64,000 nt of DNA, from assembly GCA_003194525.1 (NCBI GenBank), contig NBIV01000251.1, forward strand, positions 61,480-125,479, read 5' to 3'. Both the position numbers and the translations under genes were made by a program. Shown piece after piece: positions 1-64,000 of this stretch (position 1 is its first letter; every line of letters starts with the position of its first letter). This stretch comes from Gracilariopsis chorda (Eukaryota; Rhodophyta; Florideophyceae; Gracilariales; Gracilariaceae). Below the pieces are notes generated by a model. The model saw only the letters and a list, made by a program, of their open reading frames with translations. It was not told where the DNA came from and ran no database searches.

Positions 1-582
1 CCGGACGTTATGAGAGCTGTCCGTCAAATGCACGATGCTATGAATCCGAATGGAGCAAATGCTGGGTCACTTTTCGGACTTAACCCAACCGCTCCTGACG
101 CGGGCACAACTGGAACGCGTGCTACTAGTAACGCCACCGCTGCGAACGCGGGCACTGGCACCAGCCGCACGCCGTCGCAGCAAGCAGCCAGCGGGCAACA
201 AAGTGGTGAGAATGGTGCGAATCGCACAGGCGCTGGCGCTCAGCACCCGTTTGCGGCTCTGATGAATGCGCTCAATGCGGGCGGTATGGGCGGCGGCGCG
301 CAACAAGGCACGCAGACTGGTGCCAATGCAGCAGGGGCTGCGCAGAACCCTTTTGCAGCTATGATGAACGCGCTTAATGCTGGCGGAATGGGTGGGGCTG
401 CGACAACGAACTCAACGCAAGAAATGACGCAAGAGCAACTGGAAGAAATGTACAGCACTCAACTTGAACAGTTGCGAGATATGGGATTCCTTGACAAGAC
501 CATGTGCTTGCAAGCGCTGCAGCAATCGCAAGGCAATGTATCGGCGGCTATTGAAAACCTGCTCAGCAGGTTTGGAGGGTAG
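1..582 (+). CDS. Ubiquilin/Dsk2-like ubiquitin receptor, C-terminal part (5' end outside window)
   Basis: The frame is open from base 1 to a TAG at 580-582 (193 codons seen), so the N-terminal ubiquitin-like domain would lie upstream. The first visible residues (PDVMRAVRQMHDAMNPNG) resemble the end of a ubiquilin STI1 region. A Gly/Ala/Asn/Thr-rich linker follows with two near-identical 17-residue repeats (244-294 and 346-396) centred on NPFAAMMNALNAGGMGG. The last 45 residues are a UBA domain with the MGF motif (QLRDMGF) and the third-helix pattern GNVSAAIENLL, ending just before the stop as in the family. Ubiquilins shuttle ubiquitylated clients to the proteasome: UBA binds ubiquitin and UBL docks the proteasome. 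The gene converges on the ALIX-like gene 484 bp downstream. Confidence 0.88.
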   Translation, partial: PDVMRAVRQMHDAMNPNGANAGSLFGLNPTAPDAGTTGTRATSNATAANAGTGTSRTPSQQAASGQQSGENGANRTGAGAQHPFAALMNALNAGGMGGGAQQGTQTGANAAGAAQNPFAAMMNALNAGGMGGAATTNSTQEMTQEQLEEMYSTQLEQLRDMGFLDKTMCLQALQQSQGNVSAAIENLLSRFGG

Positions 583-1066
583 AAATACGCCTTTTTCGTT
601 CGTGTCGAAAGGAAAAAGCGGTGTACAAAATACGGATTCGCGCAGCATTATTGTGAAAGGTTTGTTACTGTACCCTTGGGTGCACCTTCCTCCCTTGTGC
701 TTTTTTTTGTTCTGAGAGCAAGTTTTTGTTTTGTTTTCTGCAAAGTTGCACCTGTTTTTTTGTTTGTGTGTGTGTATGTGTGTGTCTTGTTCCTGAAACC
801 ATAAGCTTAGTACTAACCTAATTTCCTAACCTGGGTAGAGTTGCGTGTGAGCTAGAAAGCATTTTGTTACCGACGAAGAGAAAGCCAACAAGTCTGTGAG
901 CGGGCACGAGGAGTAAAACAGGAGTTTGGCCCTCGACTGTACCCACACTAGTATATATATAACACGTTTGGACTTGAGAGGTTCGTTTTTTGCTCGTTCT
1001 TAGTTGTTATTCATCAAAGTTGTGAAACCTAATACATTAACGCCAAATCCCGCACACCCTTTACAC
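583..1066. other. Convergent intergenic spacer with a short GT microsatellite
   Basis: This stretch separates two convergent stop codons and should hold both 3' UTRs. It is T-rich on the plus strand and has a short GT/GTAT run at about 763-786. No gene is seen. Confidence 0.6.
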
Positions 1067-3673
1067 CTACGGGTACTGGGATTGATGCCTCTTGTAGGGA
1101 TGAGATTGAGCCGAGTTAGTGTTTCCTGGGTACGACGGAGTTGCATAATGTGACACGCCCTGCGAATACGGATTGGACGTTGACGGGTAGAACCCTTGAT
1201 GAGAGCCCATTCCGGACTGATATTGTTTCCTAAGATCGCCCGCTTCTGAGCGACGTGCGGCGCTGAAATCGCTTATCTCTTGCAGCAGCTTGGCCAACAA
1301 GTCCTGCTCCTTGGCGTAGAAACTTGCGCCGTGCTCAAGGTGATCGGAAATCTCCTTGAACTTCACGGCGGCCGCTTGAACGCGATACACTTCCTTCATG
1401 CGCTCCTCGACTTGCATGCGTACCTTGTCCGCTTGTGGTCGTTGCTGCAATCTGCATATCATGTCGGTCAGAGCATCACATACGTGCAACATATCTGCGC
1501 GCAGCGTACGGGCATCATCTTTCAGGAACCCGTATTCATCCTGTATCACCTCCTGCACGCGATCGACGTTGAGTTCCTCTTCAGGAATTGCCAGCAGTAT
1601 CTTGTGAGGCTCCTCGAGAGCTTTTTTCGTCTCAATGGCCTCAACCACATCATCCTTTCGCGAGAGCAGAACCTTGCTCGTGCCATGTTGAGCTTTCATT
1701 TTAGTGGCAATGGATTCCACGCGTGCAGAAAGATTGGCACTTTCAGTGGCATACACCGATGTGTCCGGCGCATCAAGCCCCTTCATCTGAATCTGTTCAA
1801 CGTCCGCAATCGACTGTCCATGCTTCTCAATCAACTTATTCACAATGGCGTCTGCGTTGGCAGCCTGTCTCAAATCGGCTTGCATCTTGGCCAACTTGGT
1901 ACGATAAGCATGAGTTAGTTCTGCGCTACTCGCCCTCTGCACGGCAGGATACGAAGCGCGAAGTCGGCGATCTTCCTCATCTTCCGCGGCAAGCAACGAT
2001 TCAATCTTCTGAACCTGTGTTCTGACATCACTCGCCATGTTCATGACTTGCACTTGCAACTCTCGAATGGTTCGCATTCCACCTTTGTTCTGCGTATTCT
2101 TCACAAGATCAATGGCGGTCTGGTCCGATTTCCGAGATTCGTCAGACACGGAACTGGTGTGCTGGGCCAAGGTGAGCACATCCGCACGAGACGTCTCAAT
2201 AGCGTCTTCACTCCGTTTCATCAAATGTCTCAAATCGGCCGACGAGGTATTGAGCGCGGCCACAACGCTCGCAAGTTGATGCGCAACCATATCGGAATAC
2301 ATGGAAATAAAGCCAGAGCGTTCTCCAGACACGGGTTCAAGAAAGTCTGCAAAAGCACGTAAACGCTGATCAACTGTTTGTTGCGCAATTATAGTATCCA
2401 CATCAGCCGGTTTAACAGACTGACGACCCTGAATAGCAGTGATACTAGCAGCCGGACTCTGAAAGTAAATCTTTCTATTCTCCTCTTCCGCGTTCTCCTC
2501 ACGTTCGACAATGTCCTTGTACAAATTGTCAGCCTGTGCCAAAAGTTCCTCGCGAAACTTCACAATGGAGGCGAGAGAATCGACGTCGAGCGCTTTGACC
2601 TGCTCCAATGCCAGTGCGGAGAGGTGTTTCGCATGGGCAATTTGTGTCAGCTGTTTGGACATCTCGTAGGCGCGAGCATGCGCCTCTGCCTGACACGAGT
2701 GTGCAACAGCGTCATAATAAGTGGCGAGAACTCTTGACGGTGTTCCCACATAGGTGTTGACACAAGAGTTAACCAAGTCAGCATCCCGACATGATTCATG
2801 CGCAATGGAAAAAAAATCGCGCGCGCCGATAGCAAAGCGCGCCAGCATTGACGGCGGCGTACCGACCTCATACGCGATGGAATAGAACACCTGTTGCGCA
2901 TTTCCCAACATGATCATTTCAAGAGCGTTCAACGCGGCGGGATACAAATCAGGGGTGACGTTTCGAACGCCGCCCGGAACGGGTAAAGAAGCGGCCATTC
3001 TGAAGTAGCCCGCGGAGGTTTGAAAATGTCTGGCGGCGGTTTTCAACGCGGAAGGGTCAGTTCGCCGCAATCGATAAGCACCCTGTGCCAGAAAAGCCTC
3101 GCACACGGCTAGATTGAATGCGACGGCGACTTTGTCAATGTTGACGTCATTGGTGACGCATTGTGAGTTGGCGTCAAATGCATTGACCCAAAGAAACTGC
3201 ACGGGCAGTTTTGCGGGCAGCTTGTGCTCGAGGAGGTAGTCGAGGGCGCGGAGATAAGTGAGTAATTGTTGGCGATTGACGTCTGTGTTGGGGGGTTCTG
3301 TGACGGGTGCTCTGAGTTGCTGGATGGCGGCGCTCGCGGGGAGAAGTTGGGAGGCTGTTTGTTTGCCCCTTGTGGCGAGTATTGATTTGTAGATGGCGTT
3401 GTTGATGTCGACTTTGGTGGCGAGCTTTGCGCCCGGCAGCAGGAACGTCATTTGTGGAGCGTTCTGCGAGAGCGGTTTGAAAGGGACGGCGATGAAGAGC
3501 AGCGGTTGGTGTTGCTGGAAGAGAATTGGGGGGCTGCGGACTTGTGCTGGGATGGGGGAGGTGGTATAACAAGCGCGGCGCTCCGAAACTCGGGAGGCGT
3601 GGAGTCGGCACTGGACGTCCAGCAAGGTTGGTCGCCCTCCAAAGCGCCGTAAAATTGTTACACAAATCTCCAT
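1067..3673 (-). CDS. ALIX/Bro1-like ESCRT-associated protein (BRO1 + V domain + Pro/Tyr-rich tail)
   Basis: An 868-codon frame runs on the minus strand. The BRO1 region covers roughly residues 60-430: an FIAVPFK-type start, LPVQFLWVNAF, KVAVAFNLAVCEAFLAQGA, AARHFQTSAGYFRMAA and ALEMIMLGNAQQVFYSIA match the TPR-like solenoid of Bro1/ALIX/Rim20. Residues 430-800 are long helices typical of the LYPxL-binding V domain. The tail is Gly/Ser/Tyr/Pro-rich (GFYPSTSNPYSQG). Length equals human ALIX. The family binds ESCRT-III and works in endosomal sorting, membrane scission and repair. The first ~50 residues look unlike the family: a 147-nt GT-AG stretch on this strand (complement of 3515-3661, GTAACA...TTCCAG) would leave a four-codon first exon joined to the BRO1 start without changing frame. 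Start is therefore uncertain; family call is firm. Confidence 0.92.
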   Translation of the reverse strand: MEICVTILRRFGGRPTLLDVQCRLHASRVSERRACYTTSPIPAQVRSPPILFQQHQPLLFIAVPFKPLSQNAPQMTFLLPGAKLATKVDINNAIYKSILATRGKQTASQLLPASAAIQQLRAPVTEPPNTDVNRQQLLTYLRALDYLLEHKLPAKLPVQFLWVNAFDANSQCVTNDVNIDKVAVAFNLAVCEAFLAQGAYRLRRTDPSALKTAARHFQTSAGYFRMAASLPVPGGVRNVTPDLYPAALNALEMIMLGNAQQVFYSIAYEVGTPPSMLARFAIGARDFFSIAHESCRDADLVNSCVNTYVGTPSRVLATYYDAVAHSCQAEAHARAYEMSKQLTQIAHAKHLSALALEQVKALDVDSLASIVKFREELLAQADNLYKDIVEREENAEEENRKIYFQSPAASITAIQGRQSVKPADVDTIIAQQTVDQRLRAFADFLEPVSGERSGFISMYSDMVAHQLASVVAALNTSSADLRHLMKRSEDAIETSRADVLTLAQHTSSVSDESRKSDQTAIDLVKNTQNKGGMRTIRELQVQVMNMASDVRTQVQKIESLLAAEDEEDRRLRASYPAVQRASSAELTHAYRTKLAKMQADLRQAANADAIVNKLIEKHGQSIADVEQIQMKGLDAPDTSVYATESANLSARVESIATKMKAQHGTSKVLLSRKDDVVEAIETKKALEEPHKILLAIPEEELNVDRVQEVIQDEYGFLKDDARTLRADMLHVCDALTDMICRLQQRPQADKVRMQVEERMKEVYRVQAAAVKFKEISDHLEHGASFYAKEQDLLAKLLQEISDFSAARRSEAGDLRKQYQSGMGSHQGFYPSTSNPYSQGVSHYATPSYPGNTNSAQSHPYKRHQSQYP

Positions 3674-5100
3674 GTCAACTGCTTCCGCTCGCAGCCAATC
3701 AACAAGGCGCGCGCCATCTCGCTTTGGAGCAACGGCGTCTCAAGTTCACAGCTCAGCAAAAAGCCGCTCCCACTGTGATACTTTTCGTCGTCTCGTCGAG
3801 TGAAGTTGAACAACGCTTTGCGCATCTCCGCGCAGGCTGTCAGTCCCTCTCCAGCAATGATATCCGTCCCGCCTCGAGAAGCGCCGCGATCGTAGCGCCG
3901 TTTTATTGGCGCTCTGTGAAGCGCCTCTGGTCTTGTTGACGGCGTCCGAACGCTCCTCGCTGTGCTCTTGAGCACTGACAGCCCCCTGCTTGCCAACTAC
4001 GGGATTCGATCAACGAAATACGAGTTGCCCATGCTCTATTCGAAATCGACACCTGGTTGGGTTCTGGCTCTCCCGATCTTTTGTCTTGAAGAGCGGGCTG
4101 TTGTACGTACTGATGTGCTGTCGCTCTCAGCGACGTCCTCTGCACCATACTTCACAGTAGCATGATCACATGCTTTGCCATCACTGAAAACCGTTCATAT
4201 GAACCGCTTGTCTTCTCGAGCCTTACGCAACGCCATCGGCGCTCATCTGTGGCCTCTGGGTGGTCACTCTGATCGCAGATTTACACAGTTCAAATCCAGC
4301 TTCAGCTGCGACTCTCTTCGAATCACTTATCCCTTCCGTCGCAAGCATGCGTTTGTTTCAACTTTTAGAGCATTCAAGTCGGACACTCAGAAGCTAAGCA
4401 TCACATACCTCACCCTTTGCTTGTCCCATTTCGTACTGCATCTCGGCGCGTTAAGACTTTAGTGCAATCTAATCTACATCAAACTTACCGCCTTCCAATC
4501 ACTTGCTTACTATCAATACTAGCATCAGCATTCTAGATCCCCGGCAACGCATATCCATGTCATCAACTTGTCCATTTTTGTACGTCTATTCTACGAGCTC
4601 TTCCAAATCTCCATGCTAGATATGCTCAACCGTTAACACTTGTAATTCGGAGCACAAACAACTGTTGTTTCCGTCACTTACCTGCCAAAGTATAATAGGA
4701 TATGCGTTGTGCTCAAGTTGCTGGGTAACTTTTTAGGGGTTGTCGAGGCCATATACGGCTATAACGGCTGTCAGGACATAAGGCATCAGATGCTTAACCC
4801 TTATCCCACGGATGCCCCTGTGTCCCTATAACCCTATAACCCTATAACCCTCCTTTTGGCTTCGGTTATGAAACCGACATGGGCAGGTTCCAAAGGAGGC
4901 CCCTTCAAGCTTCACAACCTTACCCCCTTCCCTTCATTTGCAGTTTTATTTCAAAAACCAATGAACACAACAAAACTGTGAAAGCTCACTACAAATATCG
5001 CTGGACACGCTCGCATCACTGTGTGGGCCGGGCACAGTTGTAGCCCAGCCGTCACAAAAAAGAAGACTAAGATATTCTTGAAATAATATACTATCTGTAC
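3674..5100. other. Non-coding interval with a short TTATAGGG-type repeat
   Basis: Only short frames are present, none with recognisable homology; the part next to 3673 should hold the ALIX-like promoter. At about 4824-4850 there are roughly three and a half head-to-tail copies of the 8-mer CCCTATAA. Confidence 0.5.
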
Positions 5101-5239
5101 CTTTGTACCAACGGATTCAACAGGTTCAGCACGCTTGGCCCTAATTTCGTCTACAGCAAATTTATCGTCGTCGGCGGCGACGACCAAACCGTTGTGCTCC
5201 GTCACCTCACGAACGAGAGATGGTCCAAGTGAAGCTCTT
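5101..5239 (-). other. Possible single coding exon, family not recognised
   Basis: The minus strand has a stretch of gene-like codon use encoding LVREVTEHNGLVVAADDDK followed by FAVDEIRAKRAEPVESVGTK. It is bounded by a plausible acceptor (complement ending GATGTAG at 5240) and a plausible donor (GTACAG starting at 5100). Outside these limits the frame loses protein character. I do not recognise the family and see no partner exon nearby, so it may be an exon of an interrupted gene or an isolated fragment. Chance is not excluded. Confidence 0.3.
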
Positions 5240-8200
5240 CTACATCCGAGGCAGAGATGCGCTAGAGCAGATCCAATGGCTGATCTATTCGTTTTCCACT
5301 GACGAAAGACCAGCGCGACTCGACAGGCGGAACGTATATGTATATGCACTAAAGTTTTTTTGCATCCTTCTGGGGTTTCATTGCAGTATGAAGTACCGAC
5401 TGTTTATTTACCGGAACCAGTTAGCTGTCTTATGCTCTAAAATCTCACGAATTCCCTACGTGCGTTATCGTTCGTTAAACCACCGATCATCGTCATGATG
5501 TGAACAAGGGTAGTATACTGAATGGATTTCTACAGCCAAGTCTTGTTTTAGAGTTGGCAACACCCTACCATGGATATCTTGAGTAGCAATTATGGCACAT
5601 CAGCCATTAACAGACACTTCCCTGCACAGATGCATTATGTCACTCGCCTTGCAGACAGCATTTGTTTTCTTATTCCAAATACTTCTGCGTCTTTCGATTC
5701 GACTATCTCACCTGCGTGGATTAACATGAATCGCATAGTTACAATTATCAGCACTTCTTGCTCGCCTTTCACTCCGCTACTTTTGCGTCCTCATGTACTT
5801 CCGCATTCAAGAACTAACAGGCGTATCTACCTTCATCACGATCATTTCAAGTGAAATAATGCCCATCTTGTGATTTCATACATGTATTGGTTGCGATACC
5901 TAGGTTTTGCTCCTCTCCTTTTAGCCCCATATGTTTCTGACAAGCCCCTGTTTGATGTTCAGACTTTATCCTCTCTTCTTTTACCAGCTGACAGAGATGA
6001 GCTTGGTGGCGATGAATGAACATGTAGTACTCTCGCCTTCAACCTTCATCAACCGGCGGGTACTGGTTTGCATCTGCCGCTATGGACTTCTTCTTTGCTT
6101 ACCCAGACGCCTATTCTAGCTTGGTGGCTTTCATACATTCACTCCCTCTGTATTATTCTCTCTCAGTGTTATTTGTGATCTCCTTGAATATACCCTTCGA
6201 AATTCACGTCCTTCATCACCCACTGCTACGTTTTCAGCTTCCTTTTATCGATTTATATCGCCCGGGTTATCGATATTCCTTTGTTGTGAACGTTTATACT
6301 CCGTACTCTTGAGAACAACTATCCTTGCATTTGGGAACCTGGATCTTGTTCTCCGCTTTCAGCTTTTCTGTATGCCGACAACCTATGTGAACCATTTAAC
6401 AACCCTCATGAGTCGTTCTACAGCATGTATTGGTTGGATGATGGATTACAGAACTCAGAACTTCCTATTTATTTTTTGCATTACTACCGTCGTATTGGTA
6501 GAAAATCAGCAGTCTTTACATGACCATAAACAAGTGAACGAATTACTATATGGACGAAATGAAATTCATGCGCATCACTATAGTATTGCTTTACAAATCT
6601 TCTTCAAAACAATGCCGTTATACGCCAGGATACTTTCGAACTGGGATAGAGAACATCTTCGACGCATTTCGGGGAAGACACGTGATGTTGAAGACAAAAG
6701 AAAGAAGTCGGAAACCGTTCTCTATGCTTCGAAGACATAGATTGAGAGTTCTGGAGAAACATCGAGGTCGAGAAAAGGGCAAGACTAAGTGCGGGTGAAC
6801 AAACGAGTCAACTGCGAGAGCATCGCGAACTAGTACCAAACTGACAAGAGCATCAATTTTGAGAAGGAACGACCGCTTACGTAGCAGCAATTGTTGCTGC
6901 AATTCGTTGGCGGAGTTGGAACACGTCGAACGCGCAAGAAAGAGAACTCATGGACCCTTCAGAGTCATCGTGATGATCACGAATCTAGACAAAAAGATTT
7001 TGGCAAGGGACTCCGAATGGCCACATCGCCGTCGTACATTGCTCGCACCAGAAGAAGCGTCATGTGACAAACTCTCATATCAACAACGAAGAGGTGTCGT
7101 AAACGCTTTCGAAAAAGGTGGAGGTTGCTGAGCGAAATGAACCAATCTTCTGGGCATGATTTATTTCACGTACTCTTGCAGTGGCCATTTTCCTTACAGA
7201 CAACTATCACTTTTCGCTCCTTTACATCGACAGAGTCCAAGATCCGGGAAATAGTTCTTTCCCACAGCGTCTGTTAGTTTTCGGTGCCCGCAGTAGCACT
7301 GGCGTAGCTGCCCTTTTGCACATTCCGGCACAAGTGTCCAGAGGTAAGGCATAGAGTTGAAAATACCGTTGATCATTTTGTCATGAGGTGTAGAAATCGC
7401 TCCAAGTCCAGGCGAGACACGTTCCCGTCTGCACGAGAAAGACAAGGAGTTGGAGTATCGGAAGTAGTGAAGAAATGGCCGGAAAGGTTGTTGAAATTCT
7501 TGTGGAGAGAGGGATTCATCAAAAAGAGTACCTACCACGCCGTCATAATTAGTGGCCTGCGCCCGTAAAAGTACATACATACATACAAGTGTCCGTCGAC
7601 CGTTTGTTTCATGTGTTCCGCGATCATTCGTTCATCAATAGAAATATTGCACGCAGCATTCTACTAGGAACGCTTGTTGTTATTTATATGCATTTACTGC
7701 AGCGACATGAATCTGAATCGAGCGTCCCGTAAGAAAGTTGTGATGATTTTGTTCTTATCAAATCACATCAAGAGAGGTATTATTGAACGAAAACATGCTC
7801 TGTTCCCCGGTAACAGGTATACTACACCATTTTAACTTTCACTTTCAATTCGTCTCTGTTCTTTGACAATCATAGGTCGGCTCCACTTTCAGCCCCGACG
7901 TTGGAAAATTCATTCGGTTGGTAAATTCTTGACTTTGTCCTATACTCCTACCTTTCGTATTTCTGACTGAAGCCGTGACGGCATTGCCCTGCTAGGTATC
8001 GCTACACGACTTTCAGATTAGGGCTTCTGCGTGCAGCACCTGAGAACCTCAGTCAAACGTTTTGGTAATACATTGGAAGGTGCTCTCGAATGTTCATTCC
8101 AACCAGCGTGCAACTTGTACTCCCTCATACAAATTAGGAAGGGTTCGCTTTTTAAATACGTATGGCTTAGTGACTTTCCGAGTTTCGCGATATGCTACTT

Positions 8201-9009
8201 TTTGTTTTCTTTCGACGAGATATGGTGACGATTCCACTGGTAAGCTGTTTATTGCTGGCGCAGAAACCCCATTCTGATCATAGACGGATGCATTCAGCTA
8301 GCTAGTCTCCATTTTGGAAAAAAGTTTCGGCCTATAGCTTCGCTTCAGTTTGACGTACATTGAAAAGAGTGCTAGCACGACATGGCAGGCGTCGTACCAG
8401 TAAACTGCAGTTGGGTGGAATTGTATGCTTTTCCCAATAGGGACCCTGACTAGGCTACTAGGTCGACAAGGTTTGACATACGAGTATAACGCAGCTCAAA
8501 ATGGCTGAAAGAGTACGGCTATCGAGACTCTTCGGAGACAACATTTACACAGACATCGGGCATAGTTTAAGGCCTTCCACGTCGTCGTGGAAACTTATCT
8601 TACAGGTCTTTATGCACTGTCGTAGACATTGGTGAGACGACACACATTTCCCTTTCTTGAAGAGTAGCACAGTGCAGAGTGCAAAAAATTCTAGACGCGC
8701 ATGCCACGCAAGCTGCAGAATCCAGTGGAATGAGATGCATATTCCGGACCCAAGCTCTTCTGCTAGTGTAGGTACAGAGGGTAAGAAAGAAAAATGATGC
8801 CCAAGGAGGGTGGTACAGGCGTACTTTGATTGCAGAGCATTGAAAACACGGCACGCCCCTGAGATGCCATTGACGCATTTAACATGTCGAATGCATAATT
8901 CTCATGGGACGTAGGTCGATATCCTGGAACGGATGAATTAAATCATATCTATCCTACGTCAACTGACACTCTCGTGTAAGGTTGCATTATCTCCCGACTC
9001 TCTCAACGT
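5240..9009. other. Gene-poor interval
   Basis: I see no frame with recognisable similarity in about 3.8 kb, only short scattered frames. A small CATA microsatellite lies near 7573-7588. No LTR, MITE or tRNA pattern was recognised. Confidence 0.5.
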
Positions 9010-9037
9010 GTAGCCGACAATCCTGCCTCAGCACCAT

Positions 9038-9044
9038 TATAAAA
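9038..9044 (+). promoter_or_regulatory. TATA box of duplicated unit A, copy 1
   Basis: TATAAAA, conserved with the same flanks at 52228-52234. Its first base is only 27 bp upstream of the ATG at 9065, so transcription should start at or very near that ATG. Confidence 0.55.
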
Positions 9045-9064
9045 GCCGCCGTTCGCAGCCCAAG

Positions 9065-9502
9065 ATGTCCGCTCCCCCTCTTCCTCCCAGAGGAAAGCTG
9101 CATCCCTCTTTGGTGTATGTACGCAGGTTTGCTGTGCACCTAGTGGTAAGTTGCAATCAGTGTCCAGCTCCATCGCCAGCTATGTTATCACTTTCTTATC
9201 CTTCGTTCATCATTCTAACTATTGTGATTTTCTGTGCTTTGCGACGGTTCCAATTGCGTTCTGGGCTTTTGTTTTGGGTTGCACGCGGTAGTGGAGATGT
9301 CGTACGTGTGTTTGAGGACTCCACGCACAGCGGTTTTACACTGTCACTGGGGAGTAAGCGGCGATCGTCCATCTCCAGGTGGCAGGGCCGCCTCGGGCGC
9401 ATAGGGACTGACGGGATTACTGACAGAATTCTGCAGAGGGTATTGATCAATACTGAAGGGATTTCACGTCAGTGCCCAGAGGCAGTTACGAGGTTGGTGT
9501 GA
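9065..9502 (+). CDS. Small gene of duplicated unit A, copy 1; reading frame after the first exon uncertain
   Basis: A 145-codon open frame starts MSAPPLPPRGKLHPSLVYVR behind a TATA box. A consensus donor GTAAGT at about 9148 follows codon GTG, with several possible acceptors downstream (for example CGTCAG at about 9467-9472), so the real product may be a short spliced protein. Read unspliced, residues 42-60 form a hydrophobic segment. An alternative 3' frame (VPRGSYEVGVSIPGEAD...) stays open to a TAG at about 9608 and is longer in copy 2. The unit is almost identical in copy 2 at 52255. I do not recognise the family; a non-coding transcript is also possible because the ATG sits where transcription should begin. 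Confidence 0.4.
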   Translation: MSAPPLPPRGKLHPSLVYVRRFAVHLVVSCNQCPAPSPAMLSLSYPSFIILTIVIFCALRRFQLRSGLLFWVARGSGDVVRVFEDSTHSGFTLSLGSKRRSSISRWQGRLGRIGTDGITDRILQRVLINTEGISRQCPEAVTRLV

Positions 9503-10722
9503 GCATCCCCGGAGAGGCGGACACACCTGGCTCTGCCACGGCAATCTATAGGTTGCCGGATGCGACACAAATAACTGTCATCAGGAGGTATATTAGTGGG
9601 ACGGGGTAGAGGTGGAGATTGTTCCAGCTGCATTCCTCCCGCGCTCACTCATTCTGTTCTGTATTGTTGTTAAAGAAAGTAAAGTAAGCCCAGACTCATT
9701 CGTAAAATTGAAGCTCCAGAATTCTTAGACATAGAAATTAGATCGCTGAGAAGCATTCATGCCTAACCGAGCGTTTATTCTGAATTTCTATGCCAACAGA
9801 AGGTAGAACAGCAATTTTGGATTTCTTGTGCCTATTTCGTCGGAAACTCTAGAAGTAGGTTTCGAGGATTAGTTATGAATAAGCCAAGACTCACTCAGAT
9901 AGTCTGAAAGCCTTCGAAGAGTGAGAAAAAACACTTACTTCTATCCTGTGACGAGGAACTGGTCTTCGAATTTAGTTGGACTCGCTCAGTCCTGTTTTCA
10001 ACCGAAATGCTACACTACTCTCTTGCTCAGGCTTCGGAATATAAAAACGCATGTAAGACCCACTGTTGTAGTGAACCTATGGTTTACAACAAGAAACCAT
10101 AGACATGGGATACGTCTCGTCCGAGACGTTTGCCTCCCGCATCCGCTGAGGAGGTTAGAATGACCAGTTCAAAGCGAGTAGCGCGTGGCGGACACGCTAT
10201 GGGCCGTATCCAAAACGTTGGTCACACATGCTGTATCAATCACTACGAGACTTTGAATGGCTCTGCAGTACAATCATTGTGATCCAGGCACATTTGCTGA
10301 GTGCTTCATCCAGATCCTAGGAACTCCAAAGCGACTTGCAATTATCATTAACTTCCCTGACTTCTTGATATTTTTCTCGATTATTATCGAGGTCTGTAGA
10401 ACTCATCAGCCCTCCCCAACATGTGAATACACTCCAATTCGAGCCTGCAGTGGCCTAATCTAGCAAAATGGAGTTCGATTCAGTTCACTTCCATAAAGTA
10501 AATTTGTCCTCTTGAAAATGGTTCGAAAGACAACTCAGAGAATCGTAGATCAACCACATTTTTGATTATTATCAGCCGTCTTCAAAGTAAATCAAATCTT
10601 TGCTCAGTGGATGCTGACACAAATGCAATTTCTAATTCGAAGCATGTCTGGAAAGTACTTTCACGCAAAGGCATCTGATTCCAATCCAATTCCGGCTGTG
10701 TCCCCAATTCAAAACTCATCGG

Positions 10723-10730
10723 TATAAATA
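10723..10730 (+). promoter_or_regulatory. TATA box of unit B, copy 1
   Basis: TATAAATA, conserved in copy 2 at 53486-53493 within a longer conserved promoter that includes CTGATTCCAATCCA about 50 bp upstream. Confidence 0.6.
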
Positions 10731-10793
10731 CTGGCCTGCTTTGAAAGCAACGTACCCATTCTTTTGCGCTCCTCAAAATATACTCCACAAACC

Positions 10794-10988
10794 ATGCTGA
10801 GAAACCGTCAACCTTCTACCTCCCTAGGAAGTAACAGGGCTTGTTCGAGGAACCAATCTCGGTACGTGAGACTTGTTCCTTTGTTTATGTTTAAAAAGTT
10901 GCTGACATTTCTTTCTTCCGCTTCCAGCTCTTATTCTAGTGCTGTCGTCGGAGCTTGTGAGCCTCAGGCGACCCCCCTCTCTCCATAG
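10794..10988 (+). CDS. Small spliced gene of unit B, copy 1
   Basis: An ATG lies about 70 bp downstream of the TATA box. Exon 1 (10794-10861) ends at donor GTACGT; a 66-nt intron (10862-10927) ends TTCCGCTTCCAG. Exon 2 ends in TAG at 10986-10988 with the C-terminus SSAVVGACEPQATPLSP. The intron length is a multiple of three and has no stop, so 42 residues (spliced) or 64 (unspliced) are both possible. Copy 2 keeps donor, acceptor and a similar C-terminus (SVVYGAC...LSP), which supports splicing. Family not recognised. A structured element starts 10 bp after the stop and may be its 3' UTR. Confidence 0.4.
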   Translation: MLRNRQPSTSLGSNRACSRNQSRYVRLVPLFMFKKLLTFLSSASSSYSSAVVGACEPQATPLSP

Positions 10989-10998
10989 ATACGAAAGG

Positions 10999-11133
10999 GC
11001 TGTCGGAAAAGAAGGGATTTCTATGGGTACCGACAGCAAGCCCATCGGCAGCAGGAGAGAGGGATCCCGTCAACTTGTGAATCGATTTTCGTAGTTTCGA
11101 GTTGATCAACGGGACGTTGCTGCCGATTGGGCT
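10999..11133 (+). ncRNA. Conserved multi-stem RNA-like element, copy 1
   Basis: Hairpin 1 pairs GCTGTCGG (10999-11006) with CCGACAGC (11030-11037). A second long stem pairs AGCCCATCGGCAGC (11039-11052) with GCTGCCGATTGGGCT (11119-11133) and encloses an inner stem CCCGTCAACT (11066-11075) with AGTTGATCAACGGG (11100-11113), with AATCGATTT in the apical part. Copy 2 at 53763-53894 keeps all stems with paired changes. It could be a 3' UTR structure of the unit-B gene, an independent RNA, or a DNA foldback. Confidence 0.55.
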
Positions 11134-11340
11134 GGGAATCTTTCATCTTAGCGAGCCATCTTCGGTTTAAGCCGAGTTGGTTCTCATTCTGCAATTTATA
11201 GGCGCAGCTGTATATTGTGAATATGGATTTCTTGTTGTACACTACCCCATTGTTCATAATGCACATACAATTATTCTACTCACGCTCCGCAGACTGTTTT
11301 TTTGCTTATTGGTCATTTACATATACAAAAACTCTGAGCT

Positions 11341-13900
11341 TAATCTCATTTATTAGTTACAATGCTTGGAAACTGTCTCTATGTTTACGGGTTGAACTTG
11401 TCGCGTTTGCTATTTTTGATTTTGTTCTACCTTTTACCCTTGGAGACCTCATCAGACTTCTTCTTGTCTTGGAAACCTAACTCAAAAATGAATTTTATGG
11501 TACTATTTCTGTGTCCGTTTTGTTCCTATGCGCTTCAGTGCCATTTGATTTAGCTCTTGGCCTTTTAAAATATTCTGTGTCTTGACTTTTTAAATCTAAA
11601 CTCATAATTACGGATTGCTTTGACCTCCTGCCCAACGGTTCTGTACGCCGGACATCATTCATGGCCTCCATTGCTGATACTGTTGTAACTTGGTTTAATA
11701 CCAACTTGTTTTCACAATACTTCTATATTGACTGCAAGAATTGTTTCAGTGATTTAAAGAACGTAAATTTGTTCATTTATTTTATACGAATGTATTTGGA
11801 AATATATAGAGAACAACTGCTGAGTAGACTTTGTTCTTGGTCTTCGCTGTTGTTGTTTCTAAAAGAAGTGGTTTTTTGCCTTAAGCGTGGATTGTGCCCA
11901 AAGACGGCCAGAACTTGTCGTAGATCATTTTTTGTTCTTCAAGTGACAACGGTAACTACCAGTTTCGGCAACATTCAGTACCAAAATGTAGTGTCGGACT
12001 CTAAATTTAATACTTCTGGCTCATATCACTCAACAAACAGTAAAGAAAGCTCCCCCCAAATTCTTTCGAGATAAAATTGTCCTTCTTTGAAAAGAAAAAT
12101 TTTGTCACACTTTTGAATGCTCTTTTGAGCCTTCACGGTGTTTTATGTGCAGCCAGCAAGAAGAGCTGGTTGGCGTTCTGAAAGTCCCGGGTGTTGCAAA
12201 CGCTCGGAGAATGTACTTATTGCAAGGATTCCGATCTAAATTGTTGTAGAGCTTTAAACAAAGTCATTATTCTGAGTTCTGTGCGGCATAGATCGTCTGA
12301 CATGTCGGCACATAAGATGCGTCATAAATAAATCTCATCCGCCGACATGTCAGCAGACCTACGAACGTTCCTGGTTTTTTTATAGATATTGGACTAATTG
12401 ATGGCCTACATCGACAAATTAATTTGCTGTATAAGAAATTTGCTGTTAGCGACTTCAATGACTCTCCGCTTGTCTTCAAAAAGCGTTATGGATGTCGGTA
12501 TTACTTGATGTAAATCCTTAAGAAGAATAAATACCCAGACTATTTTGTTTTTTTATTGTAATGAAAGCTTTTTTCGCTTTATATGTAAATGCGCCACTGC
12601 ATTCTGTTTTGCGATAGTCCTATGTATTGTAGCGCCTTTGATTTGGAGTAGAATGCCTGAGTACAACTTTTAATCTCCTGCATTCCCTTCATCTGGATTA
12701 GAGTAGGAGATCCGATTGATGTATGATTTGAATTTGTAGATTATTTCTAGGTCCGGACTGTGAAATATATATCTGATTTGGTATTTGTGAACAAGGGCAA
12801 ACCTTTGGTACCTGGTCCAATTGTTTTGGTAGAGTTTTTTAAACGCCGAGGTTACGGTTTCAGGATCGTTCACCACCGCTGATGGACATCATGGACGATA
12901 AAGGTAAGCTGCTCACCATTTCTGGTAACAAGGATCCACAATAAGTCCATTGTTTGGCATTATCTCAATTTGCTGTGTGCAAAAAAGCCATCTGCACCAT
13001 ATACCTTGAGTCAAAAATTTTGCTATTGGTTTATCCATTCATTTGATCCCACGACTGATCTGTGGAAATGTTAAGCGGATTCTTGATACCAATGGTCTGA
13101 CAGCCGTTAAGAAGATCCCTGCAAAGAAAAGTTTCCTCTCCGGCAGCGTAAAAATTTCCAAACGAAAACCTTGTTCTAAAGAAGCTTCAAGGCGTTTATT
13201 AGATCTCCATTTTTGTTGATTTTTAAACCAAAATATTTGTTTCGTCCGTTTAAAACGGTGGTTACAAGATTTAACCGTTATCGCTCCTGTCAAAGAAATA
13301 TCAACTTCCATGTCCAAATATCGCGGTTCTCGTGAAACCCGAGAACCTTTTACTGGTTTTTATCACTAACCCTAACTCCACTTTTCAGTGATTTGTTAAT
13401 ATTCAAATCACTGATTCTGTTTTACCAAATCCCGTGGCAAACGCCCTCATGAATGTTTTAGCGCCTGACGTTCTCCAGGTATTTTAGCGAAAGAAAAGGG
13501 AAAACCAGAATGTTGTCTCACATTCGGTCGAAGAACTCCAACACCCACTGAAGAAAACCAAAAGAGCTTGAGAAGAGACAAAGGCTCCAGAAAAGGTTGC
13601 AGCTTCAAACATTAAAACTTCCTCTTAATGAGCTATACGCACTAAATTGATTGCGTATGAAGAGGTCACATTGTTAAAAAGTAGGGTACATGTCCCATGA
13701 TTGTGCATACGTGCTGGGAGGTTAACTTTGAGAGAAAAGAATCACTGGGTGCTCCATTTACTCGCTCCATGATATCTTGTCCATAATCCAGTACTGCTAC
13801 AAGGCAGGAAACGTGGCCCGGGAAGAAAAATAATCTCAAATAGAGATATTATTATACACCGGCGTTATAGAACCGCTCAGAACAGTTCAGACTCTGCCGC
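11341..13900. other. Interval with no recognised gene; one perfect hairpin
   Basis: AT-rich sequence with only short frames of no recognisable family. A 13-bp perfect inverted repeat, CTGACATGTCGGC (12297-12309) and GCCGACATGTCAG (12341-12353), encloses a 31-nt loop. Confidence 0.45.
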
Positions 13901-13944
13901 TTGTTTTATCTTTCACGTTTCATACACTATGGCATTTTTTATCA

Positions 13945-14040
13945 ATTGCAGCAAGCTTAATGCTGTCACCGTCAAGGAATTCTACCTTCTCCCGCAGATG
14001 GATGAATTTGTCTGTAGCGGATGGAACTCATCCACTTCGG
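13945..14040 (+). pseudogene. Degraded gypsy reverse-transcriptase fragment
   Basis: The plus strand reads SKLNAVTVKEFYLLPQMDEF, matching the E1 RT stretch RRLNAVTVRDMYPIPRMDEC (19064-19123). Stops lie on both sides. It precedes a protease fragment, the reverse of normal pol order, so it comes from a different or rearranged copy. Confidence 0.65.
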
Positions 14041-14264
14041 AACAGAGATATGGTTCCTACAATGCATAGGGATAGCAACCCCGTTTAGCGAGCGTCTAGA
14101 CTGGGCTGTTCCCCAGTTTGGAGCTGCTCTAGTGCTCTAAAAGCGTTCATCACAGCTTTCTAACAAAATCTGAGACATCACAATCCGGATAATTTTACCC
14201 TCCTCTATTTGCTAACAACCGACCAGGGCACAGTGATGATTGCGAATCGTTGCAGAATTTGGTG

Positions 14265-14484
14265 CGTGTATGACTCAACTGGACATAGTTGTTTGCCATA
14301 ACCTCATAGCTCCAGTTATTCTTGGTTGTTACTTTTGTCATCGCATTGTCGAATTAATTTGCCTCTTTGCATAAATTGCGGAAATAAAAGACGTTCCTAC
14401 TTAACTTATTGTTTGTAAACCACTGAAGCGTGCTACTCAGAAACGTATACCAGTATAGCCTGCTCAAGAACTTTTAGAACGCGG
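14265..14484 (+). pseudogene. Protease/linker fragment of old element E3 (left piece)
   Basis: The plus strand reads LDIVVCHNLIAPVILGCYFC, matching the E1 protease flap and ILG region (LDFIVCRSMAAPVILGCDYC at 18056-18115). It continues in a second frame as CKPLKRATQKRIPV then PAQELLERG, matching the E1 protease-RT linker (RRPLKRSSRKQFPLPAAQEP). Stops and a frameshift show decay. The sequence is cut by E1 at 14503 and resumes at about 27015-27336 after a solo LTR. Confidence 0.75.
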
Positions 14485-14502
14485 GTGTAGTGCAAAACCC
14501 GA
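14339..14502 (+). repeat. 164-bp direct repeat flanking E1, left copy
   Basis: Begins CATCGCATTGTCG and ends AAAACCCGA directly against the 5' LTR of E1. The right copy is 25935-26098, of equal length with two clear base differences. It comprises about 146 bp of E3 coding sequence (including GCGGG) plus the outermost 17 bases of the solo LTR that is complete only on the right. Confidence 0.85.
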
Positions 14503-15334
14503 GGAAGTGCAACGCCCTCAGGGAGGGATTCGTGGTACTTGATCGTTTTCCCGATATTATCGGTTGTGTAGTGTGTATATGAACTACGCCCCATTATGGT
14601 GGATATGGACACGTGGGACACGGTTTTGGGTCAATTGGCGGTTGGCCAAAGTAGTGGATGTTGCCACGAAATGTGGAGTATTTTAGTTAGTATTATTTAT
14701 TATTTTCACACCCATTTCTGGGAAGCTAGTACTTAGTGCGACGGCGCACTGCCGTCGAACCAGTAAAACTTCCCCAACAAGGGACCCCAACCTGGGAAAT
14801 TGGCTCTAGTTGTTGCCGCTTGCGCGCGTGCTCTACTCCTCCTTGGAGGGAAACGCCGTGAGCCACGGGACATCTAACCCCCTTGCACGTCTAAAGAGGC
14901 CCATCCTTGGGAGTATAATTGTTCCAATCACATTGGTGTTTTGCCCTGTATAGGGAGTCCTGTCCACCGGCATTTCCGTATTTGTTCGTCGCTCTCGCGA
15001 CTCACCCTCGCCCACTCTTCCTCCTTTCCCTTCACTCTTCTCCTTTCCCCCTTTCAGGGTAGTACATCCCGCTACCCGCGGCTCTCCTGTGTGCACCCGC
15101 TCACACATCCCCACTTACGTGGAAACATACCTCTACTGAGGATCACACCCCGCTCACACGGATACCGATTCTTCGCCTTCACCTCCCTGCGCAAGTCGCG
15201 ACAGGTGTCCCTGGTCTTACAGACCGGCTTCGCCGTGACACCTCTGGGAGAGCTCTACCCAACTGGGTTCACCTCGTGAGAGGAAGATCCCGAACGTGTT
15301 TCGGTGTTTTTCCCCTTTGGGGCATTGCACCACA
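14503..15334 (+). repeat. E1 5' LTR
   Basis: About 832 bp. The 3' copy starts TGAAGTGCAACGCC after the polypurine tract; this copy starts GGAAGTGC, with the first base changed. Both end ...TTGCACCACA or TTGTACCACA. The ends are imperfect inverted repeats (TGAAGTGCAACGCC against TGTGGTGCAATGCC). Internal features include TTATTTATTATTTTCAC and a C/T-rich stretch at about 15010-15055. Confidence 0.92.
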
Positions 15335-15337
15335 AAG

Positions 15338-15350
15338 TGGTCTCCCGACC
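15338..15350 (+). promoter_or_regulatory. E1 primer-binding site (minus-strand priming)
   Basis: TGGTCTCCCGACC lies three bases inside the 5' LTR. The inferred tRNA 3' end is GGTCGGGAGACCA, close to the CGGGAGACCA end of yeast-type tRNA-Tyr. E2 keeps TCTCCCGAC at the same place. Confidence 0.55.
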
Positions 15351-15439
15351 TAGAATGGGTTTTTGTTTTCCCTCTTACGAGGTTTGTTTTCATTCACCGG
15401 AAGTTCCGTGATCGTTTCCCGTCGTAACGGTATTTTCTC

Positions 15440-17614
15440 ATGTCGAGAAATCGCTCCGATGCGGAGCCAGTGGTTACGCGTAGTCGCTCCCGCGACAACG
15501 CGGACACTTCTGAGGTTCGGTTCGTACCCCGTATCCCTATACGGACAAGTTCCAGCCGTACTGGCGCCGCTTCATCGCGGAATGATACCCCCGACCGCGA
15601 ACCCCGGAACCTCCTTTTGCCCTCGTTATCACCCCCGCAGGGGAATGCAGCATCGATTCGGGCTGTTGCCGCAGTGCCCCAGGCACCACGGCCTGCTCCC
15701 GCTGTCGTGGCTTCAAGCCCCCGTGGAACGGGCGATAACAACCCCCAGGGGACTTCCCTGGAATCCAAGGTCCGCGCTCTGTGGACCGCTTATGACACCC
15801 TTGTAGGGGAACTAAAATCCTTCCAAGAGGTGGTCTTGGCAACCCCCGTAAAGGAGGTCGCCGAGGAACTCCGTATTTTACGGTCTGACGTCAACTCCGT
15901 GTTGGAGAGTTTGGGACAACCCGCCACCTTCATCGAAGGAGTTGAAGCCCGATTTGATCGGATTGGTGCCCGCCTGGAGACGCTGGAGCAGTTCGTCCTC
16001 ATGGACAAACCATCCCCGGATGATCCGGTAAACGAGGCATCGCACAACGACCAGCTTGCTGGGAAGAAGAAACGCCGTCATTGATGGAAACACCACCGAA
16101 AATATTCGGACTCCGATTCTTCGACATCGTCGGACTCATCCCGAAACCATTCGGTTAGCTCGAGCTCCTCGGACTCCGACTCGGAGGACGAGAAGCGAGG
16201 CTACTCCTCCCGCTCGAAGTGGTCATCGGCCACTGAAGGTGTGGTCCGAACCTGCCAGAAGGGGAGAAGACACCCCGGTCTTCGGGAATTGAAACCGACA
16301 AACCCGGATTACCGGAAGCTTTTATCATACCGGTACTACCGGCTCGAAGACTCGTCACTTGGACGTACGCCCCGTGGTACGGGAAAGGTGCGAGAATGCA
16401 TTAAGCGAATGCAGCTCTCGCTCCGCAACCAGTATTTTACTGGAGAGGACCCAGTCCTAGTACTGGATTTCCTATCCCGCTTTGTAGCGGAGGCCGATAT
16501 CCTCGGTATGAATGAGGGACAAGCCTATTTGGCTTTACTGTATTTCTTATGAGGAGTGGCGGAGGACCAATACAACTCGGTCAGGGGATCTTCTCGTGCC
16601 TCCGAGGGAGGAGTTACTTGCTGGCCGGAGGCTGTGCAGTATCTACTGCGCTCCTACGCCACAAACACCGCTATTCAGCAGGCTATCCTCGCCTTGCGAG
16701 ATACACGCCAGCGTGCTGGAGAGACCGAGACCGATTACTCGGTGCGCCTTAACAAGGCTTTCCACAGATGTGGTAACGTATACCCCGCTGGGGAGCGCAG
16801 TACCATGTTCATCGATGGTCTTGACCCGGCAATCCGGAGTTTAGTTACCCGTTATCGGGAGGACAAGCGGAGGATCACCTATCTCGAGCTGGTCCAACAC
16901 GCCCGAGCGGAAGGGGATGCACTTCGTGCAAGAACTCCGAACAATCGGTCTAAATCCGCCAAGGCGTTGTTGCTGGAAAGCGAAGCTTCCTCACTCCCGC
17001 TCACCGCGGATGGGAACCCTGGACAGGGAATTGATACCGTGCATTTAGTGCAGGAGGATGGTGTGTCGATACCCACCAGTGATTTACCGTCAACGACGGA
17101 GATGACCCGTGATACGGGAACGGAAGACCCCGTTTTGTACGGTGTTAACAGTGGGGTTCAACCCCAACGACTCCCGTTTTCACACGGTCAATCCCGTTAT
17201 CAACGGCCTGGGTGGACTGACACCCGCCCTGCGGTTCGCTTCTCCGATACTCGGAATAATAATCCGCGTGTCGCGGTATTGGCTCTGATTTGCCACCTGT
17301 GCTATGCCCATGGCCATACCTCACCTCAGTGTATTTGTTCACTGAAGGATATGGCCAAGGTGGTGGCAAATTATGAGGCCCTCACTCCAGAAGAGAAACG
17401 TTCCGTCCCGACGGCTTCCTACCTCCGTGCTAAAACGGACTTTTCCCATGCCCTACCACAGACCCCGCGTGCGCGGCAAGCTTCATACACCCCGAATCGG
17501 GAGATCACGCAACCATCCGTTGCAACCCCCGCTTATGCGGATAGAAACCCCCATCAACGGGATGAAGCACTCGTTGTCGAGGAAACCAACCCACCGCCGA
17601 AGGCGGAAAACTAA
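15440..17614 (+). pseudogene. E1 gag (capsid/nucleocapsid), interrupted by two stops
   Basis: One frame starts MSRNRSDAEP and runs about 725 codons with TGA at 16082-16084 and at 16550-16552. The N-terminal 200 residues are Ser/Pro/Arg-rich, with a predicted helical part (VAEELRILRSDVNSVLESLG). A Ser/Asp and Lys/Arg stretch follows, then a capsid-like block (YFTGEDPVLVLDFLSRFVAE, GERSTMFIDGLDPAIRSLV). A CX2CX4HX4C zinc knuckle lies at 17291-17332 (CHLCYAHGHTSPQC). Gag packages the RNA into particles. E2 aligns along its length and has Arg where E1 has the second TGA. Pol begins 17 bp after the gag stop in another frame. Confidence 0.88.
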
Positions 17615-17631
17615 CTGAGGGAGTTTCCCCT

Positions 17632-20600
17632 TTGGGAGAGGCGTCCTCAAGAACGAGGCTGTTGGCACCCGAGGCGTCCTCGCCTCGCTCCCCGATGAAA
17701 GTCCTCTCGAGGAAAGACACCGCTGACGCGGACTCTGCGCACCTCGGTGTGTTGCGTCGCCCGTGGATACGTAGTAAAAATCCCCGGATTCCCGGTAGAG
17801 TCTTGGTCTTGGCCAAGCGCAACTATAAGTTCTATGCCGACCTTGGCCTTGACCCCCAGTTTATGGTGAGGTTTCTCACCGTCCTGGATACAGGTGCAGG
17901 CCCCAACTTTGTTGTGGAATCATTGTTACCCCCGCCTGTGCGGTCTCGTATCCGCTCTGACGCGGTCCCCGACATTTCGGATGCGAACAACAATCCGTTA
18001 CAAACGATGGGCACAGTGGACCTCGTCGTGAGACTTGGTACCTCTGTGGTGAAGTTGGACTTCATCGTTTGCCGTTCAATGGCAGCACCAGTCATACTGG
18101 GATGTGATTACTGCGACAGATTTGTCGACGCAATCAGGCCCCGCCTCAGGCGTGTAGAACTTGACGACGGATCGTCGGTTCCGATTGTTCGCCGCCCGCT
18201 AAAGCGGTCCTCTCGGAAACAATTTCCGCTCCCTGCTGCGCAGGAACCACCGCCCGCGTCCCGCGAGTCCACCAAGCTCCGCGTCGCTGCCTCGGTTTCC
18301 ATACCGGCTGAGTCCCAAGTCTGGGTGCAGGTAAATTCCCGTCAACACGGTCTTCGGGTTATACAACCCCTCACCTCGTTGTACGAGAAATCCCAGCTGG
18401 CGCTGGGTAGTGGAATTGTCTCCATTTCCCCGGATGTTCCTTTCCGGATATTGGTTGCCAACCTTGGCAAACACCCCCAGTATCTAATAAAACACCAAGT
18501 AATTGGGAGTGTAACCCCCCATCCTATGGGAATGCTGCCAACGAAGATGACAGCCGCCGATGTACTCGGAGTTACCACCTCTTCTGAGGAGTTCGCCCCG
18601 CTGTCCGAAGACGTCAAGTCTAGGGAGGGGGAGGAAACCGCTACTTCAGCGTCGAACATACCGAGTAACTCGGAATTGAGAACCACACCTTTTCTACAGG
18701 ACAATGCTCGATCGAGCAACGACCGGATTGATCCGGAAAAGGCACTTGAAGCGCTGGACTTCAGCCACGTGCCAGAGTCGCACCGCGACAAACTTCGTAC
18801 CATGTTACGGGAATTCACCACAATGTGGGATGGCTTGCTTGGCGAGATTAACGCAACGGAACACTGGATCGATTTAATCCCCGGTGCGCGATCGGTTGCA
18901 CAACCCCCTTACATGGCAGGTCCTAAAGCTCGGGAAGAGGAGCAGTCCCAAGTGGACAAGATGCTCCGCGCAGGTGTGATTGAGCCCGCTCAATCACCCT
19001 GGGCATCCCCAGTTGTACTGGCTTTGAAGGCCGACGAAACCTGGAGGTTCTGTGTCGACTACCGCCGGCTCAATGCCGTGACTGTTAGGGACATGTACCC
19101 TATCCCTCGTATGGACGAGTGTATTGACTCCCTTGGAGACGCCACCGTGTTCACGGCCCTCGATGCCAATTGGGGATACTGGCAAGTACCTGTCAGACAG
19201 GAGGATCGCGACAAAACCGCATTCACCTGCAACGCAGGAACGTACCGCTTCAAGCGGATGCCATTTGGGTTAACCAACGCCCCTGCCACCTTTCAGCGTG
19301 CAGTAGATATTCTACTCAACCGCTTTAAGTGGCGGAGTTGTCTGGTGTACCTTGATGATATTATCATCTTCTCCAAGTCGTTGGACGACCATCTCACTCA
19401 CGTCCGAGACGTGCTGACCGTACTCCACGATGCGGGAATTACCCTCCAGTTGAGGAAATGCGAGTTTTTCACAGATACTGTGAAGTATCTGGGTCACATT
19501 ATCCGTCCTGGACGGTTAGCGATCGAGAAAGCTCGAGTCAAATCCCTCGTTGAGGCAAGAGAGCCCCGTACTCAAACGGAACTGCGCTCCTTTTTGGGGC
19601 TGGTCAACGTCTATCGACGGTTTATCCCGAACTTTTCGGATACCGCGGCGCCCCTGAACGCGTTGTTGTGAAAGGGGAACCCCCCAAAACTGGGAACTTT
19701 TACGCCAGAGCAATCGGAAGCCTTCAACTCCTTGAAGGAGGCTGTCACATCAGCACCAATCCTACATCTCCCAAAACTTGGGTTGCCATACTCCGTAGAT
19801 ACGGACTCGAGCGACTACCAAGTCGGGTGTGCTCTTTTTCAAACCATCCCCGAGGGGGAACGACACCCAATTGGTTATTGGTCGCGCTCGCTTAATTTTC
19901 ATGAGCGGAATTACTCCGTATGGGAGAAAGACTGCCTCGCCGTCGTATGGGCGATGACCACTCTGCGTCCCTACCTTATGGGAGTTCACTTCACCGTGTA
20001 CACGGATCATTCCTCATTGAGGTGGTTAATGAATATCTCCGACCCGTCGGGACGCCTCATGCGCTGGAGACTCCGCCTCGCGGAATATGACTCTCAAGTC
20101 ATTTATAAAAAGGGCGCGCAGAACACCCAGGCCGACGCTTTGTCGCGGTTACCCACAAGTGGCGAAGCACTCCCAACGGAGGATGATGAAGTCCCATGTT
20201 TCATGGCCATAGACCCGGATGATCCGGAATGTGCCGTCGAGGCTGGGCCAGAAAACTGGGACGAAGCTGCTGATTTTGACGAACTACTCGCATCGCGAGA
20301 TGAATCTGAGAACCCGTTACCGGGAAACTTTGTACCGGTATCACCGGAAGAAATGATCCGAGAACAATTCGGCGACCCATTCTGTACGAGGATTTGTGCC
20401 CGTCTTAACGGTGGTGAAGATCTCCCTTTCGGGGTAAACGACAAAGGCTACCTCGTAAGGAAGGTCGAAGCCCGCCCACAGATTGTGGTACCTCATTCCC
20501 TGCAGTCGCGGGTGTTACATCTATCACACTACGCCCCCATTGGAGGTCACCCAGGTGGGAGGAAACTCTACCTAACCCAGCGAAGGGATTTCTATTGGCC

Positions 20601-21567
20601 CGCCATGGCGGTGGATTGCTACGCAACCGTGCGGTTTTGTAGCGAATGCGCGAAGAATCGCGTCAAGCTCCGCAAAAATGCGAAGAAGATGAAACTATTC
20701 CCCGCAAGGGCGCCGCTCGAGTTTATCGCGATCGATATTCCCGGACCATTACTCACCACGAAACGTGGAAACAAGTTTCTACTTGTCGTTACCGACTGCT
20801 TTTCCAAGCTGGTACGGACTGTCCCTCTTCGGAGGATAACCGCTCTCACGGTGGCCCAGGCTCTGTTGACGCACTGGATTTTTGTCTACGGTCCCCCTGT
20901 GGAGGTGCTCTCCGATAACGGGAAACAGTTCGTGAGCAAGTTCTTCCAGGATGTTTGTCGCATCTTGGATGTCAAGAACTTGTTCACGACTACCTACCAC
21001 CCCCAGTGTAATGGGCAAGTTGAACTGTTTAACCGGACGTTACTCGCGGCGTTACGTTCCTACGTCGCAGACCACCCAAAGAACTGGTACATGTACGCTG
21101 ATGCGGTAACCTACGCGTACAATACGCAAGTAAACCGGATTACCGGAGTTTCGCCTTTCAAGTTGGTTCTATCTAGAACACCCCCACCTGTGGCGCTGGA
21201 ACCCTAAGCTACCTTGGACGATTTCCCATCAGTGGGTATCTACCGGCAGCAATGGAAGCAATGGCTTTCCAAGCTGGTCCCCGCTGCGCGGGAGTCTATG
21301 GCAAGGGCCCAAGCCGCTTACAAGCGGGATTTTGACGCTCACTTGCGAGGAAAGACGCCCCCGATTCGGACAAATAACTACGTCTTCATCAGGAAGGAGT
21401 ACTACAACCCGGAACAGGAGAAGCGTCACAAACTCTCGCCTGTGGCGGACGGACCCTTCAAGGCCATCTCTGTTAATGCCGACACTGTCGTTGTAGAGAT
21501 AGGTGGAGCACACGAGCAGATCTCCGGCGATCGTGTCGTACTCGCCCCCCTCCCTCCTCAGAGGTAA
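17632..21567 (+). pseudogene. E1 pol: protease, reverse transcriptase, RNase H, integrase (two in-frame stops)
   Basis: Domains in order. Aspartic protease: DTGAG at 17887-17901 and ILG about 70 codons on. RT: fingers from about 18990 (GVIEPAQSPWASPVVL), catalytic YLDD at 19348-19359. RNase H: DTDSSDYQVGCALFQ at about 19798, HTD-type YTDHSS, and ADALSRLP at its end. Integrase: HHCC finger with CSEC, then D at 20734, D at 20914 and E at 21022, giving DX59DX35E; then the GPF/Y-type module (DGPFKAISVN). Stops are TGA 19669-19671 at the RT/RNase H border, where E2 has Arg, and TAA 21205-21207, where E2 has Gln. A one-base deletion in the C run near 21548 ends the frame at 21567, whereas E2 continues into the tether. 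Confidence 0.93.
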
Positions 21568-23074
21568 TCCTGGATTCAGAACATCCCGTTTCTACGGACT
21601 CTGCAACACCGGAATCCTCCGGGAGTACTAGGCCTACGGTACTACCACACCCCAGCCGGGGACTCTCAGACCTACCGACCCTGTCGGACTCACCGGCTCA
21701 GCCGGGTAATTCGGGCCTCTCAGCGCCCGCCCCCCTGGCGCGAATTTACACCCGCCAGGCGGGGAATGTTATCCCTTATCCCACCGCTCCGTCTAAGAAG
21801 GGGGAGGAGAACACTCGTTTTTGAGGAACGATATCGCCGTCGCAACGGGAAGTTGAAACGCAGCTACGGCACACCCCTGTCAGGGAGGGATCCCCGTTAC
21901 GGGAGTACAGCGACGATCGCCCTCAACCCCTGAGCAGGGCGATGACTCGAAGCCGCCGTTGGCGGAAGTCCCCGCGGAAGCGGTTCAATCAGGTCGATCA
22001 GACCCGCGCCTTGCGGAGAAGAGGCGCCCAGATACACCAGCGCCGCTGGGAAATCCCCACACCCAACCTGGGGAAAAAGGCAGCCAAGCCACAGCCGAAG
22101 CTTCAGGCCCTGGCCCGCAAGCGCCGGAAACGCCTCCCGTCGTCCGCGGAATTGAAGCCCCCGTTCCGGGGAATAATTTGCGCCACCTCCCGCAACGCTG
22201 TGGGGAAGAACCGAGGAACTCGGAAAAAGCGCACGCCATCGCACGCTCGAAACTGGTCATACCGGACGCTGCTCCTCCGCGTGGAGACAGTGCACCGCAC
22301 TTAGCGGCCAAGCCCCTGAAAAGGGTGTCATTGGCACCTGTCCGGCACCCCCCAAAGGGGAATTTTGACCAAAATACTGGTGTACCGGAGTTAGCCCCAG
22401 GCAACCCGTCAGTAGCCGGGGACACCACGGCATCGCCGGAACGTATGGTGCAGAGCGCTCGTGCGCCTGGCAGGGAGGCGGTTTGCCACCCAATCACCGT
22501 GTCGCACGGGACCCCCCAGGGGATTGTGTAAATGCCGATTCCGCAGGAGCAGTCATCTTCCCGCAAACTCGCTGTTCGTGAGCTCAACCGCGAAGGCGGA
22601 GCCCAAGTCCCCCGCCGACTGGCGGTTCGCCCGCAATACCGCGAAAGCGGAAATGAACCTGCCTCAATGGGGAATGACTTGCCGGTGAAAACTGTGACAC
22701 CACACACCCTCCTGAGGGATATCTTTCCGCATGAGCAGCGGCCACTATTACAGCGCATGGCAACGCCGGAGTTATCGCCGAACACCCTGCTAAGGGACAT
22801 TATACCGCACAGCGGGCAGCCCGCGCAAGGGAGTACAACCACCACCCGGCACGGCCGGCAGGTCTACGAACGAGAGTTCGTAGTAGACCGACTTGTCAGA
22901 CATACCTGGGACCAGGATGGTATTCTACAATACCGCGTCCGCTGGTACGGGTACGACCCCAGTGGGGATACGTGGGAGCCAATTGAACACCTCCCACGGT
23001 CGCAGGACCTGCGATACCACCGTCAAACGGGAACTGCAGCCCCAGCCACGCTGGTTAATGCCCAAGTTGGGTAA
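21568..23074 (+). pseudogene. E1 pol tail: low-complexity tether and C-terminal chromodomain
   Basis: After the pol frameshift a Pro/Arg-rich region runs through several frames to a 180-codon frame (22532-23074). It contains the repeated motif LLRDIFPH/LLRDIIPH and RLAVRxxxRE repeats, then a chromodomain at about 22868-23020 (YEREFVVDRLVRHTWD, YRVRWYGYDPSGDTWEPIEHL) with the aromatic positions Y, W and W of the methyl-lysine cage pattern. In chromoviruses this module is fused to integrase and steers insertion to marked chromatin. The C-terminus ALVNAQVG-like end is shared with E2 (LCNAQVG). Confidence 0.85.
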
Positions 23075-23264
23075 CGTTGCCGCGCGAGCGGAGAGCGATA
23101 GGAAAGGATAACAAGGCAAGGTCCGTCCAAGACGGGGAACTCAACCGAGAAGCACCGTTCTAAATGGGAAAGTTTTTTCAAGGAGCAGCTAGCTCCCCAC
23201 AATACTACACTACAGTAACTGGCATAGCCAGGGAAAGAAGAACCAGGAAGCTGGACTAGAGGTT

Positions 23265-25052
23265 TCACTCACCCCCATCGTCCGGGGCGTAACCACCAGC
23301 GAGGCGGTAGGGCAACGCGTCCGCCATGGTGGTGACATCCCCCGATACCCCGGCAGCGCTAAGACCGGCACCCCGGAGAAAACGTGCGATGATGTCGTTT
23401 TCATTCGCCGTCACCCCGCTGGGGATAGAAGGTCCGGCACTTGCCGTCGAAGGGTCAGCAGCCGGCTCGGCCGGAGATACCCCCTCTGGGAAAGCTTCCG
23501 CGATAGCGCCGGTTTCCTCTACGTCCATCTCCCCGGGTTCTTCCGGTTCGTTATCGACCATTGGTTCATCCCCGCCGTATGCGCGGTAGTAGTCGTCAGA
23601 ATCGACGTACCCCACCGGGTGGTCTTCCGGCACATGCCGGGGCGCATCGCGAAGCTCGCGCTCCTCCTCGGAGGAAATTTCTCGGAACTCCCAGGGGTCG
23701 AAGTAGATAAAATCCCCCGCAAAGGCGGTGTTTCTACCGCGTCTCGGACCACCGGTGTTACCGCTGCCGCCATCCAGACGACCGCTTTGCTCCAGCGGGA
23801 CCTCACTCCAGCTAACGCTGTCGATGTACCCAAGTAATTGGAGGACCTCTTCATTGTTGGCCTGGCCCCCAAGGGGGATGCGAAGATCCAGGTTTCGGAT
23901 CGCTGCCCGCACACGCGGTGGAAGGAACCAGAGAAGATACTGGTCGTACGCCTCGTTGAGGATATAAGCCTCAGTGCGGGCCGCCCACTCCGTAACCACT
24001 ACGGACCACAACCCCGACCGGGGATCCTGCATGAGCAGCGAACCGAGGTACGGAAGTACCGGCGGGAGTTCTATGTAGCACCCCCGGCAGGCTTCATGGA
24101 AGCGCCACCACTCGGGGAGTGCTACATACCGACCTAGTCGGTGAGGCGGCGCAATACGCTCTATCTCCACGTTCTGATACGGGATGAAATACCCGAATCG
24201 GGATCGCCAACACCACTCGTAGCGGATGACGTTTTGGAGAAAGTTGGACCGTTATTGCCGGGGAAAATACCTGAACTCCGCCCGAATGATCGGTCGCTCC
24301 CAGGAAAGGGCTTCTTGCCGCGCTGCGGGGAAATTCCTCCAAGCGAGGGTCTCGAGGCGGAACAGATTCTCGCCCTACCCAACCTCCCCGCGAGTGCAGA
24401 AGTGGCTAACGTCGAAGCCGAACTCCGGTGGGACCCGTACATTGAAGGGGGCCCGGCTCTGCCGTAGATATGCCATGCGCGTCAACGCGGTGTGCGCCGC
24501 AGCGACGGTCTCGCCCGAATTCCTTCGGAGGTGGTGACGTGGAATCGCAATCCGGTGACGCCAATCCCACGATGTGGTGACTGCTCTGGGCAGATCCCCC
24601 GGAAGGGTGTCTGAGCCATCCGCATAAGCGGTGACCAATCCCTCATTGAAGACAGCGACCGGGTGGAACCACGGGGCAAGGCGCAGGCGCGACGCGTGGT
24701 TCCGACTCATCGGGTTGAGTCCCACCAGGGTGTTGTACGTTGGCCACTTGAATGCCGGAGCGGTTCCGGAGGACCCCACCGAAGGTGGTAGTGCGAAGGG
24801 ATGGTCGGCTGCAGCAGCCATATTCCCTGGTTGTACGGGATGTCGATCGCCCTGAGGCAGGGGAACTGACCGAAAACCGGTGGTGTATCGCCCGAGAGGC
24901 CTTGGAGGATGGCTGTGGTTGTTGATGTTGTTGTTGTTGTTCATTTCTCCCTTTTCGAGGGTGGCTGTTGTTGTTGTTTGTGCGCTCGATGACTCTGGTG
25001 CAGAGGGATTTACCAGAGAACCGGAGACAGAGCACGCGCTTTTATCACCCAT
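23265..25052 (-). pseudogene. Opposite-strand accessory gene of E1 (unknown family)
   Basis: Minus-strand gene of about 595 codons, convergent with pol and starting 56 bp inside the 3' LTR (MGDKSACSVSGSLVN). An N-terminal 225-codon frame (24375-25052) has Thr/Asn runs and the core WPTYNTLVGLNPMSRNHASR then LRLAPWFHPVAVF. A 301-codon frame (23265-24170) has ALPEWWRFHEACRGCYIELP, MQDPRSGLWSVVVTEWAAR, VLQLLGYIDSVSW and a long acidic tail (DNEPEEPGEMDVEE). The 200 bp between them also codes in matching frames, with one frameshift and one stop. E2 and E3 carry homologues at the same place. No signal peptide, membrane segment or known enzyme motif is visible. It may encode a structural or regulatory factor of the element; function unknown. 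Confidence 0.85.
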
Positions 25053-25096
25053 TTTCGTCTGGGAATCCTCCGCGTCCGCGGTCGTTTTCCCGTCTT

Positions 25097-25108
25097 AGGG
25101 GGGGGATA
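25097..25108 (+). promoter_or_regulatory. E1 polypurine tract (plus-strand primer)
   Basis: AGGGGGGGGATA lies directly upstream of the 3' LTR start TGAAGTGC. E2 has the equivalent tract (complement of TATCCCCCTCCTTAG at 31518-31532). Confidence 0.85.
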
Positions 25109-25934
25109 TGAAGTGCAACGCCCTCAGGGAGGGATTCCTGGTACTTGATCGTTTTCCCGATATCATCGGTTGTGTAGTGTGTATATGAACTACGCCCCAT
25201 TATGGTGGATATGGACACGTGGGACACGGTTTTGGGTCAATTGGTGGTTGGCCAAAGTAGTGGATGTTGCCACGAAATGTGGAGTATTTTAGTTAATATT
25301 ATTTATTATTTTCACACCCATTTCTGGGAAGCTAGTACTTAGTGCGACGGCGCACTGCCGTCGAACCAGTAAACCTTCCCCAACAAGGGACCCCAACCTG
25401 GGGAATTGGCTCTAGTTGTTGCCGCTTGCGCGCGTGCTCTACTCCTCCTTGGAGGGAAACGCCGTAAACCACGGGACATCTAACCCCCTTGCACATCTAA
25501 AGAAGCCCATCCTTGGGAGTATAATTGTTCCAATCATATTGGTGTTTCGCCCTGTATAGGGAGTCCTGTCCACCGGCATTGCCGTATCTGTTCGTCGCTC
25601 TCTCGACTCACTCCGTCCTTCTTTCCTCCTCTTCGCCCTTCCTTTTCCCCTTTTTAGGGTAGCACCTCCCGCTATCCGCGGCCCTCGTGTGTGCATCCGC
25701 TCACACACCCCCACTTACGTGGAAACATACCTCTACTGAGGATCACACCCCGCTCACGTGGATACCGATTCTTCGCCTTCACCTCCCTGCGCGAGTCGCG
25801 ACAGGTGTCCCTGGTCTTACGAACCGGCTTCGCCGTGACCCCTCTGGGAGGGCTCTACCCAACTGGGTTCACCTCGTGAGAGGAAGATCCCGAACGTCTT
25901 TCGGTGTTTTTCCCCTTTGGGGCATTGTACCACA
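25109..25934 (+). repeat. E1 3' LTR
   Basis: 826 bp from TGAAGTGCAACGCC to ...TTGTACCACA; aligns end to end with 14503-15334 with scattered, mostly transition, differences. Confidence 0.92.
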
Positions 25935-26098
25935 CATCGCATTGTCGAATTAATTTTCCTCTTTGCATAAATTGCGGAAACAAAAGACGTTCCTACTTAA
26001 CTTATTGTTTGTAAACCACTGAAGCGTGCTACTCAGAAACGTATACCAGTATAGCCTGCTCAAGAACTTTTAGAACGCGGGTGTAGTGCAAAACCCGA
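25935..26098 (+). repeat. 164-bp direct repeat flanking E1, right copy
   Basis: Same sequence as 14339-14502 (T for G in the ATTTGCC segment, C for T in GGAAATAAAAG). It starts directly after the 3' LTR of E1 and runs 17 bases into the solo LTR beginning at 26082. Confidence 0.85.
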
Positions 26099-27014
26099 AG
26101 ATTGGGTACCACATCAAGGTGTCTGGGGCCTTGCTCCTTGTGGAAGCAGACCCAGTGACATAGCCCTCTGTATACATGTAATACGAGCGTAACTCTGTTA
26201 TTGTTTCGGATTGAACACAGAGATTTATAACAAAAAGTGAACTGGAGCCAGAAAGACGGTAAACCCAGAAACCCATGTGCCACGCGATGCGGCGGTTCAC
26301 AACATATCCGGTGAAAAGTGCCTTCCAAGGACGGGGAAAACCCACCCGGCAGGTCGTGCGGAATACGGAAACAGATCTAACGGAGGGTGCCCATGCACTG
26401 GATGTAGCAAACGAATTACCCAATACAGGGGCGATACCAGTACAACATGCTAGATAAATTTCACACGACAATTATAAGACAAAGTATCTGTAGGTTTACT
26501 GAGCAGTTGAATTGAGCGACCCGAATGCGGTGACCCTCCACGAAGAGTAGTAAATGGCGCAACGTCAAAATCTAGAGCCAGATACCTCAAGTCAAATTGA
26601 ACGGTTATGAATGACAAAAGTCTCGGGTTAACTTTACTTGGTGCTCGCGACGACGAAGTCGCGCTCACCTAAGTAGTTACACTACCATAATAAACTATAA
26701 TAATTAAATACAATTATGCAAACCTCTATAGGTTTACAAACGTGGCCAGGCCAGTTTCAGGCACCCTGAGAGGTCAACACAAGTAGCATATACCCCTACA
26801 GCATGGTGCTGTCACAGACGCACACACGCGTCCACTCATCTTGCAGTCCATTCTAGATTCCTGCCTTCTTAGGTGACACTTCACACCGTAAACCATCCCA
26901 TTGGCATCACCTCTTATGGTTCTAAATCATATACGGTAGAGCCGTCACGGTAACCGCGTCGCACTCCCATGAGTAGCATCATCGCAATTTCTACGCATTT
27001 CGCGTTGCACCACA
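26082..27014 (-). repeat. Solo LTR in E3 with 5-bp target duplication GCGGG
   Basis: The plus-strand ends are TGTAGTGCAAAACCC...TTGCACCACA, and GCGGG occurs on both sides (26077-26081 and 27015-27019). Rejoining the flanks continues the E3 linker (LLERG before, SIPP and GLIQPLLS after, as in E1 SVSIPAES...GLRVIQPLTS). An ACTTAG-plus-hairpin block matched to the E1 LTR indicates minus orientation. The last 17 bp also remain left of E1. Confidence 0.75.
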
Positions 27015-27019
27015 GCGGG

Positions 27020-27336
27020 CGCCGTTTCTATGAAGTCTCGTATTGGTCATTCAGTTTCCATACCACCCAAGTTTCCCGTGTCAGTCATAGTTCTTTCAAA
27101 ACAGAGTGGATGCCATTTGGTTTGATTCAACCCCTTCTGTCGTGAATTGACCAGTATCAACTTGCATTTGCAAACAAAGTCTTTGTTTCAATCAAATCTG
27201 ATGCTTTCTTTCAAGGTTCTGGTTGCCAATGTTGGGAAACGCACTCGGTTGTTCGGCAGAAACCAATTTCTAGGTTTGGATCTTCCAAAAACGCTGTTAA
27301 TCGTGCCAGAAAACATTGCAGTGGCTGCTGGCCTTG
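27020..27336 (+). pseudogene. E3 pol fragment: protease-RT linker
   Basis: Plus-strand pieces read GHSVSIPPKF, FGLIQPLLS and SFKVLVANVGKRTRLFGRNQ, collinear with E1 SVSIPAESQV, LRVIQPLTS and FRILVANLGKHPQYLIKHQ (18291-18503). Several stops and frame changes are present. Confidence 0.75.
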
Positions 27337-28102
27337 TGTAGTGTTAAAACCCAAGATAGAAGAAGGCAAACGAGGGTGGCCGAGGTTTTCCTCTCTTTAT
27401 AGGGTAGCGCAGCGACAACACCACCTGTGATGAGTACAAGATCAGGTTGTAATTCCAGGACTCACTTCACGACTAACATATAGGTATCACAGTGGCGTAA
27501 AAGCGAATGCGACATGCAGAGCGATAGTGATGCTGACGTGTAGTTTCCTCAGACAAAATGTGAGCTACGGGTCACCGATAAGCAGTACAAGAGCCTTTCA
27601 TATAAAAAACATTAAAACGACCAAAACACACAAGACAAGACAAATGAGAGTCTTTATAAATGTGTTTGTCAGCACCATGAGATGCATGACTGGTATTACA
27701 CAAGTGTACGACTTTCCGATGGAGGTTATTGTGAAAAATGAATTCCTGATTCAGAGCCGAACTCTTGGTTGGGCGAGAATTATTGATAGGGATTACGCGG
27801 GCCCACCTACCTAAACAGGGTGCCGCCTGTCGTCCCTTTACTAGAATAAATATTTAGAAAAAAAAATAAACAACTCAATATAAGAATAAGGGCGACAGTA
27901 TCCCGAGAAAGGGTTGCCTGCACACGTATATGTGCGTCATCAGTACTCCTACTATCAGTGTCCAATTGTAACGAATTGCAATGGTGCCAAACCCACCCCA
28001 TTGCGAAATGGCTGCTCATGTACATATGTAGCGTCACCATCCAGTACGGAATATGTAGGAATAGGATATTCCTACAAGTACCGCGAATGGTCTTGCTCTA
28101 CC
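27337..28102 (-). repeat. Probable second solo LTR in E3
   Basis: Starts TGTAGTGTTAAAACCCAAG, very like the end of the solo LTR at 26082 (TGTAGTGCAAAACCCGAAG). It interrupts coding sequence that continues on both sides. CCTTG precedes it and TCTTG follows, a possible decayed target duplication. The right end is not exact. Confidence 0.45.
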
Positions 28103-29949
28103 TCTTGTAGTAAAAACCCTTAACGAGGGGGACGAGAACTTCGTAAACGTTGAGCGTAATTTTCATCCCGACTTTGAAGGAGAACGAACTACGGAAACCC
28201 ATGCGCTCCCACATGTTTCATAACTGGCAAATCGTATAGAAAAACTCGAGAAGCTCGACTTCGATCATGTCCCCGACTCTCACCACGAGAAGCTACGGTA
28301 TATCCTTTGTGATTTCACCCCCATGTAGGAGGCTCCTCTTGGAACAATACTCGTAATGGAGCACCGTATTTATTTGCTACCGAAAACTCGGCCATTTGCA
28401 CAACATCCCTATCGGGCTGTACCAAAAGCCGGTGAAAAGGAAAACTCTCAATTTGAGAAAACCTTACGCCCTGGCATCATTGAACACGCTCACTCACTCT
28501 ACCCTTCGCCAGTCGTCTTCGTTCTGAACTTTTATGGATCCTGGAGATTTTGTATCCACTGCCGACGTCTTAACACAGTTAACGTCAAAGATGGTTACCC
28601 AATCACTAACCAATCACTAGCATGGACGAGTACATCGACCCACTTTGGAGTGCTACGTTGTTTAACGCTCATGACGCCAATTGGAGTTATTGGCACTTTC
28701 CTACCTGAAAGGAGGACCGCGACGAAACCGCGTTTGTTTGTCTGCAAAGACTATATCGTTTCAAATGAATGCTCTCCGGGTTAACCAATTCATTTGCTAC
28801 GTTTCAAAGTGCCATCGACATTCCATTGGCCAGATTCAAATAGACGGCCTGATTGATGTATCTCGACGATATAATGGTGTTCCCCAACAACTTCGATGAT
28901 CACATAATACATTTGAGGACGTCACGCTCGTGCTGCCAGATGCAGGGATTACGCTTAAACTCATGAACTGCGAGTCCTATACCGCTTCAGTGAAGTATCT
29001 TGGACATATAAACCCCCCATACAGCTCTCGATAGACGATGTAACAGTTAAGTTCTGAAGAACGCGAAATATCCAACTACGTGAACCAAACTCCGATCACT
29101 TCGCGGACTTTGTAACGTATATCGTCGGTTTGTTATTTCGCGGAGCTTGCAACACCTTTTAATGCTCTACTGAAGACGGGACAAGCAGTTCAACTGCAAA
29201 CGTTTGGCCACGCGGAAGTGTATTCCTTCACGCCTCTCATCGACACCGTGAAGTCCCCGCCAATATTGGCGCCACCAATTCTTGGTTTACCCTATGAAGT
29301 TGATACTGACCCCAGTAATAAAAAGGTTGGTTGTGAGCTATTTCACGTAATCGCGAACGGTGAACAATACCAAAGCGGGTATTGGTCTCGGAACTTGAAC
29401 GTGTACAAAGGTAACTACTCGGTTAAGTAAAAAGAGTGGCTCGCCATGGTATGGACGCTTGCCACCCTTAGACTATATCTTACGGGAACCAATTTTAAGA
29501 TACACACGGATCACTTTTGCCTCCTTTGGCTCAAAGAGATCGCTGAACCATCGGGATGCCTCATGTGTTAGCGCCTCTGACGCTCAGAATTTGGCTTCGA
29601 AGTGCTTTAAAAAAATGGAACCCTTAAAGTGCAAGCTGACGCACTATCCCACCTGGGAAGCACTGCAGACGCAGCACCTGTTGATGATCTCGATATAGCG
29701 TAGTCTGTGGTAAAGGAATATGAACAGAATACCAAGGATTGCTCAGACGACATTTGTGACGATATTCTCGCTTCTGGGATTTGGGAGCCCCCAAACGAAG
29801 GCCCCTTTACGACTATTACTCCGAAAGAGTTGATCAGTGAAAAACAATGCTGTGGAGCAATATTGCTAGACGGGAGATCCTCCCAAGTTGTTCGCGGCCC
29901 TGCTCTCTTACGAGGTAGGCTCGGTTACAAGGCCCTCCATATCACATGG
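28103..29949 (+). pseudogene. E3 pol fragments: reverse transcriptase and RNase H
   Basis: KLEKLDFDHVPDSHHEKL (about 28240), PGIIEHAHSLYPSPVVFVLN and WRFCIHCRRLNTVNVKDGYP (28475-28600) match the E1 RT. The YLDD region is degraded near 28858 (YLDDIMVF). RNase H follows (ILGLPYEVDTDPSNKKVGCE at about 29280, then a TAA and KEWLAMVWTLATLR). A stretch from 29807 (TITPKELISEK) matches the RNase H-integrase linker. Many stops and frameshifts; no function expected. Confidence 0.85.
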
Positions 29950-30718
29950 TGTTTGGGTGAAAAACCGAGGTGACTTCCGGCTATACCGACGGAGGTGTAA
30001 TCGAGAATGGGGTTACCAGTGGTTCGGATTAGTGCAAAGGTCTTTTTACGCGGTGCTCAGGCATACTGAGAATCCACAGGGGAAAAAATAAAAGAGAGAA
30101 AGGAACCAAGGAAAAAGATACAACCCGGGGGGTCGTGCGCAAAGCCGAAAAAGGCCCAACCGTCAGGGTTTTGCTTACTCAGCACTCACTGCAAAAATCA
30201 ACACTGAGACGAAAGACCATCTGTTCCCACAATAAGAAAGTAACAAAACGGTAATAACAGTTGATACTGTGGGAACCCACGGGGTAAGACTGATCAGTGG
30301 TTCGGATTGACACTGTGTGGGTGATTATAACGAAACCAAACGTGGTGAGACTCTGGAAGGAGTTGGTCACCTTGCGCAGGGGATAAACTCAGAGCCGAAT
30401 AACTGCTTACCATCACTTGACGGTGAAAAGGCAGGGCCGTCCTTCCTTAAGTACTATTGGATCATACATAAACTAAGAATACTACTGCTGTAGTGTGCCA
30501 AACCTGTGGTCCACATTTTGGTGTGACTGAGCATCACGAATGGCAACGCCGCAACACGAAACGCGAATTATGCCAGCCTTAAATAAGGTTCGTACACTTA
30601 CCACGCGTCCATCTATTCCAGATATCACATAAATCACCCACAACGGGTCCAAAAACACGAAAAAAAATCGTATCGAATATCATCCAAGAGTTCCAAAATA
30701 CGACTGATGCCTGAGTTG
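29950..30718 (-). repeat. Third solo LTR in E3, left part (split by E2)
   Basis: This 769-bp part plus 41306-41420 forms one LTR of about 884 bp. Its complement aligns with the E3 3' LTR at 46203-47089, for example TGGACGCGTGGTAAG, CCAATAGTACTTA and TCACC-CGTTT blocks. E3 integrase resumes right after 41420. E2 is inserted near its end with target duplication AGTTG. Confidence 0.75.
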
Positions 30719-31517
30719 TGTCGTGCAATGCCCGGAAGTGGGAGTGCGTCGAACGACGTTCGGGATCTTTCCTCGTTAGAGGTGAGCCCAGTTGGATAGA
30801 GCCCTCCCAGGAGTAGCACGACTATGTTGGGTTGTAAGGATGAGGCCACCCGTCGCGACTGGCGCAGAGAGGTTGAGGCAAGAATCGGGTATCCGCAGGA
30901 GCGGTGTATGGGGGAGGTCGTCCTTTAGAGAGGTGAGATTTCCCCGTTAGTGGCAGGCGCGAACACGAGCCGTGGGTAGCGGGAAAGCCACCCTGTAAAG
31001 GGAAAAGAAAGGGGGGGAGCTGAGTCACGAGTATCGTGACGAAGACTAACGGCAGTGCCGGTAAATAAACCTTATATACAAGGCGAACACCAAGACAGTT
31101 CGAGTAACAATCCGAACCCTCGGGTCCTTTAGATAGGCAAGGGGGTTAGACTTCCCGTATGTGACGGTGCTTCCCTCCCAAGAGGAGTAGAGAACAAGCG
31201 AAGGCGGTAAGGACTAGACCCAATTCCCCAGGTTGGGGTCCCTTGTTGGGGAAGTTTTACTGGGTCGACGGCAACTCGCCGGTGCACCAAGTACTAACCA
31301 TCTCAGAAATGGGTCTAAAAATAATAAATAAAATTAACTAAATTACTCCACTTTGGTGGTTCGTGCCCACTACTGTGGCCAACTGCCAACTGAATCTTCC
31401 GTGTCCCACGTTTCCAATGCAATATTAGTGGTCGTAGTTCATGCAATGACTAAATTACCGAAACATTCGGGAAATCAACCAAGTGCCAAGAATCTCTCCC
31501 TGAGGCATTGCACTTCA
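30719..31517 (-). repeat. E2 3' LTR
   Basis: On the minus strand it runs TGAAGTGCAATGCC...TTGCACGACA. It aligns with 40527-41300 and more distantly with the E1 LTRs (for example the TATTTATTATTTT and CCCAACAAGGGACC blocks). Confidence 0.9.
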
Positions 31518-31573
31518 TATCCCCCTCCTTAGTCGGGAAAGCAACCGCGTACGCGGGCAAATCCCAGCGGAAA

Positions 31574-33185
31574 ATGGGGGATAAAATTCTAAACCTCTCT
31601 GGGTCACCGGGTCAAACCTCTGCCTCAGAGAAACAACCTCCTGCAAAAGCAGCGAACCAGCCTTCCACAAGTGCACGCTCCTCCTCTTCCTGCTCAACTC
31701 AATCAGATCACACCCTTCCGAAGGGTAATATGAACAACAACAACCAGCCTCCAAGACTGACTGCAGTGGGGAACTTCATAACCGGTTTCCGGTCGGTATC
31801 CTTGCCATAAGGGAGGCGAACTCCAGCACAGCCGGCCAACATTGGCGCAGCGTCCCGGCATGGGTTCCAACTTCCAGCAGCGGTGGCTACTTCTGGACTG
31901 ATCCCGGTGATGACCTGGCCTTCTTATAACGCCCTTGTAGGGTTAGATCCTATGAATCGGAGTCACGCCTCTCGGCTCCGGCTTGCGCCGTGGTTCCATC
32001 CCATCGCTGCCCTCCACAAGGATTTGGCTATGGCCTACGCGGATGGTTCCGGTACTTTGCCCGGGGATCCACCCAGCTTCGTCACCTCGGTGAAATCGGT
32101 TATGGCGAACGCCTGGCCAACGTCCAAACCCTTGCGTGGATGAACTTTCCCGCTGCGCCGCAAGAAACCCTGTGTTTGGAACGACCGATAATTCAGGCTG
32201 AATTCCGGTACCTTTCCCTTCAGTCTCGGTCCAACTTCCTCCAAGACTTCATTCGTTATGAACGGCACTGGCGATCCAGATTCGGGTACTTTGTCCCATG
32301 TCCAAACGTGGAGATTGAGTGGATTGCTCCGCCTCACCGACAGGGTCGGCATGCCGCACTCCCCGAGTGGTGGAGGTTCCATGAGGCTTGTCGGGGTTGC
32401 TATGTTGAGCTTCCGCCGCCACTCATGTACCTCGTTTCCTTTTTGATTCAGGATCCCCGGTCGGGGCTTTGGTCAGTAATTGTAACTATGTGGGCTGCCC
32501 GCACTGCGGCGTACATCCTCACTGAGGTTTATGATCAGTGTGGGCCTCTATCCACAATCTGGACCTCAGCGCCCCCCTTGGGGGTATTGCCAACAATGAG
32601 GAAGTACTCCAATTACTTGGTTTGATAGACAGTATTAACTGGGGCGAGGTCCCGCTGGAACAGAGCGGTCGGCTTGACGGCAGCGGTGGCGGTACTGGTG
32701 GTCCGGGTCTTGGTAGAAACATCGCCCTTTCTGGGGATTTCATCTACTTCGATCCCTGGGAGTTCCGGGATATTTCTTCTGAGGAGGCGAAGGAACTCCG
32801 CGACGCACCACGGCACGTGCTGGACGACCATCCGATTGAGTACGTCGATTCCTACGATTACTACCGCGCGTATAGTGGGGATGACCCGATGGTCGATAAC
32901 GAACCCGAAGAGCCGGGGGACATGGAACTAGAGGTTGCCGACATGGTCGTAGACGAATCCCCTGAGGAGGTGCCTCCAGTTTCCAGTCCTCCGACGGCGA
33001 GCGCCGGGTCTTCACTCCCCAGCGGAGGTACAGTCACTGAAAGCGATATCAGTGCCCGCTTCCTCCACGGAGCGGGTTTAAGCGCTGCCGAGGTTTTGGG
33101 TGACGTCACCGCGATGGCGGATGCCTTGGCTTACCGCCTTGCGGGTGGTCACGCCCCGGACGATGGGGAGGGGTCGAACCTCTAA
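31574..33185 (+). pseudogene. Opposite-strand accessory gene of E2 (homologue of 23265-25052)
   Basis: Starts MGDKILNLSGSPGQTSAS, 56 bp inside the 3' LTR, exactly as in E1. It spans about 537 codons in three successive frames (stop at 31808-31810, shifts near 32120 and 32560). Shared blocks are MTWPSYNALVGLDPMNRSHA then SRLRLAPWFHP, RPIIQAEFRYLSLQSRSNFL, ALPEWWRFHEACRGCYVELP, IQDPRSGLWSVIVTMWAAR and an acidic tail (DNEPEEPGDMELE). It converges on the chromodomain with 187 bp between stops (190 bp in E1). Family unknown. The identical placement shows it is a fixed part of the element. Confidence 0.85.
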
Positions 33186-33372
33186 TCCAGTATACTGGTC
33201 TCTTTCTATGGCTTAGCCAGTAATGTAGCTTAGCATCACACAGGAGCGCGGGGCTCCTGAGTAAACGTTCCCGTTTAGAACGGCGTTTTCTTTTTAATTC
33301 CCGTCCTTGACGGAGTCCATACAAAAGGGGGTGTACTCCTTCTTTTCTACCTTGCCCGGCTTTGCGCCGTTT

Positions 33373-33879
33373 TTATCCCACTTGGGCGTTGCACAGCGTA
33401 GCTAGATTTGCGGTACCCGCGCTGCGGTGATATTGGACCACTTTCGAACGAGGGAAGTGTTCGATGGGTTCAATGGTGTCCCAGCTTGGGTCATATCCGT
33501 ACCAACGGAGGCAGTATCTAAGAATAACTTCCTGATTCCAGGTGTGCCCGACGATTCGGTCAATCACAAACTCTTGTTTGTATACTTGCTGGCCTTGCAG
33601 TGTTATGGTGACCTCGCTTGTCAGGGGTTGCCCGTTGCACGGGATATTTCCCCTCAGGGGTGCGTCCGGATGTAACGTGCCGGCTTCGCTCGGAGGATGC
33701 GGAGCAGAGTGCGGAATAACATCCCTCAAGAGGGTGTCTTCGTGGAACGGTTGCCGCGTACCACAGTATGTGGGTCGTACCGCTAGTTTGCGCGGGTCTT
33801 CAGTTCCATTTGGACGGTAGTTCGGTCTAACCGCGAGCGTGCGGGCATCTTGCCGCTTTGGTGGGGTTGCGGAGGTCAT
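33373..33879 (-). pseudogene. E2 chromodomain and distal tether
   Basis: 168-codon frame: LLRDVIPH-type repeats, then YKQEFVIDRIVGHTWNQEVI and LRWYGYDPSWDTIEPIEHFP, a chromodomain in which Trp of the E1 DTWEPIEH motif is Ile. It ends LCNAQVG as in E1. Confidence 0.85.
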
Positions 33880-33900
33880 TTCCTGGTGGGGCTTTCCACG

Positions 33901-34976
33901 TCACGCGTTGATTGGTGCGGGGCGCCCAATGTCCATGCGTTTAGGTGACTCCCACGACATGTGGTTCTGAACCACGTCCTTGCGTTCCGCCTCCCTTGGC
34001 ATGGGACTTACACTGTCTGGCTGAGCCGTGCACTGCTGTGTTGACACCCGGTATCCGGCGGTTACTTCCGGTGTTCCGGTGCGTTGCATCAAACTCCCTG
34101 ATGAGTCGTGGAAAATTGGTGCCATGGACAACCTGTTTAGAGACTTTGCCTCTAATTGAGGTTTGATGTCTTCCTCAAGAAGTGCATCATCCGGGACGAC
34201 CGGTTTAACCCTGGCGACGACACCGGATGTTTCCGAGACGCTCTGTATGTTACCGCGATTGCGCGAAGACTTCAGCACTTCGATCTCTGAAGTTCGGACA
34301 AAATTCTTGTTATGAAATGTTCTCAAGTCCGGAGCTGTAGAGCCAGAGACTTGAGTTGCAAGAGGTGCATTCCTGCCTTCCTCCCTCAAGAGGGTCTCTT
34401 CAATTTCCAGCGTTACTGGTTTCCCAACGCGTGCGTTGTCCACTACCAGCGGTTTGGATGGTGCTGAGGAATCCGTTTTGGCGGAGATTCTGTCAACGAC
34501 GGTTCTGCGACTACACCCTGGTGAGGGGTCTGATTCAGGGGATTGCCCTGGTTCAGGGGTGCAGACTGCGATGTCGGTCCACTCTCCCGTATCAGACGGT
34601 GTAACTGCGTCGTTCCGGAACCCTGTGTGGGGGATTGCGAGGATTCATCGACCTTCCGTGTTCCACGTTTCAACCCCCGTTGCAACGGTAATAAATTTCC
34701 AGCGTGGCGATAGGGCCCCTTCCCCTCCTTACACGGAGCAAGGGGAGTAGTAGTAGGATATCCCGAATGGTGGGTGTAAATGCGCGCCGAAGGGGCGGTA
34801 GTGTGAGGAGTAGAGAAAGGTCCATTTGGACCTGAACGATCCGGACGAGCCGGGGCTTCCGACAAAGTCGGTAAATCTGAGAGGCCCTGGGTAGGGTGTG
34901 GTAGAGTAGTCGGTCTATTTAGTCCGGGGGTTTCCGGCGTTGTTGAGTCCGTGCAGACGGGTGTCCCTGTTTCCAC
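33901..34976 (-). pseudogene. E2 integrase-chromodomain tether
   Basis: Two Pro/Ser/Thr-rich frames (177 and 180 codons) correspond to E1 21568-22531 (shared LPHPTQGLSDLPTLS-like start). Low complexity and disordered in appearance; no catalytic motif. Confidence 0.7.
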
Positions 34977-37900
34977 GACTACCTCAGACGAGGGAGGAGG
35001 TGCAGGTACAACCCGATCGCGAAGAAATCCGCTCGTGTGCCTTCCTCATTTCCACTACGACAGTGTCGGAGTTAACAGAAACCACTTGAAATGGTCCATC
35101 CACCACATTCGTAAGCTTTTGACGGCTCTCCCGTTCCGGGTTATAATATTCCTTTCGTATATAGACGTAGCTATCAGCCCCGTATGCGGGGAGTATTACA
35201 TCGTAAAAGAGCATCGAAATTCTGCTTGTATGCGGCTTGTGCGCATTCCATAGACTTCGGCGCTGCGGGGACCAGTTCAGTAAGCCATTGTTTCCATTCC
35301 TGGCGGTCGCGACACACAGATGAGAAATTGTCCAAGGTGGCTTGGGATTCTACCGCCATAGGCGGGAGTGAACGAGATAGAACCAATTCGAACGGTAACA
35401 TTCCGGTAGTCCGGTGAACTTGCCTATTGTATGCAAATGGTAAAGCATCTGCATACAAGTACCAAGTTTTGGGGTGATCAGCGATGTAGGAATGGAGAGA
35501 GGCAAACAAAGTCCGGTTGAACCGTTCGACTTTCTCATTACACTGGGCATGGTAGGTAGTCGTGAACAAGTTCTTCACTTCCAGGATGCAAAAAACATCC
35601 TGGAAGAACTTGGACGCAAACTGCCGTCCGTTATCGTACAGCACCTCCACAAGAGGACCGTAGACAAAAATCCAGTGCATTACCAGAGCACAGGTCACCG
35701 TGAAAGCAGTTATCCTCCGAAGAGGGACAGTCCGAACATGCTTTGAAAAGCGATGGGTGATCACAAGTAAGAACTTGTTGCCTCTCTTTGTAGTGAGGAG
35801 AGGTCCCATAATATCGATTGCGATAAACTCGAGTGGCGCCCTAGCAGTGAATAAATTCATTTTCTTCGCGTTCCTGCGGAGCTTCACCCGGTTATTCGAG
35901 CATTCGGTACAACACGGCACAGTTGCGTAGCAATCAACCGCCAAGGTGGGCCAGTAAAATGCCCTTTGCAGGGGGAGGTAGAGCTTCCTCCTACCTACGT
36001 GGCCACCGAGCTTCGCACAGTGCGGGAGATGTAACACCCGCGACTGCAGGAAATGGGATACCACAATCTGTGGGCGAGCTTCGACCAACCGAACTAGGTA
36101 GCCTTTATCGTTCACCTCGAAAGGGAGGTCTTCACCACCGTTTAAACGGGCACGAATCCTTATACAGAAGAGGGCACAGAATTGTTCTCGGATCAATTCC
36201 TCAGGTGAAACCGGTACAAAACTTCCTAGTAAGCGGTTCTCAGGGGTTCTCAGGGGTCCCGCGGGATGCGAGTAAGTTGTAAAAATCAGCATCATCATTC
36301 TAGTCTTCTGGCCATTCCTCGAACTTCCACTCCGGGTCATCTGTTTCTTCAGCCATGAAGCATGGAATGTCCTCATCCTCCGTTGGGAGTGCTCCCCCAT
36401 TTGTGGGTAAACGCGACAAAGCGTCAGCCTGGGTGTTGAGCGCACCCTTTTTATATATGACTTGGAAGTCATATTCCACAAGGCGGAGTCTCCAGCGCAT
36501 GAGGCGGCCCGAGGGATCGGATATGATGATTAACCACCTCAACGAGGAATGATCCGTGTATACGGTCAAATGAACTCCCATAAGATAGGGGCGTAGGGTG
36601 GAAAGCGCCCACACGACCGTAAGATACCCGTTCTCCAACACAGAGTAGTGCCGCTCGTGGACATTGCGCGAGCGTGACCAATAACCAATTGGCCTTAGCT
36701 CCCCCTCTGGGGTGGTTTGGAAAAGAGCACCACAAACTTGGTAATCACTCGAGTCCATGTCCACGGAGTACGGGAGTCCTAGTTTGGGTAAAGATAAGAT
36801 AGGTGCTGACTTGACAGCCTCCATTAAGGATTTAAACGCTTCCGGTTGCTCGGGAGTGAATGGCCCCAATTGTGGGGGATTTACGTTGCGTAATAACGCA
36901 ATCAAAGGTGCCACGATATCCGAAAAGTTCGGAGTAAACCGTCGGTAGACGTTGACCAGCCCTGAAAAGAAGCGAAGTTCCGTTTGAGTGCGGGGTTCCT
37001 TAGCCTCAACGATGGACTTGACTCGAGCGTTCTCGATCACTAACCGTCCTATACGGATGATATGTCCCAGATATTTTACTGTATCGGTGAAAAACTCGCA
37101 CTTCCTCAGCTTGAGGGTAATCCCTGCATCGCGGAGCACGGTTAGAACGTCTCTGACATGGGTGAGATGGTCGTCCAAATTATTGGAGATGATGATGATA
37201 TCATCCAGGTAGACCAGGCAGCTCCTCCACTTGAATCCGTTCAATAGAATATCTATTGCACGCTGAAACGTAGCAGGGGCGCTGTTCAAACCAAACGGCA
37301 TCCGCTTGAAGCGTTACGATCCTACGTGGCAGGTGAACGCGGTCTCATCGCGATCCTTCTGTCTAACAGGGACCTGCCAATATTCTCAATTGGCGTCCAA
37401 AGCCGTGAAAACGGTAGCGGCTCCAAGGGAGTCGATGCAATCTTCCGTACGATGGATGGGATATATGTCCGTAATAGTCACAGCATTGGGCCGGCGATAG
37501 TCGATACAGAACCTCAAGGTTCCGTCGGCATTTAAAGCAAGTACAACTGGAGATGCCCAGGGTGATTGAGCGGGCTTTATCACACCTGTGCGGAGCATTT
37601 TGTCCACTTGGGACTGCTCCTGTTACGGAGCTTTCGGTCCTGCCTTGTAAGGGGGCTGTGCCATCGGACGTGCACCCGGTAACAAATATATCCGGTGTTC
37701 TGTAGCATTAATCTCGCCGAGCGAGCCATCCCACATCGTGGTAAATTCCCGTAGCATTGCATGGAGTCTGTTGCAGTGTGACTCCAGTACATGGCCGAGG
37801 TCTATATCTTCGAGTGCCTTTATGGGGTCCACTCGGTCAGAACGCGCTGTAACATTGTCCTGTGATACAGTTGAGGCCGTCAGTTCCGAGTTATTCGGGG

Positions 37901-38077
37901 TGTTCGACGTTAAAACAACGGTTTCCTCCCCGTCCTTTGACGATAGTTCGTCAGTGGTGGGGGTGGCTTCCTCAGAAGAGGCGGCAATTCCGAGAACATC
38001 GGCGGTCGTCATCTTCGTCGGGAGCATCCTAAGGGGGTGTGGCGTGGCGCTTTTAACTACTTGGTTCTTTACCAGAT
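34977..38077 (-). pseudogene. E2 pol: RT, RNase H and integrase
   Basis: Read on the minus strand: linker (VVKSATPHPLRMLPTKMT), RT (GVIKPAQSPWASPVVLALNA at about 37560, stop in place of Trp in the DANW motif, YLDDIIIIS at about 37215), RNase H (SVDMDSSDYQVCGALFQ, ADALSRLP) and integrase (CTEC finger, AIDIMGPL, YDNGRQF, VERFNRTL, i.e. D, D, E). The longest frames are 333 codons (36300-37301) and 435 codons (35174-36481). No protease active site remains. Confidence 0.9.
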
Positions 38078-38607
38078 TATAGTACAGTACTAGTTCCAGG
38101 GACAAGTGGGGAAGTAGTACCTACTAGGGGTAGCAGCGGCAGAGTACGAGCAACTAGGGTGACAGTCCACTGGGGTCTAGTTGTGTCGTGGGCACCTTCT
38201 GACATTCAGGCGCAACGGGCGGGCGTTATCTGAGGTCCCTACAGGTCGGGCGCACTCGTAACGATGGCTTGGAAGCCTGTTTCCGCTGGAAGCTTGGGGA
38301 CGACGAGAGGACGGAGGTGGTGCTTGCCTTTACTCTTCAGTGCCCGGTGGCACTCAAGCCAACTAATATAGTTGGCGAGGCGCTCTAGACCACCGGTAAC
38401 TACTACTAAAAAATTGAATAAAATACAACACTATTCTACCGTGCACTGTGCTGCAGTGCCAGTTCCAGCGGAGGTCACAACTCACATCACAATTATCTCC
38501 GACCCACGTGGCTAGTATGGACACGAGCCGGTGGTGCTCTGGTCCTTCGTCAACCTCTTCGGCACTCCATCTTGCCAGCCGCCTAACCTTAGAGCTATTG
38601 TACTACA
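38078..38607. mobile_element. 530-bp MITE inserted in E2 pol, target duplication CAGAT
   Basis: Terminal inverted repeats TATAGTACAGTACTAG and TGTAGTACAATAG (complement at the right end). CAGAT occurs at 38073-38077 and 38608-38612. Removing the insert restores the coding line QYL-VKNQV, matching E1 QYL-IKHQV. No coding capacity. Confidence 0.82.
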
Positions 38608-38612
38608 CAGAT

Positions 38613-40411
38613 ACTGGGGCCGTTGGCCAAGATTGGCAACGAGTACAGCAGGGCGGGTGTCATTCCATCCGGGCCGCTGATAGCGAGATTGACCGTTCAC
38701 AAACGAGACTCGTGGTGGCTGAACGCGATTGTTCCCCACGTATACAATACGGGGTGGTCTTGCGCCGTTTCGAACTTGTCCTCCGTCGTTGATGGTAAAT
38801 CCGTGGTTGGTATAGACACACCATCTCATTGTGCTAAATGCATGGTGTCGTATCCCTGTTGGGGGGTTCTATCCGCTGAAAGCGAGGGCGATGAGGAGTC
38901 ACTATCCAGCACCAACGCCTTGGCGGGCTTAGATCAAGGATTCGGAGTTCTTGCACGAAGTGCTTCCCCTTCCGCTCGAGCGTGTTGAACAAGGTCAAGA
39001 TAGGTGATTCTCCCCTTGTACTCACGGTAACGAGTGACAAGACTGCGGATTGCTGGGTCAAGGCCATCGATGAACATGGTACAACGTTCCCCTGGGGGGT
39101 ATACATTCCCACAAAGGTGGAAGCCCTTGTTAAGGAGCACCGAGTAATCGGGTTTCAGTCTCGATTGAGCGCTGCCGAGTATCTCGAGAAGCAAGGACTG
39201 CCCCCTGAATGGCGGTATTGGTGGCATAGGAGCACAATAAATATTGCACAGCCTCTGGCCAGCAGGTTACTGCTCCCTCTAAGGCACGAGATGATCCTCT
39301 GACAGAAGTGTACTGATACTCTGCCACTCCCCGTAAGAAATACGGTAATGCCAAATAGGCTTGCCCCTCATTCATTCCAAGGATATCCATTTTCGCTACA
39401 AGGCGGGAAAGAAAGCCCAACACCATAATTGGGTCTTCTCCAGTAAAATACTGGTTACACAGTGAGATTTTCATACATTTGATGCACTTTTTCACCTTCC
39501 CGATGCCACGAGGTGTACGTCCTAAAGAGGAATCTTCGAGCCGGTAGTACCGATATGACAATAGTTTCCGATGCAACGGGTTCGTCAGTTTTAGTACCCT
39601 AAGGCCACGGTGTCTTCTCCACTTGCTGCGGGTCCGAATCCCACCTTTGGTCGCGGATGACCACCTAGAGTGAGACGAACGGCCTCGTTTCTCGTCCTTC
39701 GAATCGGAGTCTGAGGAACTAGAACCATCTGACCCGTTTTGGGGATGAATTTGATTATGTCTTAGAATCAGAATCCGAGTGATTTCGTTTGTGTTTCCGC
39801 TTATAGCGTCGCTTCCTTCTTCCAGCATGCTGGTCGTGGTGTGACGCAGCTGGGGCTGGGTCATCCGGGGACGGTCTATCCATGAGAATAAATGGCTCTA
39901 ACGTCTCCAGACGGGCACGAACTCGATCGAATCGAGAGTCAACTCCTTCTATGAAGGTGGCAGGTTGCCCCAAACTCTCTAACATATAGTTGACATCAGA
40001 CCGTAAGATACGGAGATCCTCTGCTACCGCCTTTGTATTGGTGTCCATCACCACCTCACAGTGGGGTTTTAACTCCCCCAGAAGGGTGTCTTGGGTGGTT
40101 CACAAGCCGTGAACCTGAGATTCCAGGGAATTCCCCTGGGGGGTGTTATCGCCCATCAGACGGGGTTCAGGTGCGGTGGCGTCCAAATCCGGGGCCTGAT
40201 GAGCACCATCCACTGCAATCAATAACGGGGTCGAAGTGGAGTTCCGGGGTTCACGGGGTGGGTTTGAAGTCCTAGACGAGGCACCCCCAGCATGCCTGGA
40301 TTTAGCCCGACTCGGGTTCAGAGAAATGAAGGGAACTTCGGGGTTATCTCCACCATTGTGGGAGCGGCTGTGCGTAGTCGCAGGCTGCGCAGAGGAGGGC
40401 GTCTTTGACAT
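38613..40411 (-). pseudogene. E2 gag, C-terminally deleted
   Basis: Starts MSKTPSSAQPATTHSRSHNG, homologous to E1 gag. It continues through SLGQPATFIEGVDSRFDRVR, YFTGEDPIMVLGFLSRLVAK and GERCTMFIDGLDPAIRSLVT in several frames. The sequence passes directly from WNDTRPAV into the protease-RT linker LVANLGQRPQYL at about 38640-38650, so zinc knuckle and protease are missing. Confidence 0.85.
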
Positions 40412-40513
40412 GAGGGCCCACCGTTACGACGGGAAAACAACGGAACTTCCCGAAAACGAACAAAAGAAACAAAACCTCGAAAGAGGGAACCAAACAAAAA
40501 ACCGATTCTATGT

Positions 40514-40523
40514 CGGGAGAACA
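40514..40523 (-). promoter_or_regulatory. E2 primer-binding site remnant
   Basis: The complement reads TGTTCTCCCGACA three bases inside the 5' LTR, against TGGTCTCCCGACC in E1. Confidence 0.4.
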
Positions 40524-40526
40524 CTT

Positions 40527-41300
40527 TGTATTGCAGTTCATGGAAGCCAGAGTGCACCGAAAAACGTTCGGGATCTTTCCATGTTAGAGGTGAGCCCAGT
40601 TTGGTAGAGCCCTCCCAGGAGTGGCACGACTATGTCCGGTTGTAAGGCCGAGGCCACCCGTTGCGACTGTCACAGGGAGGTTGAGTCAAGAATCGGGTAT
40701 CCGCAGGAGTGGTGTGTAAGGGAGGTCGTCTTCTAGAGAGGTGAGGTTTCCCCGTTAGTGGCAGGCGCGAACACGAGCCGTGGGTAGCGGGAAAGCCACC
40801 CTGTAAAGGGAAAAGAAAGGGGGGGAGCTGAGACACAAGTGTTGTGACGAAGACTAACGGCAGTGCCGGTAAATAAACCTTATACAAGGTGAACACCAAG
40901 ACAGTTGGAGTTAGATAGGCAAGGGGGTTAGGCTTCCGGTATGCGACGGTGCTTCCCTCCCAAGAGGAGTAGAGAACACGCAAAGGCGGTAAGGTCTAGA
41001 GCCAATTCCCCAGGTTGGATTCCCATGTTGGGGAAGGATAACTGGTGCGACGGCAACCCACCGGCGCACTAAGTACTAACCATCCCAGAAATGGGTCTAA
41101 AAATAATAAATAGAATTAACTAAATTACTCCACTTTGGTGGTTCATGCCCAGTACTGTGGCCAACCGCCAACTGACTCTTCCGTTTCCCACGTTTCCAGT
41201 CCACTATTAGTGCTCGTAGTTCATGCAATGACTAAATTTCCGAAACATTCGGGAAATCAACCAAGTACCGAGAATCTCTCCCTGAGGGCATTGCACTTCA
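40527..41300 (-). repeat. E2 5' LTR
   Basis: On the minus strand it starts TGAAGTGCAATGCCC next to the target duplication and ends ...TGCAATACA before the primer-binding site. It aligns with 30719-31517, with small deletions. Confidence 0.9.
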
Positions 41301-41305
41301 AGTTG

Positions 41306-41420
41306 AACTGATGCCACGTCTGTAACGAATCATTCCTAATCCACCTTGCCTAGAAGGTATGTGCATACGCATTGGTCTGCAAATGCGACCCACTATGTAC
41401 GCAAATTCTCTCTCACCACA
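41306..41420 (-). repeat. Third solo LTR in E3, right part
   Basis: Ends CTCACCACA on the plus strand. Its complement (GGTGGATTAGGAATGATTCG and GACGTGGCATCAGTT) matches 46269-46310 in the E3 LTR, continuing the part at 29950-30718. Confidence 0.72.
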
Positions 41421-42560
41421 ATGTAGGATATGACATACCGTTTTCGATAAACGAACAGGGATAGCTTGTCAGGCTGGTAAATTCTTCCTAACAGATGGTG
41501 GTATCTCACTTATTACAGAGACATGTTCTCCAATTTTCTCACAATGTAAAACTGGGAGAAAACCCAGGGGGTAGGAAGCTATATCTGACTCTTCGCAGAT
41601 ATTTGTATTAGCCCACTATTTCGCTGGACTGTTATTCAGCTCGCCGCTCTTGTACGGAATGCGCTAAGAACAATGGGAAGCTACAGAAATAATATAAAAG
41701 TTTAACGCTGTTACAAGCTCGCGCATCGCTGAAATTAGTGGCCATCGATATACTCGGCGAGTTGATTCGGACAACCAGAAGAAACCGGTATCTCTTGGTA
41801 ATGACCAATCGGTTTTCTATACTCGTACGGACGGTGCTGCTTAAAAGTGGTACCGCCGCAGCGGTGGCACCAGCCTTTTTCACGCACTGAGTATTCCATT
41901 ACGGTGCACCCGTCAATTTACCATCCGAACATGGTCCTCAGTTTACGTCAAAGTTCTTCCAAGTTCTTCCAAGACGTGTGCTGCACTTTCGATATTCGAA
42001 TTATGTTCGTCACTACATATCACCCGTAGTGTAATGGACCAGTGAAGCGATCCAATCCTACACTATTAAATGCATTAAGATTCTATGTTGCGCATCACCC
42101 CAATTATTGGGACCAGTATACCCATGCAGTTACGTATGCCTACAATACCCAGGTGCATAGGTTTACAACGCTCTCACCTTTTGAGTTGATTCTTTTGTGA
42201 ATTCCACCCCTTGTGGCAAGTAAGGCACCACCGACATTGTCGGCGTACCTTTCAACGCGGTTACACAAGAACAGCTGGAGGGAATGGTTAAAGAGGATGG
42301 TATCGGTTGCTTAGAAAGCTGTGGGCAAAGCTCAACTCGCGTAGAAGTGTAATTTCGACGGCAAACTCTGTCAACCTCTACCGCAGGTTAACACAAATGA
42401 CTTTGTTTTTCTTTTTAAGGAGTACTATAATCCTGAAACGTAAAAGCGTCATATGCTTTCTCTAATCGTGGACGGACCCTACTGCGTGGTTTCTACTGCC
42501 AATGACATAGTCGTCTTCGACATTCACGACAATAACAACCGGGTTTGAAGCGATGGCGTT
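41421..42560 (+). pseudogene. E3 integrase
   Basis: Degraded plus-strand frames: FSINEQG, NPGGRKLYLTLRRYLY, CTECAKN (zinc finger), LKLVAIDILGELIRTTRRN, APVNLPSEHGPQFTSKFF, LNALRFYVAHHPNYWDQYTH and FKEYYNPE, all collinear with E1 integrase. Stops in nearly every segment, so a relic. Confidence 0.85.
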
Positions 42561-43846
42561 ACTCTATCGTCTCACTCTCATCGAACCCTTGGCACCGGAA
42601 ATACCTGTGACGGTAGTCTGGACTCAGGAGACCCACTCAAGGTTCACTGTCCATCGCGCCAGGCGATTCTAATGCATCCGGATTTTGGTTTATCGGATTT
42701 ACCGAAGAAAGCGGATCCCATTCTTCAAGGCAAGTCCCCTGATACTCCGGTGCGTAACGCTCAAGTTAAACTCCCACCCAACCTAATCACCCCCATGTTT
42801 TAGCCTAAAGTGGGTAAGGGTGTTGCAATGGCTGTAGATTTACCGGCGTCCCCAGGGAAAATTCTTCTTGAAAAACAAATTGCTTATAAAAAACTGCGAG
42901 ATTTGGAAGTGGAGCACCGCACGAAACATGAGAGCCACACTACAGAAAGCCTTCGAAGGGCAAACACAGCTCTAACAGCGCCTGCTTTTGTTGCTAGCCG
43001 ACTGGAAACTGGACTTCGCAATAGCAATACCACGCAAAGGGTTGCTCCTCGGAATAATGGCGAGCCACGCTCGGTGTCGGGCGACCCTTAATTGGGTTAC
43101 CTGGGTGAGGACGATGACCTCGATTGGCTGTGCATCACGAATTGGTGATTGTAGTCCTAGATTGGCGGGAAGAGCGACACTTTCGTGGAACTCTTGAAGA
43201 TGTAAAACGTTTCGACATCCACCACGGCGTGCGGAAAGCTAACTCATACGTGCGTCACACAACGCAGAGACGTTATAGGCATGTGGGTGTAACACACTTA
43301 CAGCGTCGCGGAGCACTAAGATTCAGAAATAACGTACATCGTACCCATGTACAAGACAATCCATGGCACCTATAGGGAAGGGTTTTCTTGAAGTGGTACG
43401 GAAACTGTGTGTACGTCTGGTGGCGACAGTCATCTAGTCAGGATACAGTTAGCACGCAATGTATCCAGTCGACCCGCCTCTAAGCGCAGTGAGTGCGGCA
43501 CACGAGCATCTTCGTCACAATGTAGTCTCGACTCTGTCAGGAACTAACCGAAACTCAAACGCTACCATTCGTCAGTTACTTACTCTTGGAGGCTCACGTG
43601 AGAACGTATTACTCAGGCCGCGAGTGCGCGAGTCCTATCTTTTCATACCCTCAATGTTACAATACGACTCTTATAACGAAAGTTTTTGTTCGGCCGATTC
43701 GACAGACGCGCGAAAAGTAAATTTAAGATCCCTGGTGACCCAGGGGCGGAATACCCTCGCTGAGGGTTGCACACGAGTCCCTGGCTACCCTGGAAGGGTC
43801 TTCCAGTGCGGAAAGCCGTCATGAGGGACGATAAATCGGACACTAA
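42561..43846 (+). pseudogene. E3 tether remnant
   Basis: Sequence between integrase and chromodomain, at the same place as the E1/E2 tether. A 93-codon frame (42810-43091) and others have no recognisable domain. Confidence 0.45.
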
Positions 43847-44010
43847 TTCCCGAGAACTTGTAATCGAACGCATCGTGCGTCACGAATATGTACCACAAGC
43901 GGTGGATTATTTCCAAACCCGTTGATATGGACACACTCCGCAAGGGGACACGATATAACCTATCGGGCACCTGCCTAGTTTAGAGGTCTTTTAATACCAC
44001 CGAAAGAATT
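43847..44010 (+). pseudogene. E3 chromodomain remnant
   Basis: Reads SRELVIERIVRHEYVPQAV then a stop and YGHTPQGDTI, PIGHLPS, matching E1 YEREFVVDRLVRHTWDQDG...YGYDPSGDTWEPIEHLP. Confidence 0.75.
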
Positions 44011-44458
44011 GGACAACCATACAATTAACGATGGATAACGTCCAAGGTAGGGTAGAACCATACTCGTTCCCCGAAGGGTAATACGTGACCGTAAAGCGGA
44101 GACACTTGAAGAAAAGAAGAAGAAGAAGAATCTCATGGATGGAACAAGAAGTTGATAAAATGTACTATTTAGGACATTACCAGATTAACTGTTATACAGG
44201 ATTAACGGTTTAAAGAAGAGCGTTAATGATGATGAAGAACACTATGACATGGAGAATGCAGAAGAAGCATGAAGAAAGAAGTACGAAGAACCAAAAGTTT
44301 GGTTTAATCCAGAGGCTATCGCAAGATCTGTCATTGATACATGATGGCCAGAATGGTGAGTAAAAGTTGTTCCAAAGAAGAGCTTGCACCAGAATGGCTG
44401 GTTGACTGAGATTAGTTCGCCACGGTGAGAGCCAGGAGCTGTCAAACATTTATCATGT

Positions 44459-46111
44459 TCAGAGGTACCAGGATTTCAAGTTTTTGGAGTTTTTCATGCA
44501 ATGCGATGACGTGAGCGTCACAAACGGAGGTGGTACGTTCACTAGAGGTTGCGGCTCACTCATCTTAGTTACTAAGCCCAACCCCATGTGAGGACCTGAT
44601 TGGATGGACGCCTCAGCGTTGCTCAGGTCAACGGAATCCATTATCGGTCCATGGTAAAAGTTTCCACTCTCGTTGGCCTCGTCACCCATCATCGGATCAT
44701 CGAATTCGACCAACGGCTTGCAGTAGTCATAAAACACGAATCATGTTGGATGAGCGGCTGTAATAGTCTGCAAAAGACTGCTCTGGTCGAATGCATTAGC
44801 ACGAGACACTGTAGCACTCAACTGTGGGTCGTAGTACGCAAAGTCCCTAGCAGCCGGATGCAGGCGTCCCGGAGACTTGTCATAAGATTGTCTTGGACCA
44901 TGAACACGGCTCTCCCACTGTTTGGTATCCCAGTTGATCTGGTCAATCACATCCAGGATGCATATGAATTCATCCAAAATGTCTTGGCATCCCAATGAGA
45001 TTAAAATGTCGAGCTGTTTGATTATATTCTGAACCTGGATGGTATGAAACAGAGATGGTAGTTGTCATACGCTTCCCAGAGAAGGAAAAAAAGGGGAGCC
45101 GGCAGCCCACTCTGCGGCAATGAGTGGCCAGTAACCAAACTTTGGATCATCAATAAGGAAGGAACCTATATAAGTCTGACAGGGAGGCAATTCCAGGAAA
45201 AACCCCTTGGGTATCTCAACCTGAAGCAGCCACGGTGGTAACGCTGCGAAGCTACCCCTGAAAGCTTGCAGGAGATAATTTTCGGTTCCAACATGGGTGT
45301 ACGGAATAAGATACCCTTGTCAGGAACCCGTCTTGCGCTCAAACCGAATCCTCTCGGAGAACGCCGCTTACATGTCGGAAGCTCGGATGAGTCTATACTC
45401 TGCAGGGATGATTTGTCTCGCCCAACAAAGCATATCGGGATCGATGGTTACCTGCATCAGGGTTTCAAATTGAGCCATGTTGAACTGGGCCAAATTGACC
45501 TCATAGGATAGCACACCATAGGTCCGATAATTCAAGAGGTCAAAATCGTATTTGCTGGGAATCATGTGCTGACTGGGAGTGCACATGAGCTGTTCATTGG
45601 CGAGTCACGTCATTTCTTCTCGGGCTCTATCCAGGTTCTCTCCACGGCGCAGATCCATTTTTAGGAGGTTAGGATCCTACGCAAAGCGTCTTCTCCAATC
45701 ACGGGAATTGATCACGTCCAGTAGAGGCCCACCTGAGAGAACGCCGTCGTGTGCGTAGAATTGGTCCAGTGGTAGGTTTAAAACCTCAGACCGGTGAAAC
45801 CAAGGAGTTTGCGCATAAATCAATGGATTTTGTAACGGATTCTCTGCTTCCATGGTTACCCTGTGAACCCACCCAAGTTGTTCGATGACCACCGGAGTAT
45901 CCAGAGAGGATTCCAACGCGCGCACGGTTACCAGAATGGTTATAGTAGCGCAATCTCGAGGCAATGGCGCCATAAGGAATCGGCTCAGTCCAGAAGAGGA
46001 AGGAGCAATACTCCCAGACTGGGACCCACCCGCTCCGGGGTTGTGCTGGTTGGGATTGGTGGAGTTCATTGGTGAAGATGAAGTATCGGGTTCGACGGTG
46101 TAGGTGCTCAT
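44459..46111 (-). pseudogene. Opposite-strand accessory gene of E3 (diverged homologue)
   Basis: Minus-strand series of frames of about 550 codons between the E3 chromodomain and its 3' LTR. Conserved blocks against E1/E2 in the same order: TPWFHRSEVL (APWFHPVAVF), SRDWRRRFA (SWDWRHRIA), RQIIPAEYRL (RPIIRAEFRY), GYLIPYTHVGTE (GYFIPYQNVEIE), ELPPCQTYIGSFLIDDPKFG (ELPPVLPYLGSLLMQDPRSG), AAEWAA (VTEWAA) and DDPMMGDEANESG (DEPMVDNEPEEPG). It starts MSTYTVEPDTSSSPMNSTN with an Asn/Ser/Pro-rich head, as in the others. Stops and frameshifts accompany the decay of E3. Function unknown. Confidence 0.8.
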
Positions 46112-46202
46112 CTGCCGCCTTATGTGCTGAACTAGAGGAAGGTCGGTATCACTCGTGAGGAATTGGATTCTTTATACCATTTTTTCCTGCCAGTCATTCG
46201 CT

Positions 46203-47089
46203 CTCGGTGCAATGTTTCTTGGCCTAAGGAGCGGGATGTGTAGAGCAATGAGAATAATCATATCCGCTACGCTAGGTGGATCATGAATGATTCATTACCG
46301 ACGTGGCATCGGTTTAACTCAGGTATGAGTGGACCCTCGGGAATTTTGGTTCAAATTCGATATGAATATATTTGGTATTCTTGGAACCGTTATGGGTGAT
46401 TTCTATGATATCTAGAATAGATGGACGCGTGGTAAGCGTACGTGCGCTATTCAATGCTAACATGATTCACACGTGTCTTTTTACACTGTGGCCGGCCATG
46501 CGCTGAGTGACACGATGGTAGGAACCACAGGTGCTGCACACAACTGTAATTGTATTCTTACTTTTACCATGACCCAATAGTACTTAGGGAAGGAAGGGCG
46601 GCCCTGCCGTTTCACCCTGAAGTAAAGGGAAGCTGTAACTCGGCTATGAGTTTATCGCCTGCACGAAGTGACAAACTCCTCTCGCGGTCTCACCGCGTTT
46701 AGTTTCGTTATAGTCACCTGCAAAGTATCGACCAGAACCTCTGATCTGTTTAAAGTTGGCTTGCCAAGTTTCAACTATTATTATCGCTTTGATTACCTTT
46801 TTACTGTTGGAACAGAAAGGTCGTTCGAACATAGTCTTGCGTTTTGTCGTGGTGGCTGAATAAGCAAAAATCTCACCGTCAAGTCTCTTTCAGCTTTCCT
46901 CACGAGCCATTGTTGTTCATGTTTCTTCCTTGGTTTCTTTTCCTCTTTTTACATTTTCACATTGGCTTCTTCGTGAGCCAAAACAACGCTTACAAGAACC
47001 TCCGCAATAACTCGACTCGCTGTTAATCCGATTCCCGGTAAAACCGCCGTCAGTATAGTGGGAAGGCAACTGAGTTTTACACCAAAACA
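46203..47089 (+). repeat. E3 3' LTR
   Basis: Starts near CGGTGCAATG and ends ACACCAAAACA. It shares GTACTTAG plus GGCGG-CTGCCGT with the E1 LTR in the same orientation and matches the complement of the third solo LTR over its whole length. It follows the accessory-gene start by about 90 bp. Confidence 0.75.
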
Positions 47090-48390
47090 ACGTATAGTAT
47101 GGATGGCACTGTAGCTGAGCTCAGCTCGTAATATAGAAAGGCTTTTGAACACCTTGAGAGTATTTCCCATCCATGGATTTTGCTCCATAACAAAAGGACT
47201 CAAGACAATAAAGCCCAGAGGCGAATCAGGCTGTTTGTGCGAGCCCAAAAGTTGAAAACGGCTTTCGTTCATGAATGAAGGTATCCGTAGAAACTACACC
47301 CTCTTCAATTCCACGCAGCTGTTCTTGCAATAGAGTGGACTACGACATTAGACCTAACCTTTTTCCACATGCTGATAATTTCCAACTTATTGGTGACAAT
47401 ATGATCCTTTCAGAAAGGTCGTTGTTCATCTTGTTTTTTGTTCCTGTAATGCCATCGATACCCAGCTCTTTTCGTAGCACATGAGTTGAAGGTTCTCCTC
47501 CCGCAAATACCTTCCATATATAACCCTGGTCATGGACCTTTCCGTACCAGTCTCAACCTAGGACAGTAATAAAAAAGCCTAGTCAAGATGTCTCTTGGTG
47601 ATGCTGTTGGACGACAAGTACCTTTCGTCCGAACCGCAGTCACAAGCAGATCTTAAAGACAATACCACCATCGATCTTCTGTTCAGCAGAGAAAAGAGTC
47701 ACTAAAAGTCCATTCAGGAGCACAAAAGCAAACTTGGAAGGAAATATAAGCCTGCAAATCGGCTACAAAACCAACTAAGTACTCAAACCCGATGATTTTC
47801 AAGCGTTTTGATCTTTATCTCCTTAAAACGCAACTGGTGGTTGCGGGAATGGGAGACGCAAAACTGTAGACGTGGAAATGACCACGAGAGGTTTCTAAAT
47901 CGTTTTCTTGTAAATATTAGACTTGACGATATAGCACTCCGGTACAATCGGGAATAGCCGGATACACCGCCAATCAATCGTGCCTAGACTTTCAAACGGA
48001 GCAGAAAAGCAATAAAAAGTATCTCTTTCTACTAGCGGCTGGTCTAAAAAGGGTAACGAGAGGCGCTAGGGTCTGTATACCAACAGTATTGAGCCTCACG
48101 TAGGAAGGAAAAGGAAAAAGGATAACAAGCCGAAACGTGGGCTTTAGGACAATAACATACGGTAAGAGTTTGCAAAGAAGAAAATTCAAAATGAGAAACA
48201 GAAATAACAACAATAATTAACATTGTTAGCGCGGGCTTGCGTTTTAAGTTAATCAAGAATGGTAAATAGCCGTATGCCACACGAAAGCTCCCAAAAATTT
48301 GGTTGTGATCGCGTGTGGGCGAGCTTAAGTAAAGCCGAAGCCGGTTTCCTTTACTTCCCGGTGGCGGCCGTGAGGGCGTTGCGTAACTTC
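47090..48390. other. Interval with no recognised gene
   Basis: Short frames only, none with recognisable similarity; mixed AT-rich sequence between the E3 LTR and a MITE pair. Confidence 0.45.
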
Positions 48391-48768
48391 CTAGTGTCTA
48401 TCTGACCAGCGACCTCATATGAGGTCAATATTAATTACTCTAGAACTTTATCAAAACCTTAAAACTTTTCCAAAAACTTTTTCACTTTGATCTTCTCATC
48501 ATGTCTTCTACGCCGGCAGCGCTGAACCATGTCCACAACACATCACCAACAGTCGTAGCTGTCACATCAAGCACTATCGTCAAAATCATTCGTACACAAT
48601 GGATCCGTCCACAGATCTTTTAGTTCAAAGACCACCTGGTTAGCCATGTTTCAAGTTCGAAATTTGAAATGTGGGGCCATGCGGATCAGATTTCAATTTT
48701 TTTTTTAATTTTGCGTGCCGTTGCTCTGACCTCATATGAGGTCAGCGCACTGGTCTGATAGACACTAG
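48391..48768. mobile_element. MITE-like unit 1 with terminal palindromes
   Basis: 378 bp. The left end CTAGTGTCTATCTGACCAGC runs into GACCTCATATGAGGTC (48411-48426). The right end, as complement, is CTAGTGTCTATCAGACCAG, then TGACCTCATATGAGGTCA (48727-48744). Inverted ends of about 37-42 bp, AT-rich inside, no coding capacity. Confidence 0.78.
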
Positions 48769-48776
48769 ACTAGTGT

Positions 48777-49152
48777 CTAGTGTCTATCCGCCCGGATGTA
48801 ATGTTGCCAAATGATTATTTTTTGAAGGTTTTGAACCTTTCATACACGCGTCAGAAACGGTGTTTTTGAATCAAAAGTACGTTTTTGATATCAAAAAAGC
48901 CGATTTTCTGAAGCTCTGTAGTAAATTAGCCATATTTCACAAGCACATCTCTATCAACCCATTTGGTTGTCTTAAGTTTCTGCTTCTCACCTAGCATAAA
49001 CAACAGAAGCTTAGAATTTTTGCTATACAAAAACATGTTGCATAACTTATACGGACTACAAAAGGCAAAAAATTCCGATCAAAATAACTAAAATTAAACG
49101 TAAAGTTGATTGTTTTGACCTCATATGAGGTCAGCGGTCCGATAGACACTAG
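48777..49152. mobile_element. MITE-like unit 2, adjacent to unit 1
   Basis: 376 bp with left end CTAGTGTCTATCCGCCCGG and right end TGACCTCATATGAGGTCA (49116-49133) then GATAGACACTAG. The left palindrome is absent. It shares the terminal CTAGTGTCTATC with unit 1, with eight bases between them. Confidence 0.65.
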
Positions 49153-49644
49153 CAGTGATTCCACTTAACTAAACAATTAAACAACTATTCCGGCACACAC
49201 GTGTCAAGCTCTACATATGTTTGACATTCCGACTCAGAAGATCATCCTCATAAACGGTTGCTCACTTGACACGTATTTTAGAATGTCTAGCTTCCCAACG
49301 GAGCCAACGATCATACGTATATGACTTCCCATTTCGGTATCCTGCATTATTCGGGCTATCCCTCACGTTGCATCCAGGACCTCTGACTCATGCATTTGAG
49401 TCACATCCGATCGTTCGGTACTACCTCCATATAAGCCGAGTCCTTCCCTCACGCTTGACGGTCCATTGCACTACAGAGTAACATAGAAAACGACCCCAAT
49501 TTATTACGCACGAGCTAACAAGACATTTCTGTCCTACATGAAGTGTTTAACAGAAACTTCAAACGATTTGGTTAGACAAAGAATTGGCAAAGTATATCGA
49601 GAAAGAATTTTGAACAAAATGACGCCCTTGGGCACCGGCAGGAA

Positions 49645-50228
49645 ATGTCTTACTTTCTAGCCTTACTTTGGTTCATTTGCCCATGTTTGAGAAACAGTTT
49701 ATGTCTATCTCTGCGAACTGTGTATGGCTTGCAGAAGCTCGTCCGGCCCCAGCACGTGCTCTTTCTCACACAGAAGCTCATGTTACACTTTGTGGAGTTC
49801 TTTTGGAGTAAAGGATTTTTTATTGCGACAGTTGCTGTCTGTTTACAGTGGTGTACATATATGAGAGCATCAGAATTATTGGCTCTACATTGTAAGGACA
49901 TCGCATTTCCGGATGGGTTTAGAGTGGAACATGTTGAGAAACCGATCGCCCGAATCACCATCAAAAATTCTAAGATAGGGCCGAAACAGTTTACTCCCAT
50001 TCGTAACCGAGACATGATATCGTTGCGTCGAACTTCTCTTGAGCGAAAACGTCTCCAATCCTCTCAACGGGGTTTCGATTTATCTTACCAGAAAGACATT
50101 GATTTGGCCAAAGATTCTGCATCATTTCTATATCTCGATTAAACCCAATACGTGACTCACCATGCACGAATCGAAGGAGTGCTCTCTGATTTTCTGAATG
50201 GAGGAACTGCGGAGACTATAGCATTGAC
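49645..50228 (+). pseudogene. Tyrosine recombinase (phage-integrase fold) relic
   Basis: The frame has YMRASELLALHCKDI (Arg codon 49864-49866), matching box I of tyrosine recombinases (GxRxSELLxLxWxDI). A beta-hairpin-like stretch with Lys (ARITIKNSKIGPKQFTPI) follows. After a TAA at 50140-50142 the same frame continues THHARIEGVLSDFLNGGTAE, matching box II HxxR plus the Gly helix. A TGA follows shortly, before the expected Tyr. Cryptons, DIRS elements and some viruses carry such enzymes in eukaryotes. The family cannot be told from this fragment. Inactive by its stops. Confidence 0.65.
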
Positions 50229-51828
50229 GTGAAGATAGAACTCTTTCACTTTGATGACAGCGTTACTTGACCAATGGAAGGGTGAAGTTACTCCACATGA
50301 AAAAAAGCCGTATTCTTCATTCAGAGCCGATATTTATGCCACTATTGTCCCATCACTCATGATCAGTTGTGATCTATGCGACAAAAGCCGTGATAGAAAC
50401 TAGAACCGCCAGAATATTATGTAATGTTCTGTTCACGACACAGAACGTCGCACTTGGGCACGAGCAACCGCTGTCCACAAGCATCAGATCATACATCGCG
50501 TACAGTAACAGTACTGAATGACTACTTGCTAGTTTTCTCTTTCGATTGTGAAAAACATTGTCGGCAAAGAGTCGCATTCCCGAAACATTGGCTTGCATAC
50601 CTTTCTGGATCAGTAAAATCCCTACACCTTCATTAGTCTCTGGCAGCGAGCGGCAGCAGAATAATGATCTAAATCTTCTTTGTATGCTGAGGCTGCATTC
50701 ACGTGGGCGGGAATTTTTCATGTTTTGGAGAACCGTGGGGACAGGATGCGGAGTTGGGGCGTGGCCGGTAGTTAGTAGCGCCATGGCAGTATGCGCTCTT
50801 CTTGTAGTCATCGTGTCTAGCAGTGTCTTCAAAACTTCGCTTATTGGCTCTGCGCTTGTGAGGTTTGTGTACCTTTTTTGTTACAACTTGTCGTGTTGAC
50901 TAACTGTAGATCAAAGACTACACAACTCTTGAAAGTCGATATCTTTTTGGGAAAGTGGCTGGGAGTACCTTTGCAAAGCCGTCTTTCTGCTTGGACATGA
51001 GGGTTTGTGCAGTCGCCTTCTTCCACCTCAGACATCTAGATCTGAAGAAAGAGGTGTAAAATCCATCAAGCCACGTCATGATACGAAGGCATGCATGCTA
51101 GTATTGGGGCGTGTCGCTTTCTACTCCATGGAAAGGTGATGTTAGCTCGTTCACGACCACATGAGTTGCCGCGGACTACTCGACTTGCATGAGACCCACT
51201 TCCCGTTCAACAAAGCTCTCTTTACGCTTAGATGAGCACACAGGCACTCCAGCAGATGATGGAGTGGGTTTCCCACCTGGACCAGCCCTCCAAAATACAC
51301 CGTAAGGCCCTGATAAACATATCAGCAGGAGCGAATAAGCAATGAATTTCACTTAGAATTAAGGTTAATCAAACACACAACCCGTTCTGATTTTATTTCT
51401 TCCAATCTGCTCAAACCTGAAAGCATGGCCCCATAATGAAAAGCCCAACGAAATGGGCGCTGTCTACCACATCATGCTCAACAGTGCCATCGCTCCCCTT
51501 GCATGAACCATGCTCTTCCCTACAACAACACACTACTGGTATACACCATTCGTCGATTCATTCCGGTCCAAGCTGCACTCGTCTTCTCTCCGCATTGCTA
51601 TCGCTTACATGGAGGCACACGACATTCTGTCTGCTGTTTCAAAGTCTCCAAAAAGCAGTCCTTCGCTTTAGGACAGAAACAAGTGTCCAAATACTCTGCG
51701 TGTCCGGGTACGTACGTCCACGAAAAATGCTACCAACGAGTCTTCAACCAGAATCGAGTCTGGAAGGCTGCCGGTCTGCAATAGTTCTGAACAGAAAGCG
51801 CGTTATCATAAGCCTACAATCAATTACC
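50229..51828. other. Interval with no recognised gene
   Basis: Several frames of 100-180 codons exist on both strands (for example minus 50374-50832 and plus 51436-51981), but none has domain-like composition or similarity that I recognise. Confidence 0.4.
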
Positions 51829-51903
51829 ACCGGCACACCAACACACCGACCCACCGACACACCGACACACCGACACACCGACACACCAACACACCGACAC
51901 ATG
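51829..51903. repeat. Minisatellite, 8-bp unit CGACACAC
   Basis: About nine imperfect head-to-tail units with CAACACAC, CGACCCAC and CGGCACAC variants. Confidence 0.85.
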
Positions 51904-52227
51904 TGCATGCAGCATTTGCAGTTCGTTTGTATTCGCCTTGCAATCAGCATTTGGTTCGTTGTGCTGGTCCGCCCACAGTGAAAGAGAGAGACGGCTCAGT
52001 CATTGGACCAAGCGCACATTCCAGTGCAATGCCCTTCGACGCTCTGAATCCCCATCCACACTGCCACCAAACAAATCCCTGACGCCTCCATTTTCAGCAA
52101 CCAGAACCATCCCAACTCGGGTGCACTGAATGTTATGCATCATACCTCGGGTGTTTACCGACACTTTGCTGTACAGCTGCATTATGTAACTGCCCTCTCC
52201 TGCCACCCAATTCTGCCTCAGCACCAC

Positions 52228-52234
52228 TATAAAA
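52228..52234 (+). promoter_or_regulatory. TATA box of unit A, copy 2
   Basis: TATAAAA, first base 27 bp before the ATG at 52255, with the same flanks as copy 1. Confidence 0.55.
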
Positions 52235-52254
52235 GCCGCCGTTCGCAGCCCAAG

Positions 52255-52856
52255 ATGTCCACTCCTCCTCTTCCTCCCAGGGGAAAGCTGCATCCCTCTT
52301 CGGTGTATGTATGCAGGTTTGCTGTGCACCTAGTGGTAAGTTGCAATCGGTGTCCAGCTCCATCGCCAGCTGTGTTATCACTTTCTTATCCTTCGTTCAT
52401 CATTCTAACTATTGTGATTTTCTGTGCTTTGCGACGGTTCCAATTGCGTTCTGGGCTTTTGTTTTGGGTTGCACGCGGTAGTGGAGATGTCGTACGTGTG
52501 TTTGAGGACTCCACGCGCAACGCTTTTACACTGTCACTGGGGAGTAAGCGGCGATCGTCCATCTCCAGGTGGCAGGGCCGCCTCGGGCGCATAGGGACTG
52601 ACGGGATTACTGACAGAATTCTGCAGAGGGTATTGATCAATACTGAAGGGATTTCACGTCAGTGCCCGGAGGCAGTTACGAGGTTGGTGTGAGCATCCCC
52701 GGAGAGGCGGACACACCTGGCCCTGCCACGGCAGTCTACGGGTTGCCGGACGGGATACAAATAACTGCCATCGGGAGGGATATTAGTGTTTGCGATAGAG
52801 ACGGAGGTTTTTTTAGCTGCATTCCTCCCGCGCTTATTGGGTTTAGTAAGGAATAG
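52255..52856 (+). CDS. Small gene of unit A, copy 2; exon structure uncertain
   Basis: Starts MSTPPLPPRGKLHPSSVYV, with donor GTAAGT at about 52338. The unspliced frame ends at 52692 (HLV...CPEAVTRLV). A second frame, open from about 52644 to a TAG at 52854-52856, reads SVPGGSYEVGVSIPGEADTP and ends GFFSCIPPALIGFSKE. This looks more protein-like and would need splicing from the first exon. In copy 1 it is cut short. Product unknown. Several acceptors are possible, so coordinates give the outer limits only. Confidence 0.4.
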
Positions 52857-53485
52857 ACAAAACACGATTCCCGGAGCTTGTTTTTGCATAAGCTAATAGA
52901 GTGAAGTCTTTTAGAGTATCTTTGTTCTCGTTCTGCGACAAGGTCTTGCCATAAAAAGAGTTTTGAAAACCTTAACCTAGCGCGTAGAGGATGAGCGGTG
53001 TCAAGAAAAGAGCAAATGGCGCGTGGTGGGCATGCGAGCCAAGTCACCACCGATGTGTAACGGGGCACTACGTCAAAATATTAGAATGCTTGAATGGCTA
53101 AACAAATCGAGTGTGCTCACGGCGCTTGAGTTCATTAAAAGAGCAACACATTCTTTTGCTCTTGGTCGAAGTCACCCTACCCAGCCCATTAACAAATCTC
53201 TAACCCAAATTGCTCTAGCTGCTAACCAGCTGACTGGGTTTCAATTATACTCGGAAGAAGCGAGCTTTTGTAATCCATCTCTTGTCCTTTGTAATTTGAA
53301 ATGAGTTGAGTATACCGTTCCAAGAATAGCAGAACCGCTCCATTCTTGCTTATTGTCAGCTGCAAGCGGAGTGGGTCCAAAATTGCTCTATGAATGCTGA
53401 CAGAAATGTAGTTTCTAATTCAAAGCAAAGCTGACAGGGGCATTCGTATCTGATTCCAATCCAGTTCTTTTTGCGCACGCATCAG

Positions 53486-53493
53486 TATAAATA
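53486..53493 (+). promoter_or_regulatory. TATA box of unit B, copy 2
   Basis: TATAAATA, matching 10723-10730. Confidence 0.6.
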
Positions 53494-53613
53494 CCGGCCC
53501 GTACTACAAGCTTCGCATTCTATTCATGTTGCTTCATCAAATGAACATCCTCATCCTTGTTTTAAAACCACCAAACTTCTTCGAAGTTCCTTTCAACGAA
53601 TGAGAATTTTTCG

Positions 53614-53757
53614 ATGAACCATTCCTGGTACGTAGGATTTGTCCTTTGATGTATGTATTGACGTGTTTCTAACATTTCGCTCTTCCGATTCCAGCTTTTG
53701 TTCCGTTGTCTATGGAGCTTGTGGGCTCCGGAAGATTTTCCTCTCTCCATAGTTACA
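53614..53757 (+). CDS. Small spliced gene of unit B, copy 2
   Basis: An ATG at 53614 precedes donor GTACGT (53628); a 67-nt intron (53628-53694) ends TTCCGATTCCAG. Exon 2 reads CFCSVVYGACGLRKIFLSP and ends in TAG, resembling copy 1 (SSAVVGAC...LSP). Exon 1 is much shorter than in copy 1, and an upstream ATG frame is closed by TGA, so this copy may be decaying. Confidence 0.35.
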
Positions 53758-53762
53758 AAAGG

Positions 53763-53894
53763 GCTGTCGGAAAAATGGGACGTATGGGTACTGACAGCAA
53801 GCCCATCGGCAGCTGGAGAGAGGGATCCCGTCAGCTTTTGAATCGATTTCCGCGATTTCGAGCTGATCAGCGGGAAACTGCTGCCGATTGGGCT
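53763..53894 (+). ncRNA. Conserved multi-stem RNA-like element, copy 2
   Basis: GCTGTCGG (53763-53770) pairs with CTGACAGC (53791-53798, one G-T wobble). AGCCCATCGGCAGC (53800-53813) pairs with GCTGCCGATTGGGCT (53880-53894). Inner stem CCCGTCAGCT (53827-53836) pairs with AGCTGATCAGCGGG (53861-53874). Base changes relative to copy 1 preserve pairing. Confidence 0.55.
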
Positions 53895-54080
53895 GGGAAA
53901 TTTTCATCACACCACCTTCGGCTTAAGCTGGAGGTGTTTCTTTCTCTGTAACACGCAAGCACAACACCTCTATACAATATGTGCTCCTTGCTGTACACTA
54001 CTTCATGCACATACAATCAAGCCCCGCGGATCTTTTTTCTGTTTATAACATGTACCATAACCGAAACTCGTACTAGCTTA

Positions 54081-56461
54081 ATCTTACTTGCTTGTAGGTC
54101 ATGTAGCTGTAACTTTTCAAAGCCCTTCCTCGTATTATTCTTATTCATTAGTCATAAGTTCAACTATGCTTTTCATACCTGCATGTATCCTGATACTTTC
54201 TTGTTTGCTTGACATATATTCACTCAAAAGCGCCACCGATGTTCTTCATGGCTATAAAATGAAACATGGCATTTGATTTCACGTTTTCTATCATAGTACA
54301 TGCTTCAGCCTTGCTTTGTTGGTAGAATTTTTCACAAGATCATGTCTTGGAACTCAATTGTTTTCTTTGGGGTTTGACTGAAGTTGAGCATTCACAACGC
54401 ACATTGTCCGTGTCAATTGTTTATCGGAAACCATTCTTTGGGCCCAATCGCTAACAATTTGTGAAGTGATACAAAGACATGTGTAAGCTTCATTAAACTA
54501 TTTCTTTCAGACTGGATTTAGAACATGATCTTTATATTGTTTGATTGGGTGCAGGACCTGGAGAGGCAACGGGCGTACTTCAGAGAGCCCGTTTAGTAGA
54601 ACAAAAATACTCTGACAACATGTTCTAACAAGGCCGTTGCTTGCGGGGTGCGCAGAGGCAAGTTAACAAAGCTTGACTTGCAGAAAGTGGAAGCAGCTCT
54701 GGGCCAGTAGAGGTGAGAAAAAAACTCGTTCTGGTGATTGAGAAACTGAGCAGAATGCTTCTGCTTAGCAAAATACGGTTGCATTTCCGTCGGTGTTGAT
54801 ATCGCCACCGCCGGCGATACGCGGGCTGGGTTTGAAGTGATTCCGTTCATTCGCCAGAAAGAAATTGACTTTAACAAAACTACGCTTGCCTTCCTCTAGA
54901 TCCAACGGATGGGTAATGCGTATAATCTTACTTTTTCGTTCCAAAACCAGCACACGTAGATACATTGTTTTTACGTCAAAATTCTTTGAAGGAATATTGC
55001 ACGAGCTTTACATTACCTCAATTAAGAATAATTCCCTAGCTTGAATGGTAGAATCATCTTACAAGAACATAAGACGAGTAGAGCCGCGAGGGGAGCATAG
55101 GACATAAATGATACATATCAAGAATTTCACGGTCATATGCTTGTGCAGTTCCTCGAATGAATGATTCACTTCGACCAACGGACAATAGTCTGCAAAGATG
55201 TGGTTACTTACGGTTCTTCCAGAACCTTCAAAAAGTTATCAAGTGCTATACCGTCATAATACTACGAGTATCCAAAAGGCAAGGGGCGGTGGTCTGTCAG
55301 TTTAGCAAAACATCACAGTTTGCGAGAGCAAATGCAGACAAGCTATTCCGCATATGTGCATGTGATTTCAAAGAACAAGAAACAGAGACGGTAGTATGGT
55401 TTACCCTTGGTACACCAGAACAGCGTTTTCTCTGCGGCAGTACGGACCAAAAAAGCACTAAAAACCATAGAGAGGGAGTATCGGATGGGACTTGAAGGGT
55501 TTGCTGACGGGGTGCACCGCTCTTGCGAAAAGGAAAGATTGGTGAAAGAGTATCATTTCAAGAAGAAAATAGACCATGGATAACCTGGAAACGGAGGCTT
55601 TTATGCAATGCGCTGAAGTGCACAGATCGGCTTCATATGCGGTAAGGTCAGTGATGCATCTTTTCCTTCATTGATGAAAGGAAAAGCTTGGTCCATACTG
55701 GGGTAAGGGATCATCATGTTCATGGGCCCAAGCGAGCTCTACAAGTTAGGGCACACGACTTCCGTCGTGGAGTGTTGACCTTACGTCAAAGGCAATCCAA
55801 ATTGATCAGCGATTGAATATAGTTCGGGAAAGTTAACTTTCAGATCAGAGGCGCGCTCCGACGGAGACCAAAATAACTGTTATGAGTCGTGAGTATGTAC
55901 CTAGCGCTCACAGAAAAGAGGCGGAGAATAGGTACGAAGGATCCCGCAGATGCTTCTGGGTACGAAGTTGCACCACAATGTAAGAGAAGCTCCTCTGCGT
56001 CACTTTCAGGAAACCAAACCGGCAAGCGCAAGTGATGGGAAAAGGATGCTTTATCTACTCTGGAAAGTCATCGCAATACAGAGACAGAAGCTTTTTGCTA
56101 CAAGTACGCAAATCAGATGTTTCAAAGCTAAGCTAGAAAGATGCGGGCCGTTCATTAAAACCAGTCTCTGATAGTACTTCTACCCAGTTTCAAGCTCGCC
56201 GTTCTCTCCTGCGCCAAGGTCCATCTGCATCAAACCTTCCCTGCTCTGCTTCCAAATGTGATCACGTACACACCGAACTCTCCATCACAAAACCACAGGC
56301 TTACTCTTCTTGATTTCGATAACGTCGCCGATCATCATTGGTGTGTACGGAAGCACGCACACGTGCTTCAACAATATTGAACTGTACAAGTGAGATAAAG
56401 TTATTTATCATTGCGGTAGACTATTTGAGTTGGAGTTTGGATTGGAAGCGGCCATGTCAAA
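54081..56461. other. Interval with no recognised gene
   Basis: Short frames only; AT-rich; no repeat or domain recognised. Confidence 0.45.
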
Positions 56462-56992
56462 TTGGGTTTCAAATCGGGCGATTTCGGAGCGCGATTGTCC
56501 TGTGCTGGGTGCGTGAGCCTATCAAACACCCGCTGCGCAGGTGAGCTGTGTGACCCAAACGGTTTAACCGCGTTTCGATTCGACACTGCTAAGAGCGCCT
56601 TCCAGAACGCGTCTGCGCCGCACACGCTGTGGCGGACATGTCCGCCATGTCGCCCCCGTCGGCCACTGGCGTCTGAGACACCCGCCACCTCGTCGAAGCG
56701 CAACAGCGCCATCCGTGCTTCGTCGCATAGCATTCAAAGGATACTCTCGAGCGCAACATGGCCTCGACAAGCAATACAACCACCACATCATCCTCCCAAC
56801 AACAGCTTCTTCAAGCTATGCGCACCATTCCAAACTCAGGTCGATGCATATTGTCACCATGCGCGCCATAGTTTGCAGCGCTGCGATCTTCTTCTGAATG
56901 TCATTGACGACGAAGCGACGCTTTGGCGTCAAGCCATTCAAATGGCTGGTTTGCAATCTCAGGCCATTGATTCTACGTTTACGGATGCTTAG
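56462..56992 (+). CDS. Hypothetical protein, uncertain
   Basis: A 176-codon frame. The first 100 residues look like random GC-rich coding. The last 60 (QTQVDAYCHHARHSLQRCDL, IDDEATLWRQAIQMAGLQSQ) have protein-like codon use and a predicted helical character. A second frame over the middle starts MASTSNTTTTSSSQQQLLQA at 56757 and may be the true N-terminus, joined by a frameshift or short intron. Family not recognised. Confidence 0.3.
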   Translation: MGFKSGDFGARLSCAGCVSLSNTRCAGELCDPNGLTAFRFDTAKSAFQNASAPHTLWRTCPPCRPRRPLASETPATSSKRNSAIRASSHSIQRILSSATWPRQAIQPPHHPPNNSFFKLCAPFQTQVDAYCHHARHSLQRCDLLLNVIDDEATLWRQAIQMAGLQSQAIDSTFTDA

Positions 56993-59392
56993 TGCTCTCA
57001 TTGTGCATGATCTTGTGCGACAGCCTTCTGAAAAGACTCAGCTTGTTTCCCGGATCGATAGCTTGATTCACTAACTTGAACGCTACGCAGATGTTTGCTC
57101 GTGTCTATGCTTGTGACATGTTTCACGTTATGATTGAGCTGCATGGAAACGGCTCGCCGCACTACCTTCAATACCCGTCAGCATCTTCCCAAGTCCCCTT
57201 CGCGCACTTTGAAACATCTTCAGTTCGGCTCGTTCAACAATTCCACCTTGTGACACTGCTGTATCTTCCAGTCATGTCGTGCTGCATCCTCCTTGCCAGT
57301 TAGCTGCTTGTGCAACGTCAGCTATTCTATCAACTCATATGCTTGCGGCCTGACATGCCCTTGCGCTTGCGCCACACTGGCGTGCAACTTCGTGGTAATC
57401 TGTTCCCACAACCTTGCTTTCCGCCCGTGACGAACTGTCACACTACTCTTGCTTGTGCTCGGGAGAGCGGTTAAAGGGCTAATTGGTTACCTTTAGTAAT
57501 AACGCAAACCTGGCGCAGCATCACTCATGATAGCTTACTTAATCACTGGATCTATGTTTTGTGTTTCAATTATCCAACAAACAAGACACACCGAGGAAAC
57601 GATTTGGCTCGGTCGACCATTCAGCTTTGCATTTGCACGCGTTTCAAAACTGTTTTCACTTCGTCTTACTACTTGCCTAGGTCGTTTCTTTCTATATGAG
57701 ATCTGTTTGTCCGGGCTCATGCGAATCCTTGCGGTTTTGGTACGAACTTGCGCTCTCGATATCGTTCATACTGCTGCTCCCCGTAACCTTCCACCAAAGC
57801 GTGTACGTTTTGGCTTTCCTTTTCACGGTCAGTCCTTCAATAGAATATGGTTTCTGTGGCTTGACGAAGAGTTTCAAGTTCGGTGAGCGCCTGTCATCAC
57901 TGGTTTGGGTTCCATTCTTTCGTCTCTCAGAGTGAAGGGCGACCGTCTGCCTTTTCGATTACGTTCTTGCACTTGGCCCTTTGAAGTTTTGAGCGCCGGT
58001 GTATATACGTCCTTGTGGTTTTGGAGCAGTTCAGGCATCACAGCTTGAGGTATTCTGTCTCGTGCGCGCTAATACCCGATTCAGCGTTGGTGAATAGTTA
58101 TTGGTGCTTAACTTTACCATTCTCTCAGATTTTTTGTTATCAAGATCCGGAATGTTGTTCAACTGGAGAATGCACCGACGAAATTGTTTAATTAAGCGAA
58201 ACCGTGCCACCTACTATCCGATGGGTATATCAAGACTTTCCCCTCTGAGAAAGGATGGATGCAATGTTGATCAATTCCGGCCATTTCCTCTTGTCTTTAG
58301 AAGGTAAGCGTCGACCAAACAACATGGTTTTTATTTGGCATGGAGGACGCTTTGGAGCCTTCGTATGCCTATTGGCTCTTCCTCGTTGTGGTTGGGAGTT
58401 GAGGCCATGTGACATCGGGGTCTGAAAATGTCTTTTCATCTTGAGGCAATGTGCTTGCTGTATGGAGTGAAATCGGGATTATCTACGAAGTAAACTTTCT
58501 CTCTAAAACCTTTCTTATTCATATACTTGAGAATGCGTTCCATGGTTTTGTGCAGTTAGTTCCTGACTAATTGCTTCATCTGTTCTTGAGGAGAGGGAGG
58601 AACGCAAACTTCTGTTTGGCTGGAAGGAGAGAAGCGAACGTCACGTCGAAGATTGGGTAAAAAAAAACCAAGTTGCAGCCGACTACCACACGCGGAACGA
58701 ATACAGTGAGATATATGACGCGCGCGAAGCTTTCTTCGATTCCCGACGTGTTCAACCCTCATCTCCCGAATGATGAGCTTACTTTTTGGGAACTATTTCA
58801 CGGGGCATTAGTACTCTCAGAACTCTCCTCGGAAGCGTCGGAGAAAAAGAGAGCAATTAACGCACCGTTCTCGATTCATGACCAGCAAGAACGTCCGGGA
58901 TTCTCGTATGTTATCTCGCGCGGGTTATGATTACCGTTTGTTTTGCTCGTTTCTGCCGTTTTTTCTTCATATGTCATGCGTTTTCTATGCGGAGATTGAC
59001 GTCGAAAGAGGAGATGAACTACCAATGGTGCCACTGACACATTCAGCACGAGAGAATGCACTTTTGTCAATATGTGTTGCGCTGAATTGTGCTATGATTT
59101 ATCCAAGGTGAGCACTAAACCTCTCCATTCTGTCAGATTTGTGTATAAAAGCGGACTAGATACGACCCTTCCCCTTGAACTCAAAGGCAGTTCAGCAGTT
59201 GTGAAAGGGCAAGTGTTTTCCCCACGGAATCTCTCGAAACTAGTGACTGCATCTTCTCGTCAAAGTTGCATTTGTGTTGTCCCTAACATATTGCCCTTTC
59301 GCACCTGTCAAACTCGAGGAGGACTTTGGAATCATCGCAAACAAGAATCTTGCGTTCATTTTCTTTTTCATTTATACATTGGTTTACATATA
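56993..59392. other. Interval with no recognised gene
   Basis: Contains a 119-codon plus-strand frame (57527-57886) and others without recognisable similarity. The last part should hold the promoter of the gene starting at 59393. Confidence 0.4.
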
Positions 59393-62069
59393 ATGAGCGG
59401 AGATCAACCACTTCGTCAACCTGCATGGGCACCGGGATTTCCGAACGTTATTCCCAGTGTTGGTACTCAAGGAAGACTACCCAGGCATGTTGGTAACCCG
59501 TTCTACACGCAGATCCCCCCCTCCGTTACCGCTGGCATTCTAAGCACGCCGATGAATGCGGTTACTCCTGCGGATCGCGTTCACCTACCTTTTAACGAAA
59601 GTCAGAGCTACGAAACCAGGCCGGAGCTGTTCGGACTAGGATGGGCTTCTGCAGGGCCGAGTCCGACAAAGGAAGCCGTCGTATTACCCGGCACAAGCGG
59701 TGTTCTGGATGGAGCTCAATTTGTTAGGGATGAGTCTGGTGCACTTCGAAAGCCAACAGCAAATGGCTTGGTGCAAAGATTTGACCAGGCGCAACAGAAG
59801 AATCTGGGATCATCGGCCGTTGCGCCGCAACAGAATTGCCCACCGCACATCTCCACCTCTGCGTTGAACGCGATGAGTGCTCTGGCACATGGAGCATTTT
59901 CAATTGGGCCTCAGGACATTGGCGGATTATTGGGGATCGCTCAAGCCGCTCAAGACAACACTGTATTTAATACAGGTCCTGGCGTCCAACGCTTGCCTGC
60001 CGTAGGCAATGTGAATGCCCCCGCCCTGGAATCTCTTGAAAACCCCGTTGGAAGCGCTGCCGGGAACATTAGGGCTGATCTGGTCGAAGGTGAGCCCATC
60101 GCTGCCGGAGGGATCGAGAGGGCTGCGACGCAAGGGGAAGATGTGCAACCCACTGCAGGTATTGGGTTTGAGGCGGCGCAAGCATGGGAACATTTGCTGG
60201 CTGTCAACGCTGATGAAGTCGCGTTACAGAACCCGGGTGGTGCCGCCGGGCAGTACGACGCACCTTTGCCATATCAAGGGTTTGTGAATGCGGGAGGAGC
60301 CAAGGCGACCGTGGTCAACACTAGCGCACGTGAGGCAGGCGGCGTTCACTATGCTCACCAAGACATGCTGCACGATAACTTGCGAGTGGCTTTGGCTGAA
60401 GCAAACGTGTCGCGGCCCATGGTCATTGATGCTGGCGGGAAGGCGACCCCAGCCGAGGCCGGCGGGACGTGCCCCAGGCCACTAGGTATTGGAACATCGC
60501 CTACAGATCCAAACTCATCGGCAGTTGGCGGCTCCTCTCTTGCCGGCACGCCGAGCTCACAGGTGGAAGAGGGGCATGGGACACCGTCGAAAGGGCAGGC
60601 CGGGCCAAGTTCGAGCGCGAGGAAGGCGCGCAGGGTGGACGGTGGAATCTCGAAGGCCGGCGGGACTGGACGGCGCCAAGAAAAGCGGAAGCCAAGAACT
60701 TATTCGCAAGCCGTGCCAAGTCAGCACTGTCACATATGCTCCCGCCGGCCGACGACGAATGCTCCCCATATGGTGTGCGGCAATCTACTGCAAAGCCGGT
60801 GCCGGAAGACCATCTGCACAAAGTGCTTCGAGAGGTATAACTGGACCTCGAAGGAGCTAGGAACGCAGAAGCTGGGACGTGGGTTTGCACCCACTGTCGC
60901 GGAGAATGCCCAGCTCGAGCACAGTGCGTGATCTACAACAGGACGTCGGACCGGCGGCGCATGAAGCTGATCAACCATCGGAAGAAGAGGGGAGCTGGGA
61001 ATGGTGGAGCAGAAGGTGGAAAGATGTTGCCGGTGGCGGGATCAGACCAAGGCCCGGATAATGGAGTTGTTGTTGGCAGCGCAGGGCCCGCACGCTTGGC
61101 GAGCCCCACTCCCGCTTTGTCTGTCGGCTCGACAGCGGTTGAGGCCACGGGCAGCGGGCATGTCGTGGCGGGTGGCAGCAGGAAGGCGGGAAGCTCCAAA
61201 AACGAATTGGTGTGGACGCTGGGGGGTGAACGGTAGTGTTGGGAAGAGCTTGGGGCCGGGAAGAACGAAGGCAAGATACGCAAGGGCGGGCGGAAGGGCG
61301 GTAGCTCAAGCAAAGTGGTTCTGGCGCGAACCAGACAGGAATTCATTCGGCAGATGAAGATGCACAGTGGGGACCTGCAAGAAATGGTTCGACACGGTGG
61401 TGCGGTCCCCCAGCCATCTGACGAAGAAGGTGCAGCATTACCGCTTGGGGATAGTGGTGTTGATGGCGGCGCCGAGACAGAACGCGCAGAGAGGTCGCGG
61501 TTGGAAGAGCAGGTGCAGAATGGTGATGAAGCAGCGGAAGATGGGGTGGAAAGAAAGAGCCTAGGTGGTTTGGATGGCAGCGGCCTTGTGGCGGAAAAGT
61601 TTGATGGGGAAGCGGAAGCGGCCAAGGACGGAGTGCTGGAGGCTCTCGAGCGACTTGTTAGAGAGGCTGAAAGCGGTGAGGTTGGCCATGGCGGAGCTAT
61701 AGGAGACTCGCTTGATATTTTGAGCGGGACCGGTGAGCCGGACAAGATCTGTCGGCAATGGTGAGAAGCCTAGCTGGGGAGGGGGGCGATGGAGCGGATG
61801 ATGGGTGGAATCTTGACAGGTGGTTGATCAATACCGCGCTGGCAGGAGCAGATGGTAGCGGGGAGCGCGGCGGGGATGGGGGTTTGGCGGAGGAGCAGAC
61901 GCGGGCAGCTGGCGTTGCGGAGCACTACAACGTCGTTGGCGGCGGGGTGGAGGAGTGGTTCGGTGTCGGTGACGGACGCGAAACGGGCAACTGGGACGGC
62001 GTCGACGCCGAGGGCGTTGACCCCAATGACGTGGCCGCGCTGCTGCACTCGACAGATCCTTTGGTTTGA
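59393..62069 (+). pseudogene. zf-4CXXC_R1 (CDCA7-type) zinc-finger gene, frameshifted
   Basis: The likely start is ATG 59393 (MSGDQPLRQPAWAPGFPN); the open frame upstream is unlike protein. About 440 residues of Gly/Ala/Pro-rich sequence precede a cysteine domain: CHIC at about 60728, CGNLLQSRC, then CTKCFERYNW. The frame then loses the domain, but the -1 frame from about 60850 reads TWVCTHCRGECPARAQC, the second half of the same domain (W-C-x2-CRG-x-C), followed by a basic stretch (TSDRRRMKLINHRKKRG). A one-base loss near 60848-60852 explains this. Downstream, the same frame is stopped at 61234-61236 and continues acidic to 61764, with a last piece in a third frame to 62069. CDCA7-type fingers bind chromatin/DNA and are nuclear. 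Either a pseudogene or an error-rich sequence. Confidence 0.72.
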
Positions 62070-62810
62070 TCGCTCGCGATGTGTCTTATCACATTTTCTT
62101 GTGAAGAATGTAAAGCTATTAGTTGTACCGCACGGTCACGTGGACAGCGTGATCAGCAGTTCGGACTGGCGGGGCGTGTTGCGACGCCACAAGTGTCCTG
62201 ACGCTGGTGGACGCTTTTTCGTGCGTCTGCGAGATGCGCCGTGTGACGACTGAGCTAAAGGAAGTGCCACAGCCAGGACAACCGAAGGGGCGGATACGGC
62301 TGTACTTATAGCGAGTTCCCACACGCCGCGATGAGCTGCGGCGTACCCTACGTTATACCCGGCTACAGCGGCGAGCACACCACAACCCGCGGCGCTGGCG
62401 TCTGAAATGCGAGCTGGTTCGCTGAAGAACAGACTGCCCATTTGACGATCTGTATAGATAGTGCACCGAACAAGTTGTCCTTTGACGATAAAATCGATCC
62501 ATGGCCAAGGTTACAGATGCGGAGGGAGAATCATCAGATACCTCAAAGGAATTACTCAGCGAAGTGAGGGGATGGACACTTTGAGAACTAATTGAAGATA
62601 CACCCAGTAGGTGTTGACCAAGTGGGTCGAACACAACACCTCACTTGAAACTGTTATTTAACTTGCTTTACATTGTTCATCAATAAGAAACATCTATGCA
62701 CACACCTTAGGAGAAGTCGTCTCTAAGGGAAACTGTCACAGCTCATAACAGAATGCAGTTGAGTTCCACTCTTACCGAAAATCTGGGATCTTCAAACAAC
62801 GCCGCCACGC
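62070..62810. other. Spacer between the zinc-finger and spondin genes
   Basis: GC-rich to about 62450, then AT-rich. Frames on both strands without recognisable family. Confidence 0.4.
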
Positions 62811-63489
62811 TCACTTGATTTTCTGGATCAAGAAGCGGCCCACAATACGGCCCTGGAATCGATCAGTCTCGTCTTCCACCAATGGCGCAATGTTCTTCTG
62901 CGGCTCTGTCGGCATGTCAAGCGAAGCGTCCACAGGGCTTGTGAACTCGCGTCCGTCGTCAGTGCCCGCGTCATACGCAATCATAGTTCCGGAGTCGCGA
63001 GTAATGAACTTTCCGTCGCGAACCATATTCCTGTTATTGATCTGCACAATCCAGTCAGGTGACGGGGCAATCATTCCTAACATCGTAATGAACGGGTGCG
63101 CACAGTCAACCGTGTAAAACAGTGTGGTGGACTTTCCGGGCATCGTCGGTCCCTTGGCAGACGCCACGCTCCGTACTCCGCGACGCTGTCTGCGCAGGTT
63201 CTTGGCCAGAGCCACGAATCGTCCGTTCTGACCTGTTCTCGGCGATCTGCTCCACTTGCGGAGAGGCGAAGCCGCGGTATGGTCAAGAAGGAGATACGGT
63301 TGGAGTGAGAAGCACCAGCCAACGGGGAGAACACCAAGCCATTGTCCGGGATGAGCTTACCAAAGTTCGCCGGAGTCAACAAATTCCGAAACGTGACTTT
63401 GTAGATGGCTTTGCCTCTACAACGTCTTTCAGCTGCAACCGCTTGGAACAGAGCGAGGAGAGCAAGAAGGCGGTTACTTGACGAATCAT
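62811..63489 (-). pseudogene. Secreted spondin-N domain protein, several frameshifts
   Basis: Minus strand. MIRQVTAFLL at 63489 followed, in another frame, by LALLALFQAVAAERRC gives a signal peptide with an AVAA cleavage region. Then KAIYKVTFRNLLTPANFG and VFSPLAGASHSN, the hallmark N-terminal block of Spondin_N. Further frame changes give YLLLDHTAASP, VEQIAEN and RFVALAKNLRRQ. The last 134 codons are intact: ITMLGMIAPSPDWIVQINN and MIAYDAGTDDGREFTSPVD match the conserved PSPDW and DAGTDxG motifs. About 226 codons in all, the size of a stand-alone spondin domain; no other domain follows. Four or more single-base shifts lie within about 300 bp. Confidence 0.75.
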
Positions 63490-64000
63490 GATGAGAGTTG
63501 AGGTTTGGGCGGAGTGTTGCGAAGTGAATAGAGATCGGTGAGGGTATGTGTTTGAGTGGATGCTCGTATCATATCTCGCAAGTGGGGGAGGTCATCTTGC
63601 GCTTAAGTAGCGTCGGCGGTGTTGGCGCCAATGGGGAGAAGGACGCCCCGAAGATTCAGAAAGGGTTGCCGTGCTGGCGTTCGTTGCTCGCACTGGATGT
63701 GCATTCCGACGATTGCCTTTCTATGGACTATGAGTGCTGACATGCACAGCCACGCGACAACAGGGACCACGCGGGGTGAGGACCGCTTTGGCGATTTCTA
63801 CCAAGAAATCGGTGAGGCGATGATCGTGTTCGCTGTACAACGTGTGCATGATTTCGCGCCTGTTCGCGCTGCCACGTATCCAAAGTTCTCTGAAAACATT
63901 AAAGGAGCGACGAAATGGCAGGTTGGAGACGTGACACTGTCCTCTTGTCGTGAAGCTAACAGAAAGGTTGTCCACAGTAAAGTATTGAGGCAGGGGCCGG
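63490..64000. other. Window end, nothing recognised
   Basis: Contains the presumed upstream region of the spondin gene and short frames (for example minus 63721-63975) with no known similarity. Confidence 0.4.

Follow-up and report, generated by a model that had tools for sequence, protein, structure and literature searches.

Ty3/gypsy elements of the red alga Gracilariopsis chorda carry a long antisense open reading frame (aORF) on the strand opposite to gag-pol, and this frame is almost certainly a genuine protein gene of the element. This accessory gene belongs to a red-algal, chromodomain-bearing Ty3/gypsy lineage, where it lies in antisense orientation between pol and the 3' LTR. It apparently represents a deeply conserved and so far undescribed variant within red-algal chromodomain elements. 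A sequence-only reading had taken the opposite-strand frame for a conserved protein gene that seemed undescribed and belonged to no recognised family, and our analysis supports this proposal.

We analyzed a window of 64,000 nucleotides that contains two such elements, termed E1 and E2. Element E1 (approximately 14503-25934), a member of family A, has gag-pol on the + strand and the aORF on the - strand. It is bounded by a 5' LTR (14503-15334, +) and a 3' LTR (25109-25934, +) that are 94.4% identical; the 3' LTR starts with TGAAGTGCAACG and ends with ACCACA. The + strand carries an ORF piece without a Pfam match (16556-17614), which its location and a finger-like CxxC sequence lead us to call gag, a pol piece with the reverse transcriptase (17632-19671; PF00078, E = 9.6e-36), a further pol piece (19732-21207) that matches RNase H (PF17917), the zinc-binding domain of integrase (PF17921) and the integrase core (PF00665), and a chromodomain ORF (22532-23074; PF00385, E = 8.4e-11). 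In these Pfam matches reverse transcriptase, RNase H and integrase are followed by the chromodomain, which is the chromovirus arrangement, the class being assigned by domain order. A direct duplication of 164 bp (14339-14502 and 25935-26098, 98.8% identical) borders E1 on both sides, whereas ordinary 5-bp duplications (TCTGG, ACAAG) were seen at two family-A copies, both ends being readable in two of four.

The aORF of E1 (23265-25052, -) spans 595 codons from its ATG at 25052 to its stop at 23265 and is convergent with the chromodomain ORF. Two stops interrupt it in frame, TAG as codon 226 (24375-24377) and TAA as codon 267 (24252-24254), and it shows up in the ORF list as two ORFs of 225 and 301 amino acids. 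An intact homologue is found in copy L002 (619-2406). A leader of 56 bp (25053-25108, -) separates the start of the aORF from the 3' LTR, and a G-rich run within this leader can be read as a putative polypurine tract. We presume that the 3' LTR is the source of an antisense promoter. Element E2 (approximately 30719-41300) is inverted, with its 3' LTR at 30719-31517 (-) and its 5' LTR at 40527-41300 (-, approximate limits). Its decayed gag-pol-chromodomain region (33373-40154, -) lies opposite to a decayed aORF (31574-33185, +), which begins with MGDK and is broken into pieces in different frames (31990-32625 and 32538-33185), the distance from the ATG at 31574 to 33185 being 1612 bp and thus no multiple of 3. 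The sequence-only reading had described for both elements an MGDK start 56 bp from the LTR and a stop-to-stop gap of 187-190 bp. Both descriptions are correct: the two convergent stops are 190 bp apart in E1, and the gap from the aORF end at 33185 to the sense ORF stop at 33373 is 187 bp in E2. That each element has a gene of about 540-600 codons holds for the length and the orientation of the E1 frame opposite to gag-pol, but not for its integrity, since E1 has two stops and E2 is in pieces. The window by itself holds two dead aORF copies, and the reality of the gene rests on other genomic copies. Elsewhere in the window are a 628-bp repeat pair (9018-9645 and 52208-52834, 94% identical) that belongs to another repeat family and is accompanied by weaker repeats (10841-11184 and 53607-53941), a host-like gene (1067-3673, -) that encodes a BRO1 domain and an ALIX V-shaped domain, and a 619-residue ORF (59072-60931, +) with no Pfam match above the cut-off and a hint of an adenovirus-type protease (E = 0.034).

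We searched the 91.3-Mb G. chorda assembly for further copies. Among the 131 best-scoring matches to the E1 piece, out of 1478 candidates scored, 79 can be read for at least 591 amino acids without interruption; the number of matches is a lower bound and the intact fraction is biased upward. Two deposited G. chorda proteins match the assembly: residues 1-491 of BWQ96_03215 (P0002) are 100% identical to it, and residues 88-565 of BWQ96_10156 (P0006) 99%. The gene model of P0002 omits about 20 residues that are present in other members, probably because of a mispredicted intron. Searches with P0002 and P0006 allowed us to delimit, by identity, at least six element families, A to F. In one representative of each family the aORF is open from end to end (594-642 codons), a few codons of open frame preceding the first ATG in those of families C, E and F. 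In the same six representatives each of the remaining five frames contains 6-34 stops, and the frames of the sense strand 7-27. Constrained genes often have long frames on their reverse strand, and the aORF might on this ground be an ORF that mirrors a sense-strand gene by chance. Yet it alone is open throughout in all six representatives, which together with the 79 long frames excludes chance, and the stop counts in the other frames combined with the pattern of selection described below refute such a mirror ORF. We consider its probability to be negligible.

Selection was measured in 36 family-A copies aligned to the L002 frame, 25 of which had been picked by aORF matches and 11 by integrase alone. 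Variants present in at least two copies were termed shared, and are probably the transmitted ones, and those present in a single copy were termed private. The neutral model includes transition bias only, and copies enter the counts as independent although they are related. Shared variants of the aORF comprise 44 nonsynonymous and 70 synonymous changes and no stops, corresponding to 0.26 of the neutral expectation. Private variants comprise 197 nonsynonymous and 98 synonymous changes (0.83 of neutral) and 16 stops (1.42 of neutral). The two classes differ in their ratio of nonsynonymous to synonymous changes (Fisher p = 3e-7, copies being treated as independent). In the subset of 11 integrase-picked copies these ratios are 15/32 (0.19) for shared and 124/87 (0.57) for private variants of the aORF. 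The integrase control in 21 copies gives 11/40 (0.11) and 91/59 (0.64), a similar pattern. When the aORF DNA is read in the remaining five frames, the shared-variant ratio ranges from 0.39 to 2.97, and the lowest value belongs to the sense-strand frame that mirrors the aORF, though this frame contains many stops. Among family-A copies the mean pairwise dN/dS of the aORF is 0.33, compared with 0.24 for integrase; the former is not near 1, the value which the sequence-only reading, in proposing this comparison across copies, had named as evidence against a gene. Moreover, the third codon position is the most variable one in all six pairs of families tested. In the replicating lineage the amino acids of the aORF are thus under strong purifying selection, private variants looking nearly neutral. 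Since selection acts on amino acids, a role of the antisense RNA alone is unlikely. Such an RNA would overlap the genomic RNA, as expected of a product that restrains the element, but a purely RNA-based restraint predicts no amino acid constraint, whereas the shared variants are strongly synonymous.

The families differ in identity and spacing. Family B comprises six copies that are 93-100% identical to P0002 plus one partial copy, and family D six copies that are 97-99% identical to P0006, again with one partial copy. Family C has five copies at 61-65%, a further copy at 71% resembling a decayed member of B. Copies of family E are found at 51-59%, and for family F one copy at 46% was read, about 60 more matches at 42-46% being left unsorted. 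The aORF is convergent with the chromodomain ORF in all families, as judged for B to F from the context of one to four copies each. It is also convergent with integrase in A, B, D, E and F; in C the chromodomain ORF alone was seen. Its position between the end of pol and the 3' LTR was mapped fully in family A and from the pol side in B to F. The gap between the stops of the aORF and the chromodomain ORF is 187-190 bp in A, approximately 230 bp in E, 340 bp in F, 400 bp in D, 450 bp in C and 1450 bp in B. A short gap of fixed length is thus peculiar to family A, all the other families having a longer one. Integrase identity is 62-82% among A, D, E, F and a fragment from B, with one short pair at 57%, whereas aORF identity between families is 33-56%, and the aORF therefore evolves faster than integrase. 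Families D and E are the closest pair by both proteins. Over the same stretch, the broken B integrase fragment has an identity of 62.5% with A and 65% with D, and the aORF of B is nearest to A and C, at odds with its integrase. Exchange of the aORF between element lineages may thus have occurred. Some copies (L113, L116) have an integrase that is 93-94% identical to that of E1, yet a gene end that is 78-82% identical to L034. Such low-identity gene ends beside an E1-like integrase hint at recombination between subfamilies.

Relatives exist outside the assembly. Protein searches, in each of which 8000 candidates were scored, recovered at least 16 proteins, of which three belong to G. chorda, one (P0003) belongs to Gracilaria domingensis and twelve are others; the outside homologues are represented by protein sequences alone. 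A tree of 18 rows places P0003 inside the clade of families A, B and C, with a support of 100/100 for the clade and 83/81 for the position within it, and P0009 next to family F. This suggests that the families may have split before Gracilaria and Gracilariopsis separated; horizontal transfer could also have produced the positions of P0003 and P0009. At the search sensitivity used, contigs of prokaryotes and viruses gave no relative of the aORF. Open-licence papers on red-algal or chromovirus antisense genes gave no account of it either. Some LTR elements are described as carrying captured host genes (PMC7264820), and this precedent could be extended to the aORF as a host gene that was carried off once. 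However, wherever the context was read the aORF sits in an element of the same layout, six such families share one genome, and the place of the G. domingensis copy among families A to C suggests an old split. The sequence-only reading had asked for a clear match to a known host gene as counter-evidence; none was found, and the aORF protein matches no Pfam family. A single capture is highly improbable.

The aORF protein has a basic core (pI 9.2) and an acidic tail (pI 4.1, net charge -22), and the predicted model of the core is confident (170 residues with pLDDT of at least 90, pTM 0.70). Nucleic acid binding is a putative property suggested by the charge; the fold and domain searches gave no match in its favour. 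No segment of L002 is hydrophobic enough to span a membrane, the maximum 19-residue Kyte-Doolittle mean being 0.95, which agrees with the sequence-only reading. We rejected an env-like protein on the basis of this value and of the antisense strand. HBZ of HTLV-1 is a bZIP protein; 18 members compared to Pfam gave no bZIP match, and an HBZ-like factor was rejected on this basis. A Retand-type antisense protein was also rejected, Transposase_28 (PF04195) not being matched. In the members scanned, Pfam revealed neither an SMC nor a plant mobile domain, and no sequence match for the aORF protein was found in the PDB. The product could also be a structural partner, that is a capsid, assembly or particle-coat protein of virus-like particles. 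A large folded protein of about 600 residues under purifying selection in six families would suit this role, and particle proteins can also reach deletion derivatives in trans. The element, however, already has its gag-like piece at 16556-17614, to which the aORF aligns in hhalign with a probability of 0.1%, and the fold comparison found neither a viral fold nor a match among the 22 best PDB chains. Particle proteins are normally translated from genomic RNA and not from antisense RNA, and the antisense aORF does not conform to this. A capsid role has gained no support, and we regard a structural partner as improbable.

The loss of the gene was followed from the integrase side. The integrase search gave 86 matches besides E1, the best-scoring of 5507 candidates, and 45 integrase-selected family-A copies were examined, 20 of them taken at every fourth rank plus 25 more. 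The aORF is found, with coding constraint, in most copies: 28 of the 45 keep the gene or its 3' end, although 16 of these 28 were seen by the 3' end alone (one at 78% identity) and L046 and L047 in part. Nine copies have lost the gene almost exactly and four have lost its core (L042, L043, L112 and L116), which contradicts the claim that the gene is a fixed part of the family. The other four were assigned neither kept nor lost, two of them having an edge at the usual breakpoint. The nine near-exact losses represent two deletion types, type I in six and type II in three copies; they start at codon 12 or codon 21 and end 14-17 bp beyond the stop. A third deletion type is common to L042 and L043. 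All three type-II copies have a common 24-bp filler at the junction, with two differing positions in total, and five of the six type-I copies have the same bases around the junction. Because junctions are shared, each deletion type looks like one event that spread. Both types are found at different genomic places, and the deleted copies are separate insertions, since similarity ends at the LTR end wherever it was read that far. In a tree of an LTR stretch the deleted copies are ungrouped and both types occur in both main clades. This shuffling of types and clades suggests that elements have recombined or that deletion took place repeatedly, the latter for type I, which has a short repeat at its junction. 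Among copies L044, L045, L054, L057, L058 and L059 the same junction occurs on different LTR backgrounds. The gag-pol frame around integrase, its length being read through stops inside the match, has a median of 1317 amino acids in the nine gene-less copies and of 1316 in the 28 gene-bearing ones (p = 0.53). Gene-less elements have multiplied, and the aORF is therefore not needed in cis; their spread is equally compatible with a gene that is simply dispensable under present conditions and with complementation in trans.

That near-exact deletions are recurrent and have spread would also be expected if the antisense product, transcript or protein, restrained the copy number of the element, so that derivatives gain by losing it. 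Besides the constraint on amino acids, which argues against the RNA version, a self-limiting protein is hard to keep over the depth of families A to F, with aORF identity down to approximately 33%. Such self-restraint is unlikely.

We favour a trans-acting accessory protein because of the antisense site by the 3' LTR, the selection on amino acids, the lack of membrane features, the charge layout and the spread of derivatives. The product would be a regulatory or accessory factor that acts on the nucleic acid or chromatin of the element, for example by limiting silencing or in the nuclear export or import of its RNA or cDNA, and its folded basic core and acidic, putatively disordered tail would be its means of action. 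If the aORF works in trans, gene-less copies can still spread, using protein supplied by other copies, and they may at the same time shed an antisense transcript able to pair with their own genomic RNA. As a whole this mechanism is tentative, and we rate it slightly below an even call. A narrower version is an antagonist that blocks chromatin or small RNA silencing of the element. Chromodomains suggest integration into silent chromatin, and the element has one; a trans factor also agrees with the spread of gene-less copies. No family match, however, names a suppressor, and this version is possible but doubtful. The same degree of doubt applies to a broader picture, in which an ancient family with a fold of its own would define the red-algal chromovirus lineage and act in trans against host silencing, while gene-less cheaters would use the protein of others, recombine and shed antisense RNA that would expose them to RNA silencing.

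Comparable genes are known. The aORF-3R or eORF-3'R genes described in PMC7264820, such as maize Grande gene23, rice RIRE2, Silene Retand ORF4 and PvRetro13, are, like the aORF, antisense, located between pol and the 3' LTR, present in most copies of a family and reported there as open in function. The same source reports that the Grande product is nuclear and that a promoter upstream of gene23 drives its transcription, and it places the HTLV antisense promoter inside the 3' LTR. Retand elements are described as non-chromoviruses, with 97% of their clusters carrying a Transposase_28 gene in antisense orientation (PMC11963269), whereas the families studied here bear chromodomains. A plant survey calls extra ORFs highly divergent and questions their function (PMC6317226). 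Unlike the plant set, the aORF is one protein family common to six chromodomain families and to other data sets. An antisense extra gene in a non-plant LTR element is brtn of Boty (BcGypsy1) from Botrytis cinerea (PMC8365987, PMC7264820), whose host is a fungus and not a red alga. Grande GENE23, RIRE2 and Boty brtn are likened to the aORF by description. HBZ of HTLV-1, described as nuclear and critical in the viral cycle (PMC11963269), and other retroviral antisense genes share with the aORF a protein gene on the antisense strand, but HTLV-1 is a retrovirus and the aORF members have no Pfam match of the bZIP kind. CERV of Cer1 in C. elegans, described as an LTR-element protein required for the nuclear export of genomic RNA, is likened to the aORF by role alone. 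The comparison to Grande GENE23 and HTLV HBZ is a working likeness and would not imply homology.

With the aORF comes a protein family that has no counterpart in Pfam, a confidently predicted model and, to date, no fold match. It is one protein family across six element families, and selection on it has been measured in transmitted variants. Moreover, the natural deletion derivatives provide a built-in comparison, by which the use of an antisense accessory gene to a retrotransposon becomes testable.
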